Below, one piece after another: positions 1-64,000 of a stretch of DNA of 64,000 nucleotides. The first letter of the stretch is position 1; every line of letters begins with the position of its first letter. Made by a program: the position numbers and the translations under genes. The notes beneath the pieces are model-generated. The model was not told the DNA's origin. It worked only from the letters and a program-made list of their open reading frames with translations, and did not search any database. Source of the DNA: Apostichopus japonicus (Eukaryota > Echinodermata > Holothuroidea > Aspidochirotida > Stichopodidae); the NCBI RefSeq assembly GCF_037975245.1, contig NC_092569.1, positions 20,639,001-20,703,000 on the forward strand. Direction: 5' to 3'.

Positions 1-83
1 ACTTCGGTATCTGCGTAGCGACACGAGGGTTTTCAAAGTAACTTAGAACACTGATAAGCTTGACAAGGAATGATCCAGAAAAA

Positions 84-107
84 ATGTTAGTTTCTACTAA
101 ACATTGA
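84..107 (+). promoter_or_regulatory. Possible upstream ORF (8 codons with stop) before the locus A start
   Basis: An ATG at 84 opens a frame that stops at 105-107, ten bases before the chosen ATG at 117. If the transcript starts upstream of 84 this uORF could damp translation. The transcription start is unknown. Confidence 0.2.
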
Positions 108-116
108 GAAAAGAAG

Positions 117-198
117 ATGAGTGCAATTCAGTTTTCGTGTATCTTTCATTGCTTCCTTATTGGTATTTGCATTTATTCTTCGATGGCGGGAAGTGTTG
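117..198 (+). CDS. Locus A exon 1: signal peptide
   Basis: The ATG at 117 opens 27 codons plus one base with a hydrophobic core (FSCIFHCFLIGICIY) followed by small residues (SSMAGS), a typical secretory signal. A gtaagt donor follows at 199 in phase 1. The frame opened at 121 by a GTG is rejected because it does not splice in phase with exon 2. Confidence 0.7.
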
Positions 199-3100
199 GT
201 AAGTAGAGTAACGGAAAGTAGATCTAACATTTCATCTCATTACTTAGACGTTGTGAATTTAAAGAAAAAGCATGAATCAGCAAACTCGGATCAGTTATTA
301 TACTTGTAGCAAATATTTGTTATGCAACTGCATCGATGGTGATCTTTAAACTAATGGTTCTTATGATTTCAGCATTTTTCAAGTGCACAAAACGACACTC
401 AATTAAAGATGCCGTTATGCCTTGTGGTGGTAACTGTAGCAATCAAATGGAGCTAATACCGAGAACCGGTAAGTAACAGTTGCTATTAAGGTAATCTAAG
501 AAGTTATAAATATAGAAAAGTAATACATGTATCAAAGTAAAATCTGATTTTTCTTTCACTGCAAAAAGAACAGTGATTTCATTTAAAGCTTTATTTACAT
601 ATTATATTCAAGCGTATATGTCATATGCATAATAGTAATTTGAATGAACTGTTTGGTGAATATATAGAGAACCCCGAAATAACTGAATCTTAGTTAAACG
701 CTTTGCTAATTCATGTTAAATTATAGTGATGATATATTTACAACCATCCTCTATAAATAAAACTATATTTGGCATTCAACCCTCTGAATACTGGCCCAAA
801 GGGAAAGGAAGAAAAATCACCAAGACATCAAATAAATCTGTTTTAGAAGGAAATGTATATATGCATATTTTCCACTTATTTTTTTTTATGACAGCAGATG
901 TTCAGTTATCTGTTTCTTTACCCAGACTCACTGATATAGAAGATAGAATACTAGATAGACGACTAGAAATTACTCACCAGTATTGTTGCGGGACGAACTT
1001 TTCTACAGCATGTTCATATAAAATATTGTAGTAGATGGAGGTCGGAGCAAATTAACTTTACTCTTCTTTTCTTTCGTTAATGAAAATTACTGAAATGTTC
1101 CAAGTGTTCACAATTATTTATATTCAAGTTAGGAAGAAATAATTTAACACTCGATTACAGATTCGACATCATCCAAGTCGACTTTTCAGTCCTCAACAAA
1201 ATCAATAACCACAACAGGTTGGAAGTTAGTTTTATAATACGCTGTGCAAATCATATATATCAAAAGCGGTGCTCTGTTATCAGAGCTATGTATTTCGGGC
1301 ATTTGTTGATGTTCTGCAGAATAGTTTCTATTGACTCTTCAATTTGACCAATGTTGAGTATTTTACAGCAATCTTAGTAATACATCATATCCAAGCTATC
1401 CAAGCTGATATATTCATCAGCTTCATTGGTAGAGTTTCCATTCAAAGAATGAAAGGGAAAAAAACATCAAATTTATTCTGAAAATATCCGATTTACTGTA
1501 AGCATGTAGCTAGACGACAGAAAATAAATTTAGAATCAGTCTTTATTCACGAGTAACTGGCTATATTAAGTTTTTTCCTTTTTGTTCAACTATTCGAAGA
1601 CCATTTTCTTAGTACTATGATTATTGTTAGATTGACCTATGCATTTGTATATAGGCCTTTAGCTTTGGTATCATGCTTCTGGAAAAATATCCTTTACCAT
1701 ACCAAGCTGTTTTAGTAGTTTTATAACATCAGCATAGTCTCTTCTCGCTTATTGTTTTAAACTTTTATTTTACCAAACTTTTGTTTTATATAATTTCTTC
1801 AACCGACTGTGGAAAAAGCTACTCAGAGGGGTTTGAACGGAAGGAATGTATACGTCCGTTTCCCCATCAGGACTCTCGAGTTACATCCTAACATTATAAA
1901 ATCATTCTTAAGGTTTACTCTCAATATTTTCTTGGTAAATAAATTCACCATTTATTTTAACGAAATGCTCTTTTCATATTCTTGACTGTTAGGACGAATG
2001 TCGACGGATAATTTCCTGCAATCCACGAGTTCACCGGTAACCACATCAATAACTACAGAAGGTATAGATATAAAACTCACTTTTTATATATTATTGTGTA
2101 AACAAACTTTATTTACTTCCGTTTAGTGTTGTAATATATTTTAACGCATGGTAATAAGTCAAACGAAATGCCCGCTATAAGTTCTCGTTGCAGGGTTGTA
2201 TATCAGGAGTATTGTATGGGAATACTAAATGTAAGTAATATATTTAGTTCAATTCTTCTAGGCAGAGTCACAGACATAAACTTGAGTTAATCTTTACGTC
2301 CTACATGAAATGTGTGAAGAATAATATGGACAACATTATTTGCTTTCATATATCGTTATGTTAACAAATGGTAATGAGTCAAACGAAATGCTCGAAATAA
2401 TTGTATTTGTTTTTAGGTGGCATATCATTATTGCATGTATCGAACACTGATTTTAACAAATTTATTAATTGTAATGACTATATTATTTTACAACTACAAT
2501 TGATGAATCCAAAAAACAAGTATAATACACCATATCACTCATAACATATACCGTGGGGAAAATATCGACACAACGTAAAGTAAGAACGCAACAAGCTGAT
2601 AAGTATTAAGAATATGTACTTTGCTATCGAAATATTCTTTCGAAAATTTCTCGGCAAACATCAGAGAACCCGTTTTTAAAAGAAAAATGTCATCTTGACT
2701 GTTCACTTCCCTTCAGAGTGATGTATTTCTCTGTGAGATAAAACCTTACTATTCATTGTGGGAATAATGAAAAATAACAGTTACGCATATTTTGAAAATC
2801 CCGCTTATCAAAATTATGAATGCATTCCTTGGATATCTAGCAAAGCAGGCGGTGGACATTAAATGTGCATGGTAGACTTACGTGGACATACGTCTCTCAG
2901 TCTAGTGAAGCTTCACAAGACTATGCGCATGTATTGAGATGGTAAATCGCATGAAATGTGAATCCCGGTTATTTCATTGCCTGGTCCGGATAGACTTTTG
3001 GGGGATACCTCGTATTTTATATTGAAATATTATGGTTGTTACCGATGGACTATATATATTGTAGGTAAAACCATCCAGGCAGTTGAATAAGTTTGAATAA

Positions 3101-5196
3101 AGTATCCCGCAGATGGAGAGTAAGTTTTAACCGATGACCGAGCTTATGTGAGGGCATGAGTGAAATAATATAGTTTATACTGATCTACTGTGTAGATGAG
3201 AAATTAAATTCAATGTCTATATGGTAAACACTCAAGAAAGGAAATGTTCACAGTTGGCTGGGATCGAAATTCACCGCGCCATTCAAGAGATACAATTCAA
3301 TTGGATGACAATGCCCCTAGATCAAGTTGTTTTATACTAAAGTCGGATCCGATTAGCATTAAAAGATATGGTGATTGTATTATCATATAGTATCACCTAA
3401 ACCTTTGGTGGCATTGTTATTTTATTTGTATATATGTTTTTTATGTAACTGAATATGGAAGTCCTTGTGATTCCATTTGCATATTTGTATATATGTAGTG
3501 TATGTATATGAAAGTGGAAGTCCTTGCAATTATAGTTGCATATTTGTATATATGTAGTGTATGTAAATGAAAGTGGAAGTCCTTGCTAATCTATTTGAGT
3601 AATTTGTATATATGTATTTTATACTAAATAAAAACGGAAGTCCTTGTTTTTCTATTTGTATATATGTATTGTGTGTAATTGAAAGCGGAAGTCCTTGCTA
3701 ATCTATTTGAGTAATTTGTATATATGTATTGTATGTAAATGAAAGTGGAAGCCTCTGTTTATCTTCTATCATTATTTCGTGTCTAAATGCGATTGCATAA
3801 TACAACTTATATGAAGAAGATTATGTTTTAGTCGAGTTTCTATAACTCGTACCTCATATAAATGATTATAGATGTTTCTGTTTGACAATTAACATGATAG
3901 TTTATTCTTCAATCAAATATGTTTGTTTTTAGAAGACAGTCAAAACAATGGTATGTTTGATGAGACTTCTCCAGAGGTTTCTTCTATGATGTCAAACACA
4001 GGTAGGTTACTCTTAAATTAAGTAAGATTGTTTTAAACTCAACTAAAGTCTATAATAAAGAGTTGTGCATTTATACTTCACAATTGGAAAGTTTGTAATA
4101 TATTTGTGTGTGAGTAAACACTTAAGTATACATTTCTTCCGAATGTTCGGGACAGGTATCTACTACGTAACGAAAAAAAAAATCAACTATCTGTTAAATG
4201 TATTTTCCTTCTAAAATATCGTACTGGAATTTAAAATGGTGTTAAGATGTAATTAATCTTCGAGAAATGATGCATAAAATCAATTCAGTCACGTATTAAT
4301 TACTTAAACAAAAAAAAAGGTTGTTTAAATTGATAGTATCATGCGACGCTTTGGTCACTTACATTGGAACATTGTCGTAATTTATTAACAGATGTAGTTT
4401 TGATAAACGTGTAAGGCTGTTGCAGTAATGCCGAGACAGTTTCTCAGTATATTATAACTCACTCATTCTTCTTTAAAAAAAAAAGAAGGAAATTTGTAGT
4501 TTCATCATAGAGCAATAACAAATTAACATGTTCATTGATTTCGACAATGTTTGCAGGAGTGTAGGAAATGCAATAGATTTGGCTACATTTACGTGTCAGC
4601 GTTTCACGGCGGTGCTGACAGTGACAAGTCAGTTATAAAACGTCTTTAAATCTTTGCATTATTATTAACGTAGATCAGAATACTATTATTCTGAATTTAA
4701 AACAAGATGGCAGAATCCAAATATTGACATTTTCTTAATATACAACATATGCAATGTGGTAATGGAATGAGATGAAAAGCAGAAAACTCTCATTTAAATA
4801 CATAACAAAACAAAATCAAAAATCTCTTTTAAGATGAACAAAAACTCAAACTTTTAATTTGAACGATTTGCAACATGTATTTGACCAACCGAATTGCCGC
4901 TTTGCAAACAAAAAACCTGAGTATTTGTTGTCTACAAGAGATAATACAACACGTCAATGGTGTGTATGAGAGGCACCTTCAATACATTGCTCCGTTGGGT
5001 ATCCGTATATAAGTCACTCTAATTTAATGGATTTTGTAGCAAAATCACTTAGTTCAGCCACAACAATTTTTTTCAGTAGTATTTTGATTAGCTTAACAGA
5101 AGAATCACAACTAATGTATACAATTTTGGACACCTAGATTTAGTCCTACAACATTTATGGACAAATGTAAGCTAGCCAAGCCCATACGAATGGACC

Positions 5197-5271
<75 letters not shown>

Positions 5272-8200
5272 ATCGGATAGAAGACTAAAACTTACCAGCA
5301 TTGTTGCGGGACGAACTACTCTACATAATTTTTATATAAAATATTGTAGTAGATGGATGTCGCAGCAAATTAACTTTTACTCCTTTTTTCTTTCGTTAAT
5401 GAAAATTACTGAAATGTTCCAAGTGTTCACAATTATTTATATTCAAGTAAGGAAGAAATAATTTTACACTTGATTACAGATTCGACATCATCCAAGTCGA
5501 CTTTTCAGTCCTCAACAAAATCAATAACCACAACAGGTTGGAAGTTAGTTTTATAATACGCTGTGCAAATCATATATATCAAAAGCGGTGCTCTGTTATC
5601 AGAGCTATGTATTTCGGGCATTTGTTGATGTTCTGCAGAATAGTTTCTATTGACTCTTCAATTTGATCAATGTTGAGTATTTTACAGCAATCTTAGTAAT
5701 ACATCATATCCAAGCTATTCTCAGTAGGATACAGCCGGTACTTTTATATAGCGTAAATAAATGAACAACTCACCATTTTTAAGCATATATTCTTGTTAAT
5801 CTTGTAACGTGAGGATATTGCTTAATAGTGCATCCGTTAGAAAAGATAATATTCATCAGCTATATTGGTAGAGTTTCCATTCAAAGAATGAAAGGGAAAA
5901 ATCAAATTCATTCTGAAAATATCCGATTTACTGTTATCATGTAGCTAGACGACAGACATTACATTTAGAATCAGTCTTTATTCACGAGTTACTGGCTATA
6001 TTAAGATTTTTTCTTTTTGTTCAACTATTCGAAGACCATTTTCCTAGTACTATGATTATTGTTAGATTGACCTATGTATTTGTATATAGGCCGTTAGCTT
6101 TGGTATCATATTTCTGGATAAAGATCATTTAATAAACCAAACTGTTTTAGTAGTTTTATAATATCGGCATTGTCTCTTCTCGCGCATTGTATTAAACTGT
6201 GAGTTTACCAAACTTTTGTTTTATATAATTTATTAAACCGACTGTGAAAAAAGCTAGTCAGAGGGGTTTAATCGGAAGGAATCTATACGTCCGTCTCCCC
6301 ATCAGGCCTCTCGAGTTACATCCTAACATTATAAAATCACACTTTACCATTTACTCTTAATATTCTCTTAATAAATAAATTCACCGTTTATTTTAACATA
6401 ATGCTCTTCTTTTATTCTTGACTGTTAGGACGAATGTCGACTGACAATTTTCTGCAATCCACGATTTCACCGGTAACCACAGCAATAACGACAGAAGGTA
6501 TTGCCAAAGCTGTACACATCTTACATTTCCTACATGTTTAACAATTAATCGACATAAACATTTTTTTGATTTCAGACTATTGTATAATTTCAGTATTGAA
6601 TGTTCTGCTTCGTTCTCCTCTGTTATGTATAACTCAAATTTATCAACTTTGCATAAGATACGTTTATAGAGCTATGAAAAAAATGTCTTGTACAATAAAG
6701 CACATACAATAGAAAAGTAAGTTTAATTGATAAGCATAAATGGACTGAATGTTGGTGAATATTTCCTTAAATTCAGAACTGCAGAAATTAACTCTATTGT
6801 CGCTAGTATATGGTTCCATTTTTGTAAGTTATAAGAAGTATCGTCGTGATAAATCTCGAGTTGGATATGCTGTTTGGTTGACGGAAGGGCCAAATTCTGT
6901 GTTTTACCTGAAGCTCATTTCTTATCCTCCTGTTTAAACTCAGGAGGTGAGACTTAAATCCATTTTCACCGTTACTACTAGTATACGGGTACCACATCGC
7001 ACTACCATTATATGTGAATGATCGAAGAAGTTGACACCGAAGGGAAACTTGCCTTAACATCCTGATGAAATATAACATATTCCATTTTCAGCGGCGACCA
7101 CTACGCCACCATGCCCTTTGAATCAAGTCCTTGCTGACTGTGTATGCCAGGGTACATGTGACGACCCTCATGGGTGGTTTGGCTGCCATATAAACTGTAC
7201 TGGAGGAAGAACATGCGTATGTCCTGCCGGCTTTTTATTATTCGGACAGAATTGCATACCGGAGAGTGCTTGTGGGTGTTATCACGAAACGAGAGGAGTC
7301 ATACCGGTATTCTTAAACTGTTATTAGTCTAGTCATCATGTGTGTTCCTTAACAATCGTATCCGCCAAAACCAGTCTGCTCTATCCCAACAAAGTATCAG
7401 TTGTAGAGTTTTACAAAACACAGATAAAAGGAAAGTTTCTCCACTGCCAATGTCACATATTTGAATTTCATTGACGGAGACAGTGGACATGTCTTTATAG
7501 TAGGTGATAATAAACAAATGACGTCACCTTTGCTATTTCTTTGTAATTGTCATGCAACTAGTAGCTTTTACTGTTCTGGTAAATGTACTGAACAGATTTA
7601 ATATTCCATAGTGATCAAGCTACGAATCTTATTAATTCACGAAGTAATCACTCTACAATGGACGACACAAAATACCTGTTGATCTTATGATAATTCATTC
7701 TCTCCTTCTGTTCTTAGATCATGAAGTTGAAATAAAAACATAAAAAAAAGAGATTTAATCAAGCAATATTATTAAAAAGTCATGGTGAGACCCTTTTCAT
7801 TCAATAATAAATCCAGCATATCATAAATTAAGCATATTGCTCCCCAGAGCAAATCAAACGTGAAGCCAAGAACTTTCCAAGTAATACTCCGTCCACGCCC
7901 GGCCTGACTTAATCGAACACCTGCTCATATGTCTGGATGGACTAAATAAAGGTCATATGAAAAACAATTCCTTAAAGTTGTCATTTTTTTCCTTGAGAAC
8001 AGACTAGAACACTATTCCAGAGATGTAATCTACGTAATATCATCAGGGTGGCAACACTACATTCATATTTATTCACTTTTTCTCTGTATTAAGAATGGCG
8101 GATCGTACGTGACCATGGACTGCACGGAAACATGCTCATGTGAGAATGACGTTCTTGTATGCATAAACTATACATGCAGTGAACATGCGACGTGCCAAAA

Positions 8201-9788
8201 CCATAATGGCAATATGTCGTGCGATTGCAACGTGAACTATATGGGAAATGGGACAGTATGTAAACGTGTACAGGATTGCCAAGATCTTTACGAAAATGGC
8301 GTAATCAGTGAAGGTTTTCACTTGATATACCCGCTTACATGGTCAGGGGAACCTTTTGAAGCTTACTGCAAAGACGGATGGACTGTAAGAGGACTTTCTT
8401 TTGAGTTTATGTCCATGATAGTTGTCGTTTTATGTACGAGAAATAAGATGTACCATACTACACATTGTACTTCTATACCCCGCCCCTGAAATTTACTACG
8501 CGGGACTACGTAACCTACCTACTTCAACGTTAAAGAACAGAGTGTTGAAGAACAAGTTTTATTTTGTGCTTTTGTTCTAAACATAATATCAACGGACTGC
8601 TACTATATATTTCGAAGGCAGAAAATGCTTTGACAATATGGCTGGGCTGCAAATATCCACTTGAAGGGGAGAGTGTCTTTTCCTGTTAATATATAGACCA
8701 TTCATATAATCCATACACTGTCAAAACATCACAGAGGTACTTGTCTTGACTAATCTGGCTTCAAGTGGACCGTGAATACTTCCTTAATGAGCCTCAACTA
8801 ACTAGCATACTGATATAAACCTATTTTTGTTTTGCTGTTATTGTTTAGTTTTTTCAGCTCCGCGTCGATAACAAGGGTTTTTACGATAACTGGGATGGTT
8901 ACAGATCTGGCTTATATAGACGCGGAACTAATTCACATTGGATTGGAAACGACCGATTAGCCAACATAACTGCTCAACGGAACTACAAAATGAGAATGGA
9001 ATTTAAAAAACGGAGTAATAACATTACCCACTATCTTCAGTATGATCTCTTTCGAATTGGTTCAGAAGTCAACAACTATGCACTAGAAGAGCTCGGCAGT
9101 TATACAGGCAGCTTGGGTGAGTAAAACATTTTTATCGTAGCCTATAATTCAATGCACAGAATATGCCATGAACGAAATTTGTAAGCCTACATGACAAAGT
9201 GTGGAACCTGGTTTGTTGTGGTTACTGATCGACTGGGACTTTCGATATTTAAGGAGCTTTAGCATCATTTAATAAAAAAAACGTCAATTTTATCAAAATT
9301 TCTCAAAATCTTCATCGTCATCATTGTCGCCATCGTTATCATCGTCATCTTCGTTTTCGTCTCCGTGTTCTATTGACATTTTCATCTTCATTGTCATTCC
9401 CATCATCATAATAGACGATGATGAGAGTTATTTTAGTTTCGATTTTTCTTGAGAAAAAAAAGTAAATTTAGAAGAAAGATGGGTTTTTTTGCTGGTTACG
9501 TTTTCCTTCTCATTGTACACAGAATATGACTACATGGGATATCATCGCGGTAGTGAGTTTTCAACACATGACTCTGACAACGATAACGATACATCACGAA
9601 ATTGCGCGAATCATCATCTCGGTGGCTGGTGGTACAATGGGTATAATGATGAATTGACATGTACTACAGCGAATTTCAATGGAAATTTTGGCTATGGCTG
9701 GGATCATGGAGTGTGCATTTACGACAGGGAACGAATGATTTCTGACTGCGATATTGATACAACTGAAATGAAAATCAAACCTGTCTGA
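117..9788 (+). CDS. Locus A: secreted TIL-EGF-fibrinogen C-terminal domain protein, complete 11-exon model
   Basis: Exons: 117-198, 373-468, 1161-1217, 1993-2061, 3933-4001, 5480-5536, 6429-6497, 7092-7306, 8094-8384, 8849-9116, 9523-9788. They sum to 1539 nt, 513 codons including the stop, with no internal stop and consistent phases (phase 1 up to the TIL exon, then 0, 0, 1). Domain order: signal peptide, short Cys exon, five Thr/Ser linkers, TIL domain, TIL-associated Cys module, EGF-like domain, fibrinogen C-terminal domain. No membrane segment follows the signal peptide, so a secreted protein is expected. In other animals such proteins act as pattern-recognition lectins or matrix factors; that role is inferred here. 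The last seven exons have near-identical counterparts in locus B. The gene is convergent with pseudogene C. Extra exons or alternative splicing of linkers cannot be excluded. Confidence 0.82.
373..468 (+). CDS. Locus A exon 2: short Cys-containing N-terminal exon
   Basis: Acceptor ttatgatttcag and donor ggtaagt bound 96 nt, phase 1 to phase 1. The peptide contains FKCT, PCGGNC and NQMEL, giving three cysteines. A related exon (FKCT, PCPGVC, EQI) lies on the minus strand at 57760-57836, so this is a recurring family exon. I do not recognise the fold; half of a TIL-like or other small Cys-rich module is possible. Confidence 0.6.
1161..1217 (+). CDS. Locus A exon 3: Thr/Ser linker (type 1, 57 nt)
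   Basis: Phase 1-1 exon of 19 codons, reading D-S-T-S-S-K-S-T-F-Q-S-S-T-K-S-I-T-T-T-G across the junctions. Thr/Ser-rich and Cys-free, it probably encodes an O-glycosylated stalk. Near-identical copies lie at 5480-5536 in the same gene and 30763-30819 in locus B. Confidence 0.65.
1993..2061 (+). CDS. Locus A exon 4: Thr/Ser linker (type 2, 69 nt)
   Basis: Phase 1-1 exon of 23 codons, starting G-R-M-S-T-D-N-F and ending S-I-T-T-E-G. Acceptor ctgttag, donor ggtata. Copies lie at 6429-6497 and 31738-31806. It forms a two-exon cassette with the 57-nt linker upstream. Confidence 0.65.
3428..3760 (+). repeat. Imperfect tandem repeat, about 50-60 bp unit, six copies
   Basis: The unit contains 'tttgtatatatgta' and 'ggaagtccttg', repeated from 3428 to 3760 in the intron before the acidic linker exon. 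Locus B keeps only about two units (28970-29060). Confidence 0.7.
3933..4001 (+). CDS. Locus A exon 5: acidic Ser/Met linker (69 nt)
   Basis: Phase 1-1 exon reading E-D-S-Q-N-N-G-M-F-D-E then TSPEVSSMMSNTG. Acceptor tttgtttttag, donor ggtaggt. Its locus B counterpart at 29262-29330 keeps length and phase with few substitutions, which supports real coding. Confidence 0.65.
5203..5268 (+). repeat. (TA)n microsatellite
   Basis: About 33 TA dinucleotides at the edge of the second linker cassette. The locus B equivalent (about 30595) has no expansion. Confidence 0.95.
5480..5536 (+). CDS. Locus A exon 6: Thr/Ser linker, second copy of type 1
   Basis: Essentially the same 57-nt exon as 1161-1217, embedded in about 1.1 kb of matching intron. 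It is the first half of an internally duplicated cassette. Confidence 0.62.
6429..6497 (+). CDS. Locus A exon 7: Thr/Ser linker, second copy of type 2
   Basis: 69-nt phase 1-1 exon (G-R-M-S-T-D-N-F to A-I-T-T-E-G), closing the second cassette. It joins the TIL exon as G|CG (Ala). Confidence 0.62.
7092..7306 (+). CDS. Locus A exon 8: TIL (trypsin inhibitor-like Cys-rich) domain
   Basis: 215 nt, phase 1 in and phase 0 out. After a short ATTTP lead comes a TIL cysteine pattern: CPLNQVLADC, then CQGTC, FGCHINC, TCVCPAGF, NCIPESACGC, and YHETRGVIP. TIL domains occur in secreted protease inhibitors and VWD-type mucins such as FCGBP and zonadhesin. The CGCY tail leads into the next exon exactly as in TIL-E modules of those proteins. 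Confidence 0.85.
8094..8384 (+). CDS. Locus A exon 9: TIL-associated Cys module, EGF-like domain and start of the fibrinogen domain
   Basis: 97 codons, phase 0-0. MDCTETCSCENDVLVC continues the TIL module. CSEHATCQNHNGNMSCDC and NYMGNGTVC form an EGF-like repeat. RVQDCQDLYENGVISEGFHL to AYCKDGWT is the opening of the fibrinogen C-terminal domain with its first Cys pair. Three domains meeting in one exon, with the same length in B, D and F, marks this as the family signature exon. Confidence 0.88.
8849..9116 (+). CDS. Locus A exon 10: fibrinogen C-terminal domain, central part
   Basis: 268 nt, phase 0 in and phase 1 out. It starts FFQLRVDNKGFYDNW, matching the fibrinogen-domain strand after 'GGWT'. 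It continues with HWIGNDRLANITAQ (equivalent of the usual FWLGN block) and HYLQYDLFRIGSEVNNY, and ends LGSYTGSL. Acceptor ttgtttag, donor ggtgag. The usual GEFWLGN is changed to NSHWIGN. Confidence 0.87.
9307..9425 (+). repeat. Degenerate TCATCG-type simple repeat in the last intron of locus A
   Basis: Interrupted tcatcg/tcgtca repeats just upstream of the last exon. It is preserved in locus B at about 34570-34680. Confidence 0.6.
9523..9788 (+). CDS. Locus A exon 11: fibrinogen C-terminal domain, calcium site and C terminus
   Basis: 88 codons including TGA. EYDYMGYHRGSEFSTHD leads to the D-S-D-N-D-N-D calcium loop, then RNCA, GGWWYN, ANFNG, GVCIYDRE, SDC and TEMKIKP. The normal second Cys pair is present, but the partner Cys sits in an insertion (YNDELTC). 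An extra C...C pair replaces the usual 'GIxWxxW' motif. A polyadenylation-type AATAAA lies at 9966-9971. Confidence 0.88.
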
Positions 9789-9965
9789 ATATACGTCCAT
9801 CAATACGTGTGATATGTTGATTGAGGCAATTCTTCGTTGCAAAAGGTGACAAATAGGTCACGAAACATTAAAACCAACCAGCATTAAAAGTCCCTGCCCG
9901 AATCTATAAATCAGTTATTAAGCAAAATACTTTTTCAGGACTTTGCAAGTCAAAATGAATGTAGT

Positions 9966-9971
9966 AATAAA
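9966..9971 (+). terminator. Candidate polyadenylation signal of locus A
   Basis: AATAAA 178 bases past the stop codon. The same hexamer is kept at the equivalent place in locus B (35225-35230). Confidence 0.4.
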
Positions 9972-9989
9972 TGTGACAAAAACATGATA

Positions 9990-12900
9990 TTATATATCTG
10001 CTCTCAACAATACACATCGTGCTGAATAATTATCTATTATTATCATCATCGTCTAGGTGTTCATGTCTGTATAAGTTATCTGTGACACTAAATATCCATT
10101 ATGTATACACTACTCAACGTCGAGTCAGTTAGTCCATGGGCAACAATAAAAACGAACGGAACAGTTCAACCAGAGGGATTTACTAAGGATGTCATACATG
10201 GAGTACATGCTGAGCGTTAATATAGAATCACGCCATACGTCATTAATACATAATAAAGTTCTTCAGTATGGAATAGTGTAGTATCAGCATGCTAGAGGTT
10301 TATTCCAACCTACTATCACGTTCAAGTACTCTCTATTCTCTGTTCAAACTGGTATAATGGCTCAACTTTGTTGATTGCAATGTCAAATGATTGGTTGATT
10401 AACACATTAGTAATAATAACATTCATAATTAACCGTGGTTAAGAATGGTTACTTAGTCAATGGATGGCTAAATCATGAACACACACTTGCAATATTCATT
10501 TCAAGTTTGGTGTTGTAGAAAGAAAAAAAAATAGCGATATAGTTTTCTAAAAACGCATCGCTTCTGCACAATTTAGTGTAGACTAAAAACTGATCCAATT
10601 AAGGAAAGATGACATCACGGATAATATTCCCCATCTTAATTTGTCCATACAATATCACGTACATGATTATTAACACAACCTTGCCTTGACACCGTATCAA
10701 AGGGCTAATGTATAGTGTATAGAAATGGCTTAAAATGTGTCTTACTTACTTCTGAAAACTTCTAAACATTTCTTCTGACAAAGTTCCCTGACCCCTTACA
10801 CGGGAGTCGGCTTGAACGACCCTATAGCGCTCAATACACACTCTTTTATAACATCCTTGAATTGCCTCTTGATATATAGACATTTATTGCTTAGCATTTG
10901 ATATGTTGTATATTTTACTTAAGGAAACGTTGTGGTCTTTAATTGTTTTAGTGGTTAAAGGTAAATGACGAAAACATGGTGAATACCTGAAATTAGAGAG
11001 TGTTGGAACTTCCACATGTCTCAAAGATTTATCTAGATTAAATAACACTGGTCTATGTATGGTATAATTATAAGTGACGGTTTTCATACGTTGATACCGC
11101 TATCTTGTGTTTTGTAATTGTAGCCTAGTAATAATGTAGCCTTCGGAATAAAAAAATCAAACACAATATGACTATGTTGATTATGCCAGTTTTACATATT
11201 CACGTATTTCAAAGAAAGTTAAACATATCGGTTAAGCCTTCATTGTGTGTATCTACCGAGAGTGTGAGAGAGTAACTTGTTTTTGGAACAACGTAGGGTT
11301 CACTTCTCCACGGTAGGTTCTAAGTACGTTAAGAGTGAAGTAGTTAATATGTTAAGCAAATATAATACATATAAAAAAATGTTATTGGAATTTCTAAGAC
11401 AAATTTATTCTCTGCATGTATGAACACTACGATTACACATTTAAATTATACTTTTGAGATGATTCTGATATTGTAAATATTAACCTCTTTTCTCATATGT
11501 GTAACGACCGTAACCATTTCATGATGTTGTGGTTCCTTGGTATTGAATATTTACAAAACTGTTTCACGTAAAATGTAACTGCGGAAATGAATATTGACTC
11601 TCGAATTGATGCGTCTATGCGAAATAATATATGTATTGAAGTATCTTGCAAACTTTCCCTATTGTTTGGATGTTCTTTTTGTACAATTTGGTCATTTTAA
11701 GTCTTTCGTCTAAGCAACTACCTGTACGAAACATTGTCAAAATATTTATATTACAAAAGCGGTCAAACTATTACCGGAAAAATATCATAGTTTGCTAAAT
11801 AATCAGGATAGATGGGAGCCATGGTAGAGCATGAGACACATGTTCCTTCAGGTTTGTTGAAACGAAAATCATGTAGCCTCATTCGATAAATAAATTAATT
11901 ACATTTTTGGTAATGAATACTGTCCTTGTAGTATTTCAAACGTAAAGAACTTTAAGAAGAAATCAATGTTGTAATTTGCGGTATAGAATATAAGAGCGTC
12001 CATGTTATGAGAACGTGTTGAGATAATTTTGCAGTTTGCTTCTTCAAATCTGCAATTGAATGTGAGACGCCCCCCCCCCCCCCCCCGCTGCACGATTGAA
12101 CCCTGTACCAACGAATAATTCAATGACATTGATCGTTACAAGTACCATCTGAGTCAAGTCAAGTTTTTGTTATTCGTTAACTATTATGAATGAATAAAAT
12201 ATTAAACATGTTACTGTAGATTTCGAGCGGCCTTCTTCATCATAAATAGTCCAGTCCACTCTAAAAAAAAGTCATTCTTAGAATAAAATAAACACAAGAA
12301 TTATTTGTACTGGTTCCTCCTCTTCTGTAGACTTACTCTCTTTCAAATTGTCGATCAGCAGATCAGGTCAAGTAATTAGACGAAACAGTTTAACATTGTT
12401 ATCCCAACCAAACCCGTTCGATCCACCCACACCCTACGCCCCTCCCCCTCCCACACCAAACCAACACCCCCACCCCAACGCCTCCTTCTTAACATCAAAC
12501 ACAGTATGATCAGGCGTTGATACCCTCAGATGATGAAACAATTTGCAGTATCTCCGAGTGTATACGTTATGAGAATGCAAATAACAAACCGGCAAACTAT
12601 TCCTACAGATGTACAGAGCATTTATCAATGAGATTGATACATATTTGCATTATATAGAAGTACCATTTGACCTCGCACACTTTCTTCTCAGTCATCAAGT
12701 TAACCACATCTGTTGATAGGTTTTGAAATATCCATAATACCTGTGACGATTCTACCACCCCCAGATAGGTGTCAATAAAACAATGGAGTAGCCCACAAAT
12801 AAATTACTGGTGACAGACCATCACCTTTTTCTATAAGGCTTTTCCTTCTGTATACTAGTAGATATATTATTTGGTAACAGGCAGTGCGGACAAACGTGCA

Positions 12901-13844
12901 TGTGCCTACGTTTCCTACATTCTTGACTATATTACCCGAATTTCCAGCGTTGAAATTTATAAATTAACTTCTTTGCACCATCGGACAACGTATAATCATT
13001 ATCATTGTTAATTTTGTTCTAAGCAATCGAATATTTTGTTAATTCGTTAAATATTTAATCGTCAAAGGTATTCGACGGTATTCGAAAAGATGTTTTTGAA
13101 AAGGTTCTTAAAATATATTGAATGTAATAATGATATAAAATATAGAAATATTATGATCAAAAAGCAGAAAACAACGGTACATGATAAACATTTATGACTA
13201 ATCATGTCATCCTGTGACATCTAGTTTGGACATTTATTGAATTTAAATCAAATGGACTTGATGAATGGAAAAAAGTGTGTCACTGACTAAGTTTTAGAAA
13301 CATCTCGAACACTAGTGATATCGTAATAGGAATACAAATAAAATGAACCAAGTGTCCACATCATTCTAGTTGCTAAAATAGGGTATTTGGTATTTGGTAT
13401 GTACGGGGTAAAACAGTTTTTAGCACACGCAAAGTTAACAAAATAATGTTTTTACGCTTTCTCAATATGCATGGGAATAACGAAATTGGCATTGATCTTC
13501 TAAATAAATCCTCGCCTTTCCATTGTTAACTGACTTAATTCATTTTACGTTGGCTAAGGCTACATGTTTGTTCCAAGTTGATTCTTTGGTTTTGAGTGAG
13601 TTGACCGGTATAGTGAACAGTCATTAGCATAGTATAGGAATCTTCAATGGATGGTTTAAGCACTTGATTACCAATTAGTGTCCGTAATCGGGAATTACCC
13701 TAGTAAACATGTGTGTGTGTGTGTGTGTTTAGCATTGATTAATAAATGTCGATAATCTAATCAGTACAAGATCAAATGAAAAAACACTATATGTTTTGAT
13801 CAAATTTACCAACGTTCTCAAACTGGCTTACTCCTAAATTCCCA
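9990..13844. other. Intergenic spacer between convergent A and C
   Basis: No coding exon recognised. Nearly all of it recurs at 35055-39956. It contains a poly-C run at 12070-12086, a C-rich stretch at 12420-12485 and a (GT)9 repeat at 13711-13728. Short ORFs here are not conserved in frame between the two copies. Confidence 0.6.
12070..12086 (+). repeat. Poly-C tract
   Basis: Seventeen consecutive C. The paralogous site at 37138-37156 is a similar C run interrupted by a single G. Confidence 0.9.
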
Positions 13845-14090
13845 TTACAGTAACGGTCTAAGTTTCATTTGCGTGGTCTTCATGTCACATTCGTGTTGTG
13901 CCTGGCTTCTATCTCCTAGGCAAATTTCAGTATCCCAGCCACCGGTATATATACCGTTCAGACTCGATGCATAACAGTTACGGTGCCACCACGCACCTGC
14001 ATGTCGAACGGCACAGTTGTTTCCGTGTTCTCTATCCTGTGTTGTAAACGGTTGTCCATTGTGGAAATCCAGGTAATCGTATGTTTTTTC
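13845..14090 (-). pseudogene. Pseudogene C last fibrinogen exon, one-base insertion at the acceptor
   Basis: In the original frame it reads Y-D-Y-L-D-F-H-N-G-Q, NNCAVRHAGAWWHRNCY, LNGIYTGGWD and MKLRPLL with TAA at 13845-13847. The junction with the preceding phase-1 exon is out of frame by one base. A base-calling error in the short homopolymer is possible, but the separate EGF-exon lesion still argues for a pseudogene. Confidence 0.8.
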
Positions 14091-14311
14091 CTAAAAGCAA
14101 ATCAAGAGGAAATGTACAAAAACAAAAATCCGACTTACATAATTTTATATTTCAAAGTCGTGTCTACAGTTTTGATAGCATAGAAGAAAATACGTAGAGA
14201 ATGCATGGAATAAAATAAAACAAATCGATGCCAAATGTAGGACTATTCGGAAATGTGAAAAAACATAAATATAGGCTGCTTTGAAATTAGACATAAAGGA
14301 AAGTGCTTTAC

Positions 14312-14579
14312 CGAAGCTCCCCGAGTAGTCTCCAAGATCCTCTAGCACGTAGTTGTCTGATTCAGGGCTAATGGGAAAAGAGTTCCATTGAAGATATATA
14401 TTTGCATCTAAGGGACTGAACAGTAAGTCGATCCTCAGCTCGTGTGTTCGCTGTTTTGATATGTAGTGAACCATTTCGTTTCCAAGCCAGAATTCACCTT
14501 CCAAACTTCCAAAGCCGTCTTTATAGTCTATCCAATCACGCCGGAAGTCAACGGATCCGTTAAAACGATGCTGAAAGAA
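14312..14579 (-). pseudogene. Pseudogene C fibrinogen central exon (frame intact)
   Basis: 268 nt, the same length as in A, B and D. It reads FFQHRFNGSVDFRRDW, GEFWLGNEMVHYIS and YLQWNSFPISPESDNY, ending DYSGSF. The exon itself is open but sits between two broken exons. Confidence 0.85.
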
Positions 14580-15585
14580 CTACATTAATATAATCCTACT
14601 TTGTTGGTTTGGAGCCTTTTAATAACCAGTAACATATTTGCAGTGATAAGAAGCAGTTAGTTGGTAGTTTTCCTCCATACAAATATATAATCATGGCCGA
14701 GTTAAGTCTTCAATAAGAAGGAATTGAATAGTTCATAAAGTTATTTAAGTATATTTCTGCAGGCAGTGAGCATTTCTAGGAATAAAATGCAATGAAATAA
14801 GCTGTTTTGTTTTTGTAAACCAGGAAAATGTTGCTTCAACAATCTGTTTAAGGCAGCGACATGTTAGACCCCAACCATAAGGACTATTTGAACTGAAAAT
14901 CAAATGAAATACAGCTACTTAAATTATCGCCATATATTATACTTTAACACCCACCAACTCATACACACCCCTCTTATTACAATCATATTATTGAACACGT
15001 TTTGATCAAGAAAGCTTATAAAGAGGACACAAACACCAATCGTTATCTTTGACTCATTATACGAAGATCATTGTGAAGAACACCTCCCCCAAACTGCTAA
15101 GATAACTCTGTTTCGTTAAATATCTTAGTTTACAAGTCGTGTCTGGTGTAGCTTTCATTACTTTTGTACTAGTGCTGTCGTAGCATCACTGCGATCCGTA
15201 ACTTCTACCTAAAACCTTTGTTATTTTTTTTCTCATATTTTCAAATAGAATGCCAACCTTCATTGACTCTGATGCCATCATTAGGTCATGTCCAGAATTT
15301 CAATATTTCAGATTCGTCGTTCAGATGCAGCTTATTTTCCATTAAATATATTTACCTTTAAGTAAATACAGACATCAACAGTTGAAGGACTTGTGGCTTG
15401 ATGTTGTCGTATTTAGACTTGACGATGTGTTCAACTTAATGTGTGAAGCACAGCAAACTCTGTTGTATCTCCCAAGTGCAATAAGAGTTTCATTACCTGT
15501 GTTAGATAAGTTGTTTTTGACACTAATCTCAATAACAAATACCAATATTGGTGGTTGGGTTTATGTCTTCTTAAGCGAAACTCAC

Positions 15586-15857
15586 TATCCAACCATCCTG
15601 GCAGTAGACATCGAATGGATTGCTTGGTCAAGTAAGAGGTTAAATTTTCGTCAGTGGTCGTAAACATCTTGGCAGTCTCGCACATGCGCACACGTCACAC
15701 CGTCTCCACAGAAGGTTTCATTGCAAGAACAATAGTGGTCGTCATCTTTTTGCACACAGGTTGCATCAACACTACAGGAGTACGAGCTGCACGTTAGGAC
15801 GTTATTATTACAAGAACAAGTTTCTGTACAGCCTGCATTTACCTTTGATGTACCATC
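15586..15857 (-). pseudogene. Pseudogene C EGF/fibrinogen-start exon, frameshifted
   Basis: TETCSCNNNVLTC and CSVDATCVQKDDDHYCSC, then GDGVTCAHVRDCQD, match locus D. Small deletions after VYDH give a stop and lose the frame. The remnant of the Y-C-Q-D-G-W end is readable in another frame. Confidence 0.85.
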
Positions 15858-16227
15858 CTGACATGTATAAGTGTATATACACGCATGAATCATTAGTTGG
15901 TTCATTACTAAACCACTATATTTATATATTATTATGTCGGTCAAATCGCAGTGACCTAGTACGACTCAGCAGAGAGACATTGTGGATGCAACGCCTTCGC
16001 ACCATTCAATCTCATGGGCCCAAAATTTAGGAAGGACATGACTAACCTTTCTTCTTCTCCCCCCCCCCCCTATCTCCCATTGTTCTCCCTCTGTTACCAT
16101 TCTCCTCTTAACTCTCTTGCACTTTTTTCTCTACACTTTCCTATTTTTGTCCTTCTGCAGTTTATTCACTATCCTCTTCACTTAATTTTATATTTGTCTC
16201 TCTACAGTTTATCTCCTACCTCTCCTC

Positions 16228-16275
16228 TTCCCCCTGTTGGTGTCCTAACCACTCGACCACAGTATTCTACTGGTG
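16228..16275 (-). mobile_element. tRNA-SINE-like head fragment at the duplication breakpoint
   Basis: Minus-strand reading gives 'gtggtcgagtggttagg', an A-box-like tRNA motif, exactly where copy C stops matching copy D. Too short to define an element boundary. Confidence 0.4.
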
Positions 16276-16344
16276 TGTGAATGCGTATAAATTGGCCTTT
16301 AATAACTGTCATTTTGGGCGTATTACGCAAGTGTAATGATTGTA

Positions 16345-16407
16345 CAGAGTGCACCCTGGTGCTTTGAATCTGACAAAAAAGATTCAAAGCACCAGGGGTG
16401 CACTCTG
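16345..16407. repeat. Near-perfect inverted repeat (hairpin), arms about 27 bp
   Basis: Left arm 16345-16371 and right arm 16380-16407 are reverse complements apart from one extra C/G, with an 8-base A-rich loop. The right arm runs straight into the tRNA-like SINE head, so this may be a fold-back formed when two SINE copies inserted head to head. Confidence 0.85.
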
Positions 16408-16540
16408 TGGTCGAGTGGTACGGACTTCAGTTCGTGACACAAGATCCGGGGTTCGATTCCTACCTTCGTCTGATGAGTCCCAAAAGGAGGAAACCGGTCG
16501 TTTTTTTTTTTACCGCTACAATTTTTAATTGTAACGTTAG
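16401..16540 (+). mobile_element. tRNA-derived SINE
   Basis: A-box-like tggtcgagtgg (16408-16418) and B-box ggttcgattcc (16450-16460) at tRNA spacing. A body with 'ctgatgagtccc' follows, then a T run at 16501-16512. Intergenic copies of this kind are Pol III retroposons, not functional tRNAs; the acceptor stem does not close. Confidence 0.7.
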
Positions 16541-16599
16541 CCCTACTATGCACTGTATAAGCTAGGGGCTAACTGCTAAAGCATACCCGTATGCTTCAT

Positions 16600-19500
16600 T
16601 GCGTTGGTGCATTCAACCCAATAACAGTTTCAGCTAAGATCATGTGTAGTATCTGTTCCCTCTCGATGCAAGTGGACTGGGGTTGAGATCGGATCAGTCG
16701 TTCGGTAGTTTAGTTTTCGTTCCCAGGTTCTTTCCTTCGTGACTTTTTTCTTAAAAAGTACCGTTAACATGTTAACGTCTAACCAGCAAGTCAGCAACTT
16801 CAGGTAAGGTCCATGAGATTAGTCATTAAAATTGGTGATATTGTTAAAACCATAACTGAGCCTGTTCAGGCAACGTTGTTGCATACAGCTTTACGTTATT
16901 TGTTCATTCCCATATTCCAATACTATAGACTAGCTTCTAGCCTAAAACTTACTAGGCCTACTTTCGGCTATAGCCTAGGGCCATATGCCAAGGCCTAACA
17001 CTATTTTAGCATTGTGTCTAGGGTAAACTGGTCTGTAGTTAGAGCTACAAATTAAAACCAACTCCCCAAGAAATTAGATTTCACAAGTAGGTCAGCTTAA
17101 CTTCTTAGCCTACTGTACATGTATCATATATGGCGTTAGATTTTCCTGGACAATAATGTTACATCTTCCCTAGCTAGATGCCTAGATTATTAGATACTGA
17201 AGTCACCATGCAAATGTAACTTACAAGTAGCCTGTATTGAGTAAGACATGCTTTAATGACAAAAACTTTTCAAAAGTTCCTGGAAATCTTTACTCTCCAA
17301 ATTGTTCTCAGACATTCTAAACACCGCTGTACTTTAAGATGTCTGAATATCCCAGTAAGGGTATCAATAAAAACAGTTAAAGGATATAATATCTGAAAAT
17401 CTAGCATAAAATTTGGGCCAATAAAGAATACCTTTAATCTAAGTCTCTAGATGCATTGTGTTTCTTTTGTGTCTTATTCATAACTTGCCAAAATTTGTAC
17501 AAAATAACAATGCACTGCTTCCCAAAGAGTTATGGAGTCAATACAGTTCCATAATGTAACTGTTACAAAAACAGAGTGCAACTAATTAAAAGGTTGTCCT
17601 CCAAAACTCTACGTAGCACAAACATTTGATAAGCCTTCCATCCCATCCCCAGCATATAAGCCATTGTGGTGAGTCTTTTAGATCCATAAGTAATGCCAAG
17701 TTGACTTATGTTGCAATATCCAGTGTTAAAGATGTGAGCTCTGTATTGGCCCCAAATATGTTGGAGAGACGTGTATATATCAAATAAAAATTGAAATAAT
17801 GCACATCTACGCTCTGACCATTTTGTATTTATTTGATTGGCACTGTTTATATTTTCTCAGACCAATTTGACGATCAATGTTCTCAGTATGAATGACAACA
17901 ACCCACTATTCAAGGGAATAACACCGCACGATGTAGCTGCCATGCAGTGAAACGTCAATGTTGGAACGGTAGCAATCATAGCGAGAGCACTGATGCCGTT
18001 TGGAACAGATCGATGTGGTGACCTACTGCATCATCGACAGCAAAATGGAAGATATTTTCTGAATTAACCCAAAGTAACTTTCCTTTTCTGTAGGTTTGGC
18101 ATCGAATAACGTTGATACCATGGGACTCTATCATCTCAAATACGAGTAACATCTGTAGTAATGTATTAAAAATGCATGGAATGAAGAAAGAAACAACCAG
18201 AAGGGATTGAAACTTTGTGTATGACCTTGTGAATGTGGTGGTATATTTTCCTTTATCTCCATAGTATTTAACTACACTAGAGCTATATCCACTCACTGGT
18301 TTTCACTCTCAAAGGTTTGATTGATCAATGCAGGACACCAAATTGCTAAATTCTGAAGAGAATTTTTGATTCCCACCAGCTTAGAGCCATCTATAAATTT
18401 ACATATTTAAATTTTGAGATATTGACAATTTGTTAAACTTTAATGACTTGCAACTATAAATAGTGCTCGTTATGGTATAAGGGAGTTCTATCAGCTTCAA
18501 TGAATACACGACTGCATAAATAAAATGTTATACACAAGGCAAGATGAATCAAGAATTACTGGGCCCAAAATGAGATGGGTAAACGAATTGGAATTGTGAC
18601 AGTGAACATAGTATATATATGAAAAGTTGTGAGATGATTAAAACAGTGGCTGATTAACAGTAGATTTAGTTTTGTAAAGCAGCCCATTGTTTCTTCATTT
18701 GTAGAGTGTGAGGTCGTTTTATGGCCGTGGTAGGTCTATTCTGTAAGCACAAACTTTCCAAGCTATAGCGTGCTATAATTGGGACCAAATCAGCATATTT
18801 TTAAGAGAAAGCCTTTCTTTTTGTACCAACAGATGGATTGATCCACAGGCTGATACAGCAAAGGATATGCTCTACATATAAATGCCAGACGTTTTAATCG
18901 CAAAGTAGATTCACACGTCTTGTGTATATCCTCTGTGACACAGCACATATTTTCAATGGAGTTAGGAAGTTGCTGGGAATAGTTGTTGGATTGGTACAGT
19001 ATTACAGTATGTGCTTCACATAAATGCAGAGCGGTAACAGAAAGCAACTAGTACCAGGATATGTTAAACAGTTACACCATAGAAAAGAAGGACGAAATTA
19101 CTATAAGCTTCAAGCAGACAGAACCAAGAGAATGCAGACCAGTCTTCATGGGAAGTATCCTATAAATATAACTGTATACATGGTCTCATTCTTTTGCAAT
19201 GTACTTCTTACAATGTTTTAGTTCGGTCACATTGTGGCACCACATGTTTTTGTAAGTATTAGGAAACATTTGCAGCTGTTTGTCAAGAACATGGAACTTG
19301 TTATACAAATGAAGTCGTCCTTATGCAAAACTGGCCAAAGTGTTGAGGTTACTGGATATCTTGCTGCCCTACCTTTAACTGTTCTTAAATGCATTTCTCA
19401 TGTTTCAAGATGCTTTAAATTTTTATTACAAGCGAGAACAGAAATCCATAGTACAGTAATTTTCAACAACCACCACAAAGATACTTGTGCAGGACTGGGG

Positions 19501-21230
19501 ACATTTGTTAAGCATATTACTACTATAAAATCTTTCAAACTTATATACCTCAAAATCTCCAGGGGAATGCTGCATTGTTTCTGAACCGCAGTTGCACAAA
19601 TCTACAAGTATGTTTCAGGGGCTATGCTATGGGAAAAGTTTACGATATTAGGCCTGACTTAATTACTGCAAGTTTGGGGTCTTTTATTACACCAAGAACC
19701 AGTTTACTTTTTAAACATAATTAAATTATTTTCCTCAAAAAAAGGGGAGTGAATACAGCAAAGGCACATGCAACTAGCACCAATATCATGGAAACCTTCT
19801 AGTGCAGCCCAATGAAACATACTGTAAAGCTACCAAATTTGCAATTATAGGTCTGAAATTGTGCAATCCAGGGGTATTGTTTATAATTTTGTCCCTCCAA
19901 GCATGGAAACTGGAAACTTATGACATTGAGGTAATTTGCATTGGTTACGGTATTAAATCCAGCCTATGCTGGTAAGATAAATACTTGAGGTATAAGATGT
20001 TTCTTATGTATGAGAGAGTTCAGTAAATTTTGGTTATGAAGTAGTGCATGTATCCTGGCTTATGTGAAATAAATCTTGTGGGAAATATAAACAGGGATTG
20101 AAGATGCAATAATTTGCTTGAATATGATTGTTCATTTTTTATTGCGTCTCGTCTTTTAATATCATGCTAAGCTCCATATCTGTATGTGTTTAGTAAAAAG
20201 CCACATTTCTGGGGAAAAGTTTAATAAAACAAACCATCAAAAATTTGAGATGAAATTTAAGCAATCATATTCACTGTCCATATCTCTGTTTATGTTTTTG
20301 GTCAGCTATACACCATACTGTACATTAGGGTAATTCCAGAAGGGGACACTTTCTGTTGCATTCCTGATCATCTCCAAATGTCTCCTTTAAAAAGAAAAAT
20401 TGTTGCTCCTGCACATGCTTTTATACTTACTAAAATTATGTTCTGGTGCAATTCATGTAATATTCACTGTTAGTTTCAGTTTAAAAATGCCAGTATACCA
20501 TTAGTTCCTGAACCATATTATGTTTGCATTAAAAGTCTGGCTTGGAATGTATAGTATTTGTCAAAAACATTAAAGGGGCGGAGGCTGCTTATCACCATTC
20601 CCTGAACAGGCTATACCCAATATGTTAACTGTACTGTTTCCATATCAAAACGTCTGGGGAACTTGCCGCACTGCTGACAATGTTCAAATATTTCCATGGT
20701 TCTAACAGGGATGTTAGAGATGGACATACAACATTTGAGCTTTCTTTAAAGTTTGGCTCGTGCTGACATTGATACCGTTTTTGTTCCAATACTAATACCT
20801 AAATAGCACTTAAAACGAATTATGATACCAGACGGTACATGTACGTTGTCTGCTAGATTTACAAGAAAATGCACTGTAATACGGTTATCAGTCGTCAGAA
20901 CGTATATGCAAATTACAAATTTAGACGCGAGGTGCCACACTAATCTCATACAGTCTGTTTCTAATGTCATAACAGGAGTGACTTTCCATATGTTATTGAT
21001 ATGAAATTGCATAAATTATTGGAATCTTCAATGAAAACTATGTATTGGTAGTCTTGTTTGTGTGGAGATTGGGTTGTGTAAGTGTTACACAAAAATGAAG
21101 ATTTGCTTTCGTTATTCTTGTGGAAGGCCGCTTTCACTTTGATATCTGATAAACCCGTGGTACATGGTGCCGAAGCACAAATCTTCAAAGTACTGTCCAA
21201 CTTCCAATTGTTTTAAGCTACTATGTGTCT
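16600..21230. other. Unique/intergenic stretch between the duplicated blocks
   Basis: No recognisable gene. The 16900-17000 part is rich in 'tagcctaggcc' motifs, also seen near 48100-48500. ORFs up to 116 codons (for example 19234-19584 on plus and 17976-18296 on minus) show no known motif and no paralogue support here. Minus-strand ORF pieces at 20746-21200 resemble the mobile-element coding fragments further right. Confidence 0.5.
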
Positions 21231-23073
21231 GTAAAATCAGGTTCGTTCCAGCAACACCGGGTCTAGACTTTTAATGCATTTTTGGGTAGTTTAATGCATC
21301 ACAAACATTATATCAAAAGTTCTCCAAAAAATTTCCTGCAGTATTTTTGTAACGCACCCTTGAAATTGGGTATGTTATGTAGACATTACGTGCTACGATG
21401 CTATGTATTAGGAACACATGTGCTAACTTTAGATTTGGTACAGTGGTGCATACATACCACTCTTTTCTTATATGTTTAATTACGACTGATATATTTTTTT
21501 TGTATAATAGTTGGGTCAGGGTTACAAGAATGGTGGAAGAGGATTCTGGTCTAAGGGTCAGTGAGGGTTGTTTTCAGGCATTACAAGTTGTGCCCTCCCC
21601 CCACTCCATTTTCGCCAAAATGGTAAAAAATCACATTTTCAACTTTGAAATATGAAATACAATTTTTGCACATTATAACTTAAAGGTTTTAATTATAAAA
21701 ATGTACCACTTTTAATAAACTCAGATATAATACTTTGTTATAAATCAAATATTTTTAGATTTTCCCCCTATGTTATGAATGCATTTCGTCTGTGCATGTA
21801 TGCGTAAATATACACCTATAATGAAAAGTTCCTCTCCATAATTGTTACACTCCCCATCCAAACTGTTTTACACATGTGACCCCCTCCCCCTTTACTTTAC
21901 ATGTAGCTAAATCCCTTGTTACAGTGAGATGTGCCAATGCCCCAAGACCAGTGAGTTATTTCCTTTGTATAAATCAATATATAAGTTGGCACACTAAGAC
22001 ATCATGGCATATCGTAGATGTGAAATAAAGTTAGTCGGTATATATCCGTTACCTTAGTACTCTTTCTACAGTCTTCTGCAAAACTAGGTACTTTCTCCTT
22101 GTTACGGAAACGACATGTTTATAATTCGTATTCCTGCAAAAAGTGTTTCCAAGGGAGTTAACGTATAAAAGAAAAGATCGACAAGGTTTCGAATGATATT
22201 TTGAAAAATAATAGTTCTATATTCTACAAATAATATGAATAATAAAGGTGAATGGTACAAATAAGTGAATAACGAAGACAGTTAACTTAAGCCCCAGATA
22301 GAAAGAAATATTGTATCTATTAAGACTGGGTCGATACACTCAATGGTGTAGTAGAGCTGGGCCTTTGCGATGATTCAAGATACAGGTTCTTCATCAAAAG
22401 GCGCGGCGAGGAATTAATAAGTGATTAAAAGTTCATCCAAGGACAGTTGTACTAGTTATAACAGGATCCACTTCAATTCACTGCATGGAAGTCAGATATG
22501 GTATGGAAAAGGGAAAGTCCATTCCGTAGTAGAGGTAAAGATAATTAGATGAAATAAAAGTCACTAAAGACTTGAATATCCTTCAGTCAAAACTTGAACA
22601 GATGCACAAAACGTGTTAACAATATGAATAAAACAGGTAACGAAATGTTACGGCAAAACAATAAAGAACCGTGATATTGGAACAGGGTCAGGGGCGATGG
22701 TTCCCCAACAACAGTATATAAACCTCTGACTGGTTTCAGGACGCGGTATTTGCGTCATCGTCATCAGTAAATGTAGTTGTGTATATGCAAGAGGTAAAGC
22801 ATGCCCATAACACCCTCCTCCCCCCTCCCCTCTCAGCAAAAAAAGTGTGATTTGAAGAAAATGTGGATATTTATCATAAGGTGTCTGGTAGGTAGGGTAA
22901 TCTACGTAAAACTACTAATAGCTAAAATGAATATATGAATAAGATCATGTTTTCTGGTTCCTTTAAACTCTGGGGAACAACATAATGACAACATGACTTT
23001 GAAAAAGTTAACCCTCTTTACAAACTTCAAACTTGATTAAAATTTCAGACTAAGATATCAAGATTTAACACCA

Positions 23074-23472
23074 TCACAGTTCATCCTCCAAATCATCTTC
23101 CCCTGCATCAACAATCTCAACATCTTCTTGGAAGTTGCTGCAATTTCTATATTTACATAGGTCTGTACACGTTAGTTGTGCATTCATTCAGGAACATCTT
23201 CCTTTAAGACATTTGCCGACTCTACAGCTACTGCTGACACACTGAAGCAAAACATCTGGGTCAGGTGGCTTCATCATCCAAGTGATTATAAGGTCATCAT
23301 TTTCAAGTTTCCATCCATGTCCCTCTGGTGAGAGTGCATCAATCCTTTGCTGCAATTCCCTACTGTGAATAGCAGCCTGGTTGGTGCAGCGCTTAACATG
23401 CTGGATAAGAGCATATTTTGTTGGTGGTAAACTCTGCTCTGAGGAGGAGATGAACAGAACACCTTGTACCAT
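23074..23472 (-). pseudogene. C-terminal part of an element-associated Cys-rich protein, interrupted by TGA
   Basis: The frame reads LPPTKYALIQHVKRCTNQAA, then LSPEGHGWKLENDDLIITW, VSSSCRVGKCLKGRC and S-stop, followed by MNAQLTCTDLCKYRNC and an acidic tail ending EDELstop. The stop at the SC position replaces a cysteine expected in the CxC..C..CxC tail. This 'PPT...GHGW...CxCxxxCxxxC' arrangement is common in unnamed, dispersed proteins of marine invertebrates and is probably mobile-element-derived. No enzymatic role is assigned. Confidence 0.5.
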
Positions 23473-24535
23473 GAAATTGGATATTTTTGAGTCTCACATT
23501 TTATGATGGAGTACCAATATAATTACACTTCAGCTAGAAATATGTTGCAAATTACTTAAAGAATTTCAATGGAAAGATTAACCTGATATTGCATCTCAAA
23601 GCGTTTAGAGAATTTTTTAATTTTCCTTGGGGAGGACCCCCATATTTCAAAAGTCCTAGATCCACCCCTGAACACTCAATGAACCACACATTGAAGAGAG
23701 TACTTTACCTTTCAAGATCTGTATGTCTTCCTTGTCAAGAATTGTATCTAGTTTCTTCAACATAGAGAGTGGTACCTCACTTCAATGGCAACACGGTCTT
23801 TTTCTCTAATATTCATAAAATCTGGGCTCATCTTTTTTCCGCTCTGCTGCTTGTCGAAGCAATACTTTAATAAAATGGAATAAAAAAAGCAAATTGTTTT
23901 GCATTTTCTCTTGATCAAAATGTAAGTTTGAACAAATAAGAACTAAGACAATTTTATTTATATACCATGTGATCTGCTCGTCTTCTATGGACAAACAAAG
24001 ACACATTCAAATTTTGCAAACTAGTGTCATGCAAAAAAGAATTAAAACAGGGCTTTTTTTGACAGTAAAGTACATTATCTCTTAATGTTATGGTTTAAAT
24101 TATACAATGGTAGATTATATCTGTTACTAATAATAAAGGAAACAGATACTTGTTCATTTTGGTAAAGCTAGACAGGCTGACCATAAGACCTTGCAAACCT
24201 AACCTTATTGCACCTTTGTTACACTTATTTTTCTAACTAATATAATATCTCTATCATTCAAATAAAGGGCCACAGTAAGAAAACTATGAAGCCTGTATTT
24301 AAAACTTAGGCTAGTGCCCCAGATGGAGAATTTGAAACAAATTTCCGTTCCTACCACCTTATAACAAAACAAATCAGATGATCATGCCACTAATTATATT
24401 ATGTTCAGGTCCAACACTGTGCCCTTTGACTTGGATTCTATCCCTCGAGAGCTACTGATCTTGCATTATGCAACTTCTCTTAACACTTCAACTATGCCAC
24501 AGAAGTACAAGTAGAGTCGTGTAGTATGCTTAGGC

Positions 24536-24832
24536 TTACCTCCATCGAAAGTCTCTGCCTGCTGCAGCTTGTCCTGCACCCGTTTGCAACGCCGAGTAAT
24601 GTATTGTTTCTTTTCCCACATATAATAAATTGAACAGGCAGTACACCAGAGCTTCTGCTTGGTTTCCTCGATCTTTTCTGTCAATTCTTCGTTTAAAATC
24701 ATATGGGGTCTCCTCTGGAACTGTTCGTTTTCTTGCAGCAATGTGCTTGCTATCAATGAACCGCCTGTAACACTTATCGTGGAACCCCATCATACTATGC
24801 TGTTGAACACACGCTTGATCGTAGTAGGCCAT
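24536..24832 (-). pseudogene. Fragment with a zinc-finger-like HDKCYRRF motif
   Basis: Contains MGFHDKCYRRFIDSKHIAAR, a motif typical of the N-terminal region of the same dispersed element proteins. It continues from the fragment at 24840-25064 in a different frame, so the coding region is broken or spliced. Confidence 0.4.
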
Positions 24833-24839
24833 GGAGTAA

Positions 24840-25064
24840 TCAGTAGTACGGCGATATCACTGTCTCCGCCGCTGAGAGCCAATCTTTAGCGCAGGAAGTA
24901 ACTTTAGTCCATCGTTTATTCGTCAGTGCCTTGACTGCTTCAAATTTTACAGATTCAATGTGCACTGACTCAGCACTGTAGATTTCCGTGTGTCGGAGAC
25001 TGACTAGTGCCCGTGGGAGCCGCCATGTTTGTTGTTTTCTACAAAGATTGCACACAGAACTCAT
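24840..25064 (-). pseudogene. N-terminal fragment of an element protein with CxxC
   Basis: Begins MSSVCNLCRKQ, a CxxC pair consistent with half of a zinc-binding module. It starts immediately inside the right inverted repeat, as expected for the 5' end of an element ORF. Confidence 0.4.
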
Positions 25065-25299
25065 GGCTCATTGGACAATTCATATCACATGGTACAGATA
25101 TCTCACTGGCGCACAACTTTTGAACGTAAAACGGCAGGTTTCTTAACATACGCAATAAAAAATATTGTTCGATCTTTCGAGCGGAATTGCAAAAAAACTG
25201 CAGGAAAGTACATGGAGAACTTTTGGATCATTAATCTTAGTTAATTTATGTATTCAATGCTGTAGAGAAATTTTAGACCCGCAGTTGCTGGAACGAAAC

Positions 25300-27260
25300 A
25301 AGCGAATTTCGACCTTCAGCTGATGGCCTATTTGAAGTAGGATAGTATTACACAGTATTTTAATTCTCCATCGATCGGCTTAAAGTCCTAGCGATTGTTG
25401 TTGTATATCCATCTCTAGATAACAAATTCGTGGTTCTACAAGGTTTTGTTATTAAATTAGCTGAAACTCTACACCAGCCTTGCAAGATTAAAAGAAATTG
25501 CTACTTACATAGCTGGTATGATGCAAGTTCAACCAGTGCCAAAAATGGTTTGGAACTATTCAAATTTCCAATTTTGGCCATGAGGTGCAACATTAATCTC
25601 ACATCAGACAACAGGGATGGGGTTAAGCAAATCTCTAAAACCTGTATGTCTATGTTGCCCTAACCTAGGTTAACATCCTACCCATATTATTTAGGGAGTA
25701 TAACGTTTGATGTTAGCACAGGTCAAAGTTGGCAACTCTTATGAAGAAGAAAAAAGTATAGCGCTGTATAATTTAATATATTCCCCATGGTGCTTGCACG
25801 AACCTGGATTTGTTGCGATCACACATATCCTTAGTTCTTACTGTAATCCTTGTTGCACACGCTACTGGTTTATAGCACGATCCAGTTTTTATTGTGGTAC
25901 AAATATTTAAGATTAATAATATTTACTGTTGTCTCTTTGTGTATGGGGTGAAAACAATCATCTTTGTCCTCGTTACACTTGTATTTACCAGAGAAGTGAT
26001 CCTCTTTTTGACGAGGCTTCACAAAAAAAACGAAAAATGCTTACATCGATAATTAATGTAACAATTGACTGTTTGGCTGCATGTGCTGTCGACACACTTT
26101 ATTTTACAAATCCCCATTAATTAAAAAAAAAAACATTATTAACAAAATGCATAGACCTAAGTGTGATGTATTAGTGTCAAAACATTGAATATATCTAGAT
26201 CCTCTATACTTTTTATAGTACAAATTAGCACTTTCATGGTAAGTTTTACTATACAAATTAGCACTTTCGTTGCATATTTATAGTACAAATTAGCACTTTC
26301 ATGGCAAGTTTTATGATACAAATTAGCACTTTCATGGCATATTAATAGACTAGTAAAAATTAGCACTTTCATGGCATATTTTATAGTACAAGTTAGCACT
26401 TTCATGGCAAGTTTAATAGTAAAAATTAGCAATTTTAAGGCAATTTTAATTTGCATCTGTCTTACATTTAAGTATATTATACAGCCAGAGTTGTTTTCAC
26501 TTTGGTTAATGGCGGCTTGTTAGCTATGATTGCACTTCCATAGAGGATGAGTTATAAATTGAAACCAATTGTGTATTTACTGCAAAGTGCCCTTTAAATG
26601 ACACTCATATTACTTTAGTAATAAATTAAAAGAATGAACGTGAAATTGACCAGTAAGCTTGCCTCAGAAGTCAACAAACAACTAGTTAATATTTAGCCAA
26701 CCATGAATTGAATAGCGGAATATTTGATTATGTAGATCAAACTTAAAATAATCAATAGCTACACATCTAATCGACAAAAGTATGATTAGAATGAACCAAT
26801 ATCTAAAATAATTTCCATATTATAAAATATTACTTTACAATATCAACTTAAAACTTGCCCTGGATATCTGATTGTTTATTAAGAATTAGTACAGGTCTTT
26901 TATCTTCTTGTTATATCGCGTTTTAAGCTACCTGGTGATGTATGTGGTGTAAGCCTTGTTCGCCGCAAACTCATTAAATCTTGTTTTCGTAACACAATTT
27001 CTTCATTAAACCAGATCACATTCGATCAATGTTCATGAATGAAAAAAACAAGAAACTAATGTTGAAGTACGTATGGGCCTAAACTGACATATAACCGAAT
27101 TTGTTTACTAGTGTTCTAGTTTGATAGAGGTACGGATAACCTTTGTAGCAGTGCACTAGATTATTTACTGCCATAATGAAAATTGCAAACACGCAAACCT
27201 CTTTCTGTATTACTTATAGCATAGCGACTTTCCTTCTATAAGAAAGCATTGCCAGAAATT
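25300..27260. other. Upstream region of locus B
   Basis: No exon identified. About 115 bp at 25795-25912 recurs at about 27805-27920 inside the first intron of locus B, a local duplication. It also contains the 33-bp tandem repeat at 26213-26447. The short ORF at 25430-25663 has no recognisable features. Confidence 0.45.
26213..26447 (+). repeat. Tandem repeat, about 33-bp unit, seven copies
   Basis: The unit includes 'acaaattagcactttcatgg', with 'caagttt' and 'catatt' endings roughly alternating. The 99-codon minus-strand ORF at 26157-26456 is simply the translation of this repeat and is not called a gene. Confidence 0.85.
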
Positions 27261-27267
27261 CACGGAC

Positions 27268-27349
27268 ATGGCAAACTTTCCCAATCGGAATCTTGCAATA
27301 ACTGCTGTCTTACTTTATGCTAATATCATCCACATTTCGCTTGCTATGG
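27268..27349 (+). CDS. Locus B exon 1: signal peptide
   Basis: ATG at 27268, then 27 codons plus one base, exactly 82 nt like locus A exon 1. The core LAITAVLLYANIIHISLAM is a good secretory signal. Donor ggtaggt in phase 1. Not alignable with A at nucleotide level. A TATA-like 'tctataag' lies about 35 bases upstream. Confidence 0.6.
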
Positions 27350-30300
27350 GTAGGTTTGATTATTTTTATTTTCTTTTATATATTTGGTTTATAATGTAAA
27401 ATGCGTATCAACTAAGATGTTCCATTAACTTAAAGCTAACTTGTCTGCTCATATTACTTGTACTTATTTACTATGATTTTTAAGTTTTTCTTTCTCAAAC
27501 AACTTTCTGATGAAAGTTGTAAGACATAAGTACACTTGCAGATAAATACACTCAATTGAATATTGCGTTGCTTGTTATCTGGAATTACATCTCGCCCAAT
27601 ATGTTGCTGCCAGCGAGCACGGGCTACTGGCCTAACCACAGTGATAATGACAGCTAATATATCTGATATAAAATTATTCTAGACCAACCTTACGATGTAC
27701 TGTTGTGATTGAAATGTAACGAGCTTCTCTGACAACTGATTCACACAGAGATTAAAGTAATTACTTTAAATTTTCAAGTTTTTTACCATTTTTTTTTTTA
27801 CCAAAATGCATCAAACTGGATTTGTCGGGATTAAACATATCCATAGTACTTACTGTAATCCTAATAGCACATGCTACCGATTTATAGCACCATCCGGTTT
27901 TCACTGTGGTACAAAATTTGGAGATTTATAGTAGATACTGTGTTCTCTGTATCTATGGGTGTCTCTGGGGTATTAGGCAGTTTTGGTGATGAGAGGTGAT
28001 AAAGATTAGTGTATAGATAGTCGTTGTTTTCATTTTTTTTATTCTCTTATTTCGTGCCTTTGTTCTTTAAAACAAACAGGCATATGCGAGTTCGAGAACT
28101 ACATGAAAGGTCTCTCCCATCGGAATCCCCAATTAAGTGGTAACTTTATTTTATTTTGTACACATTCTTAGCTGCTATTTATTCAAATTGGTTTAGCTGG
28201 GTTTTTGGTATGAGACTTATCTGTTATCCGTTATTTTTCTTGATAAATACGTTATGAAGCAAAAACAACAAAATTGTCAAATGTAACTTGTGTATAAGAA
28301 ATCATTGTGATAGACAACTCAGACAACAATCTAACGAAAATCCTCTTCCGTGTGAGAGATACTGTTGTTCAAAAGTTACAATAGGATATTGTCATTTTTT
28401 CATTTGTGATGTCATTGCTCTTCTAATTTTCCTTTTTTTCAAGGTGTCAATGTAAAGTGTGACATCACATCTTGACAATGAAACCAATTACCTCGTGAAC
28501 TCTTATTAATAACTTCAATGTTTTAAATTCCATATTTTTTCATAACCTATCCATATTACATGGATAAAAATGTTAATAAACTACCAGTAAAGAAAGGATA
28601 TAGTTTGACAGTTCAAACCATAGGTAGATGATACATATCTATAGACTTGTCCCAGTCGTGTTTGTAAAAGAAACATTTAAACTCTGATAGCTCCCAAGCG
28701 AGATGCGAGCTAGTTGGAAAAGTTGTTTCTCATTAATATTTCTGTCAGTATAAATGATGATTGTTGTATTTTCTTCTCTTTGTGTTATGAAAAATATGTA
28801 AACAAGAATAATACAATTATATAAATGTTTTAATCTAAGTAATAACACAAACTCTTAACTATTTGAATAATAACAGCGGCTATCTGTACCCGTTCCACAT
28901 CAGAGAACCCGTTTTCCAAAAAAAAAAATTCAACTTGACTTTTCACTTCCCTTCAAAGTGATGTATTTCTAAGTCCTTGTTAATCTATTTGAGTAATTTG
29001 TATACATGTTTTGTATACTAAATGAAAACGGAAGTCCTTGCAATTCTATTTGAGTAAATTTTATGTAAATGAAATTGGAGTCTTTGTTTATCCTCTATCA
29101 CTATTTCGTGTCTAAACGCGATTGCATAATACAACATGTATTACGAAGATGATTTTTGAGTCAAATTTCTATAACTCGTACCTTATATAAATGGTTATAT
29201 ATGTTTTTGTTTGAAAATTAACATTATAGTTTATTCTTCAATCAAATATGTTTGTTTTTAGAAGACGGTCAAAACAACGGTATGTTTGATGATACTTCTC
29301 CAGAGGTTTCTTCTATGATGTCAAACATAGGTAGGTTCCTCTTTAATTAAATTAAGTAAGAGTGTTTTAAACTCAACTAAAGTCTATTATAAAGATTTGT
29401 GCGTTTATACTTTACAAAAGGAAAGTTTGTAATATCTTTTTGTGTGAGTAAAAACTTAAGTATACATATCTTCCGAATGTTCTGGACAGGTATCTGCTAC
29501 GTAACGAACAAAAAATCAACTATCTGTTAAATTTATTCTCCTTCTAATATATTGTACTGGAATTTGCAGGTATAGTAATTTCTAATAAAAAATGGTGCTA
29601 AGCTGTAATTAATCTAAGAGAAATGAGAAATGATAATCAATTCAGTCACATATTAATTACATAAAGAAAAAAATGTGTTTAAATTGATAGTATCATCTGA
29701 CGCTTTGGTCACTTACATTGGAACATTGACGTAATTTATTAACAGATGTTAGTTGTGATAAACGTGAAATGCAGTTGCAGTAGTGCTGAGACAGTTTCTC
29801 AATAAATTATATAAAAAAAGGAAATTTGTAGTTTCATCATAGAGCAATAACAAATTAACATTTTGATTGATTTTGACAATGTTTATGATGACTACCGTGC
29901 TTATGATGACGACCGTGTTTAAACTTGTCTACATCATACAAGTATTGATTGATTTGATTATTGCAGGAGTGTATGAAATGCAATAGATTTGGTTACATTT
30001 ACGTGTCAGCGTTTCAGGGCGGTGCTGGCAGTGACAAGTCAGCTATGAAACGTATATAACACTATGCATTATTCTTAATGTCGATCAGAATCCTATTATT
30101 CTGAATTTAAAACAAGATGGCAGAAGCCAAATATTGACATTTTCTTAATTCACAACAAAATGGAATGCTATGAAAGCAGAAAACTCTCATTTGAATACAT
30201 TACAAAACAAAATCAAAAATTTATTTTAAGATGAACAAAAAGTCAAACATTTAATGTGACCGATTTGCAACATATATTTCACAAACCGAAATGCCGCTTT

Positions 30301-33300
30301 GCAAACAAACAATCTCATTATTTGTTGTCTACAAGAGATAATACAAAGTGTCAATAGTGTGTATGAGAGGCAATTATAAAGCGTTGTTCCGTTTGGGTAT
30401 CCGTATATAAGTCACTCTAATTTAATAGATTTTGTAGCAAAATCACTTAGTTCAGATACACAACAATTTTTCAGTAGTATTTTGGTGAGCTTAACAGAAG
30501 AATCAGAACGAATGTATACAATTTTGGACACCTAGATTTAGTCCTACAACATTTATGGACAAATATAAGCTAGCCAAGCCCATACGAATGGACCTATAAA
30601 GGAATCGGATAGAAAACTAAAAATTACTCACCAGCATTGCTGCGGGACGAGCTATTCTACATTATGTTCATATAAAACATTGTAGTAGATGGAGGTCGGA
30701 GCAAATGAACTTTTCCTTTCGTTACTGAAAATTACTATTGATAATTTTACACTCGATTACAGATTCGACATCACCCAAGTCGACTTTACAGTCCTCAACG
30801 AAATCAATAACCACAACAGGTTGGTATTTAGTTTTATAATACGCTGTGCAAATCACATAAATCAAAAGCGGTGATGTGTTATCAGAGCTATGTATTTTTG
30901 GGATTTTATGTTGTTCTGTTCCTGACAATCGTTACAGAACAGTTTGTTTTGACTCTTCAATTTGAGCATTGTTTAGTATTTTAAAGCAATCTGAGTAATA
31001 CATTGATCCAAGCTATTCCTATAATAGGATACAGACGTTACTTTATATAGCGTAAATAAATTAACATTTTACAATTTGTATAGCATATATTTGTGTTAAT
31101 TTTGTAACATGCTGATACTACTTGAAAGTGCATCCGTTAGAAATGCTATATTTATCAGCTTCATTGGTAGAGTTTCTATTCAAAGAATGAAAGGAAAAAG
31201 TTCAAATTCATTCTGAAATATCCGATTTACTGTTAGCATGTAGCTAGACGACAGACATTACATTTAGAATCAGTCTTTATTCACAAGTTACTGGCTTTAC
31301 TAAGAATTTTCCTTTTTGTTAAACTATTCGAAGACCATTTTCTTAGTACTATGATTATAGTTAGATTGACCTATGTATTGGTATATAGGGCTTTAGCTTT
31401 GGTATCATGTTTCTGGAAAAAGGTCATTTAATATACCAAACTGTTTTTATTAGTTTTATAATATCGGCATTGTCTCTTCTCGCCATTGTATTAAACTGTT
31501 ATTTTACCAAACTCTTGTTTTATATAAATTCTTTAACCGACTGTGGAAAATTCTAGTCAGAGGGATTTAATCGGAAGGAATGTATACGTCCGTTTCCGCA
31601 TCAGGACTCTCAAGTTACATCCTAACAATATAAAATCATACCTTACCATTTACTCTTAAAGCCTTTTAATATTTTCTTGGTAAATAAATTCACCGTTTAT
31701 TTTAACATAATGCTCTCTTTATATTCTTGACTGTTAGGACGAATGTCGACAGCCAATTTTCTGCATTCCACGAGTTCACCGGTAACCACAGCAATACCGA
31801 CAGAAGGTATGGCCAAAGCTGCACACATCTTACATTTCCTACATGGATAAAAATTAATCGACATACAAATTTATTTCATTTCACACTATTGTATATTTCT
31901 GTATTCATTGTTCTGCTTCGTTCTCCTCAGTTATGTATGACTAAAATTAATCAACTTTGCATAACATACGTTTACAGAGCTATACAAAAATGTCTTGTAC
32001 AATAGAGCACATACAATAGAAAAGTTAGTTTAATTGATAAGCATAAATGGACTGAATTTTGGTGAATATTACCTTACATTCAGAACTGCAGAAATTAATT
32101 CTATTGTCGTTAGTATATGGCACCACTTTTTTTGAGTAATAAGAAGTATCGTCGTGATAAATCTCTAGTTGGATATGATGTGCGGTTGACGGAAGGGCCA
32201 AATTCTGTGTTTTATTTTCAGCTCATTTCTTATCCTCCTGTATAAACTCAGGAGGTGAGACTTAAATCCATTTTCACCGTTACTACTAGTATACGTGTAC
32301 AACATAACACTACCACAATATGTGAATGATCGAAGCAGTTGACACCAAAGGGAAACTTGCCTTAACATCCTGATGACATATGACATATGACATATTCCAT
32401 TTTCAGTGGCGACCACTACGCCACCATGCCCTTTGAATCAAGTCTTTGCTGACTGTGTATGCCAAGGTACATGTGAAGACCCTCATGGGTGGTTTGGCTG
32501 CCATATAAACTGTACTGGAGGAAGAACATGCGTTTGTCCAGCTGGCTTTTTACTACTCGGACAGAATTGCATACCGGAGAGTGCTTGTGGGTGTTATCAC
32601 GACACGGGTGGAGTTATACCGGTATTCTTAAACTGTTATTAGTATATTTTTCATGTGCGTACCTTAACAATCGTATCCGCCAAAACCAGTCTGCTCTATC
32701 CCAACAAAGTATCAGTTGTAGAGTTTTACAAAACACAGATAAAAGGAAAGTTTCTTCAGTTGCCAATGTCACATATTTGAAATTCATTGACGGCTACAGT
32801 GGACGACACAAAATACCTGTTGATCTTATGATGATTCATTTTCTGCTTCTGTTCTTAGATCTTGAAGTTGAATTAAAAAACATAAAAAGTAGGTTTAGTC
32901 AAGCGATATTATTAATGGCTGTTTATGTGCAATAAAAACAAACCATAGTGAGACCCTTCTTATTCAATAATCAATCCAAGTTTGACGAAAGTGTGTGCAA
33001 GGGAGACTATGCGATGACGGGATCATTTTAGCGTACTGTTTTGTGGAACACACCTCCAATAAAAAAAATAAAAAAACTATAACAAGCATATTGCTCCCCA
33101 GAGCCAATCAAAAGTGAAGCGAAGAAATTTCCAAGTAGTACTCCGTCCACGCCCGGCCTGACTTAATCGAACACCTGTGCCCTCAAATATGTATGGACGG
33201 ACTAAATAAAGGTCATATGAATACAATTCCTTAAAGTTGTATTTTTTTCCTTGAGAACAGACTAGAACACTATTCCAGAGATGTAATATACGTAATATCA

Positions 33301-35051
33301 TCAGAGTGGCAACACTATATTCATATTTATTCACTTTTTCTCTGTATTAAGAATGGCGGATCGTACGTGACCATGGACTGCACGGAAACATGCTCATGTG
33401 AGAATGACGTTCTTGTGTGCATAAACTATACATGCAGTGAACATGCGACGTGCCAGAACCACGATGGCAATATGTCGTGCGATTGCAACGTGAACTATAT
33501 GGGAAACGGGACAGTATGTAAACGTGTACAGGATTGCCAAGATCTTTACGACAATGGCGTAATCAGTGAAGGTTTTCACTTGATATATCCGCTTACATGG
33601 CCAGGGGAACCCTTTGAAGCTTATTGCAAAGACGGATGGACTGTAAGAAGTCTTTCTTTTGAGTTTATGTCCATGATAGTTGTCGTTTTATGTACGAGAA
33701 ATAACATGTACCATACTACACATTGTACTTCTATACTCCGCTCCTGAAATTTACTACGCAGGACTACGTAACCTACCTACTTCAACGTTAAAGAACAGAG
33801 TGTTGAAGAACAAGTATTATTTTCTGATTTTGTGCTAAACATAATATAAACGAAGTGAAACTATATATTTCAAAGGAGCAGAAAAAACGTTGATAATATG
33901 GCTGGGCTGCAAATATCCACTTAGAAATGTGAGGGGATAGTGTCTTTTTCTGTTAATATATAGACCATTCATATATTCCATAAAAAACATCACAGAAGTA
34001 CTTTTCTTGACTAATCTGGCTTCAAGTGGACCGTGAATATTTCCTTAATGAGCCTCAACTAACTAGCATACTGATATAAACCTATTTTTGTTTTGCTGTT
34101 ATTGTTTAGTTCTTTCAGCTCCGCGTCGATAACAAGGGTTTTTACGATAACTGGGATCGTTACAGATCTGGCTTATTTAGACGCGGAACTAATTCACATT
34201 GGCTTGGAAACGACCGATTAGCCAACTTAACTGCTCAACGGAACTACACAATGAGAATGGAATTTAAAAAACGGAGTAATAACATTACCCACTATCTTCA
34301 GTATGATCTCTTTCGAATTGGTTCAGAAGTCAACAACTATGCACTAGAAGAGCTCGGCAGTTATACAGGCAGCTTGGGTGGGTAAAACATTTTTATCGTA
34401 GCCTATAATGCAATGCACAGTTTATGCCATGAACGATATTTGTAAACCTATATGATACAGTGTGGAACCTGGTTTATTGTGGTAACTGATCGACTGGCAC
34501 TTTCGATTTTTAAGGAGCATTAGCATCATTTATAAAAAAACGTAAATTTTCTCAAAATTTCTCAAAATCTTCATCGTCATCATTGTCCCCATCGTTATCA
34601 TCGTCATCTTCGTTTTCGTCTTCGTGTTCAATTGACATTTTCATCGTCATTGTCATCCCCATCGTCACAGTAGACGATGATGAGAGTTATTTTAGTTCCG
34701 ATTTTTCTTGAGAAAAAAAGTAAATTTAGAAGAAAGATGTTTTTTTTTTTGCTGGTTTCCTTTTCCTTCTCATTGTACACAGAATATGACTACATGGGAT
34801 ATCATCGTGGTAGTGAGTTTTCAACATATGACTCTGACAACGATAACAATACATCACGAGATTGCGTGGGTGATCATCATCTCGGTGGCTGGTGGTACAA
34901 TGGGTATAATGATGATTTAACATGTACTACAGCGAATTTCAATGGAAATTATGGCTATGGCTGGGATCATGGAGTGTGCATTTACGACAGGGAACGAAGG
35001 ATTTCTGACTGCGATATTGCTACAACTGAAATGAAAATCAAACCTCTCTAA
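27268..35051 (+). CDS. Locus B: secreted TIL-EGF-fibrinogen domain protein, 9-exon model
   Basis: Exons: 27268-27349, 28080-28139, 29262-29330, 30763-30819, 31738-31806, 32407-32621, 33352-33642, 34110-34377, 34783-35051. They total 1380 nt, 459 residues, with all phases compatible and no stop. The last seven exons are close copies of locus A; the first two are not. B has three linker exons against five in A. Differences from A include the calcium loop D-S-D-N-D-N-N, an extra residue before GGWW, and a C terminus of MKIKPL. Exon 2 is the least certain, and omitting it also leaves the frame open. Same inferred role as locus A. Confidence 0.8.
28080..28139 (+). CDS. Locus B exon 2: short N-terminal exon (tentative)
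   Basis: Bounded by aaacaaacag and ggtaact, 60 nt, phase 1-1, reading G-I-C-E-F-E-N-Y-M-K-G-L-S-H-R-N-P-Q-L-S. It holds the position of the Cys exon of A but has only one Cys, so the assignment rests on splice sites and frame alone. Confidence 0.4.
29262..29330 (+). CDS. Locus B exon 3: acidic Ser/Met linker
   Basis: 69 nt, phase 1-1, E-D-G-Q-N-N-G-M-F-D-D then TSPEVSSMMSNIG. Counterpart of 3933-4001; the few differences are substitutions that keep the frame. Confidence 0.65.
30763..30819 (+). CDS. Locus B exon 4: Thr/Ser linker type 1
   Basis: 57 nt, phase 1-1, D-S-T-S-P-K-S-T-L-Q-S-S-T-K-S-I-T-T-T-G. The single B copy of the exon that is duplicated in A. Confidence 0.65.
31738..31806 (+). 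CDS. Locus B exon 5: Thr/Ser linker type 2
   Basis: 69 nt, phase 1-1, G-R-M-S-T-A-N-F-L-H to A-I-P-T-E-G, followed by ggtatg. Matches 1993-2061 and 6429-6497. Confidence 0.65.
32407..32621 (+). CDS. Locus B exon 6: TIL domain
   Basis: 215 nt as in A. CPLNQVFADCVCQGTCEDPH, FGCHINC, TCVCPAGFLL, NCIPESACGCYHDTGGVIP. All TIL cysteines are kept; most differences from A are conservative. Confidence 0.86.
33352..33642 (+). CDS. Locus B exon 7: TIL-associated Cys module, EGF-like domain, fibrinogen start
   Basis: 97 codons, phase 0-0, almost identical to 8094-8384 (N-to-D changes at QNHDGN and LYDNG, S-to-P at TWPGEP). EGF Cys pattern and the fibrinogen opening RVQDCQDLY to AYCKDGWT are intact. Confidence 0.88.
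34110..34377 (+). CDS. Locus B exon 8: fibrinogen domain, central part
   Basis: 268 nt, FFQLRVDNKGFYDNWDRYRS, HWLGNDRLANLTAQ, HYLQYDLFRIGSEVNNY, GSYTGSL. It has WLGN where A has WIGN, closer to the family consensus. Confidence 0.87.
34783..35051 (+). CDS. Locus B exon 9: fibrinogen domain C terminus
   Basis: EYDYMGYHRGSEFSTYD, calcium loop D-S-D-N-D-N-N, RDCVGDHHLGGWWYN, GVCIYDRERRISDC, TEMKIKPL and TAA at 35049-35051. One codon longer than in A (GDHH against NHH). Confidence 0.88.
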
Positions 35052-35224
35052 ATTATACGTCCATCAATACGTGTGATTTGTTGATTGAGGCAATTTTTCG
35101 TTGCAAAATGTGACAAATAGGTCTCATTAAAACCAACCAGCATTAAAAGTCACTGCCCGAATCTATGAGTCAGTTATTAAGCAAAATACTTTTTCAGGAC
35201 TTTGCAAGTCAAATTAAATGTAGT

Positions 35225-35230
35225 AATAAA
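35225..35230 (+). terminator. Candidate polyadenylation signal of locus B
   Basis: AATAAA conserved with 9966-9971 of locus A. Confidence 0.4.
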
Positions 35231-37664
35231 TGTGACAAAAACATGATATTATATATCTGCTCTCAACAATACACATCGTGCTTAATACTTCTTTATTATT
35301 ATAATCATCATCTTGGTCTTCATGTCTGTATAAGTTATCTTTGACACTAAATATCCATTATGTTTACACTACTCAACGTCGAGTCAGCTAGTCTATGGGC
35401 AAGAATAAACACGAACGGAACAGTTTAACCAGAGGGATTTAATAAGGATGTCATACATGGTATTAATATCACCTAACGGTTTATGCAGTGTAATGGATAA
35501 AAGAGTACATGCTGAGCGTTAATATATAATCACGCCATACGTCATCAATAAATAATAAAGTTCTTCAGTATGGTATAGTGTAGTATCAGCATGCCAGAGA
35601 TTTATTACAACTTACTATCACCTTCAAGTGTTCTTTATTCTCTGTTCAAACTGGTATAATGGCTCAACTTTGTTGCTTGCAATGTCAACTGATTGGTTGA
35701 TTAACACATTAGTAATAATAACATTCATAGTTAACCGTTTAGAATGGTTACTTAGTCAATGGATGGCTAAATCATGAGCACACACTTGCAATATTCATTT
35801 CAAGTTTGGTGTTGTAGAAAGAAAAAAAACACATCTTAATTTGTCCATACAATATCACGTACATGATTAATAACACTAACCTTGCCTTGACACCGTATCA
35901 AAGGGCTAATATTTAGTCTATAGAAATGGCTCAAAATGTGTCTAACTTTCTTCTGAAAACTTCTAAACATTTCTTCTGACGAAGTTCCCTGACCCCTTAC
36001 ACGGGAGTCGGCTTAAACGACCTTATAGCGCGCAATACCTACTTTTTTTAAATAATATTCTTGAATTTCCTCTTGATATATAGACATTTATTGCACAGCA
36101 TTTGATATCATGTATATTATTACTTAAGACAACGTTGTGGTCTTTAATTGTTTTATTGGTTAAAGGTAAATGACGAAAACATGGTGAATACCTGTAATTA
36201 GAGAGTGTTGGAACTTCCACATGTTTCAAAGATTTATCTAGATTTAATAACACTGGTCAAGGTATGGTATAATTATTAGTGACGGTTTTCATACTTTGAT
36301 ACTGCTATCTTTTAGGCTTCACTTCTCCACGGTAGGTTGAAGGTACTTCAAGATTGAAGTAGTTTATATGTTAAGCAAATATAATACATAGAATGATATG
36401 TTATTGGAATTTCTAAAATAACTTTATTCTCTGCATGTATGAACACTGCGATTACATATGTATATTGAACTTTTCAGATGATTCTGATATTGTAAATATT
36501 AACCCCTTTTCTCATATGTGTAACTATCGTTACCATTCCGTGGTGTTGTGGTTCCTTGGTATTGAATATTTACAAAACGGTTTTACGCAAAATGTAACTG
36601 CGGAAATGAATATTGACTATCGAATTGAGTCTTTGCGAAATAATATATATTTTGAAGAATCTTGCAAACTTTCCCTATTGTTTGGATATTCTTTTTGTAC
36701 AATTTGGTCACTTTAAGTCTTGTGTCTAAGCAACTACCTGTACGAAACATTGTCAAAATATTTATATTTACAAAAGCAGTCAAACTATTACCGGAAATAG
36801 AGCAAAGCTTGTTAAATAATCAGGATAGATTGGAGTCATGGTGGAGCATGAGACACATGTTCTTTCAGTTTTGTTGAAACGAAAATGAAGTAGCCTCATT
36901 CCATAAATAAATTAATTACATTTTTGGTAATGAAAAATATCCTTGTAGTATTTGAAACGTAAAGAACTTTAGAAAGAAATTAAGAAAATATAACATTAAT
37001 TAAAGGGTGCCGTTTTGTGGGGGAAAAAAATCAATATTGGAATTTGCGATATAGAATATAAAAGCGTCCATGTTATGAGAACGTTTTGAGATAATTTTGC
37101 TGTTTGCTTCTCCAAATCTGCAATTGAATGTGTGACGCCCCCCGCCCCCCCCCCCCGCTGCCCGATTGAACCGTGTAACAACGAATCTATCAATGACATT
37201 GATCGGTACACGTATCATCTGGGTCAAGTCTATTTTCCTGGTTATTCGTTCATAATTATGAACGAAAATAAAGTATTAAACCTGTTACTGTAAATTTCGT
37301 CCGACATATTCCTCATCATAAATAGTCCAGTCCACTCTAAGAAAAGTCATTCTTAAAAAAAAAATAAACACAAGAACTATTTGTACTGGTTCTTTCTCTT
37401 CTTTTAGACTTACTCTGTTTCAAATTGTCGATTAGGAGATCGGATCAAGTAATTAGACGAAACAGATTAACATTCTTCTCCTAACCCATTCCATTCAACC
37501 CACCCACCCACAACCAAGGCCCCCTCCCACACCCAACCAACACCCCACCCCAACAAAAACCTACACCCAACGCTCCCCTCCTCACATCCAACACAGAATG
37601 ATCAGGCGTTGATACCCTCAGATGATGGAACAATTAGCATTTGCAGTATCTCCGAGTTTATACG

Positions 37665-38778
37665 TTCTTACGAGGGCCCATTGTAGCCTAACGCTAGTTA
37701 CTGATAGTGAGGAACCCAATGTTATAATATAGAAAGTATTTGAAATGGCCTACGTGACAAATCAATATTTGAAAAATTAGGTCGGGTTACCGTGCCAGAA
37801 TGTTATTTATGTAATGAGCAATACACGATTGTTCTGGTATATTCCTTATGATGGCACGCTGGTCTCGTTTCCCGTCGGTTTACGTGAAATCCCGTTGTAC
37901 GCTGTGCACGTATCTTCGTGGATTCTCTGGAATGTTCGCGAGACATGCAAGGGACTTCCGGGAACGGAACACTGGGTCCAATTGTTACTCAGGTGTATCA
38001 AGAAAGATCTAGATGATTCTTGACATGGCGAATCGTATAAAAACCCGCCCCAGATCGGAAAGTTTCTCAGTTTCTGAACAAATACAAGCGACCACACATA
38101 TTATACCATTCTACTATCGTCAGTGCTCAATTGCCAGTAGTTTCTGAGGGATTGAGATATAGATACCAAAATTGATTCTACACTTCCATTCAGAAGTTTG
38201 AAGAGGACTTTTCTGTAAAACTACAGTTTTCCAGTCTTTATTTCGGAGAAGGTGAAGAATTTTTGTCTCCGTTGAGGAAGTTCATTACGCCAGGAGTTGG
38301 TAGCTATAAAGCTGATTTTGGACTGACTCTGGTAATATTTAGTTGGCGAGAAGTTCGACTTGTGCTTCACTCGATTGTGGCTGGAAGTCCGTCTTCTATT
38401 TTGGAGTACGCCGGAAAGAAGGTGACTGTTGTTTCTGGGATCGCGAGAGACTTCGTCGAGGACCAGTGAATTTCGCAGTACAACGGACCGAGAATCGTCG
38501 TCATCAAGGTCGCGGCCGCTGAGGGATATCGCCGTTGGAAGAGACCAGCGTGTTTTAAAGTGTATCCTATCTTGTAAAGTTTGTGAGTAATTTTCTATAT
38601 ATATTTGTAATTACCACTTGTTGTTGTTGGTTCAAACTCCATTGTTCAATATAGTTTACGTTCTCATTCAAATTCTCTAGACTCGTCAATTTGTCTGTGT
38701 TCCTCCCAGAAACGAACCAGGATGGTGTCTCGTTAAAAATTAATTATCGAGACCTCTCGCATTCCAACGTAACAACGT
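37665..38778. mobile_element. 1.1 kb insertion absent from copy 1, solo-LTR-like
   Basis: Copy 1 reads straight through at 12560-12570, whereas copy 2 is interrupted here. 'acgtt' occurs at both junctions, consistent with a 5-bp target duplication. The insert is more GC-rich than its surroundings, has a TATAAAA box at about 38036 and no long ORF, and ends 'gtaaca' before the second acgtt. These are traits of a solo LTR. The left end does not begin with an obvious TG, so another element class is possible. Confidence 0.5.
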
Positions 38779-39956
38779 TATGAGAATGCAAATAGCAAAC
38801 CGGCAAACTATTCCTATAGATATACAGAGCATTTATCAATGAGATTGATACATATTGCATTATATAGAAGTAACATATGACCTCGCACACTTTCTTCTCA
38901 GTTAGCATGTTAACCACATATGTTGATAGATTTTGAAATATCAATAATACTTGTGACGTTTCTACCACCCTCAGATAGGTGTCAATAAAACAATGGATTT
39001 GCTCACAAATAAATTACTGGTGACAGACCATCACCTTTTTCTATAAGGCTTTTCCTTCTGTATACTAGTAGATATATTATTTGGTAACAGGCAGTGCGGA
39101 AAACGTGCATGTGCCTACGTTTTCTAAATTCTTTACTATATTACCCGAATTTCCAGCGTGAAATTTGTAAATAAACTTCTTTGCACCATCGGACAACGTA
39201 TAATCATTATCATTGTTAATTTTGTTCTACGCAATTGAATATTTCGTTAATTCGTTAAATAGTTAATCGTCAAAAGTGTTCATATTAAGAGATATTGCCT
39301 TTCTTTAAGCTAGTTGCTATCAGGTACAAGAAAATGTCGAGTTTCTCCCCAATAGTAGAATTTCAATAAGAATGATGACGATATAAAATGTTTGTCATAG
39401 ACAGTATATTTGTCATTTAAGAAAAGATGTTTTTGAAAACGTTCTTAAAAATATTGAATGTAATAATGAAATAAAATATAGAAATATTACTAGCAAAAAG
39501 CAGAAAACAACGGTACATGATAAATATTTATGACTAAACATGTCATCCTGTGTCATTTAGTTTGGATATTTATTGATTTTTAATCAAATGAACTTGATAA
39601 ATAGAAAAATGTGTGTCAGTGACTAAGTTTTAAAAACATCTCAAACACTAGTGATATCGTAATAAGAAGCCAAATTCAACACATGAAAATAAAAATAAAA
39701 TGAACCAAGGGTCAACATCGTTCTAGTTTCTAAATTAGGGTATTTTGTATATGATATGTACCGGGTTAAACAGTTTTAACCACAAGGAATTTAACGAAGT
39801 AATGTTTTTAAGCTTTCTCAATATGCATGGGAATAACGAATTTGGCATTGATCTTCTAAATAAATCTTCGCCTTTCTATTGTTTCTGTCCTTTTACGTTT
39901 GCTAATGCTACATGTTTGTTCCAAGTTGATTCTTTGGTTTTGAGTGAAATTACCGG

Positions 39957-40153
39957 TTAAGTGAACAGTCTGAGGCAAATTCCAGTATCCCAGCCACCGT
40001 TATCTATACCGTTCAGACTCGATGCATAACAGTTACGGTGCCACCACGCACCTGCATGTCGAACGGCACAGTTGTTGCCGGAAATGTCGTTATCTCTATC
40101 CTGTGTTGTAAACGATTGTCCATTGTGGAAATCCAGGTAATCGTATGCTTTTT
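39957..40153 (-). CDS. Locus D last fibrinogen exon, truncated
   Basis: 197 nt. EKAYDYLDFHNGQSFTTQDR, D-N-D-I-S-G, NNCAVRHAGAWWHRNCY, LNGIDNGGWDTGIC, then LRLFT and TAA at 39957-39959. Comparison with C shows the ending is a deletion product. Confidence 0.8.
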
Positions 40154-42939
40154 CTAAAAGCAAATGAAGAGGAAAAGTACAAAACAAAAATCCAGCCTAT
40201 ATAATTATAAATTTCAAAGTCATGTCTACATTTTGGAGAGCATAGTAGAAAATACGTATAGCGTGCATGGAATAAAAAAAAAACAATGATTTGAGGCCAA
40301 ATTCAGGACTATTCCGAAATGTGATTGAAAAAGTTAAATATAGGCTGCTTTGATAATAGACAGAAAGGAAAGTGCTTTACCGAAGCTCCCCGAGTAGTCT
40401 CCAAGTTCCTCTAGCACGTAGTTGCCTGATTCCGGGCCAATACGGAAAGAGTTCCATTGAAGATATATTTTTGCATCTAAGGGACTGAACAGTAAGTCGA
40501 TCCTCAGCTCGTATGTTCTCTGTTTGGATATGTAGTGAACCATTTCGTTTCCAAGCCAGAATTCACCTTCCGAACTTCCAAAGCCGTCTTTATAGTCTAT
40601 CCAATCACGCTGGAAGTCAACGGATCCGTTGAATCGATACTGAAAGTACTACATTAATATAATCCTTTATAAATTACACCAGTTTAATACAATCGCGTCC
40701 TTAATATGTTGGTATGGAGCCTTTTAATAACCAGTGACATATTTGTGATAAGATGCAGTTAGTTGGTAATTTTCTTTTATACAAATATATAACCATGGCC
40801 GAATTAAATCTTCAATAAGAATGAATTCAATACTTGATAAAGTTATTTCAGTATATTTCTGCAGGCAGTGAGCATTTCTAGGAATAAATGCAATGGAATA
40901 GCTACCATTTTGTTTTCTTGTTAACCAGGAAAATGTTGCTTTTAAAATCTGTATAAGGCAGCGACATGTTAGACCCCAACCATAGGGACTATCTTTCTGA
41001 AATTTAAATGATATAAAGCTGGATTTCTGAACGAAAATATATTTTAAAATAACAACAACTTTAATTATCGCCACATATTATACATTAACACTCAACAACT
41101 CATACACACCCCTCTTATTACAATCATATTATTGAACACGTTTGGGTCGAGAGAGCTTTAAGGGGACACAAACACCACTCGTGATTTTTGACTCATTTAA
41201 AACGGATATCATTGTGAAGAACACCTCCCCAAAACAGCTAAAATAACTTTGGTTCCGTTTTGTGAAATATCTTAGTTTAAAAGTCGTGTCTGTTATAACT
41301 TTCATTACTTTTGTACTCGTGTTGTTATAGCATCACTGCGATCCGTAACATTCTACTTATACCCTTCGTTATCTTTTCATATTTTCAATAGAATGCCAAC
41401 CTTCCTTAACTCTGATGCCATCATTAGGTCATGTCCGGAATTTCAATATTTCAGATTCGTAGTTCATTTCCTTTTTAAATTATATACCTTTAGGTAAATC
41501 AAGATATCAACAGTTGAAGGACTTGTGGCTTGATGATGCCGTATTTAGATTTGGTTAAGTGTTTATCCTTATGTGTGAGGCACAGTAAATTCTGTTGTAT
41601 CTCCCAAGTGCAATAAGATTGCCGTAGCTGTGTTAGGGAAGTTGTTGTTTTTTTTACACTAATCTCTGTAACAAATACCAATATTGGTGGTTTGGTTTAT
41701 TTCTCCTTAAGCAAAACTCACCATCCATCCATCCTGGCAGTAGACATCGAATGGATTGCTTGGCCAAGTAAGCGGGTACAATTTGTTAACGCCTTCGTCA
41801 GTAGAAACATGGTCGTAAATATCTTGGCAGTCTCGCACATGCGCACACGTCACACCGTCTCCCCAAAAGGCTTCATTGCAAGAACAATGGTGGTCGTCAT
41901 CTTTGTGCACACAGGTTGCATCAACACTAGAGGAGTATGAGCTGCACGTCAGGACGTTATTATTACAAGAACAAGTTTCAGTACAGCCTGCATTTACCTT
42001 CTTTGTACCACCCTGAAATATACAAGTGTATATACACGCATTAATCGTTAGTTGGTTCATAACTAAACCACTATTTTAATAAATTATTGTCGGTCAAACC
42101 GCAATGACTTAGTACCACTCAGAAGAGAGACACTGTGGATGCAACGCCTTCGCACCATTCAACCTCATGGGCTCAACATTCAGGAAGGACATAACTAACC
42201 TTTCTTCTCCCCCCCCCCCCGGTATCCCCTTGTTCTACCTCTGTCACCCCTCTTTACCTTGCTCTCTTGCACTTCTTTTCTCCACAATTTCCTATCTTTG
42301 TCCTTCTGCAGTTTTTTCACTACCCTCTTCACTTAATTTTTATTTGTCTCTCTACAGTTGATCTCCTACCTCTCCTCTTCCCCATGTTGGTTTATTTCTT
42401 CTCTCCACCCCCTTTCAACTAATCCTTTTATACCACTCTATTTTGTGTTCACCCTGCTCATTAACATATCTGTAATCTGTGCTTGTTGTAGTTTGTCTCT
42501 GTTACTATTACTTGTCGGAGAAGATCCTGCTAGGATCGAAACGTCAGGCCCACTTACTTTTAGACATTCTCTTAAACATGATTTTTAGTTTATAACAGTT
42601 TGCTAACAGTTTTTACTTATTATTTAGAATTGATTGTACTGTAAAAAAAATCATAATATTAGCTTATTAGATTATTAATGGAGTAACATGCAAAACTGTT
42701 ATAGTTTAGTTTCATTAATTTGATTCGTAAATAACGATTAGCTGAAAATGCCCATGTATCATTGTATACTTGTTAAGGGTAACGAAGGTAGATATGCATT
42801 ACAGTGCATTCAGCTTAAACATCTCTGATTAAAATCATTTACACCCATATAGAAAACCCTAGACTTAGGTTTACCTGGTGTCAGGTAAACCTATACCCGA
42901 GGTAACACTAAGCTCCAGCTATAACGCGCTGAAACACCA

Positions 42940-42990
<51 letters not shown>

Positions 42991-43242
42991 TGGGTGTGTA
43001 TGTGGACCATCTTACCGGAATGACATTGTAAGTGTTATGGTAGCATCCATGGTAGCATCCACACTGGTTTGGATTCACACAATCACCACCTTTCATCAAA
43101 TATCCACTAGGACAAATGCAGGCGTCTTGCCCGGAACAATTATTGTAGCAGCCAAACAAGCCATCGGGATCTTCACAAGTGAACTCACAGGTACAAGTCA
43201 TCCACTGCATATTAGTGGGACAGGATTCCGGAGTACTCATCA
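39957..43242 (-). CDS. Locus D: TIL-EGF-fibrinogen gene, open frame but truncated C terminus
   Basis: Minus-strand exons: TIL 43016-43242, EGF 41722-42012, fibrinogen 40381-40648 and 39957-40153. All phases match A and B (1-0, 0-0, 0-1) and there is no internal stop. The last exon keeps the calcium loop D-R-D-N-D and the W-W-H-R-N-C-Y segment. It then runs from GICL into R-L-F-T-stop, because about 295 bp still present in C (13624-13918) is deleted here. About 25 C-terminal residues, including the extra Cys and the MKI/LRP strand, are lost. No signal or linker exon was found between 43250 and 44990, so the gene may be a 5'-incomplete relic or may use unseen exons. Confidence 0.65.
40381..40648 (-). 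CDS. Locus D fibrinogen domain, central exon
   Basis: 268 nt. YFQYRFNGSVDFQRDWIDYK, GEFWLGNEMVHYIS, YLQWNSFRIGPESGNY, DYSGSF. Carries the canonical GEFWLGNE block. Donor ggtaaag. Confidence 0.85.
41722..42012 (-). CDS. Locus D EGF/fibrinogen-start exon
   Basis: 97 codons, phase 0-0. GCTETCSCNNNVLTC, SSSVDATCVHKDDDHHCSC, GDGVTCAHVRDCQDIYDHVS, VYCQDGWM. One EGF cysteine seen in the other loci is replaced by Ser (YSSSVDATC against YSCSVDATC in C), which would leave an unpaired Cys. Confidence 0.83.
42450..42575 (+). mobile_element. Penelope-like retroelement terminal fragment (hammerhead-like core, degenerate)
   Basis: Aligns with the reverse complement of 44080-44225. Contains 'gatcctgctaggatcgaaac' and 'gtcaggcc', but the first core strand is changed to GGAGAAGA. 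See the better copy at 44106-44144. Confidence 0.45.
42943..42986 (+). repeat. (TA)n microsatellite beside the locus D TIL exon
   Basis: About 22 TA units in the intron, thirty bases from the splice donor of the TIL exon. Confidence 0.95.
43016..43242 (-). CDS. Locus D TIL exon with 12-nt internal duplication
   Basis: 227 nt, 12 more than in A, B and E. CPTNMQWMTCTCEFTCEDPD, FGCYNNC, ACICPSGYLM, DCVNPNQCGCYHGCYHNTYN, VIP. The block encoding GCYH is present twice in tandem, adding one Cys. Acceptor cttgcag, donor ggtaag. Confidence 0.85.
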
Positions 43243-43249
43243 CTGCAAG

Positions 43250-44990
43250 GAAAAACAAAACAAAGTTTAGACTCCCTGTTGCCAATATACTGATGATACA
43301 TTTGATTCAGTGAACGATCTCTTCTTTGTGGTATGCAAGAGACGGAATAAACGTAAATATATCAACAGGATACGGAAATTGTATTATTTGACAACTTACA
43401 ACACAACGTAGTATCCCTATTCTTGTTCATCAGATGAAAAACTGTTTCTGTGATGAATTCACCGTTAGAAACTGTTTGTTTTTGTCTTCTGAATGATATT
43501 GATTTGCTGATAAATATTCATGTCTCTTTACTATTTTGCTTAAAGTTTCTCCATTTTGGGATAATGATTATCTTGAAATGCACATTTAAAATCGTTAGCA
43601 ATTAGTTGCTCACAACGTTGCTGGGTTTGGAAGATATGGATGTATTGATGACTTTTTTGTGCGAAATACTATTGCAAAAATAAAGCCAAAGAACAGAAAG
43701 TAACGAAACAAAAGCAAAAGCAAAATGCTGTGTTCCGGTAAGTAATGGAGGTCGATTATTCGTTATGGATTTTAATAGTGATGAACTCTAAATGAAATTG
43801 GAATAGAAAATAGTGTCAATGAGAAACAAGAACATATTGACTTCGACAAAATTAAAACACTGCTATTGTTAACAATGAAAGCAAATTCCTGAACGAAGAA
43901 ACAGGAGTATAAGCAAAGATCACTCTATTCACAGAGATAATCAAGTACAGAGTGGGAAATTATGTCTAGTTTACCAACCGTAAAAGGATAGCTAACAAAG
44001 ACTTTTAAGTTTTGGGAAAAAAAAGAAGAAAATAGGTACAGAGCCAAACAAACAATACGTTTAACGGTAACCTTCGCTTGTTTATTGATGTGTAAAAGTA
44101 AGTTGGCCTGACGTTTCGATCCTAGCAGGATCTTCTTCAGAGGCTTAATGACAAGTAACAGTAACAGGAGGGACAAAAACACGCACAGAATACAGACAGG
44201 TTAATGAGCACGATGAACACAATGAGATAGATGATAGGTGAATTTTATTTTGTTTATTGACGTGTGACAACTTCATGGCCACACAAACATTAATTAAACC
44301 ACACGATAACTATATAAACGTTTATATTCAACACAGGTCTTTGACAATTTGAGCTATACAAACAATATGTTCACTGTTATAGCAGCCTTTTATTGCAAGG
44401 CGAGAGCAACTCGATCACTTCCTTTTAAACTAATATTCCCACCGCCAAGTTTTAAATTGATTGTTATGACAATTTGAGAAATTGTATGTATGCCTATCTC
44501 AGATTGGGAATTTCTTGAACAGAGTGAAGTCCGAAAGCAGCAACTCTGAAGTCTTATCATTTATATCATCTTCAAAGAGATGAACTACAAAATGCAGGTA
44601 ATGGAAGAAATTCGAAATACTTGTGTCTCGTTAGGACCACTTTTTGCATAGTTTTTTCTTCAGTAACAACAATGCATAGGGATTACGCATTTGAACTTGT
44701 ACTAATATTAATCATGATGTTTTCATTTTCAATTTGTGTTGCATGCCGATTATTATGCTGCATTCTTTTTTTCCGACTTTGTTTGTATCAATGCAGGCTA
44801 ATCTAGAACAATTTGATAGGTATCGATGTACATGTTTAACATATCCATTACAAGAATATAGATATAAGAGCTTTCTAGTCTTGATCATCAAACTGCGAAT
44901 CGATAAAAAATAAACAAGTACCGTTAAGGGTTAGGAATTACTATCATTCTCTGTTATAACACTACACGTCTTTGTTTATTTTCTTCAACA
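43250..44990. other. Head-to-head interval between D and E
   Basis: No signal-peptide or linker exon found on either strand. It holds the inverted Penelope-like fragment at 44080-44225. The hydrophobic ORF starting at 44671 on the plus strand has no phase-1 donor where a signal exon would end. Confidence 0.5.
44106..44144 (-). ncRNA. Hammerhead-ribozyme-like motif
   Basis: On the minus strand: GCCT, core CTGAAGA, a GATCC/GGATC stem with a short loop, GAAA, a two-pair AC/GT stem, then C and AGGC. GCCT and AGGC can pair as stem I, placing the expected cleavage after GTC. This minimal stem-III form is the type described in Penelope-like elements. One extra A precedes stem II, so activity is uncertain. 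Confidence 0.5.
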
Positions 44991-44991
44991 G

Positions 44992-45048
44992 ATGCAACGT
45001 CTAGTACACCTACTGTTAAAACTCATGAGACGACTGATCGTCCTACAG
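44992..45048 (+). CDS. Locus E Thr-rich linker exon 1 (57 nt)
   Basis: Phase 1-1, D-A-T-S-S-T-P-T-V-K-T-H-E-T-T-D-R-P-T-G; acceptor ttcttcaacag, donor ggtaaat. Same length and D-x-T-S start as the type 1 linkers of A and B. Confidence 0.55.
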
Positions 45049-45589
45049 GTAAATATTGTACAGATATATTATTAATTGATGTTTAAGTAACGTTACCTGA
45101 GTTAACGGGAGGTGTATAGGTATTTGCAGAGCAAGACTAAACACGAGTGAATCGCACTTTAGAAACATAACGAAACAAAAATTATACCATTATCGTGAGA
45201 TTTAGTATCTCATTTCACAAACTCCATTCTGTGCTAAAACATTCAAGAACGATCGAAATATGTTTATTTACTGAACATTTTTACACTTCTAAAATCATGA
45301 ATTGAATATTTATCTAACATATCAGAGGCAAACATAACCACAGTGGGCAATTACAAGACAACAGACTGATCACCGAAATTAGCACACACAAACATTATTT
45401 GCAAATCTTCTCAAATTGATACGTACAAATAGTATAATACAATACTGAGTGACTTCTGAACTCATTTTCTCAACTTGACTGGACGTAAGTGAGATTCTTA
45501 GGCCAAACGACCGGTGCACATTCGTTTATACGATTAAAAGAGAATGTACAATTCTTAATGTTGTTTTGACATTTAAGATTCATGTATTT

Positions 45590-45850
45590 TTACTTCACCT
45601 GTCAGACATATCGTCAAAATCCAACCACAGTGCAGGACAATTGCCAAACATGTGGTCATGAAACAGGTAAATATACGCCATTATTTATAACTTGCATTCC
45701 TCTTTTCAGTTCCACCCAACGTTTACGCAATCCGACTAACATGTTAGATAGGTGAATTTCATAAGGAACATTACTCAATTCGACGTATATAAATATAAGA
45801 AAGCATATGACGGATAAATATCCCTTGATACAAATAAATTAAATTTTTCG
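45590..45850 (+). repeat. Tandem duplication with linker exon, copy 1
   Basis: Matches 46255-46510 over the exon and about 190 bp of following intron ('ttacgcaatccgactaacatg' is partly shared). The exon here (45606-45666) has a one-base insertion in its AAA run relative to copy 2, and its donor position has changed from acag|gt to acatgt. Confidence 0.75.
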
Positions 45851-46254
45851 TTCTTCATGTTGATTTATTCTTCAAAATTCATGTAATATTAACTGTGTTT
45901 TCTTTGAAATGATCAGACGTCAAATCCAACCATTCTTGACAATAATTCATAACGTCAGCTGTATTTAGTAGGAGAAATGATGGTGATTATCCATCCATAC
46001 AATTCCTTAAAATTGTCAAGCTTTTCACATTTCATGTGGTGTATTATTGTCTTTTATATACATACACATTGTCTACACATTATTGTCTTTTATATACATA
46101 TACATTGTATTATTGTCTTGTATATACATAGTCAAATCCAACCACAGAGAACATTAACGAAATAAGCGATCATACTGTTGGTTAATATCAGAACAATAAC
46201 TAATATACCTTCGTTAAGAGATTGATATTCAAGTTTGATGTATTTGTAAGCATT

Positions 46255-46510
46255 TTTCTTCACCTTTCAGACAAACCGTCAAATTCAACCACAGTGCAGG
46301 ATAATTACCAAACAGGTGATCATACAACATGTTAATATACGCCAGTATTTATTACTTGCTTTCCTCTTTTCAGTTCTGACCAAAGTTTACGCAATCCGAC
46401 TAACATGTAAGATAGGTGACTTTTATAAGGAGCATTACTCAATTCGACGTATATACGTGTAAGGAAGCAAACGATGGGTGAATATCACTTCATACAAATA
46501 ATGAACAATA
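46255..46510 (+). repeat. Tandem duplication with linker exon, copy 2
   Basis: Contains the 45-nt phase 1-1 exon 46271-46315 (D-K-P-S-N-S-T-T-V-Q-D-N-Y-Q-T-G) after cacctttcag, with donor ggtgat. Two further degenerate look-alikes sit between the copies near 45917 and 46132. Confidence 0.7.
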
Positions 46511-47010
46511 ACTAATATTCCTTTATTTCATTTCTAACAATGATTCGTACAGTCCAAATAGGTTTATTACCATATTAAATGACCGGCTCATCTCGAATTA
46601 AATTAAGTCAATGTAAAGGAGAATCACAAATGAAAATTAAAATGAATCAGCGATTACAAAAATAAGTTCTGGTAAGCATTTTGAATAGATTTCACTGTAT
46701 TGCGTCGGCAGAAAGATGTATGACAGTTATTAGAAAATCTGACAGAATACACATCATGTAAATGACATACAAATGTAAATCGATAGAGAGATGAATCTGA
46801 TCCAAACTAACATTGTAATATATCTTAACGCGGAATCAAAGATTCTTTAAAATGTAGTTCTCTGTTAAGTACTGACAAGTTAGAACTATAAGTCTGAGGA
46901 TAGCATTGTATCTTATAATGCAATCACGGACTTATTGTTGGTTTCTTCTATCACAAAATAAAAATAAATGGATTTTTAATGCTTTTATCTTATTTTATAT
47001 ATTGTTACAG

Positions 47011-47072
47011 ATGTCAATCCAAGTACAGTAAAAACTACTTACAAATCAACCGACCATTCAACAGTTAAACAA
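47011..47072 (+). pseudogene. Locus E linker-like exon with altered donor
   Basis: After attgttacag it reads D-V-N-P-S-T-V-K-T-T-Y-K-S-T-D-H-S-T-V-K-Q. The usual ACAG|GT end has become acagtt. The next gtaaga gives a phase-0 end that does not fit a phase-1 partner. Confidence 0.4.
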
Positions 47073-47366
47073 GTAAGAATAACGTTACTAACGAACGGAA
47101 TGTTTAGTTTAAATTTTAGTTGTGATAAGAATATTTTCTGCATTTCATTTCACTTCATTTTATGATATTATTTTTATTCTGTTGTAAATATTTTTCTTCT
47201 TTTTATCTTATAGTTACAAAATTACGTCCAAGCACTGCTGAAATTTTTAAAACAAATGATAGAATTATTGATGAATAATTACCGTCAAGCAGTAATATAT
47301 GCACAAACTAAATTGTCTCATAAAAGATTAACGACATTAAAATTAGCCAAAATAACGGAAGTTAGA

Positions 47367-50300
47367 CCATGGAGCTATAAACAGAAGGAGAAAACCCACT
47401 CTCTAATGTCCGTAAAACAATCAATCATCGCCTTAACCACCCCGCTGAGTTTCGCGACTAATATCAGTAGCGATCATGTTACATCGGGCAGTGCGAAGCG
47501 ACCGCGAGAGCTCCTTTGATCTTGCATCATTGTAACCGCCGCAAATGGAGAAAACGACTGGCTGTGTAAAAATAAAGCTTATGAATATGCATGTCCTAAA
47601 GTTCAAAGTGCGTCAAGTGCATGTTTAGTTCTGTTTTCTAGCTCCATGGTGACAGCTTCGAGATTAAAATCTGATTAAGTCCAACGCTAAAAGATATATC
47701 TTTGGTCTAAAAGAAACCCGATATCTTTGCACGAAACATGCACTGAGTTAGCCTTGTTTTTCAAGATTCAGATTTTATTGACTTCGACCGAAAAACTGCC
47801 CTGTTTTTCGCGGATTTTCTCGCTTTCCGGACATCTCCGGATAGAAAACCATCGTGTTATGTGCTTAGGACAACCTATTGTTCACAGTGTACAACGACAG
47901 GATAGTGTACGGGTATGTACGAAAATGCTATTCGACTTAGAATTTGCTATGTATTTTCACTCTGACTGCCGAAATTACAGGTTGCACAAAATGGCGTCTG
48001 TTATAACTTGCACAATGACACGGATGCAGTCCAAGAGTAATTGTTTTTAAAGTGATTCTAATAATGATGCTTAAAATAAATGACCATTAGCCCATTTCAT
48101 GAGGGTTAAGATTGTAGTCCACTTGCCATAGGCTAGGCCTAATTTATAATAAGTGTCACTGTTAGGGTCGAGAGCCTTGGCCTATAATATAAATAATACT
48201 AGTCCCTTGCTTGGCCAATCTCAAGTGTGAATGAAAAAACTTATTGTAAGACATGTTGTGAACACTTAACTGAGATTCAAGGGCTACATTAAGCCTTTAC
48301 ATTGTCAGTAACCCTGGGTCAGTATCCAACAAAAGAAGAATCTCTGTTTAATTGCTTGATTTATATTTATTCGATTGGCCTAATATTTTTGTGGTTCATG
48401 CCCTGGGCTAGATTGGGCCTAGCGGATTAAGTTACATAACATAGACCATGTGTAGGCCGGTGTAGTTGCTGCTGTGGCAATGTGACCCACACACCAGTAA
48501 ATAAAAAATACAAGTCCATGCAGGCTCTAAGCCCAAGGCCATTGAAAATATGGATAATTTTCTAAATAGTTATGTGCATGCCCCTGTCCTGACTATATTG
48601 GCTCCTTGAAAATATTCATAAAGTAGGAGTTTAGGTAGATTCCATTGCAAACCAGATGCATTGGATTGAACTGCAATTGTGCAATAAAATATCAACCTAC
48701 TGTATTTATGTCTCTTACGGTACTACAAAGAACTGACTGCACTGGGCCACAGTGTTACATCACTGCATTGATTGAATTAAATTAGAAGGTATTGTCCACA
48801 ATAGGAAGTTCGGCTTACACAGGTCGAAAAAAGAAAAGAAATAAAGGAAAGAAATAGTATAAGTATCAAGTACCATTGATGCTCAAAAGAAAGATTTCCT
48901 TCTGTTTTATTCAATAAGTTTATTGACCCATTTGGGAAAACAACATTGATTTTATGTGGGAAGTAAAAGTAGGCCTACATGTAAATTAAAACATAATGCT
49001 AATTTGCTTACACTTTGGCCATTTCTTTTTCTCAAGGTATGACTAGTGCCCATCGGGAATGCTTAAGAACATTGTGCTGATTATGTGGCAGCTCAAAGAC
49101 GATCCAAAGTGAAAAGGCACCAAACACTAAACAGAGATACCATGCTTGGATATTGGGCACAATGTTTTGTCCTTGATGGTTGCAAGTTCCAAGGCAATCA
49201 GTTCATTACGTAGTTACTGCCGCAAAAGGCCAAGAGAGGAGGAAGCAGATCGCAGTTAAACCAACTTTTTCACTTTATGTATGGAACAATTTTTCAAGTA
49301 ACAGAATTTTTTTTTTTCGTGGAACTGGTAAATTGTAATAATGAGTTAATGTTCTATAGATTTTTCAAAATCTTTTGCATAAATGTTTTCTTTGATTAAT
49401 ACAGTACCAGGGACATAGCCAGGTTTCTGGTATGGGGTGGGGGGCAAAGTCAAACTTCTGTCCTCATTTTCAGGCACTAAGCGGTGGAACAACAACCTGG
49501 GGAGGGTATAAGGGACATCCTCCTCCCCTGAAAAATGTTGTTTAAAAAAGGGCTTAAGATGCAAAGGGGTTGTTATCGTTTCCATTCTTTGAACTGAATT
49601 TGTGTACTAAGAGGAGTACATTTAAATATTTTTTGCTCCCTATGATTTGTCACCGTCGCCACTCACGTCCCCAAAAAATTCTGTGGGGGGGGGAGGAACT
49701 CGCCCCACACTGTCTACGTCACTGTACAGTACTGTAAATGAACTCAAACTGAATTGATTGTTCTGTATAGCACTACAGTAGATTTATTTCACAGTATTTT
49801 AATGTTTTATTTGTACCTTTGTTGTACTAGTACTTAAAGTGGGGATTTCTGTTAGAAGAACATTATCATTTGTCCATGCGCTCTAGATTATTTTTTGGTG
49901 GAACTAGTACAGTATATTTAAATAACAATGTGGTGATTTGATCTTGTATAGTTTTCATGATGTTATCTTGTGAAGTAGTTTTATTTTCCTGTTTAGTACA
50001 ATATATACAGTAAAGGAACTCCAACTTGCTGTTCTGTTTTTTGCCAGCTCTCATAAATGAGGGGAAAGGTGCCCTTATAATCATATGCATAACATTGAAT
50101 AGTCAAGTTGTCAACCAGAGTGTAGTGGTCAAGCGACTTGAACGGATGCCATCCTGGCTGTTACTATTGGTTACATTGTGCCCATTGGGGATTAAAATCA
50201 CATTTTGTGCTCGAATTATGTCCATATAAGTAAACTCATGTAGCTAAATATATTTTAATTTTGCTGGCACAAGGCCTAGGAAGATAGTGGGGTGGGAGGG

Positions 50301-52150
50301 GGGTTAGTGGGTGTCTGAAGGAGGGTGGGTCAAGAGAAGGAGCCAGTTTGATGGTATTGATGGTGAGTTTATGGAGCTCCAAATGCCAAAGGTAGTATGA
50401 GGGTTTTACTTTTGAGAGATAGGGAGTTCGGCATCTGCAAAAGTTGTTGTGGGAAGGATTCTAAATGCTGGTGAGGATATTGGGGGTGTAGAGAAGATTA
50501 AGCTTTGCCAACAGAAAGAAAGCGATGAAATCTTCCATGCTGAGCTAAAGTGCTTCTTTCAAGAGGGTGTAAATATTGCTAAGGTGAGTTTTGTGGTTGT
50601 CACTGTGGCGATGCTGCCATAGTCCAATTTAGAGCGGATGGTGTCCTACCTACCAGACCTACAGTAGGTGGTGTTGAAGAGAAAGCATGTGTCACCTTTG
50701 ACCTTCATCAATAAAATTTACAAGGAAACAAATCACAACAAAGTTTAAAATTTTAATTTGTACAAAACCGACAATATTCTAGTTCCACTATATTTCTCTG
50801 AACTAAAGTAAACTTGTTATAAGCTTGAAAGATGAGGTTTGCCATGGAAAGAACAAACGAACTATGTAAGTATACAACATAATTATCATAAAATCAACAT
50901 ATATAGATACCAATCATGTTACTCTCAGTTTCACTTGCCAATTCTTTTCTGAATAGTTTCTCTCCTTTCTTGCTACAAGAAGTCTTCCTTTTTTGTAACT
51001 TATCTCCATTTACATTCTAACAAAAGCATTTACTCTTAATTTTACCCAATAAACAACAAACGTATGAAATTTGAAGCAACTGCCCACTTAAGTCCTCGTT
51101 TAACAATTCTTTAACAAGATTTGCCCACCGATTCTGAACTGGCTTGTGTTGCAGAAGTTTTTGCAGAAGATGGTCTTTCATATTTTTATTTCTCAAAATA
51201 AGCAAGGTCTTCATGTTTAAAATTTGCTTTGTCTGAAATTCCAGTCTTGAAAAGCATGAAAATATTATCATTAACTAAGAGTAATCCACCTCTATTTTGT
51301 TTTTCCACCCAGGCTTTTCTGTAATCTAAAAAACTGTGACCTTCACCTGCAACAGACATACAGTTTAAGTACTGTAAAAATATTAAAGCATTCTGAGTAC
51401 TCCTAACTTTCATGTAACGTTTTTTAAGGGCAAATGGCACATAACCTGCTAATTATCTTAGAATTTGTTCCTCATGTTTTTCAACAATTAATGTATCTTC
51501 CAAATTTATGTCGTCTGGAACATCCATCCTCTCAAACTCTTCAATCATCAGCTTCACCATAAATTCAACTATATCCTGTAGCATGAACATTTCTAATGTC
51601 CTCGGCGGAGGCAAAGTTTTTTGGCAGCCATGTTTCGTGTTAAATTAATTTTGTTAATTTTATAACACTAGGTTCCCAATGCAATAACAAACAGCACAAA
51701 CGTTATTTGCCTAATGAACGAAGAAAAGTTTTATCGGAAAATACTTGACTAAAAGTACCTATTTCGCCATTACTTGTTCATATATTGCGATGAAATATAT
51801 GCTGAGATAAACAATTAATTATTAAGTACGAATCTTCGAATGATTCGGTGAGAAATGAAAGATATATTCCGATCGAAATTCTTACAGGTATGCGTAACGT
51901 AACATATATGAGTACTGTGTATACTATTTCAATTACATATACGTTAGGATCGGAGTGTCTGTTGTTAATAACTTGTTATGTTGTGAGGGACGCTATATAC
52001 GAAATGACCTTTGTACCGGGATTACGTAATAGCTGATGATGGCTTTACCCGTGTTTGTGCCCTGAGGCATGTTTACTTATGGCGATCAAATTTTGTCGGT
52101 TACAATGATACTTCAAAGTGGGTTTTCTCCTTCTGTTTATAGCTCCATGG
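47367..52150. mobile_element. DNA transposon with 34-bp perfect terminal inverted repeats and TTAGA target duplication
   Basis: The left end 47367-47400 begins ccatggagctataaacagaa and equals the reverse complement of 52117-52150 over 34 bases. TTAGA flanks both sides (47362-47366 and 52151-52155). The 4784-bp element sits in an intron of locus E. It contains a minus-strand coding remnant at 51017-51440 and much non-coding sequence with 'tagcctaggcc'-like motifs. I do not assign a superfamily; a 5-bp duplication should narrow it. Confidence 0.85.
51017..51440 (-). pseudogene. Possible transposase C-terminal remnant, frameshifted
   Basis: Two overlapping frames: 51440-51186 with WVEKQNRGGLLLVNDNIFML and 51271-51017 with HKPVQNRWANLVKELL. 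The RGGL...D..F segment resembles C-terminal parts of P-element/THAP-type transposases. Similarity is by eye only; the frames would need joining across a shift. Confidence 0.3.
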
Positions 52151-52688
52151 TTAGACAAGCCAGGTTATTTTGCTATAGATGACTTTCTTTCCATTTTGAC
52201 AATCAGAGGGAAATGGACTTCCCCCTTTTATTTCATAGACTTTATCTTGCAATAGAGACAATCCTCATCAAATAATAAGAAGATTGAGATATTATTGAGA
52301 ACATCTAATCTAAAACTATCATTTCGATCGCTACAAAGCAGTTATAAGGATGTGTCATGTGACAATGAAACTCCACCATCATATGAACACGATAAGGTGT
52401 TTTTTTTTTAAATTTTTAGTACCAACAGTCGAGAAAACTTCGTGTAAGGAACTGGAACAATTATAGATCCATTTAAGATTTTGCAACCAGCCTCTTTTAA
52501 AGCATGTATTTTGTTTTGATTATTTGAAAAAAAGATCGCATATGAACAGCTTTCTCTTAATACCTTTTTTTTTGTGTTCTTTATACTTATATCAAGTATT
52601 TATCACAGTTCATAGACTTTGACAGCAGTAGGTTTTGCACCTTTCTGGCGTTCTACGTACTTTATGATTATGTTAACATTTCTAACAG

Positions 52689-52745
52689 ATTCAACGTCAA
52701 ATCCAACAACTATAGAAACTGGTAGAACAACTGAACAGACTACAG
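52689..52745 (+). CDS. Locus E Thr-rich linker exon (57 nt), right of the transposon
   Basis: Phase 1-1, D-S-T-S-N-P-T-T-I-E-T-G-R-T-T-E-Q-T-T-G; acceptor tttctaacag, donor ggtaaa. A clean cassette with the D-S-T-S start. Confidence 0.6.
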
Positions 52746-53250
52746 GTAAAGGTTATTTAGTGTATAAGCTTACCCTTTTCAATACAATATCAAAATCGCA
52801 AATCATGTATGCTACCCTACCCCACCCTACTCACCCCTTCCATAGTTATTATCATCTAATATACTGATGCTTTCGAAAAAGAACAGGATTATTGTCATAA
52901 CAGCACATAATTGAACATGTTGCGTGATGCGTATATGTAGATGAAACGCTTTGAACATGAATGCTTCCAGGAAACACAGGCGCGTAGCCACCGGTGGGGG
53001 GGGGGCGAAGGGGGCGGCCAATTGTATCTTTAAATATGTTGTTTCATAAAAACTGAGGTAAAGCTGAAAAATATTTCCCACATTAAAAGTCTTGCGGACG
53101 ACGATTTCTACAATAATAATGGTTTACTTACGATGCATATTTGACAATCAATACTGCACCAGTCACAGCTGTTACATTATTCCTGCACGCTGTCGATCCC
53201 AAGAATCAGGATGAGAAATGTATTTTTTTTCTTATTTTGTTACTATCCAG

Positions 53251-53465
53251 TTCCGAAAACTCCAATTTCGAGTCCATTAAATACTGAATGGTCAAACTGC
53301 AATTGCCAGACAACCTGTGATGATCCTACCGAAGTATACGGTTGCTACAGCAGCTGTGGCTCTGGAGAGACACGTCTTTGTCCAGGTGGTTTCTTTTTAA
53401 GTGGGGAAGACTGTGTAACTGATAGCCAATGTGGATGTTATCATGCCATAGCTGGAGTGATTCCT
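53251..53465 (+). CDS. Locus E TIL exon (intact)
   Basis: 215 nt, phase 1-0. NTEWSNCNCQTTCDDPTEVY, GCYSSCGSGE, RLCPGGFFL, DCVTDSQCGCYHAIAGVIP. It lacks the first TIL Cys (SPLN instead of CPLN) but keeps the rest. It lies upstream of broken exons, so it is part of a pseudogene. Confidence 0.8.
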
Positions 53466-53825
53466 GTAAGTCTTACATGCTCTTTTAGACAATGAAACTT
53501 GATATTTTATTAATTAGGTGCTCTGCTACAATAAACAAATTAATTACTTGAAACAATACAGTGTATTTTGTTTTTTAGAAGGAATGACGCTCTCCAAATC
53601 CATGTACACGAACGTTTTGTCACACGAGGCAGGTACATGTATGCGACTGAATACGCAATTATTGGCAATGCTGATTAGAAAGAAATAAATTATCGATCGA
53701 TATATAACATTAGTGGGCAATTTTAATTAAGATTGTAAAGAAAGGAGACTTCCCATATCGTAGTAACATTTTGAAATTTAAATTTAATTTATATGTAATA
53801 TATGTATTTTAGATCCTCCTGCAAG

Positions 53826-54040
53826 TAAGAACTCGCAAGAAAAAAAAAGCCTCATTGGCTTATCAAAGCCGCAGGCTGACCGAAGTCAGTCTCTTTGATT
53901 CATATTTAACGTCCATGATTATGAATTGTCAATTGTCAATAACTCTGTAACTGGACGACATAAATTAATCTTGGAGTGACTCGAACTCGGGACCTTATGA
54001 TTGGAAGGCACCGGCGTTAACCACTGAGCTAAAACTCCTA
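53826..54040 (-). mobile_element. tRNA-derived SINE in the locus E intron
   Basis: Minus strand: A-box tagctcagtgg (54021-54031) and B-box gagttcgagtc (53978-53988) with tRNA spacing, and a TTCC anticodon-loop-like stretch suggesting a tRNA-Gly-type origin. A body and an A/T-rich tail at about 53837-53850 follow. No convincing target-site duplication read by eye. Confidence 0.7.
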
Positions 54041-54099
54041 GTAGGCTTATTTTAACACTATATCAATTCGTTTTTTTTTTTGGGGGTTGTTGTTGATAG

Positions 54100-54390
54100 A
54101 ATGGAGAGTCGTACCTTGACACAACATGTTCGAATATTTGTTCATGTGAAGATAACGTGTTAGTTGCAATGGCTACTTTTGTAGTGCTACTGCAACGTGT
54201 CGAACTGAAGGCAATGAAAGCAAACGAATGTGTAATGATGGCTTTATGGGAGATGGTGCAACGTGTGAGCGGGTGAAGACTTTTTTGGGATGTTTACAAC
54301 AATGTTTCAACTGACGAGAGCCTTCAACATATCTATCCCTCTGCATGGCCACTGTCTTCTTTTGAAGTATATTGTAAAGACGGCTGGACG
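54100..54390 (+). pseudogene. Locus E EGF/fibrinogen-start exon with two compensating indels
   Basis: Length is still 291 nt, but a one-base loss after DNVLV and a one-base gain in the T run near 54285 put the EGF part out of frame with a TGA. Outside that stretch it reads NGESYLDTTCSNICSCEDNV and WDVYNNVSTDESL to VYCKDGWT. Confidence 0.85.
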
Positions 54391-55034
54391 GTAAATTTTG
54401 TGAAGTATATAACGATGATATACATATTTAACCAAAAGATGTCTGGAAGGTATCTGGCAATATTGAGCACACATTTTTGCTTTAATACAAAATTCATGAT
54501 TCCATATAAAACTCTCAGACCCAATTATTAAAAAGTTCAATCATGTATAAATCAGTTGCTCTCCTTACTTTTTGTGCTAAATAAATATTACTGAACACCA
54601 ATAAATGCCTCATTAACATTCGGAACAGAAAAAAAAAAACATGCTGATTCCGTGGGGTTTTTTCCGTTTATATAAAAACATTTTTAAATGTTGTAAAATA
54701 TACAATTTTGCAACTAAGTACCGTTAATCATAGAACATGTTTTGTATAAAGGGTGAGTGGAGTCCTCCTCACCATTGGACCTCAAGAACAACATCTTCCG
54801 GAGGATTGTCAAAATCTTCAAGTCAAAAGCCAATAAGTTTGAATACCAGGGATTCAAATCAATAAGGTTGATTTCGAGTGAGAACTCTGAGCACATACCT
54901 GTTTTAATTTTAATTACATCAAATCTACACCGACGTTTCATGAGTGTCTAACACAAACCAGTTGAATGACACACAGATATATGTCTTGTTATGCTTTTGT
55001 TTTCATATTTTACTTGAAAACTTATACAAAAGAG

Positions 55035-55265
55035 TATGGAAGGCTCCATTGACTTTAATAGTCACTAGGATAGCTACAAACACGGTTTTGGTAATCTGAA
55101 CGGAGAATTCTGGCTTGGAAACGAAAAGATACACACCATTACTACAAAACAGAATTACAAAATTAAAATAGATTTTACAATTACTGCAGTGTGATTTATT
55201 TCGGATCAGCACACAGGCTGACAACTATAAACTCATAGACCTTGGTGACCAAACTGAAAGCTTTG
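55035..55265 (+). pseudogene. Locus E fibrinogen central exon, broken
   Basis: EGSIDFN, S-H, TAG, D-S-Y-K-H-G-F-G, GEFWLGNEKIHTITTKQNYK, then frame loss and a TGA, then CDLFRISTQADNYKLIDL in another frame. The stop replaces the conserved Trp. Confidence 0.85.
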
Positions 55266-55723
55266 GTAAGTACCGTTTATTCTCCTTGAAGAATACATGT
55301 TTTGTTTTTTAAATAACTCGGTTCCAAATTTTTACGTTAAGTAATACGATGTTTTTATACCTGTCCCCCACCACACATCTCCGTCTACACCAAATAGAAT
55401 GAATCAATTGTATTAAGTTTCTCAATATTTGAAAGTGAGTTTACCTTAATACTTAAATTTTAATTTCCCGTACGGTCACTGGTCGCAATTTTAAAGCTGT
55501 TTTCTTTACTTTTTAAGTAGAAGAAAGAACCGTTGACCAGTTATTCAATGTTCTGATGTAAACCATAGTGTACAAGCAATTTTTTGACCACTAGTGTTGT
55601 CTTTCAAATATTCATTGTATTTCAAGGCATATCTTTGTATATACCATTCATTTTTATATGTTTTGGATACTGTTGACTTCTAAACCCTCGAATGATACTA
55701 AAAACTATCTCCTTCTTCCATAG

Positions 55724-55852
55724 ATGATTTCAATGTTATGGACTATCATCGTGACAAAACCCTTACCACCTACGATAGGGACATTAATGCGTCATCTTCT
55801 AACTGTGCGGTGAGACACACGAGTGCACAACGCCTGCTACAGCAGCAACTTT
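55724..55852 (+). pseudogene. Locus E last fibrinogen exon, broken
   Basis: Phase-1 start D-D-F-N-V-M-D-Y-H-R-D-K-T-L-T-T-Y, then D-R-D-I-N and NCAVRHTSA. The frame shifts where WW is expected and reaches TAA. The ACYSSNFNGDG segment is readable in another frame. The region past NFNGDG is not recognisable. Confidence 0.8.
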
Positions 55853-56214
55853 AACGGTGATGGATCAAACTTATCCGTTTTCAAAGAGAACGTTTTCGTC
55901 AATTTACAAAGTTACACTGTTGGTACATGGTAATAATGTATTGTTGGAAGTATCAATATGTTCCCAAAAGGAAACTGCTAGAGGTTGACAAAGGCATCAT
56001 GTGATATCTGTGCAAATCTTCTGTTAATGGAGAGGAACTTCAGGATGAAAGATATTAAGATTAAACTAAAACTTTACACAATGACACATGAAATCAAATG
56101 TACCGAAAACACTGAATTTCTAACAATAGTAACCAAATAAATAGAAAATTGCTATCTTTATTGTTATACATGTGAATAGTATATGAACGCAGTTTGCTGA
56201 ATGTCAATACTTGC

Positions 56215-56505
56215 CATTCAACCATCTTTGCATTAAACAAAGAAAGGTCCATGTGGCCATAGTGGATGATCTATGGAATAAATGCCTTCCTCGGTTGAGC
56301 CACTGTGATAAATATCTCCACAGTCCAGGATGCTCTGACATGTGGTGCCATTTCCCCAGTAGTTTTTGTTGCACACGCAAGATTAGTTTTGACCATGGTT
56401 CTGACAGGTTGCCTTCTGACTACAGAAGTATTCTTCACGGCTGAGTACGTCATTTTCACATGTGCAATACAATGTGCAGTTGTTGTTCACATGCGATGAT
56501 CTGTT
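56215..56505 (-). pseudogene. Pseudogene F EGF/fibrinogen-start exon with three stops
   Basis: CTCENDVLSREEYFCSQKAT, CQNHGQN, stop, SCVCNKNYWGNGTTC, QSILDCGDIYHSGSTEEG, FFV, stop, CKDG, stop. Each stop sits at a normal residue position (the last two at Tyr and Trp), so they are point mutations. Confidence 0.88.
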
Positions 56506-56901
56506 CTGTTTAAGAAAGTTGTTAGTGAATAAAACAAATGAGACAAAACAATTTAATTTTATGCTGATATAAGATTTTCTTTAAGTATATAGCATAACCA
56601 AACAATATTTTATAAAATAATATATATACACTGTCGGTACTTCATGGTTAAAAAAAGTTAAATTTATTTAACTCTTAATAACGTTGATGTCATATGTTAC
56701 CATCCTCTGGTATGCTTAGAGAAATTTATCATTAGAAGTACCGAATTAAACAAAGATAGAAGTGCAAATTTGATTCCTCTCATAGTCATAGAATACTTCA
56801 ATGCTTGTTTTCATCGTTATTTTTCGCACACTTATTTTCACATCTACTATGACACTTTTCAAATGAAAATATTTAATAGACGTGAAACTAGTTGAGGGTA
56901 C

Positions 56902-57125
<224 letters not shown>

Positions 57126-57759
57126 ATATCAGGCTGTTCTGGCAATTACTTACGAGAATGTGTATCCCTTTGGGATAGAATACACGTCTAAGGTAACCAT
57201 AAAACTTACAGCCTGTTTCAATAAATCAATCATTGATATTAGAGCGTGTATTTATGGCTTATTACCTTAAATAATTGCTAAACAATCGACCTGTAGGTTG
57301 GCAGGTTAAAACATAAATGAAAGCAGTTTTAAACTGTTGCAGAATTGCACCATGCCCAGGTTCGAAAAGAAAGGTAATGTCACTGCAAGCACATGCATTA
57401 ACCTGGCAGTAAATTAGTAGTTGTACTGCATGTTTCCATAACACACTTAAATTAAAATGTTTCAGCACGTTAACCGAAATGTCTTGGTTACGATCCAATG
57501 GCAAAGAGCGAAGGAGTTATATAATGACAAATATGATGCTTTCTATGGTAAATATGAAAATAAGTAGATATTCAGTCAACATTACCGTATACAATAATTC
57601 AATCAACGTCATTACCGATGAAAGATAAGTACAGATATTGGTCAGCTTTCAATTTTCCTTTCCCCTTTGCATACCCTTGTCCACAATATCGTTTTAATTT
57701 GATCTTCGACGTTAACTTAGTATTGATACTACGATAATCGTTCAATATGAAATACTTAC

Positions 57760-57836
57760 CTAAATTTGCTCGCCACAGACACCAGGACAAGGCGTGCCAT
57801 TGTCATAGTGTATTTGATTTGTACATTTAAAAACAC
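57760..57836 (-). pseudogene. Pseudogene F short Cys exon
   Basis: Acceptor tttcag; reads G-V-F-K-C-T-N-Q-I-H-Y-D-N-G-T-P-C-P-G-V-C-G-E-Q-I then TAG directly before gtaagt. It shares FKCT...PC.G.C..Q with locus A exon 2, which supports both calls. At 77 nt the out phase is wrong by one. Confidence 0.6.
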
Positions 57837-57839
57837 CTG

Positions 57840-60800
57840 AAATCGAAACATAGTCCATTTTTATGTAATGTTAATACTTGTGTATTATACATTTTATTTC
57901 GAACTGCTTAATAAATATTTATAAACCTTAGAAATCTGTAGGCTATATGTTTAGCTTAAATAAAATTGATACAATATGCCGATTATTTACTTTACCAAAC
58001 TTCTTACTATCGAAGTATTGATGCAAAGGTTCAGTAAAAGTAAAGATGCCATGGCATACGTCAATCAATTCAGCATCATTTTATTCGATATTCTTGTTTT
58101 TCGTTTCATTAAAAATCCTCAATGGAAAGTTGGAGAAGAATGAAATCGTTACTTTGCGTGTAAATATAACAGGGCAAAAAATGTTTACGCATGTCATCAT
58201 CAGTTTTAAAGTAGCTACGTTTCAAACATCTTGGCAAAATTATTTCTTCGGGAGACGTTGCCATTGATACATTAACAATATGATAACGTTATTGACGTCT
58301 TTTTGAAATACAAAGACTGTTTTAAGTGAGCTACATTAACATACTTAAAAGAGAAATATATCTTAGACATTACTGCTTGGAGAAGACTTTTCTGCAGCCT
58401 AAATGGTTACTCAGTCAGCAGAAGCAGTAAGATCACAACATATACCGATCGCCTATTAAACTGAACAACAACATATTTTCTGTTTAGTCTCAGTGGAAAA
58501 TCGACAATTTTCACTTACGAGAGAAGAAACTTATATTGTTCACAACGGTGTCGAATCAATATCACAAAATATTGCAAGTTTATTGTGATATAATCTTGTT
58601 TTTACTTCAATATTTAAATGATCATGATCGAGATTTACTGGGTAATTAATTATCAGATATTGGCCCGCAAAGAATTAAGTTAAAAAGTATACCTCAATGA
58701 GGATATGAAATGAGCTTTTGGCTTTGACACATCATCAATAAGCATATAACTAGGCGTAAGAACAGGTGCAGTGGGACAAGAACGTGTCTTCTGCCCGCCT
58801 GTCAATTTTCTAATTTAGGATACACTGCACGGCATCTGCTGATTAATTGTTAGTTCTACATTAACCCATTGTCTACAAACTGCTTGAAATTCGAAAAAGT
58901 GGTATGAATTCCAAGAACCAAAAGAGGAAAATGCTAATAATGTCCAATCGGGGCAACCGTAGTGTTTAGTCATTCTATATTTCTGAATCAACACAAACTG
59001 AATGCCCCCCTCACACCTAAATCACTTCCACATATCATTACGAGTTTATTACGAGATTATTATCATTTTATTATTATTACGAGTCATGAATTACTCATTG
59101 AGATTTGTTCAATGATGTTTTGTTTAGTTGGTCACTGGTAACTTAATCTGCAGAAAGGACGACTGCTTCAATTTAGTTTTTCCTTCTTCTTTAAATATAG
59201 CTACTTGCATGGATAACTACAGCATCTCGTATATTAGTATGTACTTTAGCCACACAATAATGCATAATCTAAGTTTCAATAAGCGTTATCTTGTAGTGAG
59301 GAAACAATTGTCAACACGTTTCATTGGCGTTCATCGAAATGTCAAATCAAACTGTTGAAGAGAGAATTGTAGGAACGCCATTTGTGTGGGTTTTCACTGT
59401 CAACTGTCGTTTTCATGCTATATTTCTCAAATATCTTATTCAAGAATTTCTTTAGTATTTTTTTTCTTCATTACCAGTGTCGTTTATGTACTAGTTGTTG
59501 CTAGGCGACTGCAAATTCAATACTTAATAACTCTGTCTTCCCCAACTTTCCTTAATTTATGTATGTGGATCGACCGCATTTGTTGCCACAAACCTACACA
59601 GAAAGCATGTATTGACCTTCTGAAAAATACGTCTATATGTTCTACTACAAAGTTGATTGCTACCTGTCAATCGTCGAGTCGGAGGGGATGATTGCGACAG
59701 TTATACCGACAAACCGATCGGCAGTCGAAGGTACCTTCGTCGAAGGTCGAAGGAAAACTGCCGGTTCGACACAGTCGAAGATACCTTCGCAGGCTATCTT
59801 TCGACAAAAAAAAAAGTCTCGGTTGTTTCTCCGTCTGTTATTCTTTCCAACTTTGACTACGAACATATTATTACCCACTTAAATGAAACTTATAATATTT
59901 TTTTTTCATGTAAGATTATTCCACAGATGCTACATCGCCGGATTTGAGTGTTATTTATGCCTTCTTACATAACCTGCCTGTTATCTCTCTTCAAATTGTT
60001 TAGGAGGAAGGGGTGGTGAGAAATTACACTTCGTCATTGCTTTTCAACTTCAACAATCGTTTTTAAGCTGCAACACTCGTTATTCAACGTTCGTGACTTA
60101 AAATACGCGTATTTCATGTGATAAAACATAATTTTCCCCGCTGTGAAGTAAATTGTTATGATTCAGGGTTATACCATGATACCATTTACCATACTTGAGA
60201 CCATTTATATACTTTTACTAGAGAAAATACAAGTACTACTCATATAAAGGATAATTCGAAAAACATTTATTGTTGAGATTGCAATGCATTGAACTGATAG
60301 TCAGTTTGATTAAAAAATGGCAAGAGCCATTTCTGATCAAAGCGTAAGGTACAAGCTTACAATGTTTTCCCACCCTCTCCCTCTAACCCTTTTTTGTATA
60401 AAAGCATCCTCCGGCTTACCAAACTTTCTCAAAGAGCAGGGGCCACTACTCCCCTTCATTACCTTACTTATACTCCTTCTTCTCCCCTAGTACCTAAACG
60501 CAGTATGCCACCTACCTGTTTGCCTTTTCGTCCACGAATAATGTAGAACAGAAACATGACCTTTACTTGGATGACAATCGACAATATGGCACCAGACTGT
60601 AATTTTTTTTACATGTCTTCCTTTCAGAACTTCTAATAGTAAAGCAATACAAGCGTGCCACCAGTCAGTCAAAATTTATTACCCTCTTTGAACCTAAGAC
60701 CAATGGGGTTACTTATACCAATCGTGCTTTTTCAGTTTCTGTCCCAAATTGTGGAATTCCCTCCCAAACCATTTAAAATGTATATTTAATAAATCACTTT

Positions 60801-63080
60801 TCGAATCGAAACTAAAAACCTACCTCTATGCTAAACATTTTTCAATTTGATTTGTAACTATATTTCATTGTTGCTTTATTATTTTTGCTTTTCTTTCTAT
60901 TCATTTTTATATGTATGGCGCTTTTGACAACTATTTTGCTTATAACTAGCGCATCATAAATCTTAGTTATTATTATGTTCCAACTCGTAAGTTGCGGTCT
61001 TCTGGTAAACGGCGAAGACCTTGAAACTACTTTTATTGACGTTTGCAGGGTCGACATAAATCACAGCTGTTTAAAATTTAAAGATTATTTAGTTTTAAAT
61101 TAAATTTCCTTGTGATATGCAAATCTAGAGATAGATTGTGTATTTGAAAACTTTATGTTACTATAACAAATCAAATAGTGTGAAGTTCATTAACTGCAAA
61201 AGGAATCGATGTAGTTACAGACTAAGAACGGTTGTTATTTGTTAGAAAATTACATATTTTTAATCATTTAAAAGCAAAACAAACTTTTAAAACGTTTAGT
61301 TTATGTGAAGACTTAACATTTGGAGAGAAAAGTTATGGTGTGAAACTGCTATACATATATTCTGAATATTGTAGCTATTAGTTCAATATATGTTACCCAG
61401 TTATGTCAGAATGAAGGTAAGAAAACTAAATGCTGGAAATTACATTAAACAAACTGTAAAAGACCTATGATACATATGTCTCTAACAGGGTTCTAACCAG
61501 TGACTAAGATTACTTCTCTTTCGTATCAAATATTAGTAGCGTTTGATATCTGGTCATGTATATGTTCGAATCATGCTTTAGTCAAAATGTATTTATCTTT
61601 TCACTTAAGAACATCATAAGTGGTCAAATGATATTGTATAATACATTATATCTTTGTAAACTTTCAAAAGCGTTCCCTTGCGTAGGTTTTAAGAAATTTT
61701 CAAGACGAAAGCAAGAAATATAAACGTTGACGAAACAGTTTCCATCGCTGACGATTTATTGCGTTACGAAAGCAACGTGGGCGATTTCTTATTTAGTAAT
61801 TTTAAATCAGTGAACTTGAACAAAGCATTTACTGTCTCAGTTGAGAAAGGTCAAACCTTCCTTCCCTATGGTAACATCTTTGTAACTTTGCTAGATATGA
61901 GACAGTTGTTAAATCAATGCCTTTTATTTGCAAGTTCATGCGAATAGTTGTTTTTGTCAATAAAAATATATTATGAAAGGTGCCTCAGATATTAACTCAT
62001 TCTAATTAGCATTTTGAAATGGGGTCTTATATGATAGGAAATGATAACAAGTAAAAGTAAAGTCTTTATTATCACACAGGACACTTTTCGCGATCGATTA
62101 TACTGTTGCCTGCTGGTAAATATCATTTAAAATTTCTAAAACTGTCATGAGATCGTTGATTGATGTTGAATGACAATGAATGTATGCAAAAAGATCAATA
62201 TAAATGAGAGCACATTCATGTTTTTTTCCTAGAGCTAGAAAAGAACAATCGATAAAGCATATTGTTCTATAAGCTTGGAAAATCAAGACGGCTGACAGCC
62301 TTCCTAGTCATATGAGTCTCTTCTAACGTATTTATGGCGGATTGCTTGACAGTATCTCCCATAAAATCTATCTTAATGTTAGTGTGCATTGATGATAAAA
62401 TAAGCTATGACAAACACATTACAAAGTTCATGGCTAACGTAGTAAATGGTAAACAATGTATATTATATATGTATATTGTATAGATAGATTTTTTTCTCCC
62501 CAATCTTCAAATATATATATTAGTATGTTTTGTCATTTCCTTCTTTTCTAGAGCTAGCTCATTTCCTTAATGATTATAAAACATATATACAAACTAAAAA
62601 ATATAACATGTATCTATGGTAGATGTTGAAGTCAAAATTAACTAAATTTAATATAATTTCTTACATCTGACTACTGACTCTTTTGCAACGCAATCGATAA
62701 TTAAAATTCAATATTTACCTTCTCTTTATCCTTATCTTGTGATAGGAGGGTGTAGAAGCCTTGTCAACTACAATTTTGAATTATAATAATTATAATCTGC
62801 TGGTTTGGCAAAATTAAAGACGCAACCCACATTGTCACGATGAGGTGTTGTATAAACGAACCTTGAGTGATAAGCTTTTATTTACAATTCTTTATAAGCT
62901 TAGCTTGTAGTGCTTTCATTATATAACCTGATGATGCATGTTCTTTAAGGAAAATTGTCACGATCCTCTCCAATCCTCTTTCTGGCTTCTAGCGATTACT
63001 ATTAGACATACATTGAGCAATATTTGTAAGGTCCATGGCGTAACGACTTCAAGGCAGATATGGTCGTTAACCTCTGTTAG
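57840..63080. other. Interval between F and G
   Basis: No FReD exon found. A short minus-strand ORF from about 58054 starts M-A-S-L-L-L-L-N-L-C and could be a relic signal exon of F, but it meets a donor in the wrong phase. The interval also contains the LINE tail at 60680-60850 and clustered 'tcgaagg/ccttcg' repeats at 59725-59790. Confidence 0.45.
60680..60850 (+). mobile_element. Non-LTR retrotransposon (LINE) reverse-transcriptase ORF C-terminal relic
   Basis: The frame from about 60731 reads FSFCPKLWNSLPNHLK, SLFESKLKTYLY, then a stop at 60848-60850. The PxLWNSLPxxL...SxFxxxLKTYL block is the standard C-terminal tail of CR1/L2/Jockey-type ORF2 proteins. Upstream coding sequence is not recognisable. 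Confidence 0.65.
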
Positions 63081-63087
63081 TACAGCC

Positions 63088-63338
63088 TCATAAGGGCTTA
63101 ATTTTCATATGCACTGCTACAACAGAACAGTTGTATTCGAGAGTATTTCTTTGAAACAAACATATTCCAGTATCCCAAGGGCCACCGTAGATTCCATTCA
63201 ACATAATAGCATGACAACCATTGAACCACCAGCCGCCGGGATGGAATTCACTAATAGCACAATTTTGAATAACTAAGTCATTGTCCTGATCGTAGGTAGT
63301 AAATTTCATATCCCGATGGTAATCCATGTAGTCATAAT
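63088..63338 (-). CDS. Locus G last exon, fibrinogen C terminus
   Basis: 251 nt, phase 1 in. DYDYMDYHRDMKFTTYD, Q-D-N-D-L, NCAISEFHPGGWWFNGCH, MLNGIYGGPWDTGICLF, EYNC, HMKIKPL, TGA at 63088-63090. Acceptor atatcaaacag. Confidence 0.88.
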
Positions 63339-64000
63339 CTGTTTGATATAAAAAGAGAGTTTTTATACTAAGCTTCTTTAAAAATTCATAGGAAGACTTT
63401 TTACAAACTTATCCATTTCTTTTTACAGTTATTGTTACAGGCTAACTGAAAAAAAAACACAGATATGTCATATACTTTTCGGATGCAGTCTAAATGCTTC
63501 CTGTAGCCTAGACAAGCATGAAACCTCAATTTAGCATTGTGTACCTTTCAATTTTAGTTGAAGTATCCCAAGAACTTCGTTAGCATTTGCATATTAGTAA
63601 TTCCCCTTCGCACTCTTTCAAGTGTTTTAAGAGGTCTTGACAAATATGCTATGGCATTAAGAACAAACAACTATACATTTTACATTCAGTCAACAAAACC
63701 ATACCAAATTGAACTTGTCAGAGGCAGGTGATATTCGCGGAAAAATACGTACCAAAGCTCCCTGTGTAACTTCCAAGCGTTATCTCGTATTTTGTTGCCT
63801 CGGAGCTAATTCTAAAAAGATTGTAATGAAGATATTCACTGGCATCATTGGTGGTGTTGAACCAAATTTCAATTCTGAGTTGATGATCTCTCTCAGCTGA
63901 TATGACATGTATTTTCTCATTTCCAAGCCAGAAACTAGAATTGAGATCGCCAAATCCATCTCTGTAGGTTATCCAATCATTGAAAAATGACACAGAAGCA
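63088..64000 (-). CDS. Locus G: 3' end of a further fibrinogen-domain gene, continues beyond the window
   Basis: Two minus-strand exons: 63753 to beyond 64000 (central fibrinogen) and 63088-63338 (C terminus). The junction is phase 1 and both are open. It has the consensus FWLGNEKIHVIS block, a D-Q-D-N-D calcium loop, NCA, GGWWFNGCH, LNGIYGGPWDTGIC and MKIKPL. Unlike A and B, the second Cys pair is at the standard GGWW..C spacing. The closest in style to an ordinary FReD in this window and probably functional. Confidence 0.85.
63753..64000 (-). CDS. Locus G fibrinogen central exon (partial at window edge)
   Basis: ASVSFFNDWITYRDGFGDLN, SSFWLGNEKIHVISAERDHQ, YLHYNLFRISSEATKY, LGSYTGSF; donor ggtacgt. 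The 5' end lies outside. Confidence 0.87.

Follow-up and report, generated by a model that had tools for sequence, protein, structure and literature searches.

Locus A, at the start of the 64-kb window (the whole stretch of Apostichopus japonicus DNA that was analysed), is best read, with a probability of about 0.7, as an open-frame member of a local cluster of secreted TIL-TILa-EGF-fibrinogen proteins whose mucin-like mini-exon stalk has been reshaped in the germline. The protein would be secreted, its fibrinogen head would most likely bind glycans or another extracellular ligand, as a lectin or an adhesive protein, its TIL/TILa/EGF part would serve as a scaffold, and the Ser/Thr-rich linkers would form an O-glycosylated, mucin-like spacer. 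Since the linkers are class 1-1 mini-exons, a block of intron, exon and intron can be duplicated, lost or converted while the head is left untouched, and we infer that such changes to the blocks, and not regulated splicing, altered stalk length over evolutionary time. This reading is built on the phases and frame-neutrality of the predicted linkers, the two block copies of locus A, its five linkers against three in locus B, the mini-exons of locus E and a conversion-like stretch.

Gene model of locus A and its neighbours

The spliced model of locus A comprised 11 exons, with GT-AG borders at 10 of 10 introns and a product of 512 aa. Its first seven junctions are in phase 1 and the next three in phases 0, 0 and 1, and the five linkers measure, from 5' to 3', 57, 69, 69, 57 and 69 nt.

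117..198, + strand: exon 1, predicted signal peptide, 82 nt, ending in phase 1, with a hydrophobic N-terminus in the translation
373..468, + strand: exon 2, 96 nt, phase 1-1, three-cysteine module
1161..1217, + strand: linker exon 57a, 57 nt, phase 1-1
1993..2061, + strand: linker exon 69a, 69 nt, phase 1-1
3933..4001, + strand: linker exon 69u, a distinct 69-nt linker, 32% Ser/Thr, phase 1-1, with its locus B counterpart at 29262-29330
5480..5536, + strand: linker exon 57b, same sequence as 57a
6429..6497, + strand: linker exon 69b, differing from 69a at 6 of 69 nt
7092..7306, + strand: exon 8, TIL domain, phase 1-0
8094..8384, + strand: exon 9, TILa and EGF, then the first part of the fibrinogen domain, phase 0-0
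8849..9116, + strand: exon 10, fibrinogen domain, phase 0-1
9523..9788, + strand: exon 11, end of the fibrinogen domain and stop

The coordinates, the phase-1 run and the linker lengths of 57 and 69 nt given in the preliminary description were all reproduced, and its observation of a modular stalk of phase-1 mini-exons is confirmed for the predicted gene. Its statement that every exon joins in phase 1 as far as the TIL domain is correct for the junctions upstream of the TIL exon, which is itself asymmetric (1-0). The linkers are also Ser/Thr-rich, as had been claimed, these residues making up 49% of the 108 residues of the locus A stalk and 39% of the 66 residues of the locus B stalk. For exon 10, an acceptor nine bases further in, which would give 509 aa, was rejected in favour of the upstream one (512 aa), which fits the usual fibrinogen sequence.

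In the Pfam search of the 512-residue model, TIL (174-227), TILa (228-281), EGF_3 (263-294; EGF-like, PF12947) and Fibrinogen_C (298-511; PF00147, E 2.2e-33) all scored above their curated cut-offs. The three domains named in the earlier title (TIL, EGF and fibrinogen) were thereby recovered, together with a TILa domain that the title had left out.

The tblastn search with the locus A head returned seven related loci in the window, two of them with open frames.

117-9788 and 27268-35051, + strand: loci A and B, open frames
27268..35051, + strand: extent of locus B, a paralogue with 9 exons, 459 aa, three linkers and an open frame
27268-27349 and 28080-28139, + strand: predicted 5' exons of locus B, unlike those of locus A
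29262-29330, 30763-30819 and 31738-31806, + strand: linkers of locus B, 69, 57 and 69 nt, GT-AG
about 15.9-13.9 kb, - strand: locus C, with stops
about 43.2-40.0 kb, - strand: locus D, last exon ending early (read by eye)
53274..55827, + strand: head of locus E, broken, the EGF part with a disturbed frame
about 57.0-56.2 kb, - strand: locus F, with stops
about 64.0-63.1 kb, - strand: locus G, two fibrinogen pieces only inside the window

Identity in the first fibrinogen exon was 94% between A and B, 89% between C and D and 34-39% between the two pairs. In locus D, TIL passed its Pfam cut-off and the TILa and EGF_3 matches fell below theirs. No Ser/Thr linkers were found upstream of C, D and F among the candidates listed, the upstream region of G lying outside the window.

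The front ends of the two open-frame genes, which are unaided predictions, differ: the predicted signal-peptide exon and exon 2 are not the same in A and B, and are joined in phase 1 in both. Upstream of position 2658, and leaving the linker block aside, locus A had no blastn match elsewhere in the window. The best non-self match of the exon 2 peptide in the window, at 57831-57763 on the - strand (E 0.075), lies upstream of the broken locus F and, when read to the next GTAAGT, ends in a stop; the match is weak and no more than a hint.

The doubled linker block and similar mini-exons

Linkers 57 and 69, with the intron between them, occur twice in locus A, and the earlier claim that linkers can be duplicated is thus borne out by a 57+69 block truly doubled within the gene.

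954..2065, + strand: block copy 1 (A1), 57a, intron and 69a, identity stopping four bases into the next intron
5276..6501, + strand: block copy 2 (A2), 57b, intron and 69b, collinear with locus B
5203..5268, + strand: (TA)n microsatellite, immediately before block copy 2; locus B is without it at the equivalent place
1057..1387, + strand: probable gene-conversion stretch between the A copies, 331 nt around exon 57a, bounds set post hoc

By blastn, 954-1399 matched 5276-5718 at 94.9% and 1410-2065 matched 5849-6501 at 89.8%. Between the copies we counted 6 differences in the 331 nt of 1057-1387 and 82 in the 767 nt outside (p 4.5e-8, with bounds set after the data had been seen). Among 139 sites informative in the three-way comparison with locus B, there was a run of 24 with A1=A2 against B, which 0 of 20000 permutations matched; the informative sites outside the converted stretch comprised 34 with A1=A2, 33 with A1=B and 43 with A2=B. 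These counts suggest that the stretch around exon 57a was probably gene-converted between the two block copies of A. A simple recent duplication in A was rejected, the high A1-A2 identity being concentrated in the converted stretch, and for the same reason the age of the duplication is not readable from it. Separately, the 24-site run might partly come from change in locus B.

Collinearity between A and B, as measured by blastn, extends from about A 2658 to 10100, and B shares 69u and one block, so that five linkers are predicted in locus A and three in locus B. Since collinearity starts only downstream of the extra block of A, the comparison leaves three possible histories: B may have lost a block, A may have gained one, or the copy that gave rise to B may have begun inside the gene.

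Mini-exons of a similar kind are found near locus E.

44992..45048, + strand: linker-like exon, same strand as locus E, 57 nt, phase 1-1, about 8 kb upstream of the E head
46271..46315, + strand: linker-like exon upstream of locus E, 45 nt, phase 1-1
45606 (in-frame stop) and 47011 (without a GT donor), + strand: degraded copies of the 45-nt exon
52689..52745, + strand: linker-like exon of locus E, 57 nt, phase 1-1

The two 57-nt exons are 72% identical over 67 nt, splice sites included, and resemble the 57-nt exon of A and B in length, phase, D[SA]TS start and Ser/Thr richness. A linker unit upstream of E is duplicated at a spacing of 664 nt (86% over 221 nt), one copy having an in-frame stop. 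The six next-best matches of a profile built from the E exons only, all weak (E 0.2-1), fall at 45603, 45907, 46124, 46268, 47007 and 47215, and their clustering at 45.6-47.3 kb fits a decayed array. With a profile of the A/B 57-nt exons only, the E exons were not recovered, and it is therefore unproven that the A/B and E linkers share an origin; the E exons were likewise absent among the matches listed in a tblastn search with the A protein (E up to 0.001). A profile made from all five 57-nt exons was rejected as evidence of common origin, being circular. The further best matches of the A/B 57-nt profile (E 1-9) fall partly within the 69-nt exons, which hints that the 57- and 69-nt linkers may be old copies of each other.

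Variation of the head and alternative readings of the linkers

The preliminary description held that the stalk varies while the recognition head stays constant, which was not supported. Between A and B, we counted 15 nonsynonymous and 4 synonymous changes in fibrinogen exons 10-11, whereas the TIL exon and exon 9 together have 9.5 and 13.5 (Fisher p 0.029, with the latter rounded to 10 and 13), and it is thus the TIL/EGF scaffold, not the fibrinogen head, that appears to be the constant part. Synonymous divergence in exon 10 is 0.019, a low value that may come from conversion, and the counts are small. Six residues are inserted after the WWY motif in both the A and B heads, an insertion that loci C, D and G and angiopoietin-1 lack in the alignments shown; as it lies in a fibrinogen loop, ligand binding cannot be assumed. 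Relatives of the fibrinogen domain with a solved structure include angiopoietin, ficolin, tenascin and tachylectin-5A. The head had no match in one scan of viral contigs.

The first alternative to germline reshaping of a functional stalk is that the linkers are evolutionary debris, ordinary phase-1 exons with no selected role in stalk length that drift by neutral duplication and loss. We consider it unlikely, although several results favour it. The linkers show 9 nonsynonymous and 3 synonymous changes between A and B, a dN/dS of 0.96 on 12 changes; their conservation over that of introns was not significant in the four comparisons made (Fisher p 0.22, 0.07, 0.54 and 0.40); and degraded copies are present upstream of locus E. 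Exon-over-intron conservation, significant for the head exons (p 0.0009), was accordingly rejected as proof of the linkers. Against neutral drift, the linker exons are gapless in all four comparisons while the aligned introns contain 87-211 gap columns, locus E also has Ser/Thr-rich phase-1 exons, and the A1-A2 linker changes are 2 nonsynonymous and 4 synonymous, numbers that are tiny and partly drawn from converted sequence.

A second alternative, that the mini-exons are alternatively spliced, in a regulated or a stochastic way, so that a single gene in a single animal gives many stalk lengths and forms a diversification system, seems to us improbable. Such splicing is permitted by the phases: as the preliminary description had proposed for the skipping or addition of linkers, all 64 subsets of exon 2 and the linkers of locus A stay in frame (16 of 16 in locus B), and the 64 yield 24 distinct protein lengths of 373-512 aa. 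Skipping among head exons 8-10 leaves only 2 of 7 combinations open (exon 9 alone, or 8-10 all together). Donor scores in A are 4.1-4.9 for the 57- and 69-nt exons and reach 11.2-11.5 in 69u and exon 2, and the schistosome MEG genes, as described in the excerpted source, have small symmetrical exons that permit in-frame skipping and are alternatively spliced in this way (PMC4350168). However, the phase by itself is enough to make the exons frame-neutral, and extracellular modules are as a rule in phase 1-1; all subsets are open because the phase-1 exons all end in G, and no stop codon begins with that base. Germline change, moreover, explains why A and B differ in their linkers.

Whether the mini-exons are exons at all was addressed with candidate counts, a scan and simulations. 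Introns of locus A contain 139, 135 and 222 open symmetric splice-like candidates in phases 0, 1 and 2 (model exons included), and splice-site scores were thus rejected as proof of exons; such pairs being common in AT-rich introns, the locus A model needed outside support. We scanned the 64-kb window for non-overlapping symmetric mini-exons of 36-120 nt with at least 38% Ser/Thr, a cut-off chosen after the exons had been seen. On the plus strand, phase 1 had 8 of them, phase 0 none and phase 2 two, the eight forming about three groups (three A/B 57-nt, three A/B 69-nt and two E exons). On the minus strand, the counts in phases 0, 1 and 2 were 0, 2 and 2, both phase-1 cases being parts of the TILa exons of C and D. 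We think it very unlikely that the mini-exons were wrongly predicted, with a shorter or absent stalk in the mature protein: the region of locus A upstream of the TIL exon does hold 150 open symmetric phase-1 candidates, and the independent profile does not connect the E exons to those of A, but all three B counterparts keep the phase, length and GT-AG splice sites of the A linkers, locus E has like exons of equal length and phase, and the 8 phase-1 mini-exons compare with a mean of 1.08 and a maximum of 5 in order-2 Markov simulations (n = 40, plus strand).

Comparison with known systems

The layout of the predicted locus A stalk is a familiar one. A signal peptide followed by a phase-1 intron and class 1-1 modules is the rule in metazoan modular proteins, according to the available parts of the sources (PMC8001218, PMC7259759), and the all-phase-1 run, being the expected layout of a signal peptide with extracellular modules, is thus no sign of active diversification by itself. 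In the class 1-1 modular proteins of Patthy's exon shuffling, as outlined in the excerpt, symmetric phase-1 exons duplicate or insert (PMC8001218), and locus A shares such exons: its predicted exons 2-7 are all phase 1-1 and its 57+69 block is doubled. Instead of folded domains, however, its repeat units are Ser/Thr linkers 19 or 23 residues long, and the TIL and fibrinogen exons of locus A are not 1-1.

The comparison with snail FREPs made in the preliminary description does not hold as kinship. In the portion of the review consulted, FREPs require IgSF domains, one or two of them N-terminal, and the snail class with EGF-like and FBG domains is named FReM (PMC7588048). Locus A has the C-terminal fibrinogen domain in common with FREPs, but no Ig family was found in the A and B proteins (Pfam, E up to 1), and locus A is therefore not a FREP. 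Like a FReM, it combines EGF-like and fibrinogen domains in one protein, although that name belongs to snail genes, and it has both a TIL-TILa pair and a mini-exon Ser/Thr stalk, neither of which belongs to snail FReMs or FREPs as they are described in that portion. For A. japonicus, the excerpted source describes an expanded set of FREP genes in which fibrinogen-domain genes stand clustered in tandem, with 21 of them on a single scaffold (PMC5638244), and the loci of the window are likewise clustered. With regard to the MEGs, whose coding region lies mostly in small symmetrical exons according to the excerpts of PMC4350168, the linkers of locus A account for 321 of 1539 coding nt (21%), which sets it apart from them.

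The closest mechanistic precedent, by analogy, would be the SmPoMuc mucins of Schistosoma mansoni. In the passages available, a mini-exon with its flanking introns forms genomic repeats of about 1 kb with dinucleotide microsatellites between them, and the repeats encode S/T/P repeats with predicted O-glycosylation (PMC2576457). Locus A has blocks of about 1.1-1.2 kb and a (TA)n beside one of them, and the 49% Ser/Thr of its stalk is at most suggestive of O-glycosylation. It differs in that its 57+69 nt unit occurs twice, with a fibrinogen head attached, whereas the SmPoMuc exon of 27 nt is described there in up to about 20 copies, and in that its two block copies have 69u and other intron sequence between them, the (TA)n standing at copy 2. 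The likeness is one of layout, and no sequence relation is claimed.

A fuller parallel would be a germline system of the fibrinogen-lectin cluster in which microsatellite-flanked blocks of intron, exon and intron are copied, lost and converted. Stalk length and glycan load would then vary from one individual to the next, with more variants made by splicing and a head diversifying under selection; we would give this extended version little credence. Germline reshaping of the stalk, the reading that we prefer, makes locus A, from its DNA sequence by itself, an example of a doubled and probably converted mini-exon block in a lectin-like gene, and the two open-frame paralogues, with five and three predicted linkers, offer a natural test of the effect of stalk length. 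Should the number of linkers vary among individuals, locus A would parallel the schistosome mucin system on the side of recognition proteins; if the number is invariant, it would be a tidy instance of the phase-1 rule. No TIL, EGF and fibrinogen protein and no lectin stalk of mini-exons was described among the matches listed, which consisted of titles and abstract openings from mainly non-subscription literature. As far as these go, the phase-1 rule and mini-exon blocks are already known, and the combination of a mini-exon stalk with a TIL-TILa-EGF-fibrinogen head appears to be new.

Linker exons of A and B

Among the Ser/Thr-rich phase 1-1 linkers predicted in A, the TIL-TILa-EGF-fibrinogen gene, and in its paralogue B, the profile of the 57-nt type found weak matches (E 1-9) within three of three 69-nt linkers (1993-2061, 6429-6497 and 31738-31806). 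The two types may be ancient copies of one another. The following further features were observed in the same regions:

6914-6946, plus strand: 33-nt open phase 1-1 candidate of A, between the last linker and TIL; phase 2 is open too
32222-32254, plus strand: the same 33-nt candidate in B
3423-3764: minisatellite (unit of about 59 nt) shortly upstream of 69u, a distinct 69-nt linker of A
near 28971-29092: part of this minisatellite, present in B

The 33-nt candidate, which has a strong donor (10.8), is possibly an additional micro-exon in both genes.

The 5' ends and the other loci

The collinearity of A and B begins abruptly at A 2658 / B 28897, and upstream of this point their predicted signal-peptide exons differ. 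A swap of 5' exons at phase-1 introns could be the source of this difference.

A second close pair was formed by two loci on the minus strand, with 89% identity in the first fibrinogen exon:

13851-15860, minus strand: locus C, with stops within the TILa/EGF exon
39972-43246, minus strand: locus D, with a premature end of the last exon (read by eye)

No Ser/Thr linkers were present upstream of C and D among the candidates listed. Linker-exon relics, decayed to varying degrees, were observed upstream of the broken locus E (45603-47261, plus strand). Upstream of F, also broken, there is a weak match to A exon 2 (57836-57760, minus strand; E 0.075), which displays the pattern FKCT...PC..C and a stop at its end.

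Divergence of the fibrinogen head

The preliminary description had proposed that the recognition head stays constant, but we observed the opposite. Between A and B, the nonsynonymous to synonymous ratio was 15:4 in the fibrinogen exons (A 8849-9788, B 34110-35051), whereas it was 9.5:13.5 in the TIL exon and exon 9, which are conserved. The fibrinogen loop of both genes (A 9523-9788, B 34783-35051) carries a 6-residue insertion after WWY that may have changed the ligand site. This insertion is absent from loci C, D and G of the same cluster and from angiopoietin-1.
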